This document shows, one piece after another, positions 1 through 48,474 of a stretch of 48,474 nucleotides of DNA; within the stretch, counting starts at the first letter, position 1, and each line of letters opens with the position of its first letter. Position numbers and translations under genes: made by a program. This DNA is from Draconibacterium orientale. Its GTDB lineage: Bacteria > Bacteroidota > Bacteroidia > Bacteroidales > JAADGE01. The stretch covers positions 1 through 48,474 of the forward strand of contig DYMH01000007.1 of the NCBI GenBank assembly GCA_020721645.1, read 5' to 3'. Under the pieces are notes generated by a model that was not told the origin of the DNA, ran no database searches, and was given only the letters and a program-made list of their open reading frames with translations.

Positions 1-2
1 AA

Positions 3-275
3 TCCGATGGATTTGAAATTCAATATGTAGGAAGCGATGTTGATGACGGAAATACCTTCGATATTTATCCAAATCCCGCTTATGATTTTATCAACATACA
101 AGTTCCCGGATACGCCCAAGAAGCAATGATATATGATATTAACGGTAAAAATGTAAAAACCTTAACATTGAACGGATCTCGCGAAATCAACATTCAAGAT
201 TTGCCGGCAGGTATTTACACTCTCCGAGTTTCTGACGAGGGGAAATTGGTCTCGAAACGATTTATCAAAAAATAA
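3..275 (+). CDS. C-terminal fragment of a T9SS-secreted protein (type A sorting domain)
   Basis: Open from the left edge of the window, so only the last 90 residues are visible. They form a typical type A sorting domain: an FDIYPNPAYDFINIQV opening, a short central DINGK turn, then LPAGIYTLRV and a basic KRFIKK tail. In the Bacteroidota this domain sends a protein through the type IX secretion system to the cell surface, where the domain is cut off. Nothing can be said about the function of the missing N-terminal part. A strong hairpin terminator follows 20 bases after the stop codon. Confidence 0.85.
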   Translation, partial: SDGFEIQYVGSDVDDGNTFDIYPNPAYDFINIQVPGYAQEAMIYDINGKNVKTLTLNGSREINIQDLPAGIYTLRVSDEGKLVSKRFIKK

Positions 276-295
276 TTTTTATGTCTCAATAAAAG

Positions 296-327
296 AAAAA
301 CCTCATTTCTGAGGTTTTTCTTTTTTC
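296..327 (+). terminator. Intrinsic terminator after the T9SS cargo gene
   Basis: Perfect 10-bp stem AAAAACCTCA / TGAGGTTTTT (296-305 with 310-319) and a 4-base loop, followed by a T-rich run. It lies directly after the stop of the upstream + strand gene. Confidence 0.85.
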
Positions 328-360
328 ATAGAAAACGATTCAACTTAACGCAGAAATGTA

Positions 361-978
361 TTAAAAAATGGTATTTAAACCTTGATTTGTATTGAAATTA
401 ACAGTCTGTATTCCAAATTGTGAGGCTGCTTTTCGATTTTCTTCCAAATCGTCAATGAACAAACATTCACCGGCGTTCAATTGGTTTTCATGCAACACTT
501 TTTGAAAAATATCAGGTTTTGGTTTTCGCATACCGATTTCGTGTGAAAAATAGGATTTCTCGAATAAAGATCGCAATTCAAATCCGAATTGCCGGCGAAA
601 TACTATAATATAAAAATCGTAGTGTATTTTATTGGTATTACTGAGCAGAAAAACACGATATGTTTTCGACAATTTTTGAATGATTTCGATATTTTCTTTC
701 GGATAATCCAATAACATGGCATTCCAAGCATTATCAAAAACAGGAAATGAGACCGGAATTTGACATTTTGAAATTATATCATCTCGAAATTCATCATCTG
801 AAATTATTCCGATTTCATAATCGGTGAACAGTTTGGAATCTTTGAGTTTTCCTGTCGATTCATCAACATTGGTGTATTTCAGCTCCCTAAATGCTCTAAT
901 TGTGCGGTCTGTATCCAAATTCAACACGACACCGCCGAAATCTAAAATTATATTTTTAATACCTTTTGAATTTAACAT
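361..978 (-). CDS. HAD-superfamily phosphatase (YihX-like subfamily)
   Basis: Haloacid dehalogenase-type hydrolase, 205 residues from the start chosen here. Motif I is LDFGGVVLNLD near the N-terminus, with the nucleophilic Asp. Motif II is LLSNTNKIH, motif III GMRKPKPDIF with the Lys, and motif IV LFIDDLEEN with the acidic pair. The Gly-Gly after the first Asp of motif I is the form seen in YihX-type sugar-phosphate phosphatases, so a small phosphorylated metabolite is the likely substrate, but the substrate cannot be read from sequence. An in-frame start 15 codons further upstream is possible. I prefer the ATG at 978 because it gives the usual short N-terminus ahead of motif I and leaves room for the divergent tRNA promoter. 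Confidence 0.85.
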   Translation of the reverse strand: MLNSKGIKNIILDFGGVVLNLDTDRTIRAFRELKYTNVDESTGKLKDSKLFTDYEIGIISDDEFRDDIISKCQIPVSFPVFDNAWNAMLLDYPKENIEIIQKLSKTYRVFLLSNTNKIHYDFYIIVFRRQFGFELRSLFEKSYFSHEIGMRKPKPDIFQKVLHENQLNAGECLFIDDLEENRKAASQFGIQTVNFNTNQGLNTIF

Positions 979-988
979 GAAAATAGTT

Positions 989-1018
989 TTTGTAATTTTA
1001 AAAGAATTTGTAATTTTG
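989..1018 (+). promoter_or_regulatory. Bacteroidota-type promoter for the tRNA gene
   Basis: TTTG at 989-992, 18 bases, then TAATTTTG at 1011-1018. This fits the phylum's -33 (TTTG) and -7 (TAnnTTTG) pattern, with the tRNA beginning 22 bases downstream. Confidence 0.6.
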
Positions 1019-1020
1019 CT

Positions 1021-1038
1021 CACCCGAAAAAACGGGTG
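1021..1038 (+). other. Small hairpin in the tRNA leader
   Basis: Perfect 6-bp stem CACCCG / CGGGTG around a loop of six A residues, ending two bases before the mature tRNA 5' end. It lies between the -7 box and the tRNA. It could be a 5' leader structure for RNase P processing or chance. Confidence 0.4.
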
Positions 1039-1040
1039 TC

Positions 1041-1114
1041 GGGCCTATAGCTCAGTTGGTCAGAGCACTTGACTCATAATCAAGGGGTCCCTGGTTCAAG
1101 CCCAGGTGGGCCCA
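1041..1114 (+). tRNA. tRNA with anticodon CAT (tRNA-Ile2 favoured, elongator Met possible)
   Basis: A 74-base cloverleaf. The acceptor stem is GGGCCTA / TGGGCCC. The D arm is GCTC/GAGC. The anticodon stem is CTTGA/TCAAG around loop CTCATAA, and the T arm is CCTGG/CCAGG with TTCAAGC. The discriminator base is A and CCA is not encoded. Anticodon CAT can be Met, or Ile when the C is modified to lysidine by TilS. The C-G pairs at acceptor positions 4 and 5 and the GA at the base of the anticodon stem resemble E. coli tRNA-Ile2 more than elongator tRNA-Met, so I favour Ile2. It is not an initiator: the acceptor stem is fully paired at position 1-72. Confidence 0.9.
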
Positions 1115-1137
1115 CGGTTTTGTTTTCATTAACGGTT

Positions 1138-1175
1138 GAATACTCTGCAATTCTCTTGCAGGGTATTCTTTCTTT
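1138..1175 (+). terminator. Terminator after the tRNA gene
   Basis: A 12-bp stem (1138-1149 with 1157-1168, one G-T pair) is followed by TTTCTTT on the + strand. It sits between the tRNA and the converging dnaG, whose stop codon begins at 1176 on the minus strand. Confidence 0.75.
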
Positions 1176-3108
1176 ATAAGATAATCCGTTCGCCGGCATC
1201 TGTTTTCAGAAGAACTTTCACTTCATCGAGTTTTACTTTTTGAGTGAATAGTTCAATGAAACGTTCCGAATTATCTGCATTAGTTGCCGAAATATCTGCA
1301 TCAATATCTGCAATCATCAATTCTAATATTTTAAATTTAAAGCGAACAATTGCTTCCGGAATACTTTCGTGAAGTCGTTCTTCAATCGGTTTTTCGCCGC
1401 CGCCGCGTTTTTTCCATAACTTGCTCAGTTCGTAACCCGGACTGATAATTTCTGCCGTAATCGACCGGATTTCAGGGTTTTGATGATGTAAAAAATAATT
1501 AGTATCCGGAACTTCGTTTATTACAAGGAATTTTTCAAAATCCTCAAAAATTTGTTTGTATATCAAATTCTGAAAATCCAACTCTTCGTTCTGAATTTCG
1601 GAAATGATATATTCTGCCGCTTTTGTTGCCGTTTCGCTTGTATTTTCGGAATCTAATTTCATCTTACCGAAATTCAAAAGAAAATACAAAACTTCGCGTT
1701 CGTTTGCCTCCGAATAAATGCCTTGTACGAATGCCGGAATATGTGCTGTTGTTTTTATATTTGTATTCGTGGTTTCATATCTTTTCGATTGATCGTGTCC
1801 GGTGTTTTGGAGTACTTTTTTACGGACTTCATCATACAGAATTTCTTCTTTTATTTTCAGCAAAGTACTGCATTCTTTGATATATTCGGCACGAAGGATA
1901 CGGTCGGGGATTATGGAAACAGATTGCATGACATTGGTAACCAATTGTGCACGCTTAATCGGGTCGTTTTCAGCTTCATGCATGAGCAATTCGGTTTTAA
2001 AACGAATGAAATTTTGCTCGTGTTTTTTGATATAGTTGTGAAATTCTTCGGCTGTCGATTTACGTGAAAACGAATCCGGGTCTTCTCCATCTGGCAATAA
2101 AACCACACGAACATTCATTTCCTGTGCCAATACAATGTCGATACCTCTGAGCGAAGCCTTAATTCCGGCAGCATCGCCGTCGTAGAGAATTGTCAGATTG
2201 TTTGTGAAGCGTTTTACGAGTTTTACCTGATTTTCGGTGAGTGCCGTTCCCGATGAAGCCACCACGTTTTCGATGCCGGTTTGGTGCATCGAAATCACAT
2301 CGGTATAGCCTTCGACCATGTAGCATTTATCGAGCTTTACAATGTCTTTTTTGGCTTGAAAAATACCGTACAAAATATCCGATTTGTGATACAAATCCGA
2401 TTCCGGCGAATTGAGATATTTGGCAGTGTTTTTGTCGGTTCGCAATATTCTGCCACCAAAAGCTACTGTTTTTCCCGATAGTGAAAGAATTGGAAACATA
2501 ACACGCCCTGCAAAACGGTCAAATTCATAACCATCTTCTTTTAAAATACTTAACCCGAGTTTTTGCAGATATAGTGCCTTGTATCCTTGTTTTTTTGCGG
2601 CTTGTGTAATGGCATCGCGTTGTTGCGGACTCCAACCGAGTTCAAATTTCTTGATAATATCTTCCCTAAAACCGCGTTCGCGAAAATAAGAAAGTCCGAT
2701 ACTTTTGCCTTCATCGGTATGGTAAAGCGAAGTGATAAAGAATTTTTTTGCAAATTCATTGACAATATAAAGACTTTCACGTTCTTTTAATTCCTGAGAC
2801 ACCTCTTCCGACACTGCTTGTTCGGGAACATTGATATTGTATTTTTTTCCGAGATATTTAATTGCTTCCGGATACGAAATTTTTTCGTGCTCCATGATGA
2901 ATTTAGCCGAATCGCCAGATGCACCGCAACCAAAACAGTGATAAATTCCCTTGGCAGGTGATACTACGAACGATGGCGTTTTTTCGTTGTGAAAAGGACA
3001 GTTTCCTTTATAGTTGACTCCGGCTCGTTTCAGACTGACGAAATCCTGTATAACTTCCTCTATTCGAGCTGTTTCTTTTATTTGTTGTATTGTGTGCGGG
3101 TCTATCAC
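1174..3108 (-). CDS. dnaG: DNA primase
   Basis: DnaG makes the RNA primers for lagging-strand DNA synthesis. The 644 residues show the CHC2 zinc-binding domain (C37, H40, C58, C61, with CPFHNEKTPSF and YHCFGCGASGD). After it come the catalytic core and the Toprim domain, with E266 in MVEGYTD and the metal-binding YDGDAAG at 309-315. A less conserved C-terminal domain expected to bind the DnaB helicase ends the protein. The start codon is GTG, which gives the usual MID opening. A TACCTTTG box lies 52 bases upstream on the same strand, so the gene is probably transcribed on its own and not as part of the glycosyltransferase operon behind it. Confidence 0.97.
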   Translation of the reverse strand: MIDPHTIQQIKETARIEEVIQDFVSLKRAGVNYKGNCPFHNEKTPSFVVSPAKGIYHCFGCGASGDSAKFIMEHEKISYPEAIKYLGKKYNINVPEQAVSEEVSQELKERESLYIVNEFAKKFFITSLYHTDEGKSIGLSYFRERGFREDIIKKFELGWSPQQRDAITQAAKKQGYKALYLQKLGLSILKEDGYEFDRFAGRVMFPILSLSGKTVAFGGRILRTDKNTAKYLNSPESDLYHKSDILYGIFQAKKDIVKLDKCYMVEGYTDVISMHQTGIENVVASSGTALTENQVKLVKRFTNNLTILYDGDAAGIKASLRGIDIVLAQEMNVRVVLLPDGEDPDSFSRKSTAEEFHNYIKKHEQNFIRFKTELLMHEAENDPIKRAQLVTNVMQSVSIIPDRILRAEYIKECSTLLKIKEEILYDEVRKKVLQNTGHDQSKRYETTNTNIKTTAHIPAFVQGIYSEANEREVLYFLLNFGKMKLDSENTSETATKAAEYIISEIQNEELDFQNLIYKQIFEDFEKFLVINEVPDTNYFLHHQNPEIRSITAEIISPGYELSKLWKKRGGGEKPIEERLHESIPEAIVRFKFKILELMIADIDADISATNADNSERFIELFTQKVKLDEVKVLLKTDAGERIIL

Positions 3109-3159
3109 AATGAGTACAGATTATTGTTTTGTATGTCGATTCTGAATGTTTCGGAAATA

Positions 3160-3167
3160 CAAAGGTA
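3160..3167 (-). promoter_or_regulatory. -7 promoter box for dnaG
   Basis: TACCTTTG on the minus strand, in the 61-base gap between the GT2 stop and the dnaG start. It matches TAnnTTTG. No clear -33 element is seen, so the call rests on the -7 box alone. Confidence 0.45.
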
Positions 3168-3169
3168 GT

Positions 3170-3919
3170 TTATTTGCGTTTAAAGAGTTGCGGAATTTTA
3201 CGAAGATTTTTCAACAATACAGTAGTAATTCCGCCAACATGGTTCAGCTTCAAGGCTCGATAGTCTTCTTTCATTTTCAAGATGATATTTTTCACACTTC
3301 TGTTGCTTGCTCCGCCGGTTCGCATTTTTATCAGTACTTTGGGCAAATAACATGTCGATATTCGGGCTTTGCCGAAAAATCGTAATATACTTTCGTAGTC
3401 GGCAGCAATTTTAAAATCGGTATTAAAAAACCCGTATTTTAAATAGATATCGCGTTTGATAAAAGTTGCAGGATGCGGCGGCATCCATCCATTTCTCAAT
3501 TTATTTTGTGTGAATAGTCCGGACTCCCAATGGCGAACAATTTTGTCGGGATTTACTGCCCAAACATAGTCCAAATCGCCGTAAACGGAATCTGTTTTTT
3601 TCTCCTCAAAAGTTTTTAAAACATTTTCAACAACAAATTCATCGGCAAAAAAATCATCGGCATGCAGAAATGCAATGATGTCGGAGCTTGAGGCATTTAT
3701 GCCTTTATTGAGTGCATCGTAAATGCCCGAATCGGCTTCGTGAATGATTTTTGTGATGTGTTCGGAATATTTTTCGATGATTTCAAACGTTCCGTCGCTC
3801 GAATTACCATCGACAATAATGTATTCGATATTCTCATAACTTTGTGAAAGTACCGATTTCAGTGTTGTTTCAATTGTCGAAACATTATTGAAAGAGGCTG
3901 TGATGATGCTGATTTTCAT
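3170..3919 (-). CDS. Glycosyltransferase family 2 (WcaA-like)
   Basis: A soluble inverting GT-A enzyme of 249 residues expected to add one sugar in a surface-polysaccharide repeat. The N-terminus has the family's nucleotide-sugar fold: SIITASFNN, then IIVDGNSSDGT, then YDALNKGI and the FLHADD metal-binding acidic motif, with YGDLDYV further on. There are no membrane segments. Its start codon overlaps the stop of the acetyltransferase by four bases (ATGA), so the two are translationally coupled. It is the last gene of a three-gene operon (GT4, acetyltransferase, GT2). Donor and acceptor sugars are not predictable. Confidence 0.9.
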   Translation of the reverse strand: MKISIITASFNNVSTIETTLKSVLSQSYENIEYIIVDGNSSDGTFEIIEKYSEHITKIIHEADSGIYDALNKGINASSSDIIAFLHADDFFADEFVVENVLKTFEEKKTDSVYGDLDYVWAVNPDKIVRHWESGLFTQNKLRNGWMPPHPATFIKRDIYLKYGFFNTDFKIAADYESILRFFGKARISTCYLPKVLIKMRTGGASNRSVKNIILKMKEDYRALKLNHVGGITTVLLKNLRKIPQLFKRK

Positions 3920-4473
3920 TGTTCGCTTATTTCGCGGATTTTGATTTTTTCGGCAGGATTTCCGCGGTAAATTCCAAAACTTTCCATGTCTTTTGAAGCA
4001 ACAGAATTAACCGACAAAACGGAATGTGAGCCACAAACGACATTTCCCGTAACAATACTTTTGGCACCTATCCAAACGCCGTCTTCGACTGTTATTTTTC
4101 CGATGATTAAATCGAAATTCGGTTTTTTATAATCATGATTACCGCATAGGAGCAAAGCACCCTGAGAAATACAGCAATTTGCCCCAATTTCTACATTTTC
4201 CAAATTATCAATCCAAACATTTTCGCCTATCCACGAATAATCGCCGATTGCAAGTCGCCACGGATATTTAATGTTTATCGAAGGTTTAATAATAACGCCT
4301 TTCCCGATTTTTGCTCCGAAAATTTTTAGTAAAAATATTTTAAATTTTACTAACGGAAAAGCCCGATTTTGAAACACTGTCGCATTCACAAGAAACCAAG
4401 CTGTACGCTTCATAACGCCGGCTCCGGATTTGTACCACGAATTGTTGAATTTGGAAAGGTCGGTTTCAGGCAT
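3916..4473 (-). CDS. WcaF-like sugar O-acetyltransferase (left-handed beta helix)
   Basis: A 185-residue acyltransferase of the hexapeptide-repeat class that would acetylate a polysaccharide building block from acetyl-CoA. Visible features are an N-terminal NNSWYKSG stretch typical of colanic-acid WcaF proteins, then a run of hexapeptide turns (IGKGVII, IGDYSWIGENVWI, IGANCCI). The catalytic loop His is in CGNHDYKKPNF, followed by VEDGVWIGAKSIV and a closing GNPAEKIK. It overlaps the upstream GT4 by eight bases and the downstream GT2 by four, which fits stoichiometric production of the three enzymes. Confidence 0.88.
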   Translation of the reverse strand: MPETDLSKFNNSWYKSGAGVMKRTAWFLVNATVFQNRAFPLVKFKIFLLKIFGAKIGKGVIIKPSINIKYPWRLAIGDYSWIGENVWIDNLENVEIGANCCISQGALLLCGNHDYKKPNFDLIIGKITVEDGVWIGAKSIVTGNVVCGSHSVLSVNSVASKDMESFGIYRGNPAEKIKIREISEQ

Positions 4474-5608
4474 TTAAAAATAATTGTTTGGTAAGTTCAA
4501 CGTTTTCAGGATTTTGTGTTGTTTTTTTTGCAAATTCAAAAGCATTATCCGAAAGCATATTATATTCTTCTTGCCCCATTTCGGCACAATTTTCGAGTAC
4601 TTTAACAAATTTTTTAACATCGGAAAGTGCAATGTCCCAACCGATTCGTTTTTCTTCCAAATTTCGCCAAGGTGTTTGATCGCTGATAAGGACAGGGCAG
4701 CCGGCAGACAAGGCTTCGATAATGGAATGACCGAAGTTTTCATGGGAAGTCGGCAAAAAGAACAAGTGATACTGCTTTAATGTTTCATCTATTTTATTGT
4801 GGTTTATATCGCCTAAAAAAGAAACTTTTACATGGTCTGAAAGCTGTTTTACTTGTTCTTGGCAAAGCTTATAGTATTCAGAATCTTCAATTGGACCATA
4901 AATATCAAAGACATAATAATAATTAGACCCTATTTTAGTGAGAATTTTAATTGCCTGTTTTAAATTCTTTTTTTGTGATATTCTGGATATAAAAATAATT
5001 TTTAATTTATTTTTTTCCTTTAACCTCATAGTATTTGCTTTGGGTGCTTTACTCAAATTTGGAGCAACTTTAATCAAACTTTTACGGAAATACTTAAGAA
5101 TATCATATTTTTCATCAACAGTTGTCGCATGCCAAATAATATTTTTATAAATATTAAAATGTTTGGCAAATAACAGAAATGTTGTTTTTTTGTATTTTTT
5201 AATATTTATCGCACCGGCACCAAACATTCCGCGAGGTGCGAGTATTTGTTTAGCAGAAAAGTTGTTTTTCCGTATAATTCTAATCGGCAGAAAAGTAAAT
5301 TTTATAGAAAAAACACTGTTATAATATGCTATATCAAAGTCGATTTTTTCCAATATTTGTTTTAAAAATAATGAATTTTGATTTTCAGGACTTATATAGA
5401 TTATCCGAAAAGTGTCTTTTTGAACGAAAACATTTAATTCGATATTGTAAGGTTTGGTATCACCCAAATCCCTATCCGATGTGATTACAGTAAAATCAAA
5501 GAATTGATGTGTATTATCAATAATATTCGCAACACTCCGAATTGGTCCTCCGGCTTTGTAACCCGGTGTAAACCAATCGATAAAAATGAGTATTTTTTTT
5601 TTCGGCAC
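4466..5608 (-). CDS. Glycosyltransferase family 4 (GT-B fold)
   Basis: A retaining GT-B glycosyltransferase, 380 residues. The N-terminal acceptor domain begins KILIFIDWFTPGYKAGGP, with the glycine-rich acceptor loop. The C-terminal donor domain has FISRISQKKNL, FLGDINHNKI and the E-x7-E element in SHENFGHSIIEALSAGCPV. The start is GTG, 15 bases downstream of a well-placed promoter. It heads the operon with the acetyltransferase and GT2. The central part (about 4880-5400) is far more AT-rich than the two ends, as if this segment had a different history. Confidence 0.9.
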   Translation of the reverse strand: MPKKKILIFIDWFTPGYKAGGPIRSVANIIDNTHQFFDFTVITSDRDLGDTKPYNIELNVFVQKDTFRIIYISPENQNSLFLKQILEKIDFDIAYYNSVFSIKFTFLPIRIIRKNNFSAKQILAPRGMFGAGAINIKKYKKTTFLLFAKHFNIYKNIIWHATTVDEKYDILKYFRKSLIKVAPNLSKAPKANTMRLKEKNKLKIIFISRISQKKNLKQAIKILTKIGSNYYYVFDIYGPIEDSEYYKLCQEQVKQLSDHVKVSFLGDINHNKIDETLKQYHLFFLPTSHENFGHSIIEALSAGCPVLISDQTPWRNLEEKRIGWDIALSDVKKFVKVLENCAEMGQEEYNMLSDNAFEFAKKTTQNPENVELTKQLFLNA

Positions 5609-5623
5609 AGGTTCTGTTTTTTA

Positions 5624-5655
5624 CAAAAGTATGGAAATCGAATGTGTAAAGCAAA
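5624..5655 (-). promoter_or_regulatory. Promoter of the glycosyltransferase operon
   Basis: On the minus strand, TTTG at 5655-5652, exactly 20 bases, then TACTTTTG at 5631-5624. This is one of the best -33/-7 pairs in the window. The -33 element overlaps the edge of the terminator of the gene behind it. Confidence 0.65.
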
Positions 5656-5656
5656 A

Positions 5657-5680
5657 AAAAGGCTGCAAAAACAGCCTTTT
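5657..5680 (-). terminator. Terminator of the secreted-protein/lipoprotein operon
   Basis: A 9-bp stem AAAAGGCTG / CAGCCTTTT (5657-5665 with 5672-5680). Read on the minus strand it is followed by a run of T, just past the stop of the gene at 5699. Confidence 0.8.
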
Positions 5681-5698
5681 CGTTTAGATTGTGTCGTA

Positions 5699-6253
5699 TT
5701 AAAAATTTCCGCCGACCGCTGCCTTATCCATAACGATAACGGTGATACAACCTCTTTCCTTTTTTTCGGGCATTTTATAGTTCGGGTTATTTACATCGGT
5801 TTCGACCGGAAGTGGTTTGATGTCGATAATTATTTTTAAATTTGTTGAAGATTCGGGAAAAAAATCAAAATATGGGTGAAACATTTTGCCGTTGTCCACA
5901 TTAAAAATATCGTGTAATACGCAAGTCCCTTCATTATTTGTAGAGCTTTCGCCGGGCAAATCCAGAATTGTTTGATGCGAGCTTTGGTCGATGATTTTAA
6001 AAGTCATTTTATTGTTGAAAACAGGTGCTGCGTAAAACATCAGGCGATAATCTCTGCCTTTGGATAGGGGAACAATAAATTCGTAAGAATTTCCGGTAAG
6101 ACAGGTTGCACTTTTCGACAGGTCGTTGTACGACCACGGTTCTGTTATTCTTTGTTTCTGAAAATCCAAATTAGAAGAGCAACCGGCTTGGGCTTTTGAT
6201 AAGACCGGGAGAATAATAAATGTCAGAAATATCGATAATTTAAAAATTTTCAT
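5699..6253 (-). CDS. Secreted protein of unknown function
   Basis: A 184-residue exported protein. The first 21 residues are a signal peptide (KIFKLSIFLTFIILPVLS then KAQA, a typical Sec cleavage site). The mature part has four cysteines (AGCSS, SATCLTG, EGTCVLHD, RGCITV) that could form two disulfides, and a beta-rich look without recognised motifs. It starts 28 bases after the lipoprotein gene and shares its terminator, so the two are one operon and probably act together in the periplasm or outer membrane. I do not recognise the family. Confidence 0.75.
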   Translation of the reverse strand: MKIFKLSIFLTFIILPVLSKAQAGCSSNLDFQKQRITEPWSYNDLSKSATCLTGNSYEFIVPLSKGRDYRLMFYAAPVFNNKMTFKIIDQSSHQTILDLPGESSTNNEGTCVLHDIFNVDNGKMFHPYFDFFPESSTNLKIIIDIKPLPVETDVNNPNYKMPEKKERGCITVIVMDKAAVGGNF

Positions 6254-6281
6254 AGTTTCTTTATATTTTGGTTTGTAAATA

Positions 6282-7181
6282 TTAAACGTTGTTGCCCGCT
6301 AATTTATTTCTTACAGTGCCGATTGTTTCTTTTAATTTCTCAAATTGTTCTTTACTTATCACTATTTTTGAGCCTCCGCCAACGATATATCCTTTGTTTT
6401 TGGGCTTCGAGTTTCCTGATTCTGTTTTTTCTTCTTTGAGTTGGTCATAAATTGCTTTGATAGGTTGAAGCTCGGCGATAACACTTTTGATATTATCATC
6501 ATTTTTATTTTGATTGAGATACAACATTAAATTTTCAAAGATGAGTTTTTGGTCTGCAACTAATTGAATGGTTTTATTCTCGGGCGAATATTGTCCGACA
6601 ATGTTGGAAACAATATAAAGACTTTCGAGCCAACCGCCGGTCGAAATCAGAGCTAAGGTACTTTTACGTTCATTATCTTCCAAAAACCGAACGATGTCAT
6701 AGTACGTATCGTTGGTAACTTTCATCAAAGAATCTTTATTCTCTTGAATATTGTCGAAGCGATTAACCAAGGATTCGTCAAAAACTGTGGAGATTCCAAT
6801 TTTGTCGCTCAGGTCTCTTACTATTTTCAGGTAGTTTGCTGCTTCGGCGGTTTTAGAAAATGCTGCGGTATAAGCTAAATCTGCCGAATAAATGCCAAAT
6901 CCCAATTCTCTGGATTTTGTATCGATGTATTTATCTGCATTCCCGGGTGCATTTAAAACCTGAGGCGAAAAACTTAATTTCTCGTCGTTCGTAAATGCAA
7001 ACATATCTTTTGGCGAAGGAATCAAATAAAAAGTTAAATTTTCTTCGGTGATAACATCGTTTGAGTCAATGATTGTGTCCGAATTATTTTCACTTCCGTT
7101 TCCACCGCCTTTACATCCGTATATGAAAAAGACTAAGCCGGCGATAATGAAAAATTTACTCAGTGCTGATTTTAGGTTCAT
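6282..7181 (-). CDS. Lipoprotein of unknown function
   Basis: A 299-residue lipoprotein. The signal sequence ends in the lipobox VFFIYGC, and the Cys is followed by a flexible Gly/Asn/Ser stretch (KGGGNGSENN), which in this phylum can act as a surface-export signal. The body is mostly helical and acidic, with NDTYYDIVRFLED and STGGWLESLYIVSNIVGQY as the most distinctive parts. It ends with a KEQFEKLKETIGTVRNKLA helix. It precedes the secreted protein at 5699 in one operon. I have the impression of a conserved Bacteroidota family without a named function, but cannot verify it here. Confidence 0.75.
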   Translation of the reverse strand: MNLKSALSKFFIIAGLVFFIYGCKGGGNGSENNSDTIIDSNDVITEENLTFYLIPSPKDMFAFTNDEKLSFSPQVLNAPGNADKYIDTKSRELGFGIYSADLAYTAAFSKTAEAANYLKIVRDLSDKIGISTVFDESLVNRFDNIQENKDSLMKVTNDTYYDIVRFLEDNERKSTLALISTGGWLESLYIVSNIVGQYSPENKTIQLVADQKLIFENLMLYLNQNKNDDNIKSVIAELQPIKAIYDQLKEEKTESGNSKPKNKGYIVGGGSKIVISKEQFEKLKETIGTVRNKLAGNNV

Positions 7182-7326
7182 GCTCGTTTATTTTGGATTA
7201 ATAATGAAAATTATGAGGTAAAGTTAATATTTTTTTTTTATTTAAGAACATTTGCCTTTTTTTTTTCGCACGTACAAATTCATATTTTTTACATATTCTC
7301 ATTCTGAAAAAGTTGAAAACTCTTTT

Positions 7327-8139
7327 TTATAAAACAGAAAGAAAAGTGTGGATATTCTCTTTGGGTTTTATTCCCAATTTTTTTCGTACGCGATTTCTTT
7401 TTTTGTTTACAGATGTTACATTGATATGAAGTATTGTTGCGATTTCTTTTGTCGATAAACCAATTCTCAAATATGCACAAAGTTTTAACTCTCCTTGGCT
7501 GAATTCGGAAGATTTTTGTTTAAGGGCTCTGAAAAATCGAGGATGCACTTCTTCAAAATACAATTTAAAAGACTCCCATTCCTGACTTTTTGTGAAATTT
7601 TGATTAATCAAGGTCTTGATTTTTTCTAATTCCGGGCATTTTTGAGTATCAACCAAATTGAGTTCGTTTTGTAATTCAATCAACAACTCATCTTTTGCTG
7701 TTAATAGTATTGTTTGAATTGCAATTACTCGTTTATTTTTATCCAATTCCTTTTGCACTTGGCTCAAAAGTTTTTTTGAATCCAAGGGCTCTTCCGATAT
7801 TTTCTTCAGAATGACCAATATTTTTCGTACATTATTGGTTTTAACTAACATATTTACATAAAGCCCGGTACCGTCTTTTCGTACCAATTCAATATTTTTT
7901 ACTTTCGTACTTTTTTTTTCCCATGAATCGCAAATCATCTGAGAATTAAAATTAGAAAACAAAAACTTCAAAGGTTTTGATTTAATTTCCGGCAATTGAT
8001 AGCCACACAATTCACTGCCCTTATCATTAATATCAATAATTTCTTTCTTTTTATTGAGCGTGATAATACATTCATTTGCATATTTTGCAGGAATTGGCAG
8101 AATTTTTTCAATTCGATTTTGTTTGCTTAAATCGTCCAT
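7327..8139 (-). CDS. PAS-domain LuxR-type transcriptional regulator
   Basis: A 270-residue predicted DNA-binding regulator. The N-terminal PAS-like sensor (about residues 18-115) has the ITLNKKKEIIDINDKGSELCGY opening. It is followed by a helical linker (about 120-190) likely to form a coiled coil. The C-terminal LuxR/GerE helix-turn-helix (about 208-265) contains FSQGELKLCAYLRIGLSTKEIATILHINVTSVNKKRNRVRKKLGI. There is no receiver domain and no adjacent kinase. The ligand and targets are unknown. The nearest candidate targets are the lipoprotein/secreted operon transcribed in the same direction just downstream. Confidence 0.82.
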   Translation of the reverse strand: MDDLSKQNRIEKILPIPAKYANECIITLNKKKEIIDINDKGSELCGYQLPEIKSKPLKFLFSNFNSQMICDSWEKKSTKVKNIELVRKDGTGLYVNMLVKTNNVRKILVILKKISEEPLDSKKLLSQVQKELDKNKRVIAIQTILLTAKDELLIELQNELNLVDTQKCPELEKIKTLINQNFTKSQEWESFKLYFEEVHPRFFRALKQKSSEFSQGELKLCAYLRIGLSTKEIATILHINVTSVNKKRNRVRKKLGIKPKENIHTFLSVL

Positions 8140-8329
8140 TATTGTTTGATATTTATGTTCTTTTTGTCATACGGAAGAGTTTTATTTTTGTTCCCACTTT
8201 TTTCTTTATCTGTAAATACTCCCTTTGTTCGATTATACGTATCGTGTTTTCCGATTCTCATGGGATACAACATTGAATAATGCAAAATTGCATTTCCCTT
8301 ATTGAATGAAAACTAAGTAACAAAAAAAA

Positions 8330-9931
8330 TTATTTTGTTGATATTTTCAAAACCTGCATAAAATCCGGGTCGTTTTTCAAAATGGCTCGATAAAATTCAT
8401 TTTCGTTCAAAATATTCCGAACAATATAAGCATAAAGCAATTCATTGATGCGATTTTGCGAAATTTTTAGTTCCGCTCCCGAAGGGTTGATTCCGTGTTT
8501 TCGGCAGTCGACAAGGAAGGCAGTTTCTATATTTTCTTTGATAAGATATTGCGTCAATGCTTCACCCGACTTAAAAGATGAAAGGTGTTTTCGATGCAGG
8601 TCGGAATAATTTAATGCAAAATCATATATTAAATTGCGGTGCATTAATTTCCTGTAATATTCCGTGTAAAAAGAGGTATCTATCGGAACAAAAATATCAG
8701 GCATAATGCCGCCGCCTCCAAAAACCGTTTTCCCGCCGGGTGTTTTAAATTTAAGCGAATCGGAAAAATGAGTACTGTCAGCCGAATTGAGTTCGCCATC
8801 GTGCGTGCGGTGCGAGAAGTATTCTTCGTAATTTTCCAAACCTTTGTCATACGGTTTTTGTATGCAGCGTCCGGTGGGCGTATAATATCTGGCAATGGTA
8901 AGGCGAATGCCGGAACCGTCCGGGAAAGCGGTCGATTCCTGAACCAACCCTTTCCCAAACGACCGTCGTCCGATAATCGTAGCACGGTCGTTATCCTGCA
9001 TGGCTCCGGCAACAATTTCACTTGCCGAGGCTGTCCAACTGTCGATAAGAATATCCAAAGGCAAGTCTTCGCACAACCCCTTATCGGTGGCAATATATTT
9101 GCGTTCCGGTGCATGTTGTCCGCGAGTGTAAACAATCATTTTGCCGGTTTTCAAAAATTCGTCCGAAATATCGACCGCTGCATCGAGATAGCCTCCGCCA
9201 TTTTGTCGTAAATCAAGAACTAAGGTCTTCATGCCTTGTTCTTTGAGACGAATTACTGCCCGGGTAAATTCATCGAATGTTGTTGCCGAAAATTTACTTA
9301 TTTTGATGTATCCAATATTCTTGTTCGTAATAAAAGAGGCATCGATACTGTTTATTGGAATTTTTTCACGAATAATTTCATAACGAATTAAATTTTTGAC
9401 ATTTCGGCGTTTGATGCCGATATTTACTTTCGTTCCGGTTTCTCCTTTGAGTTTATCAATGACTTGTCGATTGGATATTTTTACACCTGCAACAAGGGTG
9501 TCGTTGATTTTCACAATTCTGTCGCCTGCCAACACACCCATTTTTTCCGAAGGTCCGCCCGGAATAGTGGCAATAATGTAGATTGTATCGTTTTGAATAT
9601 TGAATTGCACTCCGATACCATCGAAATTACCTTTGAGCGGCTCGTTCATTTCCTCCATATCGCTTGCCGGAATGTAAACCGAATGTGGGTCGAGCATTTT
9701 CAATATTTCGGGGATTGCAAGCTCTTCGATGCTGTCGGTTGAAACCTTATCAACATATTTGTGTTGTATCAATTGAATAAGTGATGACAATTTATCCGGT
9801 TTCGAAACAAACATTTGCGACAATCCATCTTTACGCGGAATAAATTTATTGCCGATAAATATGCCAACAGCTAATACAATTCCTAAAACGATAGGCGTGT
9901 ATATTGCTCTTTTTGTATTTTGAATTTCCAT
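8330..9931 (-). CDS. S41-family C-terminal processing protease
   Basis: A tail-specific peptidase of 533 residues that trims or degrades exported proteins at the C-terminus. There is one membrane segment at about 8-27, so the enzyme is anchored with its body in the periplasm. A PDZ domain (about 95-180, with GIGVQF and VLAGDRIVKIND) is followed by the protease core: TLVLDLRQNGGGYLD, the catalytic Ser within ASASE (301-305) and the Lys in RRSFGKGLVQ (K327). About 130 residues follow, which are specific to this branch. It lies 120 bases downstream of the dCMP deaminase gene. That gap carries a 22-bp direct repeat. Confidence 0.93.
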   Translation of the reverse strand: MEIQNTKRAIYTPIVLGIVLAVGIFIGNKFIPRKDGLSQMFVSKPDKLSSLIQLIQHKYVDKVSTDSIEELAIPEILKMLDPHSVYIPASDMEEMNEPLKGNFDGIGVQFNIQNDTIYIIATIPGGPSEKMGVLAGDRIVKINDTLVAGVKISNRQVIDKLKGETGTKVNIGIKRRNVKNLIRYEIIREKIPINSIDASFITNKNIGYIKISKFSATTFDEFTRAVIRLKEQGMKTLVLDLRQNGGGYLDAAVDISDEFLKTGKMIVYTRGQHAPERKYIATDKGLCEDLPLDILIDSWTASASEIVAGAMQDNDRATIIGRRSFGKGLVQESTAFPDGSGIRLTIARYYTPTGRCIQKPYDKGLENYEEYFSHRTHDGELNSADSTHFSDSLKFKTPGGKTVFGGGGIMPDIFVPIDTSFYTEYYRKLMHRNLIYDFALNYSDLHRKHLSSFKSGEALTQYLIKENIETAFLVDCRKHGINPSGAELKISQNRINELLYAYIVRNILNENEFYRAILKNDPDFMQVLKISTK

Positions 9932-9937
9932 GAATTT

Positions 9938-9999
9938 GATGTGATGATTTATTGATGTGTTGATGAGATAATGAAATGATGTGATGATTTGTTGATGTG
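9938..9999. repeat. Two 22-bp direct repeats with 40-bp period
   Basis: The 22-bp unit beginning GATGTGATGATTT occurs at 9938-9959 and again at 9978-9999 with a single A/G difference. The whole 9935-10000 stretch is built from TGATG words. It lies immediately upstream of the S41 protease start on the minus strand, where promoter or operator sequence is expected. Confidence 0.7.
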
Positions 10000-10051
10000 G
10001 GGATTATGCTGATTTTCCGGGTTTTGTGTGCGATTTTGATGTTGCACAAAA

Positions 10052-10474
10052 TTATTCAATAAATTTCACAACATCAATCCCGGCACGTTTCAACAAATCA
10101 ATTCCTTCGGTAATGCGATATTCTTCGGTGTAAACAACGCGTTTAATTCCCGATTGAATGATGAGTTTCGAACATTCGATACAAGGAGATGTTGTAACGT
10201 ACAACGTAGCTCCATTGCTGTTGTTGTGCGATTTTGCAACTTTTGTTATTGCATTTGCCTCGGCATGAAGCACATAGTTTTTGGTTGTACCGTTTGTGTC
10301 TTCACAGATATTCTCAAAACCGGAAGGTGTTCCGTTGTAACCATCGGAAATTATCATTTTATCCTTTACAAGTAATGCTCCTACTTTGCGACGCTCGCAA
10401 TACGAATTTTCAGCCCAAATGGCTGCCATACGGAGATAACGATTGTCGAGAAGATGTTGTTTTTTATGAGACAT
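10052..10474 (-). CDS. dCMP deaminase (ComEB-like)
   Basis: A zinc cytidine/deoxycytidylate deaminase, 140 residues, which converts dCMP to dUMP and so feeds thymidylate synthesis. The zinc site is complete: H70-A-E72 in VLHAEANAI, and C98 and C101 in TSPCIECS. The NGTPSGFENICED substrate loop is typical of dCMP deaminases and distinguishes it from tRNA adenosine deaminases. It is transcribed towards the S41 protease. Confidence 0.92.
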   Translation of the reverse strand: MSHKKQHLLDNRYLRMAAIWAENSYCERRKVGALLVKDKMIISDGYNGTPSGFENICEDTNGTTKNYVLHAEANAITKVAKSHNNSNGATLYVTTSPCIECSKLIIQSGIKRVVYTEEYRITEGIDLLKRAGIDVVKFIE

Positions 10475-10559
10475 AAGACTCTGATTTGTTGTTGAAAAAC
10501 GAACACTTTGAAACTGTAACGAAATAAGTTATTCATTTTGTAATGATTTCGCTGAATCG

Positions 10560-10609
10560 TTCGGCTAAGGCTCTGCCTTAGCCGAATATTTTAAAAGAGG
10601 CTTTGCCTC
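10560..10609. repeat. Two adjacent hairpins of the GGC-TCT-GCC repeat family
   Basis: The first is a perfect 12-bp stem TTCGGCTAAGGC / GCCTTAGCCGAA with a TCT loop (10560-10586). The second is GAGGC / GCCTC with a TTT loop (10597-10609). On the minus strand the second is followed by TTTT and lies 71 bases after the dxs stop, so it may also terminate dxs. The same core recurs at 21863-21938 with different arms. Confidence 0.75.
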
Positions 10610-10680
10610 GAATAAATACAATCAAAACAAAGCAAATCTGTTTCTAAAAATAACTATGTTATTTCGTTACAAACCATAAA

Positions 10681-12576
10681 TTACGATATTAATGCTTTCA
10701 CCGTTTTATAAATACTCTCTTTATCATATCCGCAAATCGTGTATAATTCTTCCTGAGTGCCGTGTTCTATAAATTTATCGGGGATTCCGAGCCGAATTAT
10801 CTGTGCCGAATAGCCGTTTTCTGACATAAATTCGAGCACTGCACTGCCGAATCCGCCTTTAACAACGCCGTCTTCAACAGTTATTATTTTCGTAAAATTA
10901 CCGAAAATTTCGTGTAAAAGCTTTTCGTCCAAAGGTTTTACAAAACGCATATCGTAATGAGCAACACTTATATTTTCGGCTTTCCAGCGTGCTTGAAGTT
11001 CTTCAATTTTGTTTCCGACCGGTCCTATTGTCAATACAGCTAAATCTTTTCCATTGTGAATTATTTTCCCTGTTCCGACATGAATTTCCTCGAACGGAGT
11101 TTTCCAATCAAGCAACATACCGTTTCCTCTGGGGTATCGAATAGAAAAAGCCCCTTTCCCCGGTAGTTGTGCCGTGTACATTAAATTTCGCAGTTCCGAT
11201 TCATTCATTGGCGAAGCCACTGTGAGGTTTGGAACGATACGCATATAAGCAAGGTCGAAAGCTCCGTGATGTGTTGCACCGTCGTCGCCCACCAAACCGC
11301 CTCGGTCCAAACAGAAAACCACCGGTAACTTTTGCAATGCAACATCGTGAATCACTTGGTCGTAACCTCTTTGCATAAATGTAGAATAAACATTACAGAA
11401 AGGCATCATACCATCAGCAGCCAAACCTGCGGCAAAGGTAACGGCGTGTTGTTCGGCAATCCCGACATCGAAAGCTCGCTCAGGCTTTGCGTCCATCATC
11501 GGTTTCAACGAACAGCCGGAAGACATTGCGGGTGTGATGCCTACAATTTTCGGATTCATCTCAGCCAGTTCGATCATCGTTTGCCCGAAAACATCTTGAT
11601 AACGCGGCGGAATGGGTTTATCGGAATTTATTACAATTTTCTGCCCAGTTATTTTGTCGAACAAGCCGGGTGCATGCCATGCCGGCTGATTTCTTTCGGC
11701 TGCGGCAAATCCTTTTCCTTTGGTTGTAAGAATATGCAAGAGTTTGGGTCCGGGAATATTTTTAAGGTCTGCCAATAATTTAGTCATATACACCACATCG
11801 TGCCCATTGACGGGACCGAAATACCGAAAATTCATTGCTTCAAACAAATTACCTTGTCGCATGATAACGGATTTGATACCGTTTTCGATTTTCTGAATGA
11901 AAGCTCTTGTATTGGGTCCGATATGCCTTATTTTTCCCAAACTTTTCCATACCTCCTCTTTTACTTTATTATAGGTTTTAGACGTAGTAATGTCGAGTAG
12001 ATATTCGTTCAATGCTCCTGTATTAGGGTCAATCGACATATTGTTATCATTGAGAATAACAAGTACGTTTGCATTTAATGAGCCGGCATTGTTCAGGGCT
12101 TCGAAAGCCATTCCGCCTGTGAGAGCACCATCTCCGATAACGGCAATGGCATGATTTTTTTCGCCTTTTAAAGCAGAAGAAACTGCAATGCCAAGTGCTG
12201 CTGAGATTGAAGTTGATGAATGTCCAACACCAAAAGCATCGTGTTCGCTTTCAAAAATTGACGGAAAACCGGCAATACCGCCGAGTTTCCGGTTCGTATG
12301 AAATACTTCTCGACGACCGGTCAGTATTTTATGTGCATAGGCTTGATGACCTACGTCCCAAACAATTTTATCTTTCGGCGAATTGAAAATATAATGCAAG
12401 GCGACCGTAAGTTCTATCACGCCCAAGCTCGATGCGAAATGTCCCGGATTTTCCGATACAATATCAATAATAAATCGACGCAATTCGCTGCTCAAAGTAA
12501 TTAAATTTTCCTCTTTGAGCTTTTTTAAATCGTTCGGACTGTTTATTGTGTTGAGGAATTTGAATGATTCGCTCAT
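10681..12576 (-). CDS. dxs: 1-deoxy-D-xylulose-5-phosphate synthase
   Basis: Condenses pyruvate and glyceraldehyde 3-phosphate in the first step of the MEP isoprenoid pathway, with thiamine diphosphate as cofactor. It has the normal length of 631 residues. The cofactor-binding motif GDGALTGGMAFEALNNAG begins at 148 and ends with the NDNNMSID element. The active-site GHFASSLG is at 45-52. The second half has the transketolase-like YSTFMQRGYDQVIHDVALQ and DRGGLVGDDGATHHG. The gene is monocistronic, with a TATCTTTG box 22 bases upstream of the ATG. Confidence 0.97.
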   Translation of the reverse strand: MSESFKFLNTINSPNDLKKLKEENLITLSSELRRFIIDIVSENPGHFASSLGVIELTVALHYIFNSPKDKIVWDVGHQAYAHKILTGRREVFHTNRKLGGIAGFPSIFESEHDAFGVGHSSTSISAALGIAVSSALKGEKNHAIAVIGDGALTGGMAFEALNNAGSLNANVLVILNDNNMSIDPNTGALNEYLLDITTSKTYNKVKEEVWKSLGKIRHIGPNTRAFIQKIENGIKSVIMRQGNLFEAMNFRYFGPVNGHDVVYMTKLLADLKNIPGPKLLHILTTKGKGFAAAERNQPAWHAPGLFDKITGQKIVINSDKPIPPRYQDVFGQTMIELAEMNPKIVGITPAMSSGCSLKPMMDAKPERAFDVGIAEQHAVTFAAGLAADGMMPFCNVYSTFMQRGYDQVIHDVALQKLPVVFCLDRGGLVGDDGATHHGAFDLAYMRIVPNLTVASPMNESELRNLMYTAQLPGKGAFSIRYPRGNGMLLDWKTPFEEIHVGTGKIIHNGKDLAVLTIGPVGNKIEELQARWKAENISVAHYDMRFVKPLDEKLLHEIFGNFTKIITVEDGVVKGGFGSAVLEFMSENGYSAQIIRLGIPDKFIEHGTQEELYTICGYDKESIYKTVKALIS

Positions 12577-12597
12577 ATTTCGTTTATTTTTATACTA

Positions 12598-12605
12598 CAA
12601 AGATA
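12598..12605 (-). promoter_or_regulatory. -7 promoter box of dxs
   Basis: TATCTTTG on the minus strand, 22 bases before the dxs ATG. It matches TAnnTTTG. No convincing -33 element was found. The rest of 12606-12783 is AT-rich and shows nothing else that I can name. Confidence 0.5.
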
Positions 12606-12783
12606 AAAAAAAGAGAATCAACTCCGGAAATTTCATTTTTAAAACCAAACGGTTATTTTTTACAATTATTTTAATTTTTTCCCTTGTAAAGTCTTTTGAG
12701 AATGTAAATTTTCGAAATCGAAAATAGATTGTAAGTTTTTTTTGCGAGTCCAAAGAACGAACGATAATCGTTTTATAACAAGA

Positions 12784-12828
12784 AAAGAAACACAACCCGA
12801 ATGGTTGAGTTTCTTTTTTTACAATTTA
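12784..12828 (-). terminator. Terminator of the small T9SS protein gene
   Basis: A long imperfect stem, AAAAGAAAC-x-CAACC against GGTTG-x-GTTTCTTTT, with one mismatch and a loop of about four bases. T/A runs on both sides let it work in either direction. It lies after the stop of the minus-strand gene ending at 12862. Confidence 0.65.
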
Positions 12829-12861
12829 GACGAGCAAAGTGAACGAAGTTCTTGCAGCATT

Positions 12862-13563
12862 CTATCGAACGATTACCAATTTTCCGGATACAGGTTTTCT
12901 ATTCTCACAAACATAAGTGTAAAAATAGATACCTTCCGCAATATCTGACATTGCAAGAGTGTTATTTGTTTCACTCACTTTAAAATTTTTAACCCGAATA
13001 CCATTAATATCCGTTAAAATTAAACTTCCTTCCGAACCGTAACTTTTAATATGAATGAAATCAGAAGCCGGGTTGGGATAAATCCAATTCATTTCCGGGG
13101 TGAGTTGTGTTACATTTGTAAACGTATTGGCTAATCGAATACTTGCAGAATTACTTGGATTTGAAGTTTCAAAAAATTTTATTTGAATAACCGCGGCATC
13201 GGATATATTGGCGTAATTATTATAAACGACATCGAAAAAGTGCATAGGACTTGTTGTACCCGCTTCGAGATTGAAACCGGAACCGATACTCCCGGTAAGT
13301 GAGGGGGAATAACAATTTCCGTTGTAGCAAATCTGAAAAAAATTCTGTGGATCTGAGACCGGCACACTTAATTCAATGACCTCTACAGTAATATCAATGG
13401 CAGATGTTCCTGCATTGGAAATATTTATATAATATTCGGCATCGGGGGTCAGTAATCGACTTTGATTTGTAATATCTTCACCACCGACATCTGTTAAGCT
13501 AATTTGAGAATAGCTTTGTATTGAAATAATTGAAAAAAGGAGAATAAAGAAAATGTTTTTCAT
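12862..13563 (-). CDS. Small T9SS-secreted protein of unknown function
   Basis: 233 residues. There is a signal peptide (KNIFFILLFSIISIQSYSQ) and a central beta-rich domain of about 130 residues with the only two cysteines close together (CYNGNCYSP). The C-terminal type A sorting domain runs from about 158, with WIYPNPASDFIHIKSY, LTDINGIRVK and AEGIYFYTYVC. The central part resembles a small immunoglobulin-like fold with alternating strands, but I do not recognise a family. It is expressed from its own promoter and is divergent from the large Omp28-like gene at 13686. Confidence 0.82.
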   Translation of the reverse strand: MKNIFFILLFSIISIQSYSQISLTDVGGEDITNQSRLLTPDAEYYINISNAGTSAIDITVEVIELSVPVSDPQNFFQICYNGNCYSPSLTGSIGSGFNLEAGTTSPMHFFDVVYNNYANISDAAVIQIKFFETSNPSNSASIRLANTFTNVTQLTPEMNWIYPNPASDFIHIKSYGSEGSLILTDINGIRVKNFKVSETNNTLAMSDIAEGIYFYTYVCENRKPVSGKLVIVR

Positions 13564-13590
13564 AATTTATATTTATTTAAAATTTGTTCT

Positions 13591-13621
13591 CAAAATTACA
13601 CTTATTTAATCTTTTAGACAA
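13591..13621 (-). promoter_or_regulatory. Promoter of the small T9SS protein gene
   Basis: On the minus strand, TTG at 13621-13619, 20 bases, then TAATTTTG at 13598-13591, 28 bases before the ATG. Spacing and both boxes fit the phylum consensus. Confidence 0.55.
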
Positions 13622-13650
13622 GCCTCGTTACAATATTTTGCAAATTCCAT

Positions 13651-13658
13651 TATCTTTG
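13651..13658 (+). promoter_or_regulatory. -7 promoter box of the 679-residue Omp28-like gene
   Basis: TATCTTTG, 27 bases before the ATG at 13686. No good -33 match was found. The same TATCTTTG word stands before the sister gene at 15991. Confidence 0.5.
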
Positions 13659-13685
13659 TGAAATTATTAATAAAAAAAATTAAAA

Positions 13686-15725
13686 ATGAAAAAATTTTTT
13701 ACATTCTTCGTGCTTTTATTTGGAACATTGAGTTTTATGCAAGCACAAACATTTACAGATGACTTTGAAAGCTATACCGCAGGTGTGAAATTAGGAACCC
13801 AATCTCCCGATTGGAGAACATGGAGCGGTGCCGGCGGCGGTTCCGATGATGCCCTTGTTGTTACCACTGATAATCATACAACAGATGGAACAAAATCTGT
13901 CTATTTTTCTTCCACCTCTTCAAATGGCGGTCCGCAAGATGTGGTATTACCTTTCACAGCAACAACTGCCCTGACAACCGGACAATTTTCCTTTTCAACA
14001 TGGTTTAAAATCCCGGCAGGAAAAACAGCATATTTTAACTTCCAAGGCAATTCAACAATTGGAAATGCGTATGCCTTAGATTGCTTTATGGAGACAGACG
14101 GTACAATAAGCATTCAAAACAGCGGAACTGAAGTTGCAACTTCAACACACCCTTCCGGAACTTGGTTCAAATTAACCATCAATGCAAATTTTAATTCCAA
14201 TTCATGGGAATTGCTTATCGATGATGTTTCTCAGGCAACATGGTCAAACACAATCAATCAGGTTTGGGGTATTGATTATTACCCTGCAGACGCTTCGGCT
14301 TCTTTTTGGATTGATGATGTTTCTTATGATGTAACCCCGTATGTGTTGCCGGAACTCAATGCAGCAGGTAGTTTATTTGATATTTCAAACGGATTAACCG
14401 GTCAAACGCGCTATGCCGAAATCACCGTTCGCAATCTCGGAACGACAACGATTACTTCTTTCGATTTATCATTAACTCAAAACGGCGGAACTCCGATTCT
14501 CGAAAATGTTACCGGACAATCCGTTGCCTCCTTAGCCTCGGTTACAATTCCCATCGCAACTCCTTTTGTTTTAATCGAAGGAGCAAACGTTTTTGAAGCA
14601 ACAATAAGCAATGTAAACGAACTTGGTGCCGACGGCGATAATACCGATGACGTAGTTTCTAAAACAATAAATGCAATTACACCGGCTGTCGGCAAAAAAG
14701 TTGTTGCCGAAGAAGCAACAGGAACATGGTGCGGCTGGTGCCCCAGAGGTGCCGTGTATATGGATGCAATGGCTGCTAAATATGAAGATTATTTTATCGG
14801 AATTGCCGTTCATAATAACGACCCCATGGAGGTTACAGAATATGATGAGGCAATAGGAAATTTGATTGGTGGTTACCCAAGTGCATTGGTTGATCGTCTG
14901 CCGGATATCAATCCCAGTGCAATAGAAACCGATCTATTAACACGTATCGTTGAATCGCCCAAAGCAGTTGTCATCAATGGGGCAAATTACGATTCCGGAA
15001 CTCGTATTTTACAAGTTTCTGTTACAAGCACCATTCAATCGGACATCACCGGAAATTATACGATTGCCTGTGTTATTACCGAAGACGATGTAACTGGAAC
15101 AACATCAGCTTATAACCAAGCAAATTATTATTCAGGTGGAGATTATGGAGAAATGGGTGGATTTGAATTATTGGCAAACCCTGTTCCTGCTGCTCAAATG
15201 CACTACAATTTTGTAGCTCGCTTTATCAGCCCAAGTTTTGCAGGTGTAGATAACGCAACAGGTACAAGTGCTTCGACAGGCGATATTTTTACATATAATT
15301 TTTCTTTTACTCTGCCCGCAGGATACGATGAAACTCAAATTCATATTATCGGATTATTTATCGACCCAACAGGGAAAATTGACAATGCAGGTTCTGCAAC
15401 AATTACCGAAGCCGTTGAAAACGGATACATACCGGGTATCGGCGTTGGAGTTAATGAAATTGTTTCGGGTCCAGATGCTCAGATTTCTTTATTTCCAAAT
15501 CCCTCTGCCGATTTTTCTACAATTTCCTTAAATCTTACAAAATCATCTTCGGTTCTAGTTAAAATTGTTTCTATTGACGGGGCAATTGTTGCAAAAAAAG
15601 ATTACGGAGATTTGAATGGTTCGATGACTTTACCCGTTGATTTGTCGAAATTAAACTCAGGTATGTATTTTATAAATGTTACAATTGATGGCAATGCAAC
15701 AGCTCTGAAATTGATTAAAAAATAA
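13686..15725 (+). CDS. T9SS-secreted Omp28-like protein with thioredoxin-type CGWC motif
   Basis: 679 residues. In order: signal peptide (about 1-21, ending MQAQ); an N-terminal concanavalin/LamG-like jelly-roll domain (about 22-220, opening FTDDFESYTAG and closing WIDDVSYDV); a beta-sandwich segment (about 225-330); an Omp28-related thioredoxin-like domain with TGTWCGWCPRG (C349 and C352); and a type A sorting domain from about 595 (ISLFPNPSADFSTISLNL, LNSGMYFINVTIDG). The protein is therefore exported by T9SS and carries a redox-type CxxC at the surface. It has its own promoter box and terminator. A second, related gene follows at 15991. The redox role is inferred from the CxxC context alone. 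Confidence 0.88.
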   Translation: MKKFFTFFVLLFGTLSFMQAQTFTDDFESYTAGVKLGTQSPDWRTWSGAGGGSDDALVVTTDNHTTDGTKSVYFSSTSSNGGPQDVVLPFTATTALTTGQFSFSTWFKIPAGKTAYFNFQGNSTIGNAYALDCFMETDGTISIQNSGTEVATSTHPSGTWFKLTINANFNSNSWELLIDDVSQATWSNTINQVWGIDYYPADASASFWIDDVSYDVTPYVLPELNAAGSLFDISNGLTGQTRYAEITVRNLGTTTITSFDLSLTQNGGTPILENVTGQSVASLASVTIPIATPFVLIEGANVFEATISNVNELGADGDNTDDVVSKTINAITPAVGKKVVAEEATGTWCGWCPRGAVYMDAMAAKYEDYFIGIAVHNNDPMEVTEYDEAIGNLIGGYPSALVDRLPDINPSAIETDLLTRIVESPKAVVINGANYDSGTRILQVSVTSTIQSDITGNYTIACVITEDDVTGTTSAYNQANYYSGGDYGEMGGFELLANPVPAAQMHYNFVARFISPSFAGVDNATGTSASTGDIFTYNFSFTLPAGYDETQIHIIGLFIDPTGKIDNAGSATITEAVENGYIPGIGVGVNEIVSGPDAQISLFPNPSADFSTISLNLTKSSSVLVKIVSIDGAIVAKKDYGDLNGSMTLPVDLSKLNSGMYFINVTIDGNATALKLIKK

Positions 15726-15748
15726 AATCCTTCTTAAAATATTAAGTC

Positions 15749-15780
15749 AAAAGTCGGTAAATAAAATTGCCGACTTTTTC
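15749..15780 (+). terminator. Terminator after the 679-residue Omp28-like gene
   Basis: Stem AAAAGTCGGTAA / TTGCCGACTTTT (one G-T pair) with a six-base loop, followed by TTTC, 24 bases after the stop. Confidence 0.82.
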
Positions 15781-15808
15781 ATTTTAATATAATGAGTTCA
15801 GTTTAAAA

Positions 15809-15889
15809 AGTCGCATAGCGGATATTTATGCAAAAAAGTTTGTTATCAAAATACTGTAAAACAGTTAATTAGATAACCGCTTTGCGACT
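15809..15889. other. Nested 81-base inverted repeat
   Basis: The outer stem is AGTCGCA-T-AGCGG / CCGCT-T-TGCGACT (15809-15821 with 15877-15889, one T-T mismatch). Inside it lie GTTATC / GATAAC (15842-15847 with 15872-15877) and an inner ACTGT / ACAGT with an AAA loop (15853-15865). It sits between a terminator and the next gene's promoter, so it is not an ordinary terminator and has no T run. Confidence 0.6.
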
Positions 15890-15947
15890 CTGATTCCAAA
15901 ATTTGAGCTTTTTATACCGGACTCATATAATCAAATGCGATTTATAT

Positions 15948-15955
15948 TATCTTTG
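15948..15955 (+). promoter_or_regulatory. -7 promoter box of the 612-residue Omp28-like gene
   Basis: TATCTTTG, 35 bases before the ATG at 15991. It matches TAnnTTTG. No -33 element is clear. Confidence 0.45.
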
Positions 15956-15990
15956 TTTTATCATTTAAATTATAAAATAAACAAACTTTT

Positions 15991-17829
15991 ATGAAAAAAA
16001 TCTATCTTTTTTTTTCGTTATTAATCTTTGCTTACCTCGGGTTTGCACAAACCTTGATTGAAAGTTTCGATGGAACAACTTTCCCACCAACCGACTGGCA
16101 AAACATTCAAATTGCAGGAACCGGAAAATGGAACAGAGCAACAACCGGAATCGATCCCGATTGTTTACCCCACAGCGGTGCCGGTATGGCACGGTATAAC
16201 AGTTATAATTTTGCAGTTGGTGTCAATGCCATTTTAGTTTCACCTCCCTTAACTTTTACAGGTTCCGTTGCCCATACTTTGGATTTTTGGAAATATGCCG
16301 ATGCCGGTTGGAATATCTACGCCGACAGTATTGGTATCTATTACAATTCAACAGCATCATTAACCGGTGCAACATTCCTCGAAACCCTTCCGCGTTACAA
16401 TCCTGTCAGCGGGTGGTACGAACACAGCTACCTCCTTCCTGCTTCTCTCACAGGCACACAATACATTATTTTTAGAGGTTACAGTCAATATGGTAATAAT
16501 ATGTTTATCGATGATATCAATTTGATTGAAACTCCCGAACACGATGCTTCGGTTCAGTCTATTGATAATGAAATTTATTTAGAAAGTACAACTCCAACAA
16601 TACCTACTGCAACAATTCAAAATTTTTCATACGCCACCGAAACAAATATTGGTGTAACGTGTAAAATTTACAATTATGCCAATGAAGAAATCTATACAAA
16701 TACTCAGAATATAAGCGAATTAACAGCTTTTCAAACATCCGATGTTAATTTCGACTCATACACTTTGCCCAATGCGGAAGCAATTTATACTTTTAAAATT
16801 TATACTTCAATTACAAACGACCAAAATACCGCCAACGATACTATTGTAAAAACTGTCTATACATATACACACAACAAGCAAAGTGTTTTACTCGAAATCG
16901 GAACAGGAACATGGTGTACATATTGCCCCGGTGCAGCTATGGGAGCCGATGATTTGGTTACAAACGGACAAAATGTGGCAGTAGTCGAAAATCACAATGG
17001 AGATAATTACGACTATGACGCTTCAAATGCACGCAATTCTTTTTATAGCATTTCAAGTTACCCGACAGCAATATTCGACGGGAAATCGAAACTTGTAGGA
17101 GGCAGTCATTCTACAAGTCTGTATTCCTCCTATTTGCCAATGTATGAAAACCGATATGCGATGAAAACGGCTTTTGGGTTATCGGTAGATGGCACTTATT
17201 CGTTAAACACATACAATATCTCGGTTACAGCCGACAGATTCGGAGATACTCCTTTCGCCAACAGTAATTTGGTTGTTTATATGGCATTGACTCAATCAAA
17301 AATTACTGTTAATTGGCAAGGTCAAACACACTTAGAATTTGTAAGTCGCCTTATGGCTCCCAATGCAAACGGAACTGCGGTCGATTTATTAAACAACAAT
17401 CAAGTTGTCGTCCCTCTTTCGTTCGATTTTAATTCGGCTTGGGGCGGAAGTATTGCCAATCACGACTATGAAATCATCGTTTGGATACAGGATTTAAATA
17501 CCAAAGAGGTTGTTAATGCAATGAAAATGGATTTGACAGAAATCCTATCATCAGATGTTCAAACGAATGTCTCGAAAAGCAGTGTAAATGTCTATCCCAA
17601 TCCCTTCGGCAATCAATTAAATCTTTCGTTCAACTTAAATTCAAAACAAGATGTTCGTATCGAAATGGTCGATATTGTCGGAAAAACTGTGTATATCTCA
17701 AATAGAACCTTAAACTTCGGGACACAAACGATATCCATAGACGGCTTGGACTTAGAAAATGGCGTTTATTTCTTAAATATTACTGCGGGAAATGAAGTGA
17801 TAAGTCAAAAAGTAACGGTTTCAAAATAA
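15991..17829 (+). CDS. T9SS-secreted Omp28-like protein with CTYC motif and choice-of-anchor-type N-terminus
   Basis: 612 residues. The signal peptide (KIYLFFSLLIFAYLGFAQ) is followed by a choice-of-anchor J / cleaved-adhesin-like domain (about 20-185, opening ESFDGTTFPPTDWQNIQ and ending MFIDDINLIE). Then come a beta-rich linker and an Omp28-related thioredoxin-like domain with GTGTWCTYCPGAA (C309 and C312). The type A sorting domain begins at about 530 (VNVYPNPFGNQLNLSF, LENGVYFLNITAG). It shares domain order with the 679-residue protein upstream but has a different N-terminal module, which suggests duplication followed by module exchange. The gene is separated from the following thioredoxin gene by 148 bases. 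Confidence 0.88.
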   Translation: MKKIYLFFSLLIFAYLGFAQTLIESFDGTTFPPTDWQNIQIAGTGKWNRATTGIDPDCLPHSGAGMARYNSYNFAVGVNAILVSPPLTFTGSVAHTLDFWKYADAGWNIYADSIGIYYNSTASLTGATFLETLPRYNPVSGWYEHSYLLPASLTGTQYIIFRGYSQYGNNMFIDDINLIETPEHDASVQSIDNEIYLESTTPTIPTATIQNFSYATETNIGVTCKIYNYANEEIYTNTQNISELTAFQTSDVNFDSYTLPNAEAIYTFKIYTSITNDQNTANDTIVKTVYTYTHNKQSVLLEIGTGTWCTYCPGAAMGADDLVTNGQNVAVVENHNGDNYDYDASNARNSFYSISSYPTAIFDGKSKLVGGSHSTSLYSSYLPMYENRYAMKTAFGLSVDGTYSLNTYNISVTADRFGDTPFANSNLVVYMALTQSKITVNWQGQTHLEFVSRLMAPNANGTAVDLLNNNQVVVPLSFDFNSAWGGSIANHDYEIIVWIQDLNTKEVVNAMKMDLTEILSSDVQTNVSKSSVNVYPNPFGNQLNLSFNLNSKQDVRIEMVDIVGKTVYISNRTLNFGTQTISIDGLDLENGVYFLNITAGNEVISQKVTVSK

Positions 17830-17977
17830 TAAAATCAGTTAAAAGATGTTCTTTAATAAATGTCTTTATAAAACCAACAAAATGTTTTTTTGAGACATTT
17901 ATTTTTGTTCATATCAGATACAAACATTTTCAACACATAATTATTTCAAGTATCATAAAACTTCAATCTTTTTTGTT

Positions 17978-18484
17978 ATGAAAAAACCATTTGTTTTACT
18001 TACATTTCTGTTGGTTTACGGTACGATATTCTCCCAAACCGCCCAAATCCCTTCGGTAGATCTTAAAACTTTAACCGGCGATAAATTTAATACAGATTCG
18101 ATTAAAAATAACGGACCAATAGTTATCAGTTTTTGGGCAACGTGGTGTAAACCGTGCATTCAGGAACTCAATGCGGTAAGCGAAAATTTTACCGATTGGA
18201 ATGCCGAAACCGGTTTTAAAGTATTTGCAATCTCAATTGATGATGCCAAAAGTATGAGCCGTGTAGCACCATTTGTGAGCGGAAAAGGCTGGCAATTCGA
18301 GGTGCTTCTCGATGAAAACAGCGATTTTAAACGAGCCATGAATGTAGTAAATGTACCTCACACTTTTGTTTTAGACAAAACCGGTAAAATCGTTTGGCAG
18401 CACACATCGTATGCACCCGGCGACGAAGACGAATTGTATGAAATCATTAAAAAAGCATTTGCCGAACAATCGACCGAAGAATAA
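17978..18484 (+). CDS. TlpA/ResA-like periplasmic thioredoxin
   Basis: 168 residues. A signal peptide ending SQTAQ precedes a thioredoxin-fold domain of the AhpC/TSA-TlpA type. The active site is FWATWCKPCIQEL (C57 and C60), followed by the VFAISIDDAKS and cis-proline (VPHTFVLD) elements. This family reduces disulfides or thioesters in the periplasm, for example in cytochrome c assembly. The neighbours here are Omp28-like CxxC proteins and not cytochrome genes, so a role in keeping those partners reduced, or in folding them, is the better guess. It is followed at 34 bases by the outer-membrane gene, probably in one operon. Confidence 0.9.
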   Translation: MKKPFVLLTFLLVYGTIFSQTAQIPSVDLKTLTGDKFNTDSIKNNGPIVISFWATWCKPCIQELNAVSENFTDWNAETGFKVFAISIDDAKSMSRVAPFVSGKGWQFEVLLDENSDFKRAMNVVNVPHTFVLDKTGKIVWQHTSYAPGDEDELYEIIKKAFAEQSTEE

Positions 18485-18518
18485 TTTTTTCTTTTTTTTC
18501 AGATAAACACAATGAATT

Positions 18519-20168
18519 ATGAATTTTAAAATTACATTTCTCATACCATTTTTTTTCTTTTTATATTCTACCGTATTCGGTCAGGAAAATTCGGTAATCG
18601 GCGGGCAAATTCACGGCAATTTTCAAATTGATATGCAATCCTACACCTCCGATTCCATTATCGGTGCACCTAAAATTGATGAAAAAGTACTGGCAGCCGC
18701 ATACACCAACCTTTTTTATACTCGCGAAAAATTAGAAGTCGGCGTGCGATACGAAGCTTATTTGAATGCTCCGGCAGGATACGACAAACGATACGATGGG
18801 CAAGGCATTGCTTATCGCTACGCTTCGTATAAGGGCGAAAAAATAGAATTAACACTCGGGAATTTTTACGAACAATTCGGCAGCGGATTGATACTCAGAA
18901 CCTACGAAGAAAAAACACTTGGCATCGACAATGCTTTCGATGGTGCCGAAATGAAATTCAAACCACTAAACGGCATTGTTCTTACCGGATTAATCGGTAA
19001 ACAAAAACAGTATTTTTCTCTTGGAAGCGGTATTGTTCGCGGATTCGATGCAGATTTTGCTCTCAATGATATTTTTAAATTTCTATCCGTTAAAAAAACA
19101 AAAGTCTCATTAGGCGGTAGTTTTGTTAGCAAATATCAAGAAAACAACGATCCCATGTATAATTTCCCACTCAACGTAGCCGCTTATGCCGGTCGATTCA
19201 ACGTTTCGAGAAGTCGCTTTGTCCTTTCTGCCGAATATGCCTATAAAATCAACGACCCGTCCTACGATAATGCCTATATTTTTAAAGACGGCAATGCATT
19301 TTTTGCAAATCTCTCCTATTCGGGCAAAGGATTCGGCATCTTGCTAAGTGCTATCAGATTAGATAATATGAGTTTCCGCTCGGAGCGTTCGGCAATTCTC
19401 AATGATTTAAACATTAATTATCTGCCTGCAATAGCACAAGCACATACCTATGCTTTTGCTGCAATGTATCCCTTCTCATCTCAACCACAAGGACAAGCGG
19501 GTTTCAATTCCGAAATTTTCTATAAAATCCCTCAAAATTCTTGGCTTGGCGGAACTTATGGCACCGATATTTCGGTCAATTATTCCCAAGTAAACAGTAT
19601 TGAGAAAGTAAAAGTAATTGTCAATCCGGCTGATGAATATCCAAATCTCGATGGATATACTTCCAAATTATTTTCGGTAGGTAAAGAACTCTATTTTCGT
19701 GATTTTAATATCGAAATTCAAAAAAAAGTGAGCAAATCGTACAAATTTGCCCTCACATACATGCACGAAGATTATAACATGGAGGTAATTCAAGGGCATA
19801 ACGGCATGATATATTCCGAAATTGGAATTTTGGATATGACCTATAAATTCAGTTCCAAAAAATCGCTGCGTTTGGAAACCGAAATGCTGTTCACCGAACA
19901 AGATTTTGGAAACTGGGCAATGCTGCTTTTGGAATATTCGTACGCTCCTCATTGGTTTATTGCAGCGGGAGATCAATACAATTACGGCAACAGCCAAGAA
20001 GCCTATCGTACACACTATTATAATGTTGCCGCAGGATATTCCGATGGCGGCAGTCGTATTCAAATTGGATATGGCAAACAACGGGAAGGCGTTGTATGTG
20101 TTGGCGGAGTTTGTAGAAATGTCCCTGCTTCAAACGGCTTTACACTCTCAGTTTCATCAACTTTTTAA
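18519..20168 (+). CDS. Predicted outer-membrane protein, DUF6029-like
   Basis: 549 residues with a signal peptide ending VFGQ and then alternating aromatic beta strands through to a C-terminal LSVSSTF, the usual end of an outer-membrane barrel. A GGQIHGNFQIDMQSY opening and GNFYEQFGSGLILRTYEEKTLG are the most distinctive parts. I believe this corresponds to the DUF6029 family, which I recall from next to Omp28-type genes, but I have not been able to confirm it. It lies 34 bases after the TlpA-like gene and 96 bases before an Omp28 lipoprotein. A five-codon open frame at 18512 overlaps its start. Confidence 0.72.
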   Translation: MNFKITFLIPFFFFLYSTVFGQENSVIGGQIHGNFQIDMQSYTSDSIIGAPKIDEKVLAAAYTNLFYTREKLEVGVRYEAYLNAPAGYDKRYDGQGIAYRYASYKGEKIELTLGNFYEQFGSGLILRTYEEKTLGIDNAFDGAEMKFKPLNGIVLTGLIGKQKQYFSLGSGIVRGFDADFALNDIFKFLSVKKTKVSLGGSFVSKYQENNDPMYNFPLNVAAYAGRFNVSRSRFVLSAEYAYKINDPSYDNAYIFKDGNAFFANLSYSGKGFGILLSAIRLDNMSFRSERSAILNDLNINYLPAIAQAHTYAFAAMYPFSSQPQGQAGFNSEIFYKIPQNSWLGGTYGTDISVNYSQVNSIEKVKVIVNPADEYPNLDGYTSKLFSVGKELYFRDFNIEIQKKVSKSYKFALTYMHEDYNMEVIQGHNGMIYSEIGILDMTYKFSSKKSLRLETEMLFTEQDFGNWAMLLLEYSYAPHWFIAAGDQYNYGNSQEAYRTHYYNVAAGYSDGGSRIQIGYGKQREGVVCVGGVCRNVPASNGFTLSVSSTF

Positions 20169-20264
20169 AAGTATAAAGTTTAAAGTATCAAGATTGAAGA
20201 AAAACATTTCATTCATTTCATTATTTTCAAATTTCTACATTTCCAAATTTCCATTTCCGACAAA

Positions 20265-21110
20265 ATGAAAAAAATATTTTACACATTATTAATAATCTCA
20301 CTCGCATTAATTTTTTCGTGCGATGAAGTAAAAAATCCCTTGAAACCGGCAAGTAATCAATGCGGCGATGATACACAGCCGGTTCCCATTCGGAAAATTC
20401 TTGTTGAGGATTTTACGGGACATACCTGTCCGAATTGCCCGCCGGCTGCCGAACAAATGGCTTTTCTTAAACAAAAATACTGCGATTACATTGTTCCCGT
20501 TGCACTCCATGTAAGTGTTTTTGCGACACCCAACAGTACGTATCCCGAAGATTTTAGAACGGCTGAGGGAACGGAAATAGACCAATATTTTGGAGTTTCT
20601 GCTGCCGGATTGCCGCACGGCTTAGTAAACCGAATGCCGTACAACGAAAACCCAATAATTGTTTATGCCGAATGGGCAGCGGCTATTGAAGCCCTTCTGC
20701 TTTCTCCGCCCGAAATGTATCTGACAATCAATACCTCATTCAATCCGGTGGATAGCTTGGTCAGTATTTCTGTCAGAACGGATATTTTAAAAAATGTTCC
20801 TGACAATTTAAGCCTTTCGGTTTATTTAACCCAAGACAGCATTATTGCACCCCAAAAAGATATTCGTATGAACCCGGTATTAATCCCAAATTTTGTTCAC
20901 CAACATGTTTTACGAGCAGTGATTAACGGAACATGGGGCGAACAAATTACCGATGCACCAAGTCTTTTTGGGAATATGATAGAAAAAACCTATTCCATAA
21001 AAATTAAGCCCGAATGGAATGTGTCGCACTGCGAAATTGTAGCTTTTGTTTTCAGAAGCGATTCGAGAGACGTGATTCAGGCTGAAAGTAAACCGATTGT
21101 ATCCGATTGA
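20265..21110 (+). CDS. Omp28-related lipoprotein with CPNC motif
   Basis: 281 residues. The lipobox is ALIFSC, with the acylated Cys followed by DEVKN. The thioredoxin-like part of the Omp28 family begins RKILVEDFTGHTCPNCPPAAEQM (C55 and C58). Downstream are VSVFATPNSTYPEDFRT and GVSAAGLPHGLVNRM, typical of this group. It has no sorting domain, unlike the two secreted relatives, so it should stay in the envelope. It closes the TlpA / outer-membrane protein / Omp28 operon and is followed directly by a strong terminator. Confidence 0.88.
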   Translation: MKKIFYTLLIISLALIFSCDEVKNPLKPASNQCGDDTQPVPIRKILVEDFTGHTCPNCPPAAEQMAFLKQKYCDYIVPVALHVSVFATPNSTYPEDFRTAEGTEIDQYFGVSAAGLPHGLVNRMPYNENPIIVYAEWAAAIEALLLSPPEMYLTINTSFNPVDSLVSISVRTDILKNVPDNLSLSVYLTQDSIIAPQKDIRMNPVLIPNFVHQHVLRAVINGTWGEQITDAPSLFGNMIEKTYSIKIKPEWNVSHCEIVAFVFRSDSRDVIQAESKPIVSD

Positions 21111-21130
21111 TAATCATCGATATACTAAAT

Positions 21131-21166
21131 AAAAAGGTCGATTGTTAAATCAATCGACCTTTTTTG
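21131..21166 (+). terminator. Terminator after the Omp28 lipoprotein gene
   Basis: A perfect 14-bp stem AAAAAGGTCGATTG / CAATCGACCTTTTT with loop TTAAAT, starting 21 bases after the stop, followed by further T. Confidence 0.9.
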
Positions 21167-21208
21167 TATCCTACCGGACTTTAATATTAGTAGAATTTTG
21201 TTGGCAAA

Positions 21209-21709
21209 TTATTTTTTAGGGAAATAGATATTGGGCGAAGCATCGCCTTCTTTTTGGAGGACAAGTTTTTCGGAAGTCAGCTCTACGATGGTATATTTTA
21301 CGGGAGCTTTTTCGGCACCGGCTTTCTCGTCCCACTCTTTCATAATAATAGCTGTTTCATCGGGGCTCATTTCCCAATATCCTAAAACAGAACTCGACAA
21401 CAAACCTTCGCCTATTGTTCGGGAGTACGATAGCTTTGAAGCATCTTTTGAATCAACAGCAAAAACAACCGTTTCGGCTAAAAAATCTGCAAATTTTTTA
21501 ACATCGCCTTTTAATTCGATATTAGCACTGATTCCGGTGGTATCTTTCAAATTATCGGTTCCGCCTTGCAGTGTGGCGTTAGGGTCCAATTTCCAAGTAA
21601 TGGAAGTCAGCAATTTTCCTTTGTCAGACAGCTTGGCTTCTTTACCGCCACCGCATGATACAGCAAGTAATAGTGTTGCTGCAATACTAAAAGTTAAAAG
21701 TTTTTTCAT
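21209..21709 (-). CDS. Small lipoprotein of unknown function
   Basis: 166 residues. The signal sequence ends in LLAVSC, with GGGKEAK after the Cys. The mature part looks like a single beta-sandwich or lipocalin-like domain: alternating strands, with SITWKLDPN at the start, VLGYWEMSPDETAIIMKEWD in the middle and EKLVLQKEGDASPNIYFPKK at the end. That pattern resembles lipocalin-like proteins of the DUF4923/DUF4488 kind, but I cannot assign one. It has no partner gene: the + strand operon converges from the left and the tyrS region diverges to the right. Confidence 0.75.
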   Translation of the reverse strand: MKKLLTFSIAATLLLAVSCGGGKEAKLSDKGKLLTSITWKLDPNATLQGGTDNLKDTTGISANIELKGDVKKFADFLAETVVFAVDSKDASKLSYSRTIGEGLLSSSVLGYWEMSPDETAIIMKEWDEKAGAEKAPVKYTIVELTSEKLVLQKEGDASPNIYFPKK

Positions 21710-21862
21710 AATTTATCATCTTTTTAATTAATAAGCGTCAAGATATGAATTAATTTTTTAAGTTGGCTGTTTTTATAAAAAAAAGTGAATAAAAACATTA
21801 TTTTTAATTATAACTTGACAAATTAATAATCATTGTCATTAAGTAAAGAAATCTATTTTCTG

Positions 21863-21938
21863 TTCGACTTAGGCTCTGCCTAAGTCGAAATTATCATGAC
21901 AGGCTCTGCCTGTTTGTCGAAGCAAGGCAGAGCCTTGC
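21863..21938. repeat. Three hairpins of the GGC-TCT-GCC repeat family
   Basis: Hairpin 1 is a perfect 12-bp stem TTCGACTTAGGC / GCCTAAGTCGAA with a TCT loop (21863-21889). Hairpin 2 is ACAGGC / GCCTGT with a TCT loop (21899-21913). Hairpin 3 is in the other orientation, GCAAGGC / GCCTTGC with an AGA loop (21922-21938). The core is constant while the outer arms differ and remain paired. The unit at 10560 belongs to the same family. A partial fifth copy (GACAGAGCC) follows at about 21955-21965. Confidence 0.75.
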
Positions 21939-22107
21939 AAAATAAGCCCGACAGAGACAGAGCCTCAGCAGAATACATGCTTAACTTAACGACATTGTAT
22001 CATAAACACAAAATTGCCTCACTCCTACCCTACCCTTAAACCAAAATAGAAACTTAAACCCAAAACGATTAAGTTTTTTTTGTTTATTAACTTTCGTTGA
22101 TAATCAT

Positions 22108-22115
22108 TATATTTG
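22108..22115 (+). promoter_or_regulatory. -7 promoter box of tyrS
   Basis: TATATTTG, matching TAnnTTTG, about 158 bases before the tyrS ATG, so transcripts would carry a long leader. The -33 region is not convincing. Confidence 0.45.
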
Positions 22116-22142
22116 CAAAAAATATGATATTCGTATTATTGT

Positions 22143-22227
22143 CGTACAGTTAAGTTTGTTTGATATTAACCGTACGGGGTTTTCAAGCACAATCAGGGTA
22201 TATATTCGCCCCGAAAGCGGTTGAAAA
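22143..22227 (+). promoter_or_regulatory. Structured leader of tyrS
   Basis: Stem 1 is CGTAC-A-GTTAA with TTAAC-C-GTACG (22143-22153 with 22166-22176, one mismatch). Stem 2 is TTTTCAA with TTGAAAA (22180-22186 with 22221-22227), with a GGG/CCC pairing inside. No T run follows, so a transcription attenuator is not obvious. Type and function are not recognised. Confidence 0.4.
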
Positions 22228-22273
22228 TCTTTTCGACGACTTAAATTATCAATTATCAATTATCCATTAATTT

Positions 22274-23578
22274 ATGTCTTTTACAGAAGAACTCAAATGG
22301 CGCGGCATGATTCACAACATGATGCCGGGAATCGAAGACCAAATGAAAAAAGAAACAACCGCCGCATATCTCGGCATCGACCCAACGGCAGATTCACTTC
22401 ATATCGGGCATTTGGTAGGAGTAATGATGCTCAAACATTTGCAGCTGTCGGGGCATAAACCAATTGCACTCGTAGGAGGTGCTACGGGAATGATAGGCGA
22501 CCCTTCGGGCAAATCGCAGGAACGGAATCTTTTGGATATTGATACGCTTCGACACAACCAAGAAGCAATTAAAAAACAATTGTCGCGATTCCTTGATTTC
22601 AATTCAAAATCGGACAATGCCGCCGAAATTGTAAATAATTACGATTGGATGAGCGGTTTCAGTTTTCTGGATTTCATTCGCGACATCGGAAAACATATCA
22701 CCGTAAATTACATGATGGCAAAAGATTCCGTTAAAAAACGAATCGAAGGTTCCGATGACGAAAACGCCGAAGGCATGTCGTTCACCGAATTCAGCTATCA
22801 ATTGGTTCAGGGTTACGATTTTCTGCATCTATACCGAAACAATAATTGCAAACTTCAACTCGGCGGTTCCGACCAGTGGGGAAACATAACCACCGGCACC
22901 GAACTCATACGACGAATCGACGGCGGAAAAGCATACGCCCTCACCTGCCCTCTGATTACAAAAGCTGACGGCGGAAAATTCGGTAAAACAGAAAAAGGAA
23001 ACATCTGGCTCGATGCCGAACGCACAAGTCCCTACGAATTTTATCAATTCTGGCTCAACACTTCGGACGAAGATGCTCAAAAATATCTGAAAATATTTAC
23101 CGTTCTCAAAAAAGAAGAAATAGATACTTTGATTGCACAACATGCCGATGCTCCACATTTACGCATTTTACAATTAAAACTCGCAGAAGAATTAACAATT
23201 ACCGTACATGGAAAAAAAGAATACAAATCGGTAGTTGAAGCCTCAAAAATATTGTTCGGAAACGGAAGCAAAGAAATGCTCGAAAAACTTTCGGAAAAAA
23301 CATTTCTCGACGTATTCTCCGGCGTGCCGACTTTTGAAATCGAAAAAACGGTAATTTCCGAAAACCTTCCCTTATCCGATTTATTGGCAGAAAAAACAAA
23401 AGCTTTTGCCTCGAAAGGCGATATGCGACGAACCGTAAAAGAAGGCGGATTGAGCATGAATCAAGAAAAAGTAAACGATTCGGAAATTGTTGTTACGAAA
23501 GAGTATTTGATTAACGGAAAATATCTGGTTTTCAGAAAAGGAAAAAAGAATTATTTTATTGTTAAAGTGAAAGTATAA
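22274..23578 (+). CDS. tyrS: Tyrosine-tRNA ligase
   Basis: Charges tRNA-Tyr with tyrosine. It is a class I synthetase of normal length (434 residues). The HIGH motif is at 43-46 (HIGHL). The tyrosine-binding and tRNA-Tyr regions include YDFLHLY and [10 protein letters not shown], and the KMSKS-type loop is KFGKTEKG at 235-242. A C-terminal S4 RNA-binding domain (from about 370) closes the protein. Transcription probably starts about 150 bases upstream, giving a structured leader. The next gene on this strand, a DarT-like toxin, begins 73 bases after the stop and is much more AT-rich. Confidence 0.97.
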
Positions 23579-23651
23579 AGACACAAGATTTGAGACAAAA
23601 GAAAAAAAATTATTTGATTAATATTTGAAAAGTATACAGAATTGATTAATC

Positions 23652-24311
23652 GTGGAACTAAATAACGTTATTTTATACAGAATCACTCACATAGAGAATA
23701 TTCCACATATTCTTCAATACGGTATTACACATAAAGACTCACTTAATAAAAATCCTGATTATAAAAATATTGGAGACTTAAGCCTGATTGATACACGGAA
23801 TAAGAAAAAAGTAAACATTGATAATGGCGAACTTGACACGAAAAATGGCATAGTTTCAATTGCTTTAGGAGATATTATTCCTTTCTATTTTGGTGTGAGA
23901 ATGCCAATGCTTTATGTAACTCAAAATGGAGGAAATTTTGTTGAAAAAGCTACTGCTCCTATTGATATTATTTATTTAGCTTGTTCTGTGAGTAAGATAA
24001 TTTCTTCCAAACTCAATTTTTACTTTTCAGATGGACATGCGACAGATATACTTACTTCATTTTACGATAAATTAAGAATTAATGACCTTGTTAATATTAT
24101 TGATTGGGAAGCCGTAAAATCTTCATATTGGGGAGGATCTGAAAACTTAAATATTAAAAGGAAAAAGCAAGCCGAATTTTTAATTTCCAGTGATTTAATG
24201 CCCGAACTTATAATAGGTTTTGGGTGTTACAACGAAAAAGCTAAAGCAAAATTAATATCATTCGGAGTAGTTGAAGATAAAATTAAGATTATTCCTCAAG
24301 CGTACTATTAA
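23652..24311 (+). CDS. darT: DarT-like ssDNA thymidine ADP-ribosyltransferase toxin
   Basis: 219 residues with a GTG start. DarT attaches ADP-ribose from NAD to thymidine in single-stranded DNA and blocks replication. Visible markers are R10 in YRITHIENIPHIL, the R49 region (LSLIDTRNKK), DIIPFYF, H129 in FSDGHATD and the catalytic Glu E175 in KRKKQAEFLI. The arrangement matches DarT proteins of the former DUF4433 family from memory. The darG gene begins 11 bases downstream. Both genes are strongly AT-rich between the two normal-composition housekeeping genes tyrS and lepA, which suggests horizontal transfer. Since the toxin would be lethal alone, the intact active-site residues imply the antitoxin is functional too. 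Confidence 0.9.
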   Translation: MELNNVILYRITHIENIPHILQYGITHKDSLNKNPDYKNIGDLSLIDTRNKKKVNIDNGELDTKNGIVSIALGDIIPFYFGVRMPMLYVTQNGGNFVEKATAPIDIIYLACSVSKIISSKLNFYFSDGHATDILTSFYDKLRINDLVNIIDWEAVKSSYWGGSENLNIKRKKQAEFLISSDLMPELIIGFGCYNEKAKAKLISFGVVEDKIKIIPQAYY

Positions 24312-24322
24312 AACTACAGATT

Positions 24323-25354
24323 ATGATAAAATATGTTACAGGAGATATTTTAGAAAGTAAAGCAGCTGCATTAATCAACACCGTTAATACTGTTGGTGTT
24401 ATGGGAAAAGGTATTGCACTGCAATTTAAAAAGGCATATCATAATAATTATAAAGCTTATGCAGATGCATGTAAAAGAAATGAAATTAAAATAGGTAAGT
24501 TGTTTATAATTAAAGATTCAAATCTTAGTTCGGAAGAAAAATACATTATTAATTTTCCGACAAAGAAAGATTGGCGAAAACCTTCTGAATATATTTTCAT
24601 TGAGTCAGGTTTAGATGACTTAATTCGTGTTTTAAAAGCATATAAAATAAAAAGTATAGCGATACCCCCATTAGGTGCCGGAAATGGCGGATTGGAATGG
24701 GAAAAGGTAAAAAAAATTATTGAACATAAACTGAATAATCTTGATGTTGAAATAATTGTTTTTGAACCAACTCAACATATAAAAGAACAATTAAAAAAAG
24801 AAAGAGTGAAATTAACAGATGCAAGGGCATTATTACTCTATGTTTTATATGATTTAGTAAAGAACGGAGAGTATGTTTCAGAATTCTCCGGTGAGAAAGT
24901 CTGTTATTTCTTGCAAAGATTTGGAGCCAAAAAGTATTTTAATCTTGATTTCAAACCAAACTTTTACGGCCCCTATTCCGGTAAAGTTCGATTTGTATTA
25001 AATGTGTTAAATGGTAGTTATATCATGGGATATAGCGATATGAATAAAAAGCCGTTCGAGCCTCTTACTTTAGTGTCAGATGGTTATAAAGAGGTAAAAG
25101 CTCATGTTGAAAGTAATTCTGAATTATATAGTATTGCTAATAAAACAATTGATTTTTTATCCGGTTTTTATTCGGATTTTGCACTTGAACTATTATCATC
25201 AATTGATTTTATTACAACAAATCTGAACTCATTTGAAAAAGACTTAATAAGTAATCAATTAGAAAATTGGAGCGACAGAAAGAGAAGTATGTTTTCAAAT
25301 CCAAAATATATCGATATTTCTGTTAGACAATTACAACACGCTGATTTTGCATAA
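24323..25354 (+). CDS. darG: DarG-like macrodomain antitoxin
   Basis: 343 residues. The N-terminal macrodomain (about 1-155) opens MIKYVTGDILESKAAALINTVN and has the ADP-ribose-binding loop VNTVGVMGKGIALQFK, the catalytic-Lys region NFPTKKDW (K81/K82) and PPLGAGNGGL. It removes the ADP-ribose that DarT adds to DNA. The C-terminal half (about 160-343, from KLTDARALLLYVLYDL) matches the second DarG domain, which also binds and blocks DarT directly. It is co-transcribed with darT, 11 bases after its stop. The 177 bases that follow hold no gene. Confidence 0.9.
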   Translation: MIKYVTGDILESKAAALINTVNTVGVMGKGIALQFKKAYHNNYKAYADACKRNEIKIGKLFIIKDSNLSSEEKYIINFPTKKDWRKPSEYIFIESGLDDLIRVLKAYKIKSIAIPPLGAGNGGLEWEKVKKIIEHKLNNLDVEIIVFEPTQHIKEQLKKERVKLTDARALLLYVLYDLVKNGEYVSEFSGEKVCYFLQRFGAKKYFNLDFKPNFYGPYSGKVRFVLNVLNGSYIMGYSDMNKKPFEPLTLVSDGYKEVKAHVESNSELYSIANKTIDFLSGFYSDFALELLSSIDFITTNLNSFEKDLISNQLENWSDRKRSMFSNPKYIDISVRQLQHADFA

Positions 25355-25531
25355 AAGAATACGGTTGCCCAACACAATTTGTGCAATGCTGGTTTCAAAA
25401 ACCGGATTTCGAAATAATAAAATGCGTTCAACACATTTTCGATCATTCGCTGCATTGTTATTGAACACTTTCTAATTTCAAAATTCGACAAGAAATAAAA
25501 CAATACTAACTCCTTTTATTATACTAACCCA
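25355..25531. other. Gene-free junction between darG and lepA
   Basis: 177 bases with no gene I can support and no terminator hairpin. The left half is richer in GC than the island. It has a GCCCAAC word at 25367-25373 and short frames broken by stops on both strands, which would suit a decayed insertion or the edge of the transferred DNA. The last 60 bases hold the promoter region of lepA. Confidence 0.4.
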
Positions 25532-27319
25532 GTGGAAAACATAAGAAATTTTTGCATTATCGCACATATCGACCACGGTAAAAGCACATTAGCCGACCGA
25601 TTGTTGGAAATCACCGGAACGGTTTCAGGTAAAGACGCTCAGGAACAAGTTTTGGACGATATGGATCTGGAACGCGAACGCGGAATCACCATCAAAAGTC
25701 ATGCAATCCAGATGGATTACGTGTTTGAAGGAAAAAAATATGTTCTTAATTTGATAGACACTCCGGGTCATGTCGATTTCTCGTACGAAGTCTCCCGTTC
25801 CATCGCAGCTTGCGAAGGGGCTTTACTTGTTGTTGATGCTACGCAGGGAATACAAGCACAAACCATTTCCAACTTGTATATGGCTGTCGAACACGATTTG
25901 GAAATTATTCCAGTACTCAACAAAATGGATATGCCTGCTGCCATGCCCGAAGAAGTAAAAGACCAAATTATTGATTTGCTGGGCTGCAAACCCGAAGATA
26001 TTATCGAAGCAAGCGGCAAAACAGGGCTTGGTATTGAAAGGATACTGGAACGCATCATCAATTTCGTTCCCGCTCCCAAAGGAAACCCCCAAGCACCGCT
26101 TCAAGCCTTAATTTTCGATTCGGTATTCAATTCGTTTCGCGGAATCATTGCCTATTTTAAAATCCTCAACGGCGAAATTAGACAAGGACAAAACGTTAAA
26201 TTCTTTAACACCGAAAAAGAATATCAAGCCGATGAAATCGGAGTATTGAGACTGAAACAGGAACCGCGAAAAATTCTTTCGACAGGCGATGTGGGTTATA
26301 TCATTTCGGGTATCAAAGAATCGAAAGAAGTGCGTGTGGGCGATACAATAACAGATACAAAGAACCCTTGTACGGCAGCAATATCAGGTTTTGAAGAAGT
26401 AAAATCAATGGTATTCGCCGGTGTTTATCCCATTGATACAGAGGATTACGAAGCACTTCGATATGCTATCGAAAAACTACAACTCAACGATGCCTCGCTG
26501 ACTTTCGAGCCGGAATCATCGATGGCACTTGGTTTTGGTTTCCGTTGCGGATTTTTGGGTCTTTTGCACATGGAAATAGTACAGGAACGTTTGGACAGGG
26601 AATTTGATATGAATGTCATCACTACCGTTCCGAACGTATCGTATATCGTAAACACCAACAAAGGTGAAGTGATAGAAGTTCATAATCCGGCAGGATTGCC
26701 CGACCCGAAATACATCAAAAATATCGAAGAACCATATATCACCGCACAAATTATTACACGTTCCGATTTTATCGGAGCCATTATGACTTTGTGTCTCGAA
26801 AAACGAGGCGAACTGAAACGACAGCATTACATTACCGCCGACCGTGTGGATATGACTTTTGAGCTCCCTTTAGGCGAAATTGTTTTTGATTTTTACGACA
26901 AACTTAAAAGTATTTCAAAAGGTTATGCTTCGTTCGATTATTCTCCTTCCGGATACAAACCTGCAAAACTTGTGAAGTTGGATATTCTGCTGAACGGCGA
27001 AAAAGTCGATGCACTCTCAACTTTGATGCACGAAGAGAATGCCTACGACTTTGCAAAAAAAATGTGCGAAAAGCTCAAAGAGCTGATTCCCCGCCAACAA
27101 TTCGACATCGCAATACAAGGTGCCATCGGAGCAAAAATAATTGCCCGAACGACTGTTAAAGCCGTTCGGAAAGATGTTACGGCAAAATGCTATGGAGGCG
27201 ACATTACCCGAAAAAGAAAGCTTTTGGAAAAACAAAAGAAAGGAAAGAAACGCATGAAACAAATCGGCAACGTAGAAGTGCCTCAAAAAGCATTTTTGGC
27301 AGTGTTGAAATTGGATTAA
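25532..27319 (+). CDS. lepA: Elongation factor 4 (back-translocase GTPase)
   Basis: LepA/EF4 is a ribosome-bound GTPase, 595 residues, normal length. The start is GTG, giving the usual [10 protein letters not shown] opening. G motifs are AHIDHGKST (11-19), DTPGHVDF (76-83) and NKMD (130-133), followed by EF-G-like domains and the LepA-specific C-terminal domain with [24 protein letters not shown]. It has its normal composition right from the first codon, unlike the darTG genes immediately before it. Confidence 0.97.
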
Positions 27320-27341
27320 TATCCGTATCTGTCTAAAAAAG

Positions 27342-27378
27342 AAATGCAATTACATGTAAATAAAGTAATTGCATTTTT
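27342..27378. terminator. Shared terminator of lepA and the MORN gene
   Basis: A perfect 12-bp stem AAATGCAATTAC / GTAATTGCATTT (27342-27353 with 27365-27376), with T on the right and an A-run on the left that reads as T on the minus strand. It lies between converging lepA and the 27396 gene. Confidence 0.85.
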
Positions 27379-27395
27379 AATTGTCCGGAATGAGT

Positions 27396-28244
27396 TTAAT
27401 TTTTCAAAATAATTTGGCTAATTTTTCCTTCTTCAAAAATTTCTGTTTTAATCAACTCTCCTGATTTATTGTAGATATAGTGTTTCCCTGAATACAAGAA
27501 ACCTCCGCGAAATTCGCCTTCGCGTTCTATTTTTTTTGAAGCATTATAGAATTTATGAAATCCGTCGCCCGAGAAAACACCGACATCGTTAGAAATTTTA
27601 TTATTTTCATTGGTGCCGGCAGAGATGTCTTCGGATTGTATAATCACAGAGTTATCAGAACTTGCAGTATAATTTCTCGAATTAGCCGCATCGAAAACGC
27701 CGTTATCGAATTTTTTTTCGGCAATAAGTGTTCCTTCGGAAGTATATTCTTTGATATCTCCCGTTTCTTTTCCCTGTGCCCATTGTCCTTCAATTTTAAT
27801 TTTCCCGTTGCGATGAAAATAGGTTTGTTTTCCGGTTCGTTGCCCTTCGCTATCATAATTCCATACACAATACGGGGTTCCGTTATCGTAATAATATTTA
27901 TATTGTCCTGTCCACTTATTTTGTTGCCAAATTCCTTCTTCTTTAATGTTTCCGTTTGGATAATATATTTTGGCATAGCCGTTTTTACGATTATCGATGT
28001 AGGTTATTGTTGCTTTTTTGTTTCCAAGAGAATCGTATTCGGTCCAAAGACCTTGTTTTAAGCCGTCTTTATATTTCCCTTCACTGAGTTTGGTTTTTTG
28101 TTCGGTGATAAAAAATATCCAAAGCCCTTGTTTTAATCCTTGTGGGGTTGTGAAATTAATTGTATCTTTTTTAAATATTTCGTAGCTCTGTGATATTGAC
28201 AGAATTGGGACTAAAAGAAATAAAAAAGTAATGAAAATTTTCAT
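27396..28244 (-). CDS. Secreted MORN-repeat protein (YwqK-type)
   Basis: 282 residues. The signal peptide (KIFITFLFLLVPILSISQS) is followed by about six MORN-type repeats of 20-23 residues: GLKQGLWTEYDSLGNK, RKNGYAKIYYPNGNIKEEGIW, WTGQYKYYYDNGTPY, RTGKQTYFHRNGKIKIEGQW, ETGDIKEYTSEGTLI and a last copy near FHKFYNASKKIEREGEF. Such proteins are often annotated YwqK 'antitoxin', but that name is uncertain and no toxin lies next to it. It probably binds an envelope partner. It is monocistronic. Confidence 0.85.
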   Translation of the reverse strand: MKIFITFLFLLVPILSISQSYEIFKKDTINFTTPQGLKQGLWIFFITEQKTKLSEGKYKDGLKQGLWTEYDSLGNKKATITYIDNRKNGYAKIYYPNGNIKEEGIWQQNKWTGQYKYYYDNGTPYCVWNYDSEGQRTGKQTYFHRNGKIKIEGQWAQGKETGDIKEYTSEGTLIAEKKFDNGVFDAANSRNYTASSDNSVIIQSEDISAGTNENNKISNDVGVFSGDGFHKFYNASKKIEREGEFRGGFLYSGKHYIYNKSGELIKTEIFEEGKISQIILKN

Positions 28245-28295
28245 ACAAAAAATTGTTATTTATTATGTTATACGAAAATATTTACAATTAGTTTC

Positions 28296-30455
28296 CTACT
28301 TTTTGCAATTTATTGCGATAAGTTGTTCTGCTGTTTTGCTTCCTTTTTGTGCGGCTTTAGAAAATTCGAGGCAAGCTTTTTCTCGTTGGTTCATCAGCAA
28401 AAAACAATAGCCTTTTTGCAGATAGGCATCGATGAACGAATCGTCTATGAGAATGACCGAGTCGGCATCTTTGAGAGCCCCCTCGATGTCGTTGATTTGT
28501 TTTTTTAAAATACAACGGTTAAAGTATGTTTTTGCATTTGGTTTGATTTCAATAGAACGGTTGTAATCCAGCATTGCTAAATCGTATTGTTTAAGAAAAG
28601 TGTGAGCAAATCCACGATTTGAAAGAGAACTCTCATCGTTTGGTTTGATTGACAGAGCTTTATTAAAATCATCGATTGCTGCTTGGTATTGTTGCATTTT
28701 GCCTTTTGCGACGCCTCTGTTTGAATAATATGTTGAATTGTTCGGGTCAATTTCGATTGCAGAATTAAAATCTTTAAGAGCTTCTTCGGTCAGATTCAAT
28801 TCATCTTTTGCCAATCCCCGATTGAGGTATGCATCGGCAAATCGCGGGTCGAATTGTAAGGCATGCGAATAATCTGAAATAGCACTGTTGATAATGTTCG
28901 TATCTTTCATCTGTTTCCCTAAAACCAATTTTGTGCGTCCTCGGTTGTAAAAAGCGGATGAATAATCGGGTTTTTCTTCAAGAGCTTGGGTAAAATCGAA
29001 AATTGCGGCATATCTCAAATTTTGTGCATTTGTGTAATCTTTTTGTTCAAAGGCATCGGTAGCTTGTTTGTCGAAGATGCTGCCGCGATTATTCCATGCC
29101 ACAACTGCTTTGGGCGATTTTTGAACCGTGTCGTTCCAGAGTGACAATGAATTTTTCCATACTTTGTTTCGCTCTAATGTCAAAAAGATTAAAACAATAG
29201 CATACCCGATTAAGATTGCAAACAGTGGTTTTTGCAGATTTTTGTATTTCGCAGCTACACGATTGATTCCGATACCTACGAAAGTAAAAAAACCGATGGA
29301 AGGAATGTACGCGTATCTGTCGGCATGAATGGCACTTCCGACAGGAATTAATTGAAGCAATAAAAAAATGTTAATTAAGAAAAATGCGAGAGCAAATGTA
29401 AATTCTTTGGATTTTATAAATATCATAAATAATATAAAAATTACTGCTAATGAAGGAATTAAACCTAACCAGTAGTATGCAGGCATTGTTTTATTAATGA
29501 TGTCGGGATAGGGATTTATTGCAGATAAATTGATTGGTAAAATCATTTCAAATAAATAGGTCGAAAAGGCGTATCCTGCAAATCCGATTCGTTGAATAAA
29601 AGAATATGATTCGGAATCGGTCGAAATAATTGCATTGCCTTCTTGCTGGGCTTTAATGGCGACTATCCCAAAAATAAGGGCTAAAATTAAGTAAGGGATT
29701 TTTTCGAGCCAAAGATGTATTTCTTTAAAATTTCGATTTCTTAAATAATCGACCGCTAAAAGTGTAACAGCAAGCGAGACTGCCTGTGCCTTAGACAAGA
29801 GAGAGAGAATGAAAAACAGGAATGAAAAAATCCAATGAAGAGACTTTTTTGTATCCACATATTTTACATAAAAAATAAGAGAGATGATATAAAATGCCGA
29901 ATACAAAACATCTTTACGCTCGGAAATCCACACCACAGACTCAACATGAATAGTATGAACTCCGAAAAGCAATGCTGCAAAAAATGCAATATAATAATTA
30001 TTGAACAGTTGAATGAGTAAGAAAAAAACGAGTATCGTTGTTAAAATATGCAGTAATATCGATGTTAAATGAAAAAAGAATGGATTTATATTAGTTTCTG
30101 ATTTTTTTTTTGGTGTCATTTGATAATCTATAGCGAGAGAAAGCATCGAAAGCGGGTGATAATTTCCCATTTTATATTCCGCAAAAATTTGTTTCAGATT
30201 TTTTGAATTGATTTCCTTGATGGTATTATTTTCGACTACATATTGGTTATCGTCCCAATTTGTTAATTCGTTTTGGAAAACATTCGAGTATGCAATGACT
30301 GTAATGACAAGCAGAATAGCTACTCCGATTATTTTTTTTTGAAAAGGAATATCATTTTTTTTCTCTGCAAAATTTACATAGGAGTTATTGCGGATAGGTG
30401 TGTGTGTGTGTGTAAGAGAAACAGTGGTTTGTGAACTCTTTTTTTCGCGTTTCAT
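28296..30455 (-). CDS. TMTC-like membrane glycosyltransferase with C-terminal TPRs
   Basis: 719 residues. The N-terminal two thirds is a polytopic membrane domain of the GT-C class, with the first membrane segment at about 42-60. The loop carries the acidic motif LTNWDDNQYVVENN, and a HADRYAYIPSIGFF motif sits near the end. From about 460 it changes to tetratricopeptide repeats (roughly six). This order, GT-C plus TPR, matches TMTC-type protein O-mannosyltransferases; Bacteroidota glycosylate exported proteins, so that role is plausible but inferred. Codons 15-19 are written by a (GT)8 microsatellite, and no in-frame ATG follows until after the first membrane segment. Confidence 0.85.
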   Translation of the reverse strand: MKREKKSSQTTVSLTHTHTPIRNNSYVNFAEKKNDIPFQKKIIGVAILLVITVIAYSNVFQNELTNWDDNQYVVENNTIKEINSKNLKQIFAEYKMGNYHPLSMLSLAIDYQMTPKKKSETNINPFFFHLTSILLHILTTILVFFLLIQLFNNYYIAFFAALLFGVHTIHVESVVWISERKDVLYSAFYIISLIFYVKYVDTKKSLHWIFSFLFFILSLLSKAQAVSLAVTLLAVDYLRNRNFKEIHLWLEKIPYLILALIFGIVAIKAQQEGNAIISTDSESYSFIQRIGFAGYAFSTYLFEMILPINLSAINPYPDIINKTMPAYYWLGLIPSLAVIFILFMIFIKSKEFTFALAFFLINIFLLLQLIPVGSAIHADRYAYIPSIGFFTFVGIGINRVAAKYKNLQKPLFAILIGYAIVLIFLTLERNKVWKNSLSLWNDTVQKSPKAVVAWNNRGSIFDKQATDAFEQKDYTNAQNLRYAAIFDFTQALEEKPDYSSAFYNRGRTKLVLGKQMKDTNIINSAISDYSHALQFDPRFADAYLNRGLAKDELNLTEEALKDFNSAIEIDPNNSTYYSNRGVAKGKMQQYQAAIDDFNKALSIKPNDESSLSNRGFAHTFLKQYDLAMLDYNRSIEIKPNAKTYFNRCILKKQINDIEGALKDADSVILIDDSFIDAYLQKGYCFLLMNQREKACLEFSKAAQKGSKTAEQLIAINCKK
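30398..30413. repeat. (GT)8 dinucleotide microsatellite inside the TMTC-like gene
   Basis: Sixteen bases of alternating GT on the + strand (AC on the coding strand), coding the THTHT part of the N-terminus. It is the longest dinucleotide run I see in the window. Gain or loss of one unit shifts the reading frame at codon 15-20. Confidence 0.85.
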
Positions 30456-30553
30456 AAATGATAATATATTTATGATTTTCAGATTACATGAATGCTAATA
30501 ATCGGACCTTAGGGTTTTAATTCAGGATTGACGGTATAGACTATTCTTTACAA

Positions 30554-30579
30554 AAAAAAGCAAGTTAGCTTGCTTTTTT
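30554..30579 (-). terminator. Terminator of the lipid A operon
   Basis: Stem AAAAAAGCAAG / CTTGCTTTTTT with a four-base loop. On the minus strand it follows the lpxA stop and ends in a T run. Confidence 0.85.
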
Positions 30580-30584
30580 ATATT

Positions 30585-31370
30585 TTATTCATTATTTCTA
30601 ATACCTTGAATGATTCCCCGAGTAGAACCTGCTAAGAAATCGAGGATTATATTTTTTTCGGGCGAGTCCGGGATTTCTTTTGTGATTTGTTCAATGGCAT
30701 TCGGGAAATTCAAGCCTTTTGTAAATAATATTCTGTAAATGTCCTGAATTTGATTGATTGTTTCCTGAGTAAAACCGCGTCGTTTTAAACCAACTGTATT
30801 CACACCGGTATATGTTGGTATGTATCGGGCTGCAATAACAAAAGGCGGTGCATCTTTTCCGAGAAGTAAACCTCCCTGAGTCATAACGTGAGCACCTACT
30901 CTCGTGAATTGATGCACTTTTGTAGAACCGCCGAGAATTGCAAAATCATCGACTTCGACTTCGCCTGCAAGAGTTGCACCGTTTGCCATGATTACTCGAT
31001 TCCCAACCCGACAGTCGTGTGCAACGTGTGCGTAAGCCATAAGTAAACAATTGCTGCCGACTATTGTTTTACCTTTTGCCAGAGTTCCTCGATTAATCGT
31101 AACACTTTCTCGAATAACCGTGTTATCTCCAATTTCGGCGGTGGTAATTTCGCCCTGAAATTTTAAATCTTGTGGAATTGCTGAAATAACGGCATTCGGA
31201 AATATTGTAACATTTTTACCGATTCTCGCACCATCCATAATCACTGCATTTGCGAAAATACGTGTTCCGTCACCAATTACAACATCTTTATGTATTGTAA
31301 CAAAAGGTTCTATGATAACATTTTCTCCGATTTTTGCTTCGGGGTGAATATTTGCTAAGGGTTGGTTCAT
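30585..31370 (-). CDS. lpxA: Acyl-[ACP]:UDP-GlcNAc O-acyltransferase
   Basis: Catalyses the first acyl transfer of lipid A synthesis, giving UDP-3-O-acyl-GlcNAc. It has the usual length of 261 residues. The left-handed beta-helix of hexapeptide repeats runs from residue 1 to about 190, followed by an alpha-helical C-terminal domain. The catalytic His is H118 in AHVAHDC. It is the last gene of the lpxD, lpxC/fabZ, lpxA operon, 71 bases after the fusion gene, with a terminator immediately behind. Confidence 0.97.
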   Translation of the reverse strand: MNQPLANIHPEAKIGENVIIEPFVTIHKDVVIGDGTRIFANAVIMDGARIGKNVTIFPNAVISAIPQDLKFQGEITTAEIGDNTVIRESVTINRGTLAKGKTIVGSNCLLMAYAHVAHDCRVGNRVIMANGATLAGEVEVDDFAILGGSTKVHQFTRVGAHVMTQGGLLLGKDAPPFVIAARYIPTYTGVNTVGLKRRGFTQETINQIQDIYRILFTKGLNFPNAIEQITKEIPDSPEKNIILDFLAGSTRGIIQGIRNNE

Positions 31371-31441
31371 ATCGAAATATTTTGCTCTTTATTGGGTTTG
31401 TAAAAATAAAAAAATAAATTGCAAAAAAGATTTTTCTTTAA

Positions 31442-32839
31442 TTATTTCTTTTCGGACTTTACAATTTGAGCTGTCAATTCGCCTTCTGCAACTTGACTTG
31501 ACCCAACAAAAGCTTGAGCTTTCATAATAGCAATTCCCCGTCGAATGGGCGATAAAAGTTCTAATTTGAATATTAAAGTGTCTCCCGGAACAACTTTTCT
31601 TTTGAATTTTACTTTATCAATTTTCAAAAAATAGGTTGAATAAGATTGAGGTTCGGAAACGGTATTTAATACGAGTATTCCTCCCACTTGTGCCATGGCT
31701 TCAACAATGAGGACACCGGGCATTACGGGTTCGTCGGGAAAGTGACCTGTAAAAAAGGGTTCATTAATTGTTACACTTTTTAAGCCGATAATTTCGATAT
31801 TATTCATACTTAAAATTTTATCGACAAGTAAAAAGGGCGGACGGTGGGGCAATCTTTTTTTTATATCATTGATATCGAACAAAGGCGGGGTGTTAATGTC
31901 AATTTCTGGCAAGGCTTCTTTCGATTTTTTTTTGATATATTGTTTTATCAGTTTTGCAAATTCTACATTTGAAGCGTGTCCCGGGCGTGTTGCCAGAATT
32001 TTTCCTTTCAGAGGTCTCCCCACCAAAGCTAAATCGCCGAGTAAATCAAGAAGTTTGTGTCGTGCCGGTTCGTTCGGAAAAATGAGGTCTTCTTCGTTCA
32101 ATACACCCTGCCCTTTGTAGGGGCGGCGTTCTTTTTGGAAAACGTCAGCAATGCGATCCAGTTCAATTTGACTGATTTCTTTTTCGATAATCACCAAGGC
32201 GTTTTCCAAGTCGCCGCCTTTGATGAGATTGTTTTTCAGAAGTATTTCCAAGTCGCTAAAAAAAACGAATGTTTTACAACTTCCGATTTCTGTTTTATAT
32301 TCTTTTATCGAGTTTAGTGTGGCATATTGGTTTCCCAATACTTCGGAATTATAATCTATCATCACATTCAAACTGAGATTTTCATCGGGGAAGGTCATGA
32401 GTTCGATGCCTCGTTTTTCATCAACATAACTGATATTGGATTTGATGACGAAATAATTACGCGGAGCATCTTGAACCTCGAGACCGGCTTCGAGAATTGC
32501 ATTAACGTAATATTTAGAGCTGCCATCGAGAATGGGGGTTTCTTTAGCATCAATTTCTATGAGCAAATTGTCGATATCAAGACCGTATGCTGCCGATAAA
32601 ATATGTTCAATTGTTCCCACACGTGCTCCGTTTTCTTCGATGACGGTACTTCGTGATGTATCCACAACGTTTTCGACCAATGCGTGAATCAGTGGTTTTC
32701 CCGGAAGGTCGATGCGTTGAAATACGTATCCGTGATTTTCGGGTGCCGGTTTGAGTGTTATTGTTGATTGAACGCCTGTGTGCAAACCTCTTCCTGATAA
32801 GGTCATCGGTTTTTTAATTGTTTGTTGCTTATCGGACAT
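31442..32839 (-). CDS. lpxC/fabZ: LpxC/FabZ bifunctional deacetylase and hydroxyacyl-ACP dehydratase
   Basis: A 465-residue fusion. LpxC (about 1-305) is the zinc deacetylase that commits UDP-3-O-acyl-GlcNAc to lipid A; its metal ligands are H79 (TIEHILSAAYG), H261 and D265 (ARHKLLDLLGDL). After a short Lys-rich linker the FabZ dehydratase (about 318-465) begins with LPHRPPFLLVD; its catalytic pair is H366 (TGHFPDEPVMPG) and E380 (VLIVEAMAQ). The fusion is a Bacteroidota trait and couples lipid A and fatty-acid synthesis. It begins 3 bases after lpxD. Confidence 0.97.
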   Translation of the reverse strand: MSDKQQTIKKPMTLSGRGLHTGVQSTITLKPAPENHGYVFQRIDLPGKPLIHALVENVVDTSRSTVIEENGARVGTIEHILSAAYGLDIDNLLIEIDAKETPILDGSSKYYVNAILEAGLEVQDAPRNYFVIKSNISYVDEKRGIELMTFPDENLSLNVMIDYNSEVLGNQYATLNSIKEYKTEIGSCKTFVFFSDLEILLKNNLIKGGDLENALVIIEKEISQIELDRIADVFQKERRPYKGQGVLNEEDLIFPNEPARHKLLDLLGDLALVGRPLKGKILATRPGHASNVEFAKLIKQYIKKKSKEALPEIDINTPPLFDINDIKKRLPHRPPFLLVDKILSMNNIEIIGLKSVTINEPFFTGHFPDEPVMPGVLIVEAMAQVGGILVLNTVSEPQSYSTYFLKIDKVKFKRKVVPGDTLIFKLELLSPIRRGIAIMKAQAFVGSSQVAEGELTAQIVKSEKK

Positions 32840-32842
32840 ATT

Positions 32843-33886
32843 TTATTTATTATTTTTTTGTTTTAGAGCTTCAATTTCTTTTTGAATTTTATTGACTTGC
32901 GTGTTGATTTCAGGTAATTTATTGAACAGAACTGTTGATTTGTAGAATGATTTAAGTTTTGAGGCAGGCGAACCTTGCATTATGGCATTGTCCGGCACAT
33001 CGGAAAGTATTCCGGATTGAGCGCCGATTTTCACATTTTCTCCTATTTTGATGTGTCCTGCAAATCCTACCTGTCCGCCTATCAAACAATTTTTCCCGAT
33101 TTTGGTTGAACCGGATATTCCGGTTTGAGCGGCGATGACGGTGTTCTCTCCTATTTCTACATTGTGTGCAACATGAATCAGATTATCGAGTTTTACCCCG
33201 TTTCTGATGATAGTAGAACCGATTGTGGAGCGGTCGATTGTTGTATTGGCACCTATTTCAACGCGGTCTTCGATGATGACGTTTCCTATTTGAGGAATTT
33301 TTTTGAAATCAGAGTTTGTTTCGGGAGCAAAGCCAAATCCGTCGCTGCCGACAACTGCACCGGAATGAATAATGCAGTTTTTCCCGACAGAACAATCATT
33401 GTAAATTTTAACGCCGGCATAAATTAAAGTATCATTTCCGATTTCTACATTCTCGCCGATATAGCTGTGAGGATATATTTTAACATTGTTGCCAATTTTT
33501 ACGCCGGCTTCGATGACTACATAGGCACCAAGATAAATATTTTCGCCTATTATTGTATTTTCTCGTACTATTGCCGATTTGTCGATTCCTATTTTTTGTA
33601 GTTTGAATTGAGAGTATAATTCTAATAAAGACGCAAAAGCTTTATAAGGGTCATCAACACGGACAAGGGTTGAATGTATTTTTTTTTCGGCAACAAAATC
33701 ACGATTTACCAAAACGATAGACGCTTGTGTGTTGTATATGTGTGAAATGTATTTCGGATTTGCTAAAAATGACAAAGACCCAACTTCTCCCTCTTCTATC
33801 CGGGATATGCTTTTAACAGTAACGTTTTTGTCGCCCTCAACAGTTCCGTTTAAATATTCGGCAATTTTTTGTGCAGAAAACTCCAT
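32843..33886 (-). CDS. lpxD: UDP-3-O-acylglucosamine N-acyltransferase
   Basis: Adds the N-linked hydroxyacyl chain in the third step of lipid A synthesis. 347 residues: an N-terminal uridine-binding domain, hexapeptide-repeat beta-helix (about 100-300) with the catalytic His in IHVAHNVEIG, and a C-terminal helix. A start six codons earlier exists, but the one chosen gives the usual MEF opening, and the upstream candidate lies in a TAAATTTG promoter box. It heads the operon with the LpxC/FabZ fusion and lpxA. Confidence 0.96.
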   Translation of the reverse strand: MEFSAQKIAEYLNGTVEGDKNVTVKSISRIEEGEVGSLSFLANPKYISHIYNTQASIVLVNRDFVAEKKIHSTLVRVDDPYKAFASLLELYSQFKLQKIGIDKSAIVRENTIIGENIYLGAYVVIEAGVKIGNNVKIYPHSYIGENVEIGNDTLIYAGVKIYNDCSVGKNCIIHSGAVVGSDGFGFAPETNSDFKKIPQIGNVIIEDRVEIGANTTIDRSTIGSTIIRNGVKLDNLIHVAHNVEIGENTVIAAQTGISGSTKIGKNCLIGGQVGFAGHIKIGENVKIGAQSGILSDVPDNAIMQGSPASKLKSFYKSTVLFNKLPEINTQVNKIQKEIEALKQKNNK

Positions 33887-33901
33887 TTTTTTAAATTTTG
33901 G

Positions 33902-33909
33902 CAAATTTA
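33902..33909 (-). promoter_or_regulatory. -7 promoter box of the lpx operon
   Basis: TAAATTTG on the minus strand, 16 bases before the lpxD ATG. It matches TAnnTTTG. The -33 element is not clear. Confidence 0.5.
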
Positions 33910-34114
33910 ATGAAATTAACTCATTATTCCGAAATTTTAATTATTTTTAAAATTGTTTAATAGTTAATTGATGTTTATTCTATCTAAAAAATATTACCAA
34001 AGACCTGTATATTAGTCTGATAATCTTGTTCAAGAATACTAAAAAGAGTTGCTTAATAGCTAAAACGCTGCCGACCGTAAACCCTCTTTTGGTGTATCTT
34101 CTGTTTTTTTTATA
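33910..34114. other. Gene-free gap between lpxD and the HD-domain gene
   Basis: About 205 bases without a gene. The middle (about 34010-34090) contains a patch with higher GC than its surroundings (AACGCTGCCGACCGTAAACC), flanked by AT-rich DNA. On the minus strand a short frame is interrupted by one stop. I cannot name it. A non-coding RNA, a relic, or a regulatory region are all possible. Confidence 0.35.
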
Positions 34115-35359
34115 TTAATTTACAGAACATTGCTTGGGATAACACAGCAAATATTTTTCTACGTTTTGTAACAAAGCCGAAACATTGGATATGTCCGATG
34201 CTTCAGCAATATCGGCGATGGTGTTGTCTTTTCGAAGGATATTGATTCGGTCGTTGAGCGATGGATTGTAGGCTTTATTGCTGACAGTATCGGTAAAAAC
34301 CAAACTGTCGATATCGGTCTCGGAAATATTAAACGATTCTCCTACTTTAATCTTAATATCCCGAACTCTTTTTTCATCGAAGGGTTTGTTGCTGATTTCG
34401 ATTCGGAACAAGTGTCGATTGATAACTGAACTGCTCAGAAAGGCTAAAATTTTATCTTCACTTTCAGTCCACTGTTTCAGAGAAACAATGATGTCCGAAT
34501 CATCTAACATTGAAAATGTTTGAATAGCTGACGGTAAAAGTTTCTCGGACTCAAAGCAGCTGATATCTGAAATATCGTTATCGAAAAAATATGCCAATGC
34601 GGGCGTTGCGAAAATACCATTATTTTTAGCAACGATTTTTGCTCGTTCGATTGTTTTAACGAGCATTTGTTCGGCTACAACTACTGTTTTGTGAAGATAA
34701 ACCTGCCAATACATGAGTCGGCGGGCAATGAGAAATTTTTCTACGGAATAAATTCCTTTTTCTTCCACAACAATATTATCATCGATAATTTGAAGCATTT
34801 TTATAATTCTTTCGCTGCCCACTACTCCTTCCGAAACGCCTGTAAAAAAGCTGTCGCGCTGCAAATAATCGAGCCTGTCCATATCTAATTGCCCCGAAAC
34901 GAGTTTATGTAAATATTTTTTGTGATACGTATTTTTGAATATCTCAATACCGAGTTCTAATTTCCCGCCGAAATCTTGATTGATAGCCTCCATAAATTTG
35001 AGCGATAGTTCTTCGTGCGAAATATTTCGCATAAAACTGTGTTCCAAGGTGTGTGAAAATGGTCCGTGACCCAAATCGTGCAATAAAATGGCGATGCCGG
35101 CACCTTCAATTTCTTGGTCGGTAATGTTGTGTCCTTTGCTTTTGAGTTCTGTCAAAGCAGAATTCATCAAAAATGTGGCACCCAAAACATGTTCAAAACG
35201 CGTATGCGTAGCTCCGGGATAGACAAAATCTGTTAATCCCAATTGTTTTATTCGACGCAGTTTTTGAAAATATGCGTGTTCAATAATATCGAAGAGTAAC
35301 TCAGATTGAATATTGATTAAGCCATACAAAGGGTCGTTGATAATTTTTCTTTTATTCAT
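34115..35359 (-). CDS. HD-domain phosphohydrolase (dNTPase-like)
   Basis: 414 residues from the start chosen here. The HD metal motif is complete: H57 in THTRFEHVLG and HDLGHGPFSHTLEH (H94, D95), followed by LDMDRLDYLQRDSFFTGV, as in SAMHD1/dGTPase-like enzymes that hydrolyse nucleotides. The second half has no further domain that I recognise. An earlier ATG at 35392 exists, but the ATG at 35359 gives an MNKRKIINDPLYG start that is typical of the family. The preceding candidate overlaps a TTACTTTG promoter-like box. Confidence 0.9.
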   Translation of the reverse strand: MNKRKIINDPLYGLINIQSELLFDIIEHAYFQKLRRIKQLGLTDFVYPGATHTRFEHVLGATFLMNSALTELKSKGHNITDQEIEGAGIAILLHDLGHGPFSHTLEHSFMRNISHEELSLKFMEAINQDFGGKLELGIEIFKNTYHKKYLHKLVSGQLDMDRLDYLQRDSFFTGVSEGVVGSERIIKMLQIIDDNIVVEEKGIYSVEKFLIARRLMYWQVYLHKTVVVAEQMLVKTIERAKIVAKNNGIFATPALAYFFDNDISDISCFESEKLLPSAIQTFSMLDDSDIIVSLKQWTESEDKILAFLSSSVINRHLFRIEISNKPFDEKRVRDIKIKVGESFNISETDIDSLVFTDTVSNKAYNPSLNDRINILRKDNTIADIAEASDISNVSALLQNVEKYLLCYPKQCSVN

Positions 35360-35434
35360 CTGTAAAAAATGATTCTGTTTAACATATTGCAAAGTAATTA
35401 GAAAAAAATTAAAGAATCATTTTTTTGATATAAA

Positions 35435-35457
35435 AAAACTGCCTTGAAGGCAGTTTT
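35435..35457 (-). terminator. Terminator of the HU/SPOR gene
   Basis: Stem AAAACTGCCT / AGGCAGTTTT with a three-base loop. It sits 30 bases past the stop on the minus strand and has T runs on both sides. Confidence 0.8.
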
Positions 35458-35486
35458 AATTTTTTTGTTCGGAATGTTAATCGTTT

Positions 35487-36569
35487 TTAATTTTCCCATA
35501 ACCACGGGTGTATATTTTGATGTGCCGAATGAAAGGTTTCATAAGCATCAACTGCTTCTTTTATCGAATTGTAAACGCCCAATGTTAGCCTATATTTATT
35601 GTTATCAACAGGAATAATTTGAACTCTTATCCCCATTTGAGCAAATCGTTGTTTTTCTTTTTCTGCTGTTTCCGGGGTCGGGAGGCTGCCGATAACGATA
35701 TAGGACTTTCCTTTTTCGGGAGATAAATAATTAGAATCGTTTGCTTTGGTCTCCGTATTTTTATTTTTATTATTTACAGGTGCTATTATTTCCTCTTTTA
35801 CTGTATTTTTCTTGGAGTCATCATTTTTAACCGTATTTGTATCCTCTTTCTCAAGAACTTTGTTTTTCAGGGTATCCGATTCGGTGGTGATTTCTGCAAT
35901 ATTGTCGGCAGTTTTGTTTTTATCGCTTTTGAAAATATTGTGATAAAGTGCTCTCGTTTTGTTTTTTCCGGCACGAATCCACTCCGGCTTCAACATCCAA
36001 ACTGAAAAAATCATGATGATAACCAACAAAGCTGCTGCACCGATAATCAATCCTATTTTATTTGTGGTTTTGATTGGAGCACCGGTATTTTTTTCAGTTG
36101 TTGATTTCACAGCAGCAGTTTTGACAGTTTTTGTTGTTTTTTCGGGAATTCTAGTGGTCTTTGGCAGGGAAATTTTTGGCAAACCGTATGAATCGAGCAA
36201 TAAATTACCTGATGGCTCATAAGTAAACATGATAATGCCTTCTTTTATTTTTGTAAAAGAACCTAATTCGGGAAATTTAACTTTTTTCCCGGCATTGAGT
36301 TTTGATTTTACGGTTTTTACATATTCTTCGATTTGCAATTTTGCTTCATCAAGAGAAATTTTTTCTTTCTCGGACATGTGTTTTTCAATCAAACCACTGT
36401 CTTTGATAATTTTTGGTTCAAAAACAATTTCTTTGGTCGGGGGCGACATGGTATTTGTCTCTTCGTTGATTTTTGCCGGTTTGTATTTGGCAATAAATGC
36501 ACCGAAATCGGAAAGGATGACGCGGTCGTGCGTTAATAGTAAATCCTTTATGTGTTGACTTATTTCCAC
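35487..36569 (-). CDS. HU-CCDC81 and SPOR domain membrane protein
   Basis: 360 residues from the GTG start chosen here. The N-terminus has two CCDC81-type HU-like domains (about 1-55, opening VEISQHIKDLLLTHDRVILSDFGAF, and 60-125 with LNAGKKVKFPELGSF). A Thr/Lys-rich linker, one membrane segment (about 172-193) and a long charged linker follow. The C-terminal SPOR domain (about 287-360, YIVIGSLPTPETAEKEKQRF) binds denuded peptidoglycan at division sites. The cytosolic HU-like part would face DNA or a partner while SPOR faces the wall. A TTG start 24 bases upstream lies inside a TATCTTTG promoter box, so I chose the GTG. Confidence 0.85.
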   Translation of the reverse strand: MEISQHIKDLLLTHDRVILSDFGAFIAKYKPAKINEETNTMSPPTKEIVFEPKIIKDSGLIEKHMSEKEKISLDEAKLQIEEYVKTVKSKLNAGKKVKFPELGSFTKIKEGIIMFTYEPSGNLLLDSYGLPKISLPKTTRIPEKTTKTVKTAAVKSTTEKNTGAPIKTTNKIGLIIGAAALLVIIMIFSVWMLKPEWIRAGKNKTRALYHNIFKSDKNKTADNIAEITTESDTLKNKVLEKEDTNTVKNDDSKKNTVKEEIIAPVNNKNKNTETKANDSNYLSPEKGKSYIVIGSLPTPETAEKEKQRFAQMGIRVQIIPVDNNKYRLTLGVYNSIKEAVDAYETFHSAHQNIHPWLWEN

Positions 36570-36590
36570 TTTTATTGATTTTTTGTTAAG

Positions 36591-36598
36591 CAAAGATA
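36591..36598 (-). promoter_or_regulatory. -7 promoter box of the HU/SPOR gene
   Basis: TATCTTTG on the minus strand, 22 bases before the GTG start chosen at 36569. It covers the alternative TTG start, which decides the start choice. Confidence 0.5.
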
Positions 36599-36798
36599 GT
36601 TAATTTTCCGGTTTACTTCAAACAGATATGACTAAATATTAATTGATTATACATTATTTTTTTTTGAAACCTGTTTATAATGTCAATTTTACACGCCACG
36701 AAAAATTCACATTAGTTTAACTTACAAAGACTTACGAACTTACATGTTTTGTTATTTTTACTTATGATATTGTTTATATCTTTTTTACTATTTTTTCT

Positions 36799-36806
36799 TA
36801 AATTTG
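36799..36806 (+). promoter_or_regulatory. -7 promoter box of galE
   Basis: TAAATTTG, 49 bases before the ATG at 36855. The rest of 36599-36798 is AT-rich and holds nothing else I can name. A TTG start at 36804 would lie inside this box and is therefore rejected. Confidence 0.5.
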
Positions 36807-36854
36807 CATAATTTCGTAAAATTAGAATCATTTGTATTAAGAAATTTTAATAAT

Positions 36855-37883
36855 ATGCCAAAAACAATCCTTGTAACCGGCGGAACCGGATACATAGGTT
36901 CACATACAGTCGTAGAACTTATTAAAAGTAACTTCAATGTTGTAGTATTCGATAATCTATCCAATTCATCACTATGGGTATTAGACGGAATCGAACAAAT
37001 AACAGGGATTCGACCTACATTTGAAAAAGTTGATTTAAGCGATGCACGTTCCTGTAAAAAATCATTTGAAAAATATCCTGAAATTGAGAGTGTAATCCAT
37101 TTTGCAGCTTTCAAGGCAGTCGGCAAATCGGTACAAAAACCTTTAATGTATTATCAAAACAACTTAGACTCCTTAATGAATGTTCTGAACATTATCGAAA
37201 CATGTTCAATTTCGGGTTTCGTATTTTCGTCATCGTGTACTGTTTACGGGCAGCCGGATAAACTTCCTGTTACTGAAAATTCGCCACTAAAAAAACCTGA
37301 ATCTCCGTATGGTAAAACGAAACAATTTTCGGAAGAAATAATTTTCGATTTTCTCAATGCCAATCAACACAAGAAAGCTCTGTCGTTACGGTATTTTAAT
37401 CCAATCGGTGCACACGAAAGTGCACTTATCGGCGAGTTGCCGCTTGGAGTTCCGAACAATTTAATTCCGTTCATCACCCAAACTGCGTATGGATTACGAA
37501 AAGAGTTATCGGTTTATGGTTCGGATTATAACACGCCGGACGGCACGGCTGTTCGCGATTATATTCATGTTGTGGATATTGCCAAAGCCCATGTTTCTGC
37601 GGTCAACTATTTAGAAAAAATGGAAACCGAAAATTACGATATTTTCAATCTCGGAACCGGTCGCGGAAATTCGGTCTTAGAAGTTATCAAAAGCTTTGAA
37701 AAAGTAAGCCGGCAAAAACTTCAATACAAAATCAGCGACCGCAGAGCCGGCGACATCGAACAAGTATGGGCTGATTGCACGAAAGCCAATCAAACTCTGG
37801 GGTGGAAAACAGAACACACACTCGATGACGCTTTACTTTCGGCTTGGAAGTGGGAAAAATATTACCGAACAAATCACCAATAA
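36855..37883 (+). CDS. galE: UDP-glucose 4-epimerase
   Basis: Interconverts UDP-glucose and UDP-galactose (or the N-acetyl forms) with NAD bound to an extended short-chain dehydrogenase fold. 342 residues. The NAD motif is LVTGGTGYIGSH at 6-17. FSSSCTVYG is followed by the catalytic Y-x3-K in SPYGKTK, with RYFNPIGAHESALIGE after it and DYIHVVDIA near the end. It makes sugar donors for the glycosyltransferases in this window. rfbB follows 25 bases later on the same strand, so the two form an operon. Confidence 0.95.
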   Translation: MPKTILVTGGTGYIGSHTVVELIKSNFNVVVFDNLSNSSLWVLDGIEQITGIRPTFEKVDLSDARSCKKSFEKYPEIESVIHFAAFKAVGKSVQKPLMYYQNNLDSLMNVLNIIETCSISGFVFSSSCTVYGQPDKLPVTENSPLKKPESPYGKTKQFSEEIIFDFLNANQHKKALSLRYFNPIGAHESALIGELPLGVPNNLIPFITQTAYGLRKELSVYGSDYNTPDGTAVRDYIHVVDIAKAHVSAVNYLEKMETENYDIFNLGTGRGNSVLEVIKSFEKVSRQKLQYKISDRRAGDIEQVWADCTKANQTLGWKTEHTLDDALLSAWKWEKYYRTNHQ

Positions 37884-37908
37884 TTTTATTTTAATTCACA
37901 GACAACGA

Positions 37909-38964
37909 ATGACACAATCAATTTTAATTACCGGCGGAGCTGGATTTATCGGTTCGCATGTTGTGCGACGATTTTTGAAAAAATATCCCGAATATCAAAT
38001 TGTCAATTTAGACAAATTAACCTATGCCGGGAATCTGGAAAATCTTTCAGACATCGACAAAATGCCCAATTACACTTTTGAAAGAGGTGATATAACGGAC
38101 AATGTTTTTTTAGCCGGTTTGTTTTTTAAATACAATTTTTCGGGCATCATACACTTAGCTGCCGAATCGCACGTCGACCGCTCAATTTCTGACCCCGATG
38201 CATTTATTAAAACAAATATCGAGGGGACTGTCGCCCTGCTAAATGCTGCAAAAAAACATTGGAATAATGATTACGAAGGCAAACGATTTTATCACATATC
38301 AACCGATGAAGTTTATGGTTCGCTTGGGATAGAGGGACTTTTTACGGAAGAAACTTCGTATGACCCTAAAAGTCCATATTCCGCATCAAAGGCATCATCA
38401 GACCATTTGGTTCGTGCCTATGGACACACATACGGAATGCCGATTGTAATTTCAAACTGCTCAAACAACTACGGAGGCAACCAATTCCCCGAAAAATTAA
38501 TTCCACTTTCCATCAATAATATCAAAACAAATAAACCAATACCGATTTACGGCAAAGGCGAAAATGTTCGCGACTGGCTTTATGTTGAAGACCATGCCGA
38601 TGCCATTGATTTAATTTTTCATGAAGGCAAAAATGCGGAAACCTATAACATCGGCGGCAATAACGAATGGTCGAATATCGAGCTGATTCACAAACTTTGC
38701 GAAGTGATGGACAGGAAACTGAATCGCCCAAAAGGAGATTCGGCTAAATTAATAACTTTCGTCAAGGACCGTGCAGGGCACGATTTGCGTTATGCTATCG
38801 ATTCCTCGAAACTTCAACGCGAACTTGGTTGGAAACCTTCACTTGATTTTGAAAAAGGAATTGAACTTACTGTCGATTGGTATCTGGCAAACGAAGCGTG
38901 GATGAACCGAATTATTTCGGGGGAATATGAAAAATATTACGAGACCCAATACCAAAAACGCTAA
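37909..38964 (+). CDS. rfbB: dTDP-glucose 4,6-dehydratase
   Basis: Makes dTDP-4-keto-6-deoxyglucose for rhamnose and other deoxysugars. 351 residues in the extended short-chain dehydrogenase fold. The NAD site is LITGGAGFIGSH at the N-terminus. The catalytic region has HISTDEVYGSLG with its Asp-Glu pair and Tyr-x3-Lys in SPYSASKASSDH. Distal to it are SNCSNNYGGNQFPEKLIPL, NVRDWLYVEDHADAI and the typical HDLRYAIDSSKLQRELGW end. The open frame extends 28 codons upstream into galE; the ATG at 37909 matches family length. Terminator follows at 39000. Confidence 0.95.
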   Translation: MTQSILITGGAGFIGSHVVRRFLKKYPEYQIVNLDKLTYAGNLENLSDIDKMPNYTFERGDITDNVFLAGLFFKYNFSGIIHLAAESHVDRSISDPDAFIKTNIEGTVALLNAAKKHWNNDYEGKRFYHISTDEVYGSLGIEGLFTEETSYDPKSPYSASKASSDHLVRAYGHTYGMPIVISNCSNNYGGNQFPEKLIPLSINNIKTNKPIPIYGKGENVRDWLYVEDHADAIDLIFHEGKNAETYNIGGNNEWSNIELIHKLCEVMDRKLNRPKGDSAKLITFVKDRAGHDLRYAIDSSKLQRELGWKPSLDFEKGIELTVDWYLANEAWMNRIISGEYEKYYETQYQKR

Positions 38965-38999
38965 ATTTTATTTTTTAAATTGAAGTTTGGTAAAGAAAA

Positions 39000-39026
39000 A
39001 AGCAAACAGGAATTTTCTGTTTGCTT
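39000..39026 (+). terminator. Terminator after galE-rfbB
   Basis: Stem AAGCAAACAG / CTGTTTGCTT with a seven-base loop, 35 bases after the rfbB stop. It is also in the right place for the converging cvpA gene. Confidence 0.8.
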
Positions 39027-39077
39027 AATTTTATTGAATTAGATTGAGAAAATCAAGAAGAAAATCGGATTTACGTT

Positions 39078-39656
39078 CTAAAAATCATCTAAATTAATCT
39101 CTTCTTTGTTCTTTATTTCTTCGGGTTTACCCAATGGAACCGGGTGATTTTCGGGAAATGATAAAATATTAAACGCCGAAGGAGCGATACTTAAAACAGG
39201 GTAAAAGAGCTTGGTTCGTTTTCTTTCGTTTTTATTAATAAAATCGTGGGAAGCATCAATTTTAAAAATGAAAATTAACACAACACTTATCATAAAAAGA
39301 TATTTGACAAAATTCACAGCCATTCCAAGCAATTTGTTAATCAAGCCTTTGGGCTCAGGTCCAATGTTTGCGGTAACTTTATTGGCAGTGTAATGCGAAC
39401 CGACAACAATCGGAATAAAAAGTATCGCAAAAAAGATGACCGGGAAATTTATTATCGGCACACGCGACCGCTCGGATAAATAATCGTAGAGCCAGTACGA
39501 CAATTTAGCAGATAACAGAATTCCTGCAAAAAGAACCAACAATGCAACCGAATGAATGATTGCACCGCGTTTATAACCTCGCCATAAAGACCAGAGTAAA
39601 ACAATGACGATAAGAAAATCGAACAAACTTACTCCGACATCAACATAAATATTCAT
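39078..39656 (-). CDS. CvpA-family inner-membrane protein
   Basis: 192 residues. Four membrane segments occupy about 10-30, 36-56, 72-92 and 114-136, and a soluble C-terminus with acidic end follows. The LWSLWRGYKRGAI element between the first two segments is the CvpA/colicin V production signature. In other bacteria such proteins influence envelope stress resistance and export of small toxins, but the mechanism is unknown. No neighbouring gene suggests a partner. Confidence 0.85.
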   Translation of the reverse strand: MNIYVDVGVSLFDFLIVIVLLWSLWRGYKRGAIIHSVALLVLFAGILLSAKLSYWLYDYLSERSRVPIINFPVIFFAILFIPIVVGSHYTANKVTANIGPEPKGLINKLLGMAVNFVKYLFMISVVLIFIFKIDASHDFINKNERKRTKLFYPVLSIAPSAFNILSFPENHPVPLGKPEEIKNKEEINLDDF

Positions 39657-39897
39657 CTGTTTCTAATTTTATATTTGCCCCAATGAAGTTCACAATCATC
39701 TAATTTTATGTAAGTTAATCAATTTTTATACCAAACACATTTCTTGCGTGTTTGGGAATAATCAGTGAAGTTTCATGGACTTACAATATTTTTGTTACTT
39801 TTATTGCGAATTTAGAATCAATTCCAATTTTTCAAACTTTAAAAAGCAAATTTAATAATAATTTTTGTTCAAATTATAATAAACACAAAAGTTTCCA
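39657..39897 (+). promoter_or_regulatory. Upstream region of the GH3-like gene with two candidate -7 boxes
   Basis: TATATTTG at 39670-39677 and TATTTTTG at 39787-39794, both matching TAnnTTTG on the + strand. The second would give a leader of about 100 bases. Which one is used cannot be told. No open frame is supported in the 240-base gap. Confidence 0.35.
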
Positions 39898-41415
39898 ATG
39901 CAATTTATAAACAAAATAGTAACAAAGATAGGAGCTAAAAGAAGGGAACAAATTCAATTTTTTATGAAAAATGGTATTTCCGTTCAAAAAAACGAATTGA
40001 AAAATCTGCTCGAAACCGCTCAAAATACGGAATGGGGGAAACAATATCACTACGAAAAAATAAAAGACTATCAGACATACAAAACCAATGTCCCGATTAG
40101 CACTTACGATGAACTAAAACCCTATATTGAAAAAATTCGCAGGGGCGAGAAAAATGTATTATGGGCATCGGATATCAAATGGTTTGCTCAATCTTCCGGA
40201 ACGACCTCGGATAAAAGCAAATTCATACCCGTGAGTAGCGAATCTTTGGAAAATTGTCATTTTCGAGGCGGGAAGGATTTAATCATTCTGTATTCCAACT
40301 CATTTCCCGAATCGAATTTGTTTAAAGGGAGAGCGTTGGCAGTTGGCGGCAGTCGTCAGATTCAGAATATCAACAATAATTTGTATTACGGCGATTTGTC
40401 GGCGGTGATTATACAAAATCTACCGTTTTGGGCAAATTTTATACGAACTCCTGCCAAATCTATTGCACTGATGCCCGAATGGGAATCGAAAATAGAACAA
40501 ATGGCAGCCACAACAGCCCGCCAAAATATTACGAACATTTCCGGTGTCCCTTCATGGACTTTGGTCCTGATAAAAAAAATTCTGGAAATTACGGGCAAAA
40601 AGAATTTGAGTGAAGTATGGCCCAATCTCGAACTGTTCATGCACGGAGGCGTGAGTTTTACACCGTATCGCAAAGAGTTTGAAAAATTAATACCTTCTGC
40701 CGGAATGCGATATATGGAAACATACAATGCTTCGGAAGGTTTTTTTGCAATGCAGGATGATTTGTCGCAAGCCGGAATGCTGCTGATGCTTGATTACGGT
40801 ATTTTTTACGAATTTATTCCGATGTCGGATTTTGATAAGGGAAATATAAATACAATTTCGCTCGAGAATGTGGAAGTCGGCGTCAATTATGCTTTGGTTA
40901 TTTCCACAAACGGAGGTTTATGGAGATATTTGATAGGAGATACGATAATGTTCACAGAAACAAACCCATACAGAATAAAAATTACCGGGCGAACAAAACA
41001 TTTTATCAATGCTTTTGGCGAAGAATTAGTTATAGAAAACAGTGACAGAGCAATTACATTGGCTTGCGAATTGACATCTTGCACTGTAAATGAATATACA
41101 GCCGCACCTGTTTTTATGAGTGAAAATAGAAAGGGAGCTCACGAATGGTTGATTGACTTTTCGGTTCCGCCGACTGATTTAAAAATTTTCATACACGAAC
41201 TCGATACCGCATTAAAATCTCTAAATTCCGATTATGAAGCGAAACGTTACAAGAGCCTTTCTCTTGCTGAACCGATTGTGAAAATCGCAAAACCGAATCT
41301 TTTTTATCTATGGCTTAAAAAAAATAATAAATTAGGCGGTCAACATAAAATCCCACGCCTGTCGAACAATCGGGAATATTTAGAAGATTTACTTACATTA
41401 AATAATCAAATTTAG
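39898..41415 (+). CDS. GH3-family acyl-adenylate/amide-forming enzyme
   Basis: 505 residues, related to plant GH3 proteins that adenylate a carboxylic acid and join it to an amine or amino acid. The adenylation-type signature SSGTTSDKSKFIPVS is at 99-113. A distinctive GGSRQIQNINN follows, then the GH3 core ETYNASEGFFAMQDD and WRYLIGDTI, and the KITGRTKHFINAFGEEL hinge. Bacterial relatives are known in Bacteroidota but their substrates are not established. It is not part of a biosynthetic cluster here: the neighbours are CvpA on the other strand and a heptosyltransferase-like GT9 with its own promoter. Confidence 0.88.
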   Translation: MQFINKIVTKIGAKRREQIQFFMKNGISVQKNELKNLLETAQNTEWGKQYHYEKIKDYQTYKTNVPISTYDELKPYIEKIRRGEKNVLWASDIKWFAQSSGTTSDKSKFIPVSSESLENCHFRGGKDLIILYSNSFPESNLFKGRALAVGGSRQIQNINNNLYYGDLSAVIIQNLPFWANFIRTPAKSIALMPEWESKIEQMAATTARQNITNISGVPSWTLVLIKKILEITGKKNLSEVWPNLELFMHGGVSFTPYRKEFEKLIPSAGMRYMETYNASEGFFAMQDDLSQAGMLLMLDYGIFYEFIPMSDFDKGNINTISLENVEVGVNYALVISTNGGLWRYLIGDTIMFTETNPYRIKITGRTKHFINAFGEELVIENSDRAITLACELTSCTVNEYTAAPVFMSENRKGAHEWLIDFSVPPTDLKIFIHELDTALKSLNSDYEAKRYKSLSLAEPIVKIAKPNLFYLWLKKNNKLGGQHKIPRLSNNREYLEDLLTLNNQI

Positions 41416-41443
41416 TATTCGATTTATATTTTCCGAAATTCAA

Positions 41444-41451
41444 TATCTTTG
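41444..41451 (+). promoter_or_regulatory. -7 promoter box of the GT9 gene
   Basis: TATCTTTG, matching TAnnTTTG, 28 bases after the GH3 stop. A start codon at 41449 would lie inside it, so the downstream TTG at 41497 is used. Confidence 0.5.
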
Positions 41452-41496
41452 CATCTATTTTCAACACCAACTTCTTTTTTTCAAATCTTTAAAAAA

Positions 41497-42465
41497 TTGA
41501 TTAAATTTCTCATTATACGATTCAGCTCTATCGGCGATATTGTACTGACAACGCCTGTGGTTCGATGCCTTAAAGAACAGGTCGAAGAAGCCGAAATCCA
41601 TTTTCTGACAAAAAAACAATACTCGGGAATTTTAGAAAACAACCCGTATATCACAAAAGTACATACATTCGAAGGCGAGTATCCTATACTAATTAGAGAT
41701 TTAAAAGATGAATTCTTCGACCATATTATCGACTTGCATCACAATTTACGTTCATATCGAATAAAAAATAAATTACCCGTTTACGCCCAATCGTTCAACA
41801 AGTTGAACTTTGAAAAATGGCTTCTGGTAAATCTGAAAATCAATCGTTTACCCTCGATTCACATTGTAAAGCGATATTTAGAGACAACACGATTTTTCGA
41901 TGTGCAAAACGATAACAAAGGATTGGATTTTTTTATTCCCCCAAAAGATGAAATCTGCCTTGCTGATATTCGTTTTGATTTGGCAGACGGTTACATTCTT
42001 TTTGCAATCGGAGCACAACATTCGACCAAAAAACTTCCTGTTGAAAAAATCATTTCCATATGTCGAAAAATCAACAAAACAATTGTACTTTCCGGCGGAA
42101 ATGAGGACCGAAAGGTTGCGGAACAAGTAAAATTGGAACTTGGCGATAAAATATTCAATGCCTGCGGAGGTTTTAATCTCAATCAATCGGCTTCTTTGGT
42201 GAAGCAAGCAGATGTTGTCATTACGCACGACACGGGTTTGATGCATATTGCCGCGGCTTTCCGGAAAAAAATTATTTCGGTTTGGGGAAATACAGTCCCG
42301 GAATTTGGAATGACACCATACTTGCCCGGAAAAGGCTCATTGATTGTGGAAGTTAAGGGTTTAAAATGTCGTCCTTGCTCAAAAATAGGATTTTCCGCCT
42401 GCCCCAAAAAACATTTTAATTGTATGAATCTAATCGACGAACAACAAATCATTGACAATATCTAA
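41497..42465 (+). CDS. Glycosyltransferase family 9 (ADP-heptose:LPS transferase-like)
   Basis: 322 residues from a TTG start that gives the family's usual opening IKFLIIRFSSIGDIVLTTPVVR. The C-terminal donor domain has VVLSGGNEDRKVAEQV-type strands and the nucleotide-binding ADVVITHDTGLMHIAAAFRKKIISVWG, closing with CRPCSKIGFSACPKKHFNCM. Enzymes of this family extend the LPS inner core with heptose, but relatives of Bacteroidota may use other sugars. It is the first of a run of + strand genes and has its own promoter box. Confidence 0.88.
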   Translation: MIKFLIIRFSSIGDIVLTTPVVRCLKEQVEEAEIHFLTKKQYSGILENNPYITKVHTFEGEYPILIRDLKDEFFDHIIDLHHNLRSYRIKNKLPVYAQSFNKLNFEKWLLVNLKINRLPSIHIVKRYLETTRFFDVQNDNKGLDFFIPPKDEICLADIRFDLADGYILFAIGAQHSTKKLPVEKIISICRKINKTIVLSGGNEDRKVAEQVKLELGDKIFNACGGFNLNQSASLVKQADVVITHDTGLMHIAAAFRKKIISVWGNTVPEFGMTPYLPGKGSLIVEVKGLKCRPCSKIGFSACPKKHFNCMNLIDEQQIIDNI

Positions 42466-42548
42466 CTCTCAAAAACGAATCGATAATTCGGTTAAAAAAA
42501 ACAAGCAATTTTTAATATTTAACACCTTTTGCACATCAAGAATTACCA

Positions 42549-43796
42549 ATGAAATATCAAAGAAATGAAATAGAAATTATGGCACCGGTAGGGTCTTTTG
42601 AATCGCTTTGGGCTGCAATACAAGGCGGAGCGGACTCTGTTTATTTTGGTATCGAACAGCTAAATATGCGAGCCAAATCGAGCAATAATTTCACAAACGA
42701 TGATTTAAAAGAAATCGTAAAAATTTGCCGAGAGTACCGGATTAAATCATACCTTACAGTAAATACAATTATCTACGATTATGATGTAAACTTGATGCAC
42801 TCAATTGTAAAAACTGCCAAAGAAATCGGTATCACTGCAATAATCGCCTCCGACCAAGCTGTTTTAAATTACGCATCACAGCTCGGAGCAGAAGTTCATA
42901 TATCGACCCAACTGAATGTAAGCAATGTAGAAACAGTTAAATTTTATTCTCATTTTGCCGATGTGGTTGTTTTAGCCCGAGAATTGAGTTTAAAGCAAGT
43001 GGAATTTATCAGCAAAGAAATTGAAAATCAGCAAATAAAAGGACCTTCGGGAAATTTAATACGCATTGAATTATTTGCACACGGTGCTTTGTGCATGGCA
43101 ATTTCGGGGAAATGTTATTTGAGCCTGCACGAACAAAATTCTTCTGCAAATCGAGGAGCATGCCTACAAACCTGTCGAAAACCGTATATTGTTACCGAAA
43201 AAGAATCCGGATTTGAATTGGAAATCGATAACGAATACATCATGTCGCCAAAAGATTTGATGACTGTGAATTTTATCGACAAAATTCTTGAAGCCGGCGT
43301 AAAAGTTTTGAAAATCGAAGGTCGGGCTCGTCCACCGGAATATGTTAAAACGGTAACATTATGTTATCGAGAAGCCGTTGATGCTGTTTACGAAAAAATA
43401 TATACACAAGAAAAAATTGATTCTTGGATAGAACGGCTTTCAACTGTTTTCAATCGAGGATTTTGGGACGGATATTATTTGGGGCGAAAACTCGGAGAAT
43501 GGAGTCGCGATTACGGCTCAAAAGCGACACAACAAAAAGAATATATCGGCAAGGCTACGAATTATTTCAAAAAAATTGGTGTTGCCGAATTTTTGATGCA
43601 AGCAGGCGATTTGAAAGTTGGCGATGAGATATTGATTACAGGCCCCACAACCGGTGTGATTGAAGCAACAATTGAAGAACTTCGTTTCGATTTGCAATCG
43701 GTTTTGGACGTAGTTAAAGGTCAAAATTTTTCGATTCCTTTGAATGTAAAAGTTCGACCTGCTGATAAATTGTATAAAATAAAAAAGACGATTTAA
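42549..43796 (+). CDS. U32-family tRNA hydroxylase (TrhP-like)
   Basis: 415 residues. The U32 signature is complete: IELFAHGALCMAISGKCYLS, followed by the NRGACLQTCRKPY cysteines expected to hold an Fe-S cluster. The N-terminus is a TIM-barrel-like domain with EIMAPVGSFESLWAAIQGGADSVYFG. Family members once called peptidases (YegQ/TrhP, RlhA) are now known to hydroxylate tRNA or rRNA; TrhP uses prephenate for uridine-34 hydroxylation. The long C-terminal domain (from about 320) fits YegQ/TrhP better than RlhA. Confidence 0.88.
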   Translation: MKYQRNEIEIMAPVGSFESLWAAIQGGADSVYFGIEQLNMRAKSSNNFTNDDLKEIVKICREYRIKSYLTVNTIIYDYDVNLMHSIVKTAKEIGITAIIASDQAVLNYASQLGAEVHISTQLNVSNVETVKFYSHFADVVVLARELSLKQVEFISKEIENQQIKGPSGNLIRIELFAHGALCMAISGKCYLSLHEQNSSANRGACLQTCRKPYIVTEKESGFELEIDNEYIMSPKDLMTVNFIDKILEAGVKVLKIEGRARPPEYVKTVTLCYREAVDAVYEKIYTQEKIDSWIERLSTVFNRGFWDGYYLGRKLGEWSRDYGSKATQQKEYIGKATNYFKKIGVAEFLMQAGDLKVGDEILITGPTTGVIEATIEELRFDLQSVLDVVKGQNFSIPLNVKVRPADKLYKIKKTI

Positions 43797-43840
43797 CTCT
43801 CGCACAACAACATTGTTTTAATATAACATCAATAAAAAAA

Positions 43841-44632
43841 ATGGGGACACAATTCAGTTTTTTAGATAAATCAATCTATTACGATGAAATTGGGAAAGGC
43901 ATTCCGGTTGTCCTAATACATGGTTACCTCGAATCATCGAAGATTTGGACGAAACTTTCGGAAGCACTTTCTGTATTTTCGCAAGTAATCTCAATCGATT
44001 TGCCCGGGCACGGACAGAGTGATGTAATATCCAATTGCAGTATGGAAACCTATGCAGATGCAGTGAACGCTTTATTGATCCATCTCCAAATTGAAAAAGC
44101 CATAATCGTTGGGCACTCAATGGGTGGATATGCAGCCTTGGCTTTTACTGCAAAATATCCGCATAAAACACAAGGATTGTGTTTATTTCATTCCAAACCC
44201 TTTGCCGATTCTCCGGAAAAGAAGATGCAAAGAGATTTTACATCAAACAAAATAAAAGCGGGAGCATACGAAGAAGTTGTAAACAGCCATGTAGCTTCAA
44301 TTTTTGCTCAACAAAATGTATTGAAATTTCAAAAGAAAATAGAAGAAAACAAAATTCACGCATTAGAATTTCCAATCCAAGGAGTTATTGAATCATTGAT
44401 TTCGATGAAAACCAGAAAAAATTATTCCGAAATGTTCAAAAATTTGCAAATCCCGCTTTTGTATATCTATGGACGCCACGACATTTTGATTCCCGAGAAC
44501 GAATTTACAATGATAGAATTTACCGAGCATCATCTTGTTGAAGTTTTAGAAAATTCCGGGCATGCAGGTTTTCTCGAAGAACCCGAAAAATCAGAGGCAA
44601 TCCTGAAACGATTTATTGAAAATTGTCAATAA
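43841..44632 (+). CDS. Alpha/beta hydrolase
   Basis: 263 residues with the classic fold. The oxyanion region is VVLIHGYLESS (24-34). The nucleophile elbow is GHSMGGYAAL with S93. The acid is in YIYGRHDILIPENE and the base His in LENSGHAGFLEEP, giving a complete Ser-Asp-His triad. There is a short cap domain between about 125 and 200. There is no signal peptide, so it acts in the cytoplasm. The substrate cannot be told. It lies 44 bases after the U32 gene and may be cotranscribed. Confidence 0.88.
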   Translation: MGTQFSFLDKSIYYDEIGKGIPVVLIHGYLESSKIWTKLSEALSVFSQVISIDLPGHGQSDVISNCSMETYADAVNALLIHLQIEKAIIVGHSMGGYAALAFTAKYPHKTQGLCLFHSKPFADSPEKKMQRDFTSNKIKAGAYEEVVNSHVASIFAQQNVLKFQKKIEENKIHALEFPIQGVIESLISMKTRKNYSEMFKNLQIPLLYIYGRHDILIPENEFTMIEFTEHHLVEVLENSGHAGFLEEPEKSEAILKRFIENCQ

Positions 44633-44642
44633 ATCAGCGGTT

Positions 44643-44885
44643 TTAAAACGTTTTAATATTCTTACAAATATCCTCAACCGTACGGGAATCGCCAGGCATA
44701 AGATTTTGAGGCGGTGTAAACCCGGCTTGCATAAGCAAAAATCGTTTGCAATCCAAACGTCCGGAAATGCCGTTGTTACAATAAACCGATAAATATATTT
44801 CGTTGGCAGCATGGCTTGTAAAGAGTTTACCGTTAAACAGAGGACAGTTTTTTGTGTAAGGGCAAATTTGACTGAAAGCATCCAT
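44643..44885 (-). CDS. Small cysteine-containing protein of unknown function
   Basis: 80 residues from the ATG at 44885. Four conserved-looking cysteines (CPYTKNCPLFNGK, VYCNNG, LDCKRFLLMQAG) may bind a metal or form a pair of disulfides. The pattern CPxxxxCPLFNxK with a later CKRF resembles a small family found in other Bacteroidota, which I recall without a function. It has no signal peptide. It converges with the alpha/beta hydrolase, whose stop is only 10 bases away, with no terminator hairpin between. Confidence 0.65.
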   Translation of the reverse strand: MDAFSQICPYTKNCPLFNGKLFTSHAANEIYLSVYCNNGISGRLDCKRFLLMQAGFTPPQNLMPGDSRTVEDICKNIKTF

Positions 44886-45036
44886 AATCAATCGGAAAAA
44901 TATTTTAAATTTACAGAATAAAAATCAATTTTCAAATGTTTTCAAAAACTTTGTAACTTTATTATATAAAACTTTTGTTTTTCTAATAAATAAAAATAAC
45001 GTTTTTTCTGTTCCTATCCTTTTAACAAAACGTATT

Positions 45037-45972
45037 ATGGACAATTTGCCTCTATGTTCTTTTGTAATCCCGGCTTTCAACGAAGAACAAAACATTTTGC
45101 TTTTGTATCAGAGAATTACTGAAACGGTTTCAAAAATAGAAGGAAATTGCGAAATTATTTTTGTTAATGACGGGAGTTTTGACAATACGCTTTTGGAAAT
45201 AAAAAAGATTTCAAACACCGATAAAACTGTAAAATTCATTGACCTGAGCCGTAATTTCGGGCATCAAGCGGCACTCAGTGCAGGTTTTGCACAAGCAAAA
45301 GGCGAGTTGATAATTTCTTTGGATTGCGATTTGCAAGACCCTCCGGAAATTATCATTCAAATGATAGAAAAATACAGAGAAGGTTACGATATTGTTTACG
45401 CAAAAAGAAAAAACTATCGACAAGACAGTATTCTGAAACGAATAGGCTCTAAAATATTTTATAAACTTCTAAAAAATAACAGCCAAATCAAGATACCCGG
45501 GAATGTGGGAGATTATCGACTTATCACACGTCGCGTACTGAACGAAATCAACCAAATGCCCGAACACTCACGCTATCTTCGAGGCATGGTGGCGTGGACA
45601 GGTTTTCGATATGCTTTTGTAGAATACATGCGTCCGGACAGGCAGGCAGGCGAATCGGCATATTCGATTTCCAAATTAGCCAATTTGGGTATGAACGGAA
45701 TGTTAAATTTCTCGAATTTACCGCTTCGCCTCGGATTTTTTATTGGATTAACAACTATTGTGATAGGATTTTCATTATTACTTTTTCAAATTTTTGACGC
45801 CTTATTCAACAACGTCTATTACCACTTATACAAATGGTTGGTAGTTGTACTGTTCATTTTTACGGGTTTTCTCTTTTTGCTGATATGGATAATAGGCGAA
45901 TATCTTGGAAAAATCTACGATGAAGTCCGCAACCGCCCATTGTATATAATCAAGGAAACCGGAAATCTTTAA
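45037..45972 (+). CDS. Polyprenyl-phosphate glycosyltransferase (GT2, GtrB/ArnC-like)
   Basis: 311 residues. An inverting GT-A domain (about 1-220) has SFVIPAFNEEQNI, IIFVNDGSFDNT, DLSRNFGHQAALSAGF, the metal-binding SLDCDLQDPPEII and RYLRGMVAWTGF. Two C-terminal membrane segments (about 228-252 and 262-287) anchor it. This arrangement is typical of enzymes that load a sugar onto undecaprenyl phosphate at the inner face of the membrane. The next gene, a YfhO-family membrane protein, is a plausible acceptor of such a lipid-linked sugar, since YfhO-type proteins are thought to move sugars from it to the envelope. Confidence 0.92.
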   Translation: MDNLPLCSFVIPAFNEEQNILLLYQRITETVSKIEGNCEIIFVNDGSFDNTLLEIKKISNTDKTVKFIDLSRNFGHQAALSAGFAQAKGELIISLDCDLQDPPEIIIQMIEKYREGYDIVYAKRKNYRQDSILKRIGSKIFYKLLKNNSQIKIPGNVGDYRLITRRVLNEINQMPEHSRYLRGMVAWTGFRYAFVEYMRPDRQAGESAYSISKLANLGMNGMLNFSNLPLRLGFFIGLTTIVIGFSLLLFQIFDALFNNVYYHLYKWLVVVLFIFTGFLFLLIWIIGEYLGKIYDEVRNRPLYIIKETGNL

Positions 45973-46088
45973 TTCTAAACAGCATTACGGCAACATATAT
46001 TGAGTTTAAAAAATCAATTCTTTTTTCAGCATTAAATCGTTCGAGCAGACTTCGTTTGTTTTTACTTTAAAAATTCAAAATAAAAATC

Positions 46089-46096
46089 TAAGTTTG
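46089..46096 (+). promoter_or_regulatory. -7 promoter box of the YfhO-family gene
   Basis: TAAGTTTG, matching TAnnTTTG, 26 bases before the ATG at 46123. No -33 match at 19-21 bases. Confidence 0.45.
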
Positions 46097-46122
46097 TAAA
46101 CTCATTTTTATACAAAAAAAAC

Positions 46123-48474
46123 ATGGAAAAATTCAAAATAATCCTGCCCTATGCCGCAGCACTTATAGTTTTTATAGTCATTTCATTCGCATATTTTCCC
46201 GATGTATTGGAGGGAAAACGATTGAACCAAAACGACATGAAAACGTGGAAAGGCGGTGCCCGTGAAATGGTTAATTACGAGAAAGAAACCGGCGAACACT
46301 CATTTTGGACCAATTCCATGTTTGGCGGAATGCCAACCTATTTAGTATCAAACTATTCTCCAAATAATCTAACAAGATACTTCTATACTTCGTTAGATTT
46401 GAATCACAATTTTAGACCGGCAAGTTTGGTTTTTCTTTATATGCTTGGTTTTTTCATCGCACTGCTGTTCTTCGGAGTCGATCCGTGGTTGAGCATTGTG
46501 GGAGCAGTTGCCTTCGGATTTTCGTCCTATTTTTTCATCATTATCGAAGCCGGGCATTTAACAAAAGTAGCGGCAATCGCTTTTATGCCGCCTATCATTG
46601 CCGGAATACATCACGCATACACCAAAAACAAACTCGGCGGAACTCTGGTAATGACTGTCTTTCTGGCACTTCAACTCTTAGTTAATCACCTTCAAATAAC
46701 TTATTACACGTTTATGATGATTGGCGTGTATCTGATTTTTCAAATTGTTGATACTATAAAAAATAAAAAAATTCTCGATTTCTCGAAAGCATCCGGATTG
46801 TTGATTATCGGAGCAATAATAGCAGTTTCTACAAATTTTTCGCAAATTATCACAACCTACGATTACGGCAAAGATTCCACACGCGGAAAATCAGAATTAA
46901 AAACCGATAAAAACAACCAAACCTCGGGATTGGATAAGGATTATGCCACAAGTTGGAGTTACGGAAAAGTAGAAACTTTTAACTTATTCATTCCCAATTT
47001 AGTCGGCGGTTCTTCCGGCGGAGCCTTATCCGAAAACTCTAAAATGTACAAAGCCTTAGAAGAATACGGAGCACAAAATCCGAAACAGCTAATCAAAAAT
47101 ATGCCCACCTATTGGGGTCCGCAACCATTTACGTCGGGTCCGGTATATATCGGAGCTATAGTAATTTTCCTCTTTTTTCTTGGGTTGATATTGGTAAAAG
47201 GACAAATTCGTTGGTGGATAATCAGCATTACGGCACTTTCCTTTGCACTTGCCTGGGGGCACAACCTGATGCCCATGACCGATTTGTTTATGGATTATTT
47301 TCCGGGATACAACAAATTCCGAACCGTATCCATGATTTTGATTATTGCAGAATTCAGCATTCCCTTGCTCGGATTCCTTGCACTGAAACGCATTGTCGAT
47401 AAAGAAGTCTCCGAAAAACAAGTTATTAAAGCAGTGCTGTATTCGGCAGGCGGATTGGTGCTTGTTGCCCTGTTTTTTATGATACCCGGCATTATGTCAT
47501 TTTCAACCGCAAGCGACGGGCAAAGCCTCCCGAAAGAACTCATTCCGGCATTGGAAGCCGACAGAGCATCGCTTTTGCGTGCCGATGCTTTAAGAAGCAT
47601 CGTTTATGTGCTTATCGGTGCAGGTTTGATATGGGCATTTGTGAAACAAAAAATTACGAAAAATGTTTTCTATATCGTTTTGGGATTAGTTATTTTACTC
47701 GATTTATGGACAATCAACAAGCGTTATTTGAACAGTGAAGATTTCGTATCCGGAATCAGTGCAGAAGAACCGTACATTGCCTCAACGGCAAATAAATTTA
47801 TTTTAAAAGACAGTGATATTGATTTTCGTGTACTGAATCTCACAGTCAGTACTTTCAACGATGCAAGCACTTCTTATTTTCACAATTCAATCGGCGGCTA
47901 CCACGGAGCAAAGCTCGAACGCTACCAAGAGTTGATAGACAATGTTCTGCAAAATGAAATCGGATTTTTGGTACAAACAATGCAACAAAAAGATTTGACC
48001 GAAGAAAAACTTCGAGCTGTATTATCAAAACTTTCTGTTATAAACATGCTGAATACCAAATATATCATTATCGACCCAAATACTTTACCGATAATGAATT
48101 ATTTTCGCTTGGGCGAAGCGTGGTTTGTGGAAAATGTAAAAATAGTTGAAAATGCAAATGCTGAAATTACGGCAGTTCAAAATTTCAGTCCCGATGTAAC
48201 AGCCGTGGTTGACCAAAGATTTAATGACCAAATTTTCAAATTTGAAAAAGATACAGCTGCCGTAATTGAATTGACAGATTATAAACCGAACGAATTAACA
48301 TATCAAACCAAAACAAACAGCGACCAACTTGCAGTATTCTCCGAAATCTATTATGCCAAAGGCTGGAACGCATATATCGACGGAAAACTCAGTCCACATT
48401 TACGTGCCGATTACGTATTGCGTGCCATGAAAATTCCGGCAGGCGAACATAAAATTGTATTCAAATTTGAACCT
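46123..48474 (+). CDS. YfhO-family multi-spanning membrane protein (3' end beyond the window)
   Basis: Open from the ATG at 46123 to the right edge: 784 codons without a stop, so it is truncated by the window and not by mutation. Its N-terminus has one membrane segment (about 5-23), then an extracytoplasmic segment with MFGGMPTYLVSNYS, followed by multiple membrane spans to about residue 560 and a large soluble domain near the end. The last visible part (YYAKGWNAYIDGKLSPHLRADYVLRAMKIPAGEHKIVFKF) is typical of YfhO. Such proteins act as GT-C glycosyltransferases that use lipid-linked sugars. It follows the polyprenyl-phosphate glycosyltransferase by 150 bases, which fits that role. Confidence 0.9.
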   Translation, partial: MEKFKIILPYAAALIVFIVISFAYFPDVLEGKRLNQNDMKTWKGGAREMVNYEKETGEHSFWTNSMFGGMPTYLVSNYSPNNLTRYFYTSLDLNHNFRPASLVFLYMLGFFIALLFFGVDPWLSIVGAVAFGFSSYFFIIIEAGHLTKVAAIAFMPPIIAGIHHAYTKNKLGGTLVMTVFLALQLLVNHLQITYYTFMMIGVYLIFQIVDTIKNKKILDFSKASGLLIIGAIIAVSTNFSQIITTYDYGKDSTRGKSELKTDKNNQTSGLDKDYATSWSYGKVETFNLFIPNLVGGSSGGALSENSKMYKALEEYGAQNPKQLIKNMPTYWGPQPFTSGPVYIGAIVIFLFFLGLILVKGQIRWWIISITALSFALAWGHNLMPMTDLFMDYFPGYNKFRTVSMILIIAEFSIPLLGFLALKRIVDKEVSEKQVIKAVLYSAGGLVLVALFFMIPGIMSFSTASDGQSLPKELIPALEADRASLLRADALRSIVYVLIGAGLIWAFVKQKITKNVFYIVLGLVILLDLWTINKRYLNSEDFVSGISAEEPYIASTANKFILKDSDIDFRVLNLTVSTFNDASTSYFHNSIGGYHGAKLERYQELIDNVLQNEIGFLVQTMQQKDLTEEKLRAVLSKLSVINMLNTKYIIIDPNTLPIMNYFRLGEAWFVENVKIVENANAEITAVQNFSPDVTAVVDQRFNDQIFKFEKDTAAVIELTDYKPNELTYQTKTNSDQLAVFSEIYYAKGWNAYIDGKLSPHLRADYVLRAMKIPAGEHKIVFKFEP

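Follow-up and report, generated by a model that had tools for sequence, protein, structure and literature searches.

DsbD and CcdA, which relay thiol electrons between thioredoxin domains on both sides of a membrane, are helical inner-membrane proteins. To our knowledge, no pathway is known by which thiol electrons cross the outer membrane. The cassette found in the window, i.e., the 48,474-nucleotide stretch of Draconibacterium orientale DNA analyzed here, is a candidate for such a route: as in the DsbD/CcdA relays, thioredoxin-fold proteins for both membrane sides flank a membrane protein whose cysteine pair is invariant, but this protein is a predicted β-barrel. A literature search retrieved no description of the cassette, with most subscription papers outside its reach. 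The CcdA–Etrx1/Etrx2–MsrAB2 system of Streptococcus pneumoniae likewise has TlpA/ResA-type surface thioredoxin lipoproteins that are fed from inside and reduce a surface target. In contrast to the present system, which has a second membrane, it is described in the sections of the report used here as crossing a single membrane by CcdA, and without a barrel (PMC3914529).

Two P. gingivalis structures resemble the Omp28 lipoprotein of the window. The structure 2r2c, titled as a domain of Omp28, belongs to the same family and matched our model with Z 10.7 over 114 residues, but the match spans model residues 95–281, outside the CxxC. P. gingivalis Omp28 has been named an adhesin or receptor and is not known as a redox protein. 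The closest solved structure was that of HBP35 (5y1a; Z 25.2 over 220 residues), which shares the two-domain fold of the predicted Omp28 model and an active CxxC, and carries a T9SS tail as do the large proteins described below. HBP35 has CxxC-dependent thioredoxin activity and occurs in a cell-surface form, and according to its authors it is not known what the thioredoxin domain does physiologically, as given in the parts of that paper drawn on here (PMC2907840). However, it is only 16% identical to the lipoprotein, and those parts do not mention a barrel partner or an electron donor (PMC2907840).

The original prediction had listed five genes, and all of them were recovered at their positions on the + strand with the expected CxxC motifs. 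Large T9SS-sorted protein 1 (679 aa, 13686–15725) has an Omp28-like core with WCGWC (C349, C352), and large protein 2 (612 aa, 15991–17829) one with WCTYC (C309, C312). They are followed by a TlpA/ResA-like thioredoxin of 168 aa (17978–18484) with a signal peptide assigned by eye, in which C57 and C60 of WCKPC are the sole cysteines. Its TlpA-like nature agrees with AhpC-TSA/Redoxin scores of 73.2/67.6 bits (73.2 versus a cut-off of 26), and the curated ResA model NF002854 gave 71 bits versus a cut-off of 170. The DUF6029 outer-membrane barrel (549 aa, 18519–20168) matched PF19494 with 606.3 bits (cut-off 27) over positions 8–538 of 538, as anticipated; it matched no other Pfam family and showed no homology to the DsbD transmembrane family. 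Its sole cysteines, C527 and C532, form the motif CVGGVC, encoded by codons 527–532 at 20097–20114 of the + strand (start 18519 + 3×526). The last of the five genes encodes the Omp28 lipoprotein (281 aa, 20265–21110) with lipobox Cys19, CPNC (C55, C58) and an invariant P117.

Three Omp28-like proteins had been proposed. The lipoprotein proved to be a full family member (PF11551 94.4 bits, cut-off 34.9; NF033782 158.9 bits, cut-off 150), whereas the two large proteins fall short of the curated cut-offs and count as remote relatives. Protein 1 scored 28.9 bits against PF11551, versus the cut-off of 34.9; protein 2 had no PF11551 match and reached 67.6 bits with the Omp28-selenoprotein model NF045500, versus a cut-off of 200. 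For these two, "Omp28-like" is hence apt and "Omp28" too strong. The thioredoxin fold presumed for Omp28 was returned by structure prediction (pLDDT 94), with the order β-α-β-α-β-β-α, the CxxC at the start of the first helix and a proline just ahead of strand 3. C19, C55, C58 and P117 were conserved in 67/67 aligned Omp28 sequences. Of the 74 named loci (see below) in which Omp28 directly follows the barrel, 66 entered alignment A3, the other eight being excluded for over-long starts or as near-copies.

That both large proteins are sorted by the T9SS was borne out by C-terminal sorting domains (PF18962) of 46.8 and 55.5 bits, respectively; with a third protein of 42 bits, three window proteins exceed the cut-off of 27 bits for the type A domain. 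Their N-terminal modules differ, as had been suggested: BLASTP between them gave a best E of 0.33. A 191-column local alignment had hinted at kinship of these modules and was rejected on this BLASTP result, which includes composition adjustment. Among Omp28-like proteins of at least 450 residues, 41/42 carry a T9SS tail, and CxxC is present in 141/143 Omp28-like ORFs, the exceptions being one 718-aa protein and one fragment.

The third sorted protein, of 233 aa, lies outside the originally delimited interval on the opposite strand (12862–13563, −) and has a cysteine pair, C79-x4-C84, in ICYNGNCYSP. It is a recurrent member: relatives near DUF6029 gave 57 matches in 54/119 loci, and a regular expression found C-x3/4-C in 53 of the 57. 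Two of the matches fall within Omp28-like large proteins. The idea that the small protein often echoes the C-x-G-G-x-C of the barrel was rejected, as only 10/57 matches do so.

The order tlpA-DUF6029-omp28 is kept far beyond the source strain, across the phylum; Hymenobacter (L100 and L114), for example, carries the cassette. With this order and the thioredoxin fold predicted for Omp28, neither of the two outcomes that would have refuted the original prediction was obtained. In 38 loci picked solely by barrel family (the family-drawn set, from which G054, G065 and G127 of the 42 DUF6029 genomes were left out), DUF6029 has tlpA immediately upstream in 32, in 29 of these on the same strand. In two further loci it lies two genes upstream, behind an Omp28-like gene, and in two more tblastn placed it next upstream, giving 36/38 in total; a count of 35/38 for tlpA within three genes wrongly includes L038, where the hit is a 94-residue fragment on the opposite strand. 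Eighty further named loci, the best among 590 or more, came from seeding with patterns that included the barrel motif C[VT]GG[IV]CR; here tlpA is the first upstream gene in 69/80. With tblastn, TlpA was not found in L038 and L054 of the family-drawn loci or in L109, L115, L126 and L137 of the 80 named loci.

Omp28 directly follows DUF6029 in 20/38 family-drawn loci. By coordinates it also does so in L034, where it is masked by an antisense ORF, and in L059 it lies one gene further on. A Redoxin pair takes the downstream place in 9/38, and Omp28-like genes lie upstream in 4/38. L041, L045 and L047 (3/38) have no Omp28 within the retrieved stretch and carry it elsewhere in their genomes, and L075, L109 and L115 have none within three genes downstream, though there was room. 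Same-strand gaps are short, with medians of 27 bases between tlpA and DUF6029 (n = 99) and 13 bases between DUF6029 and omp28 (n = 95). Untagged clustering of all ORFs up to five genes away placed a thioredoxin/Omp28/small-protein group in 117/119 loci, and the next most frequent neighbor family in only 20/119. The eight next families, each named from one example, were a small barrel, phosphomannose isomerase, a flavoprotein, malic enzyme, SIR2, QueG, RuvA and RuvB. Among 148 phylum genomes, DUF6029 occurs in 42, Omp28 in 31 and both in 29 (Fisher p 1.8e-18, without correction for descent). Taken together, the sequence comparisons make it a well-supported proposal that the cluster is an outer-membrane thiol–disulfide module.

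We then consider the barrel. Its predicted model (pLDDT 92.6) has 24 strands from grouped DSSP elements. The CxxGxC pair sits in the last hairpin in 39/39 family-drawn sequences, which share no further conserved cysteine. It was also present in 80/80 named loci, a count biased by the motif-based seeding, as are the residues flanking the pair in alignment A2, so that conservation of the pair rests on the 39 family-drawn barrels. A2 omits L145, a near-copy of L144; minus-strand entries of A1 begin at the second codon and run through the stop, and the coordinates used for L077 and L127 of A4 are offset by one codon. Loops of the model average 14.6 residues at odd and 4.3 residues at even positions, the latter being turns, which would place the cysteine hairpin on the extracellular side; TlpA would hence have to work via the pore, a point against the relay proposed below. 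The residue after the second cysteine is R in 30/30 family-drawn barrels from genomes with an Omp28 or Omp28-like gene (that of L042 taken from a shifted tail) and Y in 9/9 barrels paired with redoxins. If DUF6029 were an outer-membrane counterpart of DsbD, this R/Y residue would mark the partner interface; the nine Y barrels form one clade, so the split is confounded with descent.

As the best explanation of the whole, to which we assign a probability of about 0.5, tlpA-DUF6029-omp28 would be an operon encoding an outer-membrane thiol–disulfide module that works as a relay. DsbD in the inner membrane would reduce the periplasmic TlpA-like protein, which in turn would exchange with the CxxGxC hairpin of the barrel, either through the wide lumen or via a small thiol; the hairpin may sit at the outer rim or fold into the lumen. 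It could then exchange with the CxxC of an Omp28 lipoprotein docked at the barrel, and Omp28 would hand electrons to the T9SS-exported Omp28-like CxxC proteins and the small cysteine-pair protein. Gene order, families, T9SS tails, the barrel cysteine pair and the substitution of redoxins for Omp28 form the sequence-level basis of this putative relay, and the barrel and thioredoxin folds are predicted. The original prediction had electrons passing perhaps through the barrel: an invariant cysteine pair was indeed found there, in the last hairpin, and the passage of electrons across the outer membrane, its direction and its targets we infer. In net direction, the module probably delivers reducing equivalents to the surface. 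More tentatively, DUF6029 could be the outer-membrane counterpart of DsbD, with the CxxGxC hairpin relaying electrons from periplasmic to surface thioredoxins; Gram-negative cells would then own a powered, NADPH-linked thiol pool beyond the outer membrane. The cassette also hints at what DUF6029 and the N-terminal half of Omp28 may do.

The genome background bears on the direction of flow. DsbD is present in the window genome and in 148/148 phylum genomes, and being universal in the sample it does not discriminate as a marker of the module. VKOR is an oxidant known in Bacteroidota. It was not found in the window genome and showed no significant relation to DUF6029 (6/42 genomes with versus 26/106 without DUF6029, p 0.19); VKOR was hence dropped as the oxidant of the module. 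With DsbD uninformative and VKOR showing no significant relation, a reducing direction is argued mainly by analogy. In favor of the proposed relay, the T9SS protein SprA was found in 42/42 DUF6029 genomes versus 75/106 others (p 9e-6).

Invariant cysteines would also be expected from a structural disulfide. The barrel might be a client, its last hairpin needing a disulfide, or the reduction or isomerization of one, for folding or gating, with TlpA and Omp28 as dedicated catalysts on either side. Barrels that need oxidoreductases exist, e.g., LptD; the C-x4-C of the model flanks the tight turn of a two-stranded hairpin and would suit a cross-strand disulfide, and DUF6029 and Omp28 are inherited jointly (29/31). 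A single disulfide would not, however, require extra surface CxxC proteins with T9SS tails, and VKOR is not enriched with DUF6029. Nor would it call for the arrangement in family f22, where 9/9 loci inspected have, at the position of Omp28, a redoxin that bears CxxC and, by eye, a lipobox, followed by a T9SS-tailed redoxin: judged from the sequences, the same layout is rebuilt with another thioredoxin family. We hence regard the client role as rather doubtful.

It is unlikely that the barrel transports a ligand, such as heme, a metal or a thiol compound, which the CxxC proteins would bind, reduce or release. Its predicted fold is similar to many pores, and HBP35 binds hemin, with poor growth of its deletion mutant in the absence of hemin (PMC2907840, in the part cited); moreover, a 2026 preprint proposes, in the portion cited, an iron-uptake role for HBP35-like surface thioredoxins (PMC13404670). 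Yet HBP35 with both active cysteines altered, and a fragment from residue 135 on, were reported in the same part of PMC2907840 to retain hemin binding, and the heme site is therefore distinct from the thiol site. Furthermore, no metal or heme uptake gene is among the eight next most frequent neighbor families within five genes.

Very unlikely is a role of the barrel as an exporter or docking ring that places Omp28 on the surface, where the redox chemistry would belong to Omp28 alone. Among solved structures, the translocation pore of FimD came closest to the wide predicted barrel, with Z 18.5 at 4.3 Å over 375 residues, and PapC reached Z 17.7; at 10% identity to these ushers the likeness is confined to the fold, and many further porins score almost as high. 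A conserved tether after the lipid cysteine of Omp28, typically C-D-K-I-(D/E)-x-P-Y, would also fit export; its proline is present in 60/67 aligned sequences, and a loose C-to-P pattern in 82/95, a few by chance. Surface-lipoprotein export signals are acidic after the lipid cysteine and of the C-X-K-(D/E)2-X or S-D-D-D-D type, according to the section cited (PMC5080379); the window lipoprotein, C-D-E-V-K, has two acids in an order unlike these. But lipoproteins of f22 lack the Omp28-type tether, and the Omp28 adjoining the barrel in L051–L053, L055 and L060 has no lipoprotein cysteine (both by eye), and the invariant barrel cysteines and the adjoining tlpA would be left unexplained. A polysaccharide-export porin with incidental redox neighbors, suggested by others from an HHpred likeness of Wzi-type barrels and DUF6029 (PMC9603273, in the part cited) and in line with phosphomannose isomerase, a sugar-precursor enzyme, in 17/119 loci, is most improbable given the near-constant thioredoxin/Omp28/small-protein group (117/119; no other family above 20) and no export gene among the eight commonest other neighbor families.

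Transcription signals were inspected as well. TAnnTTTG is a Bacteroidota promoter motif, and seven such promoter-like boxes lie on the + strand across 8.6 kb, among them 13651–13658, 15948–15955 and 17900–17907, which are 35, 43 and 78 bases 5′ of the genes for large protein 1, large protein 2 and tlpA, respectively. Sigma-70 promoters (25 observed versus 29.5 expected in shuffles) were ignored. Terminator-like sites numbered 10 versus 7.3 expected in shuffles; a hairpin of 12 pairs (15749–15778, +) lies 3′ of the large protein 1 gene, and one of 14 pairs (21131–21164), listed on the − strand with a T run also on the + strand, ends tlpA-DUF6029-omp28.

Six genes in the window were judged to belong together. 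Five of them, all on the plus strand, had been recognized in the original prediction, i.e., two large proteins bearing T9SS sorting tails and Omp28-like cores (large protein 1, 13686–15725, with a CGWC motif; large protein 2, 15991–17829, with CTYC), a TlpA/ResA-like protein with CKPC as its only cysteines, the DUF6029 (PF19494) outer-membrane barrel with C527 and C532 as its only cysteines, and an Omp28 (PF11551) lipoprotein with CPNC. The sixth member (12862–13563, minus strand), a small protein sorted by the T9SS and carrying a C-x4-C pair, lies beyond the extent then assigned to the cluster. Terminator-like hairpins were located 3′ of large gene 1 and 3′ of the lipoprotein gene. The plus strand of the cluster contains seven TAnnTTTG boxes, which we take to be promoter-like. 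Three of these are found 35, 43 and 78 bases upstream of large gene 1, large gene 2 and tlpA, respectively, and none in the tlpA/DUF6029 and DUF6029/omp28 gaps. From these hairpin and box positions, tlpA, DUF6029 and omp28 appear to form a single operon, and the large genes to be transcribed separately. Convergent with omp28 is a small lipoprotein-like gene (21209–21709, minus strand) that has no Pfam match and whose NCBIfam lipoprotein match is weak and well under the cut-off. The window moreover carries a DarT/DarG toxin–antitoxin pair (23652–25354, plus strand), i.e., a DNA ADP-ribosyltransferase and a macro-domain antitoxin, both above NCBIfam cut-offs (153.7 vs 150; 385.9 vs 250).

The gene order on which the original prediction depended is conserved in Bacteroidota. 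DUF6029 was carried by 42 of 148 genomes sampled from the phylum, and loci were drawn by family from 38 of the 41 non-window genomes, with genes taken from a simple ORF caller. tlpA lay directly upstream of DUF6029 in 32/38 loci, three times on the opposite strand. It was one gene farther upstream, beyond an Omp28-like gene, in L046 and L049, was recovered adjoining the barrel by tblastn in L033 and L039, and was not found, also by tblastn, in L038 and L054. Omp28 directly followed DUF6029 in 20/38 loci, by coordinates also in L034, and one gene farther downstream in L059. Four loci (L046, L048, L049, L050) have Omp28-like genes in the cluster upstream of DUF6029, and three (L041, L045, L047) have none within the fetched stretch and Omp28 elsewhere in the genome. 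The remaining nine, all of one family (f22), have two redoxins downstream. In L045, the usual Omp28 slot is occupied by a 1634-residue protein that is T9SS-sorted and contains PKD and Ig-like domains (4185–9089 of that locus, minus strand).

A set of 80 named loci seeded by DUF6029 patterns, the best 80 of at least 590, had tlpA directly upstream in 69 cases and in five more by tblastn; in L074 it lay two genes upstream, L086 ended at a contig edge on that side, and ORF calling plus tblastn found none in L109, L115, L126 and L137. omp28 was directly downstream in 74/80. Here, L119 and L147 reached a contig edge, L123 had a thioredoxin-like gene, and no downstream omp28 was called in L075, L109 and L115. 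Median same-strand gaps were 27 bases for tlpA–DUF6029 (n = 99) and 13 bases for DUF6029–omp28 (n = 95).

As a control without tags, BLASTP clustering was applied to every ORF lying no more than five genes from the barrel in 119 loci (1179 ORFs). TlpA-like, Omp28-like and small T9SS proteins formed one linked group present in 117/119 loci, a linkage probably owed in part to common T9SS tails. The next families, each named from one example, occurred in 20, 17, 15, 13, 12, 12, 11 and 10 loci (small outer-membrane barrel, phosphomannose isomerase, flavoprotein, malic enzyme, SIR2, QueG, RuvA and RuvB) and look like local neighbours rather than partners. The small barrel (OMP_b-brl_2) lay two genes downstream of DUF6029 in 20/119 loci, e.g., L036 (11695–12315, plus strand). 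Among the 148 genomes, 31 had Omp28, of which 29 also had DUF6029 (Fisher p = 1.8e-18, ignoring shared descent); the other two (G086, G120) scored under the family cut-off. Thirteen DUF6029 genomes had no PF11551 match, twelve of them f22, and in the thirteenth (G123, locus L058) an Omp28-like gene was detected with our own profile. The T9SS protein SprA was present in 42/42 DUF6029 genomes vs 75/106 others, uncorrected for descent.

The Omp28 lipoprotein was confidently modeled (pLDDT 94) as a thioredoxin-like half and a β-sandwich. The thioredoxin fold anticipated around the CxxC appears in this predicted model: strand 45–51, CxxC 55–58, helix 58–75 starting at the motif, strand 76–82, helix 100–109, P117, strands 118–121 and 131–133, and helix 134–145. 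C19, C55, C58, P117 and Q197 were invariant in 67 aligned lipoproteins. The top structural match was Porphyromonas gingivalis HBP35 (Z 25.2, 2.4 Å, 220 residues), followed by 2axo (Z 19.3) and a solved Omp28 domain (Z 10.7). According to PMC2907840, HBP35 reduces insulin in vitro via its two cysteines, one form is found at the cell surface, and its authors regard the role of the thioredoxin domain as unknown; hemin binding survives both in the double Cys mutant and in a piece beginning at residue 135, so the hemin site lies away from the cysteines. 2axo is from Agrobacterium, and the Omp28 lipoprotein itself has a weak DUF1223 match (E 0.006); Omp28, HBP35 and DUF1223 may together make up a single superfamily of exported thioredoxin proteins with two domains. 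In Omp28 lipoproteins encoded beside DUF6029 (L032–L149), the lipid cysteine leads into a conserved tether, typically C-D-K-I-(D/E)-x-P-Y, which differs from the published surface export signal.

Omp28-like proteins of at least 450 residues numbered 42 in 119 loci, 41 with a T9SS tail. Relatives of the small protein gave 57 matches in 54/119 loci, two inside Omp28-like proteins; 53 have C-x3/4-C and, by our own profile, all 57 have a T9SS tail. Both groups are candidate electron acceptors or clients.

In f22, tlpA and DUF6029 are followed in all nine loci examined by a redoxin whose signal is of lipoprotein type by eye and then by a second redoxin whose T9SS tail is a profile match, with CPHC or CTHC motifs. 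Hence a lipoprotein CxxC and a T9SS CxxC protein accompany the barrel with either thioredoxin family, which is the strongest argument that what the barrel needs would be thiol chemistry rather than Omp28 as such. The residue following the second barrel cysteine is R with Omp28 and Y with redoxins, the Y group being a single clade. The lipid anchor is not universal, since in loci such as L051–L053, L055 and L060 the adjoining Omp28 lacks a lipoprotein signal by eye.

The barrel model was confident (pLDDT 92.6, pTM 0.86), with 24 strands by our own grouping of DSSP elements. Mean lengths are 14.6 residues for odd loops and 4.3 for even turns; following the usual rule, the longer odd loops would be extracellular. 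CxxGxC forms the last odd hairpin (strands 524–528 and 531–535, breaks at 522–523 and 536–537). It was direct in 38 of 39 family-drawn sequences, which share no other conserved cysteines, and in a shifted frame in the 39th. In that locus, L042, the barrel gene (9214–10931, plus strand) is broken across two frames near its end, both pieces matching DUF6029, which could be an assembly error. Within the motif, only both cysteines and G530 were constant in all 39, and R533 outside f22; in the 14 closest sequences R513, G524, G529, G530, R533, P536, A537 and G540 were also invariant. Conservation this strong would be unusual in a loop outside the cell. The nearest solved folds, among many porins, were the usher pores FimD (Z 18.5) and PapC (Z 17.7), a likeness of fold only.

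Our best guess is a reducing flow that would run from DsbD via TlpA, the barrel and Omp28 to the T9SS proteins, because the window genome has DsbD and VKOR was not found in it. The main rival, i.e., a barrel that is itself a client requiring a disulfide, accounts for the invariant barrel cysteines but leaves the T9SS partners unexplained. For the reducing flow, pneumococcal CcdA–Etrx–MsrAB2 provides a parallel of the same kind, but over one membrane (PMC3914529); passage over the outer membrane is the new, proposed and as yet unproven element. We place the cassette among extracellular thioredoxin systems; should the relay prove real, it would represent a new kind. Among the literature matches listed, no description of tlpA–DUF6029–omp28 was apparent; DUF6029 itself was mentioned in one paper of the searched literature, which concerns polysaccharide export.
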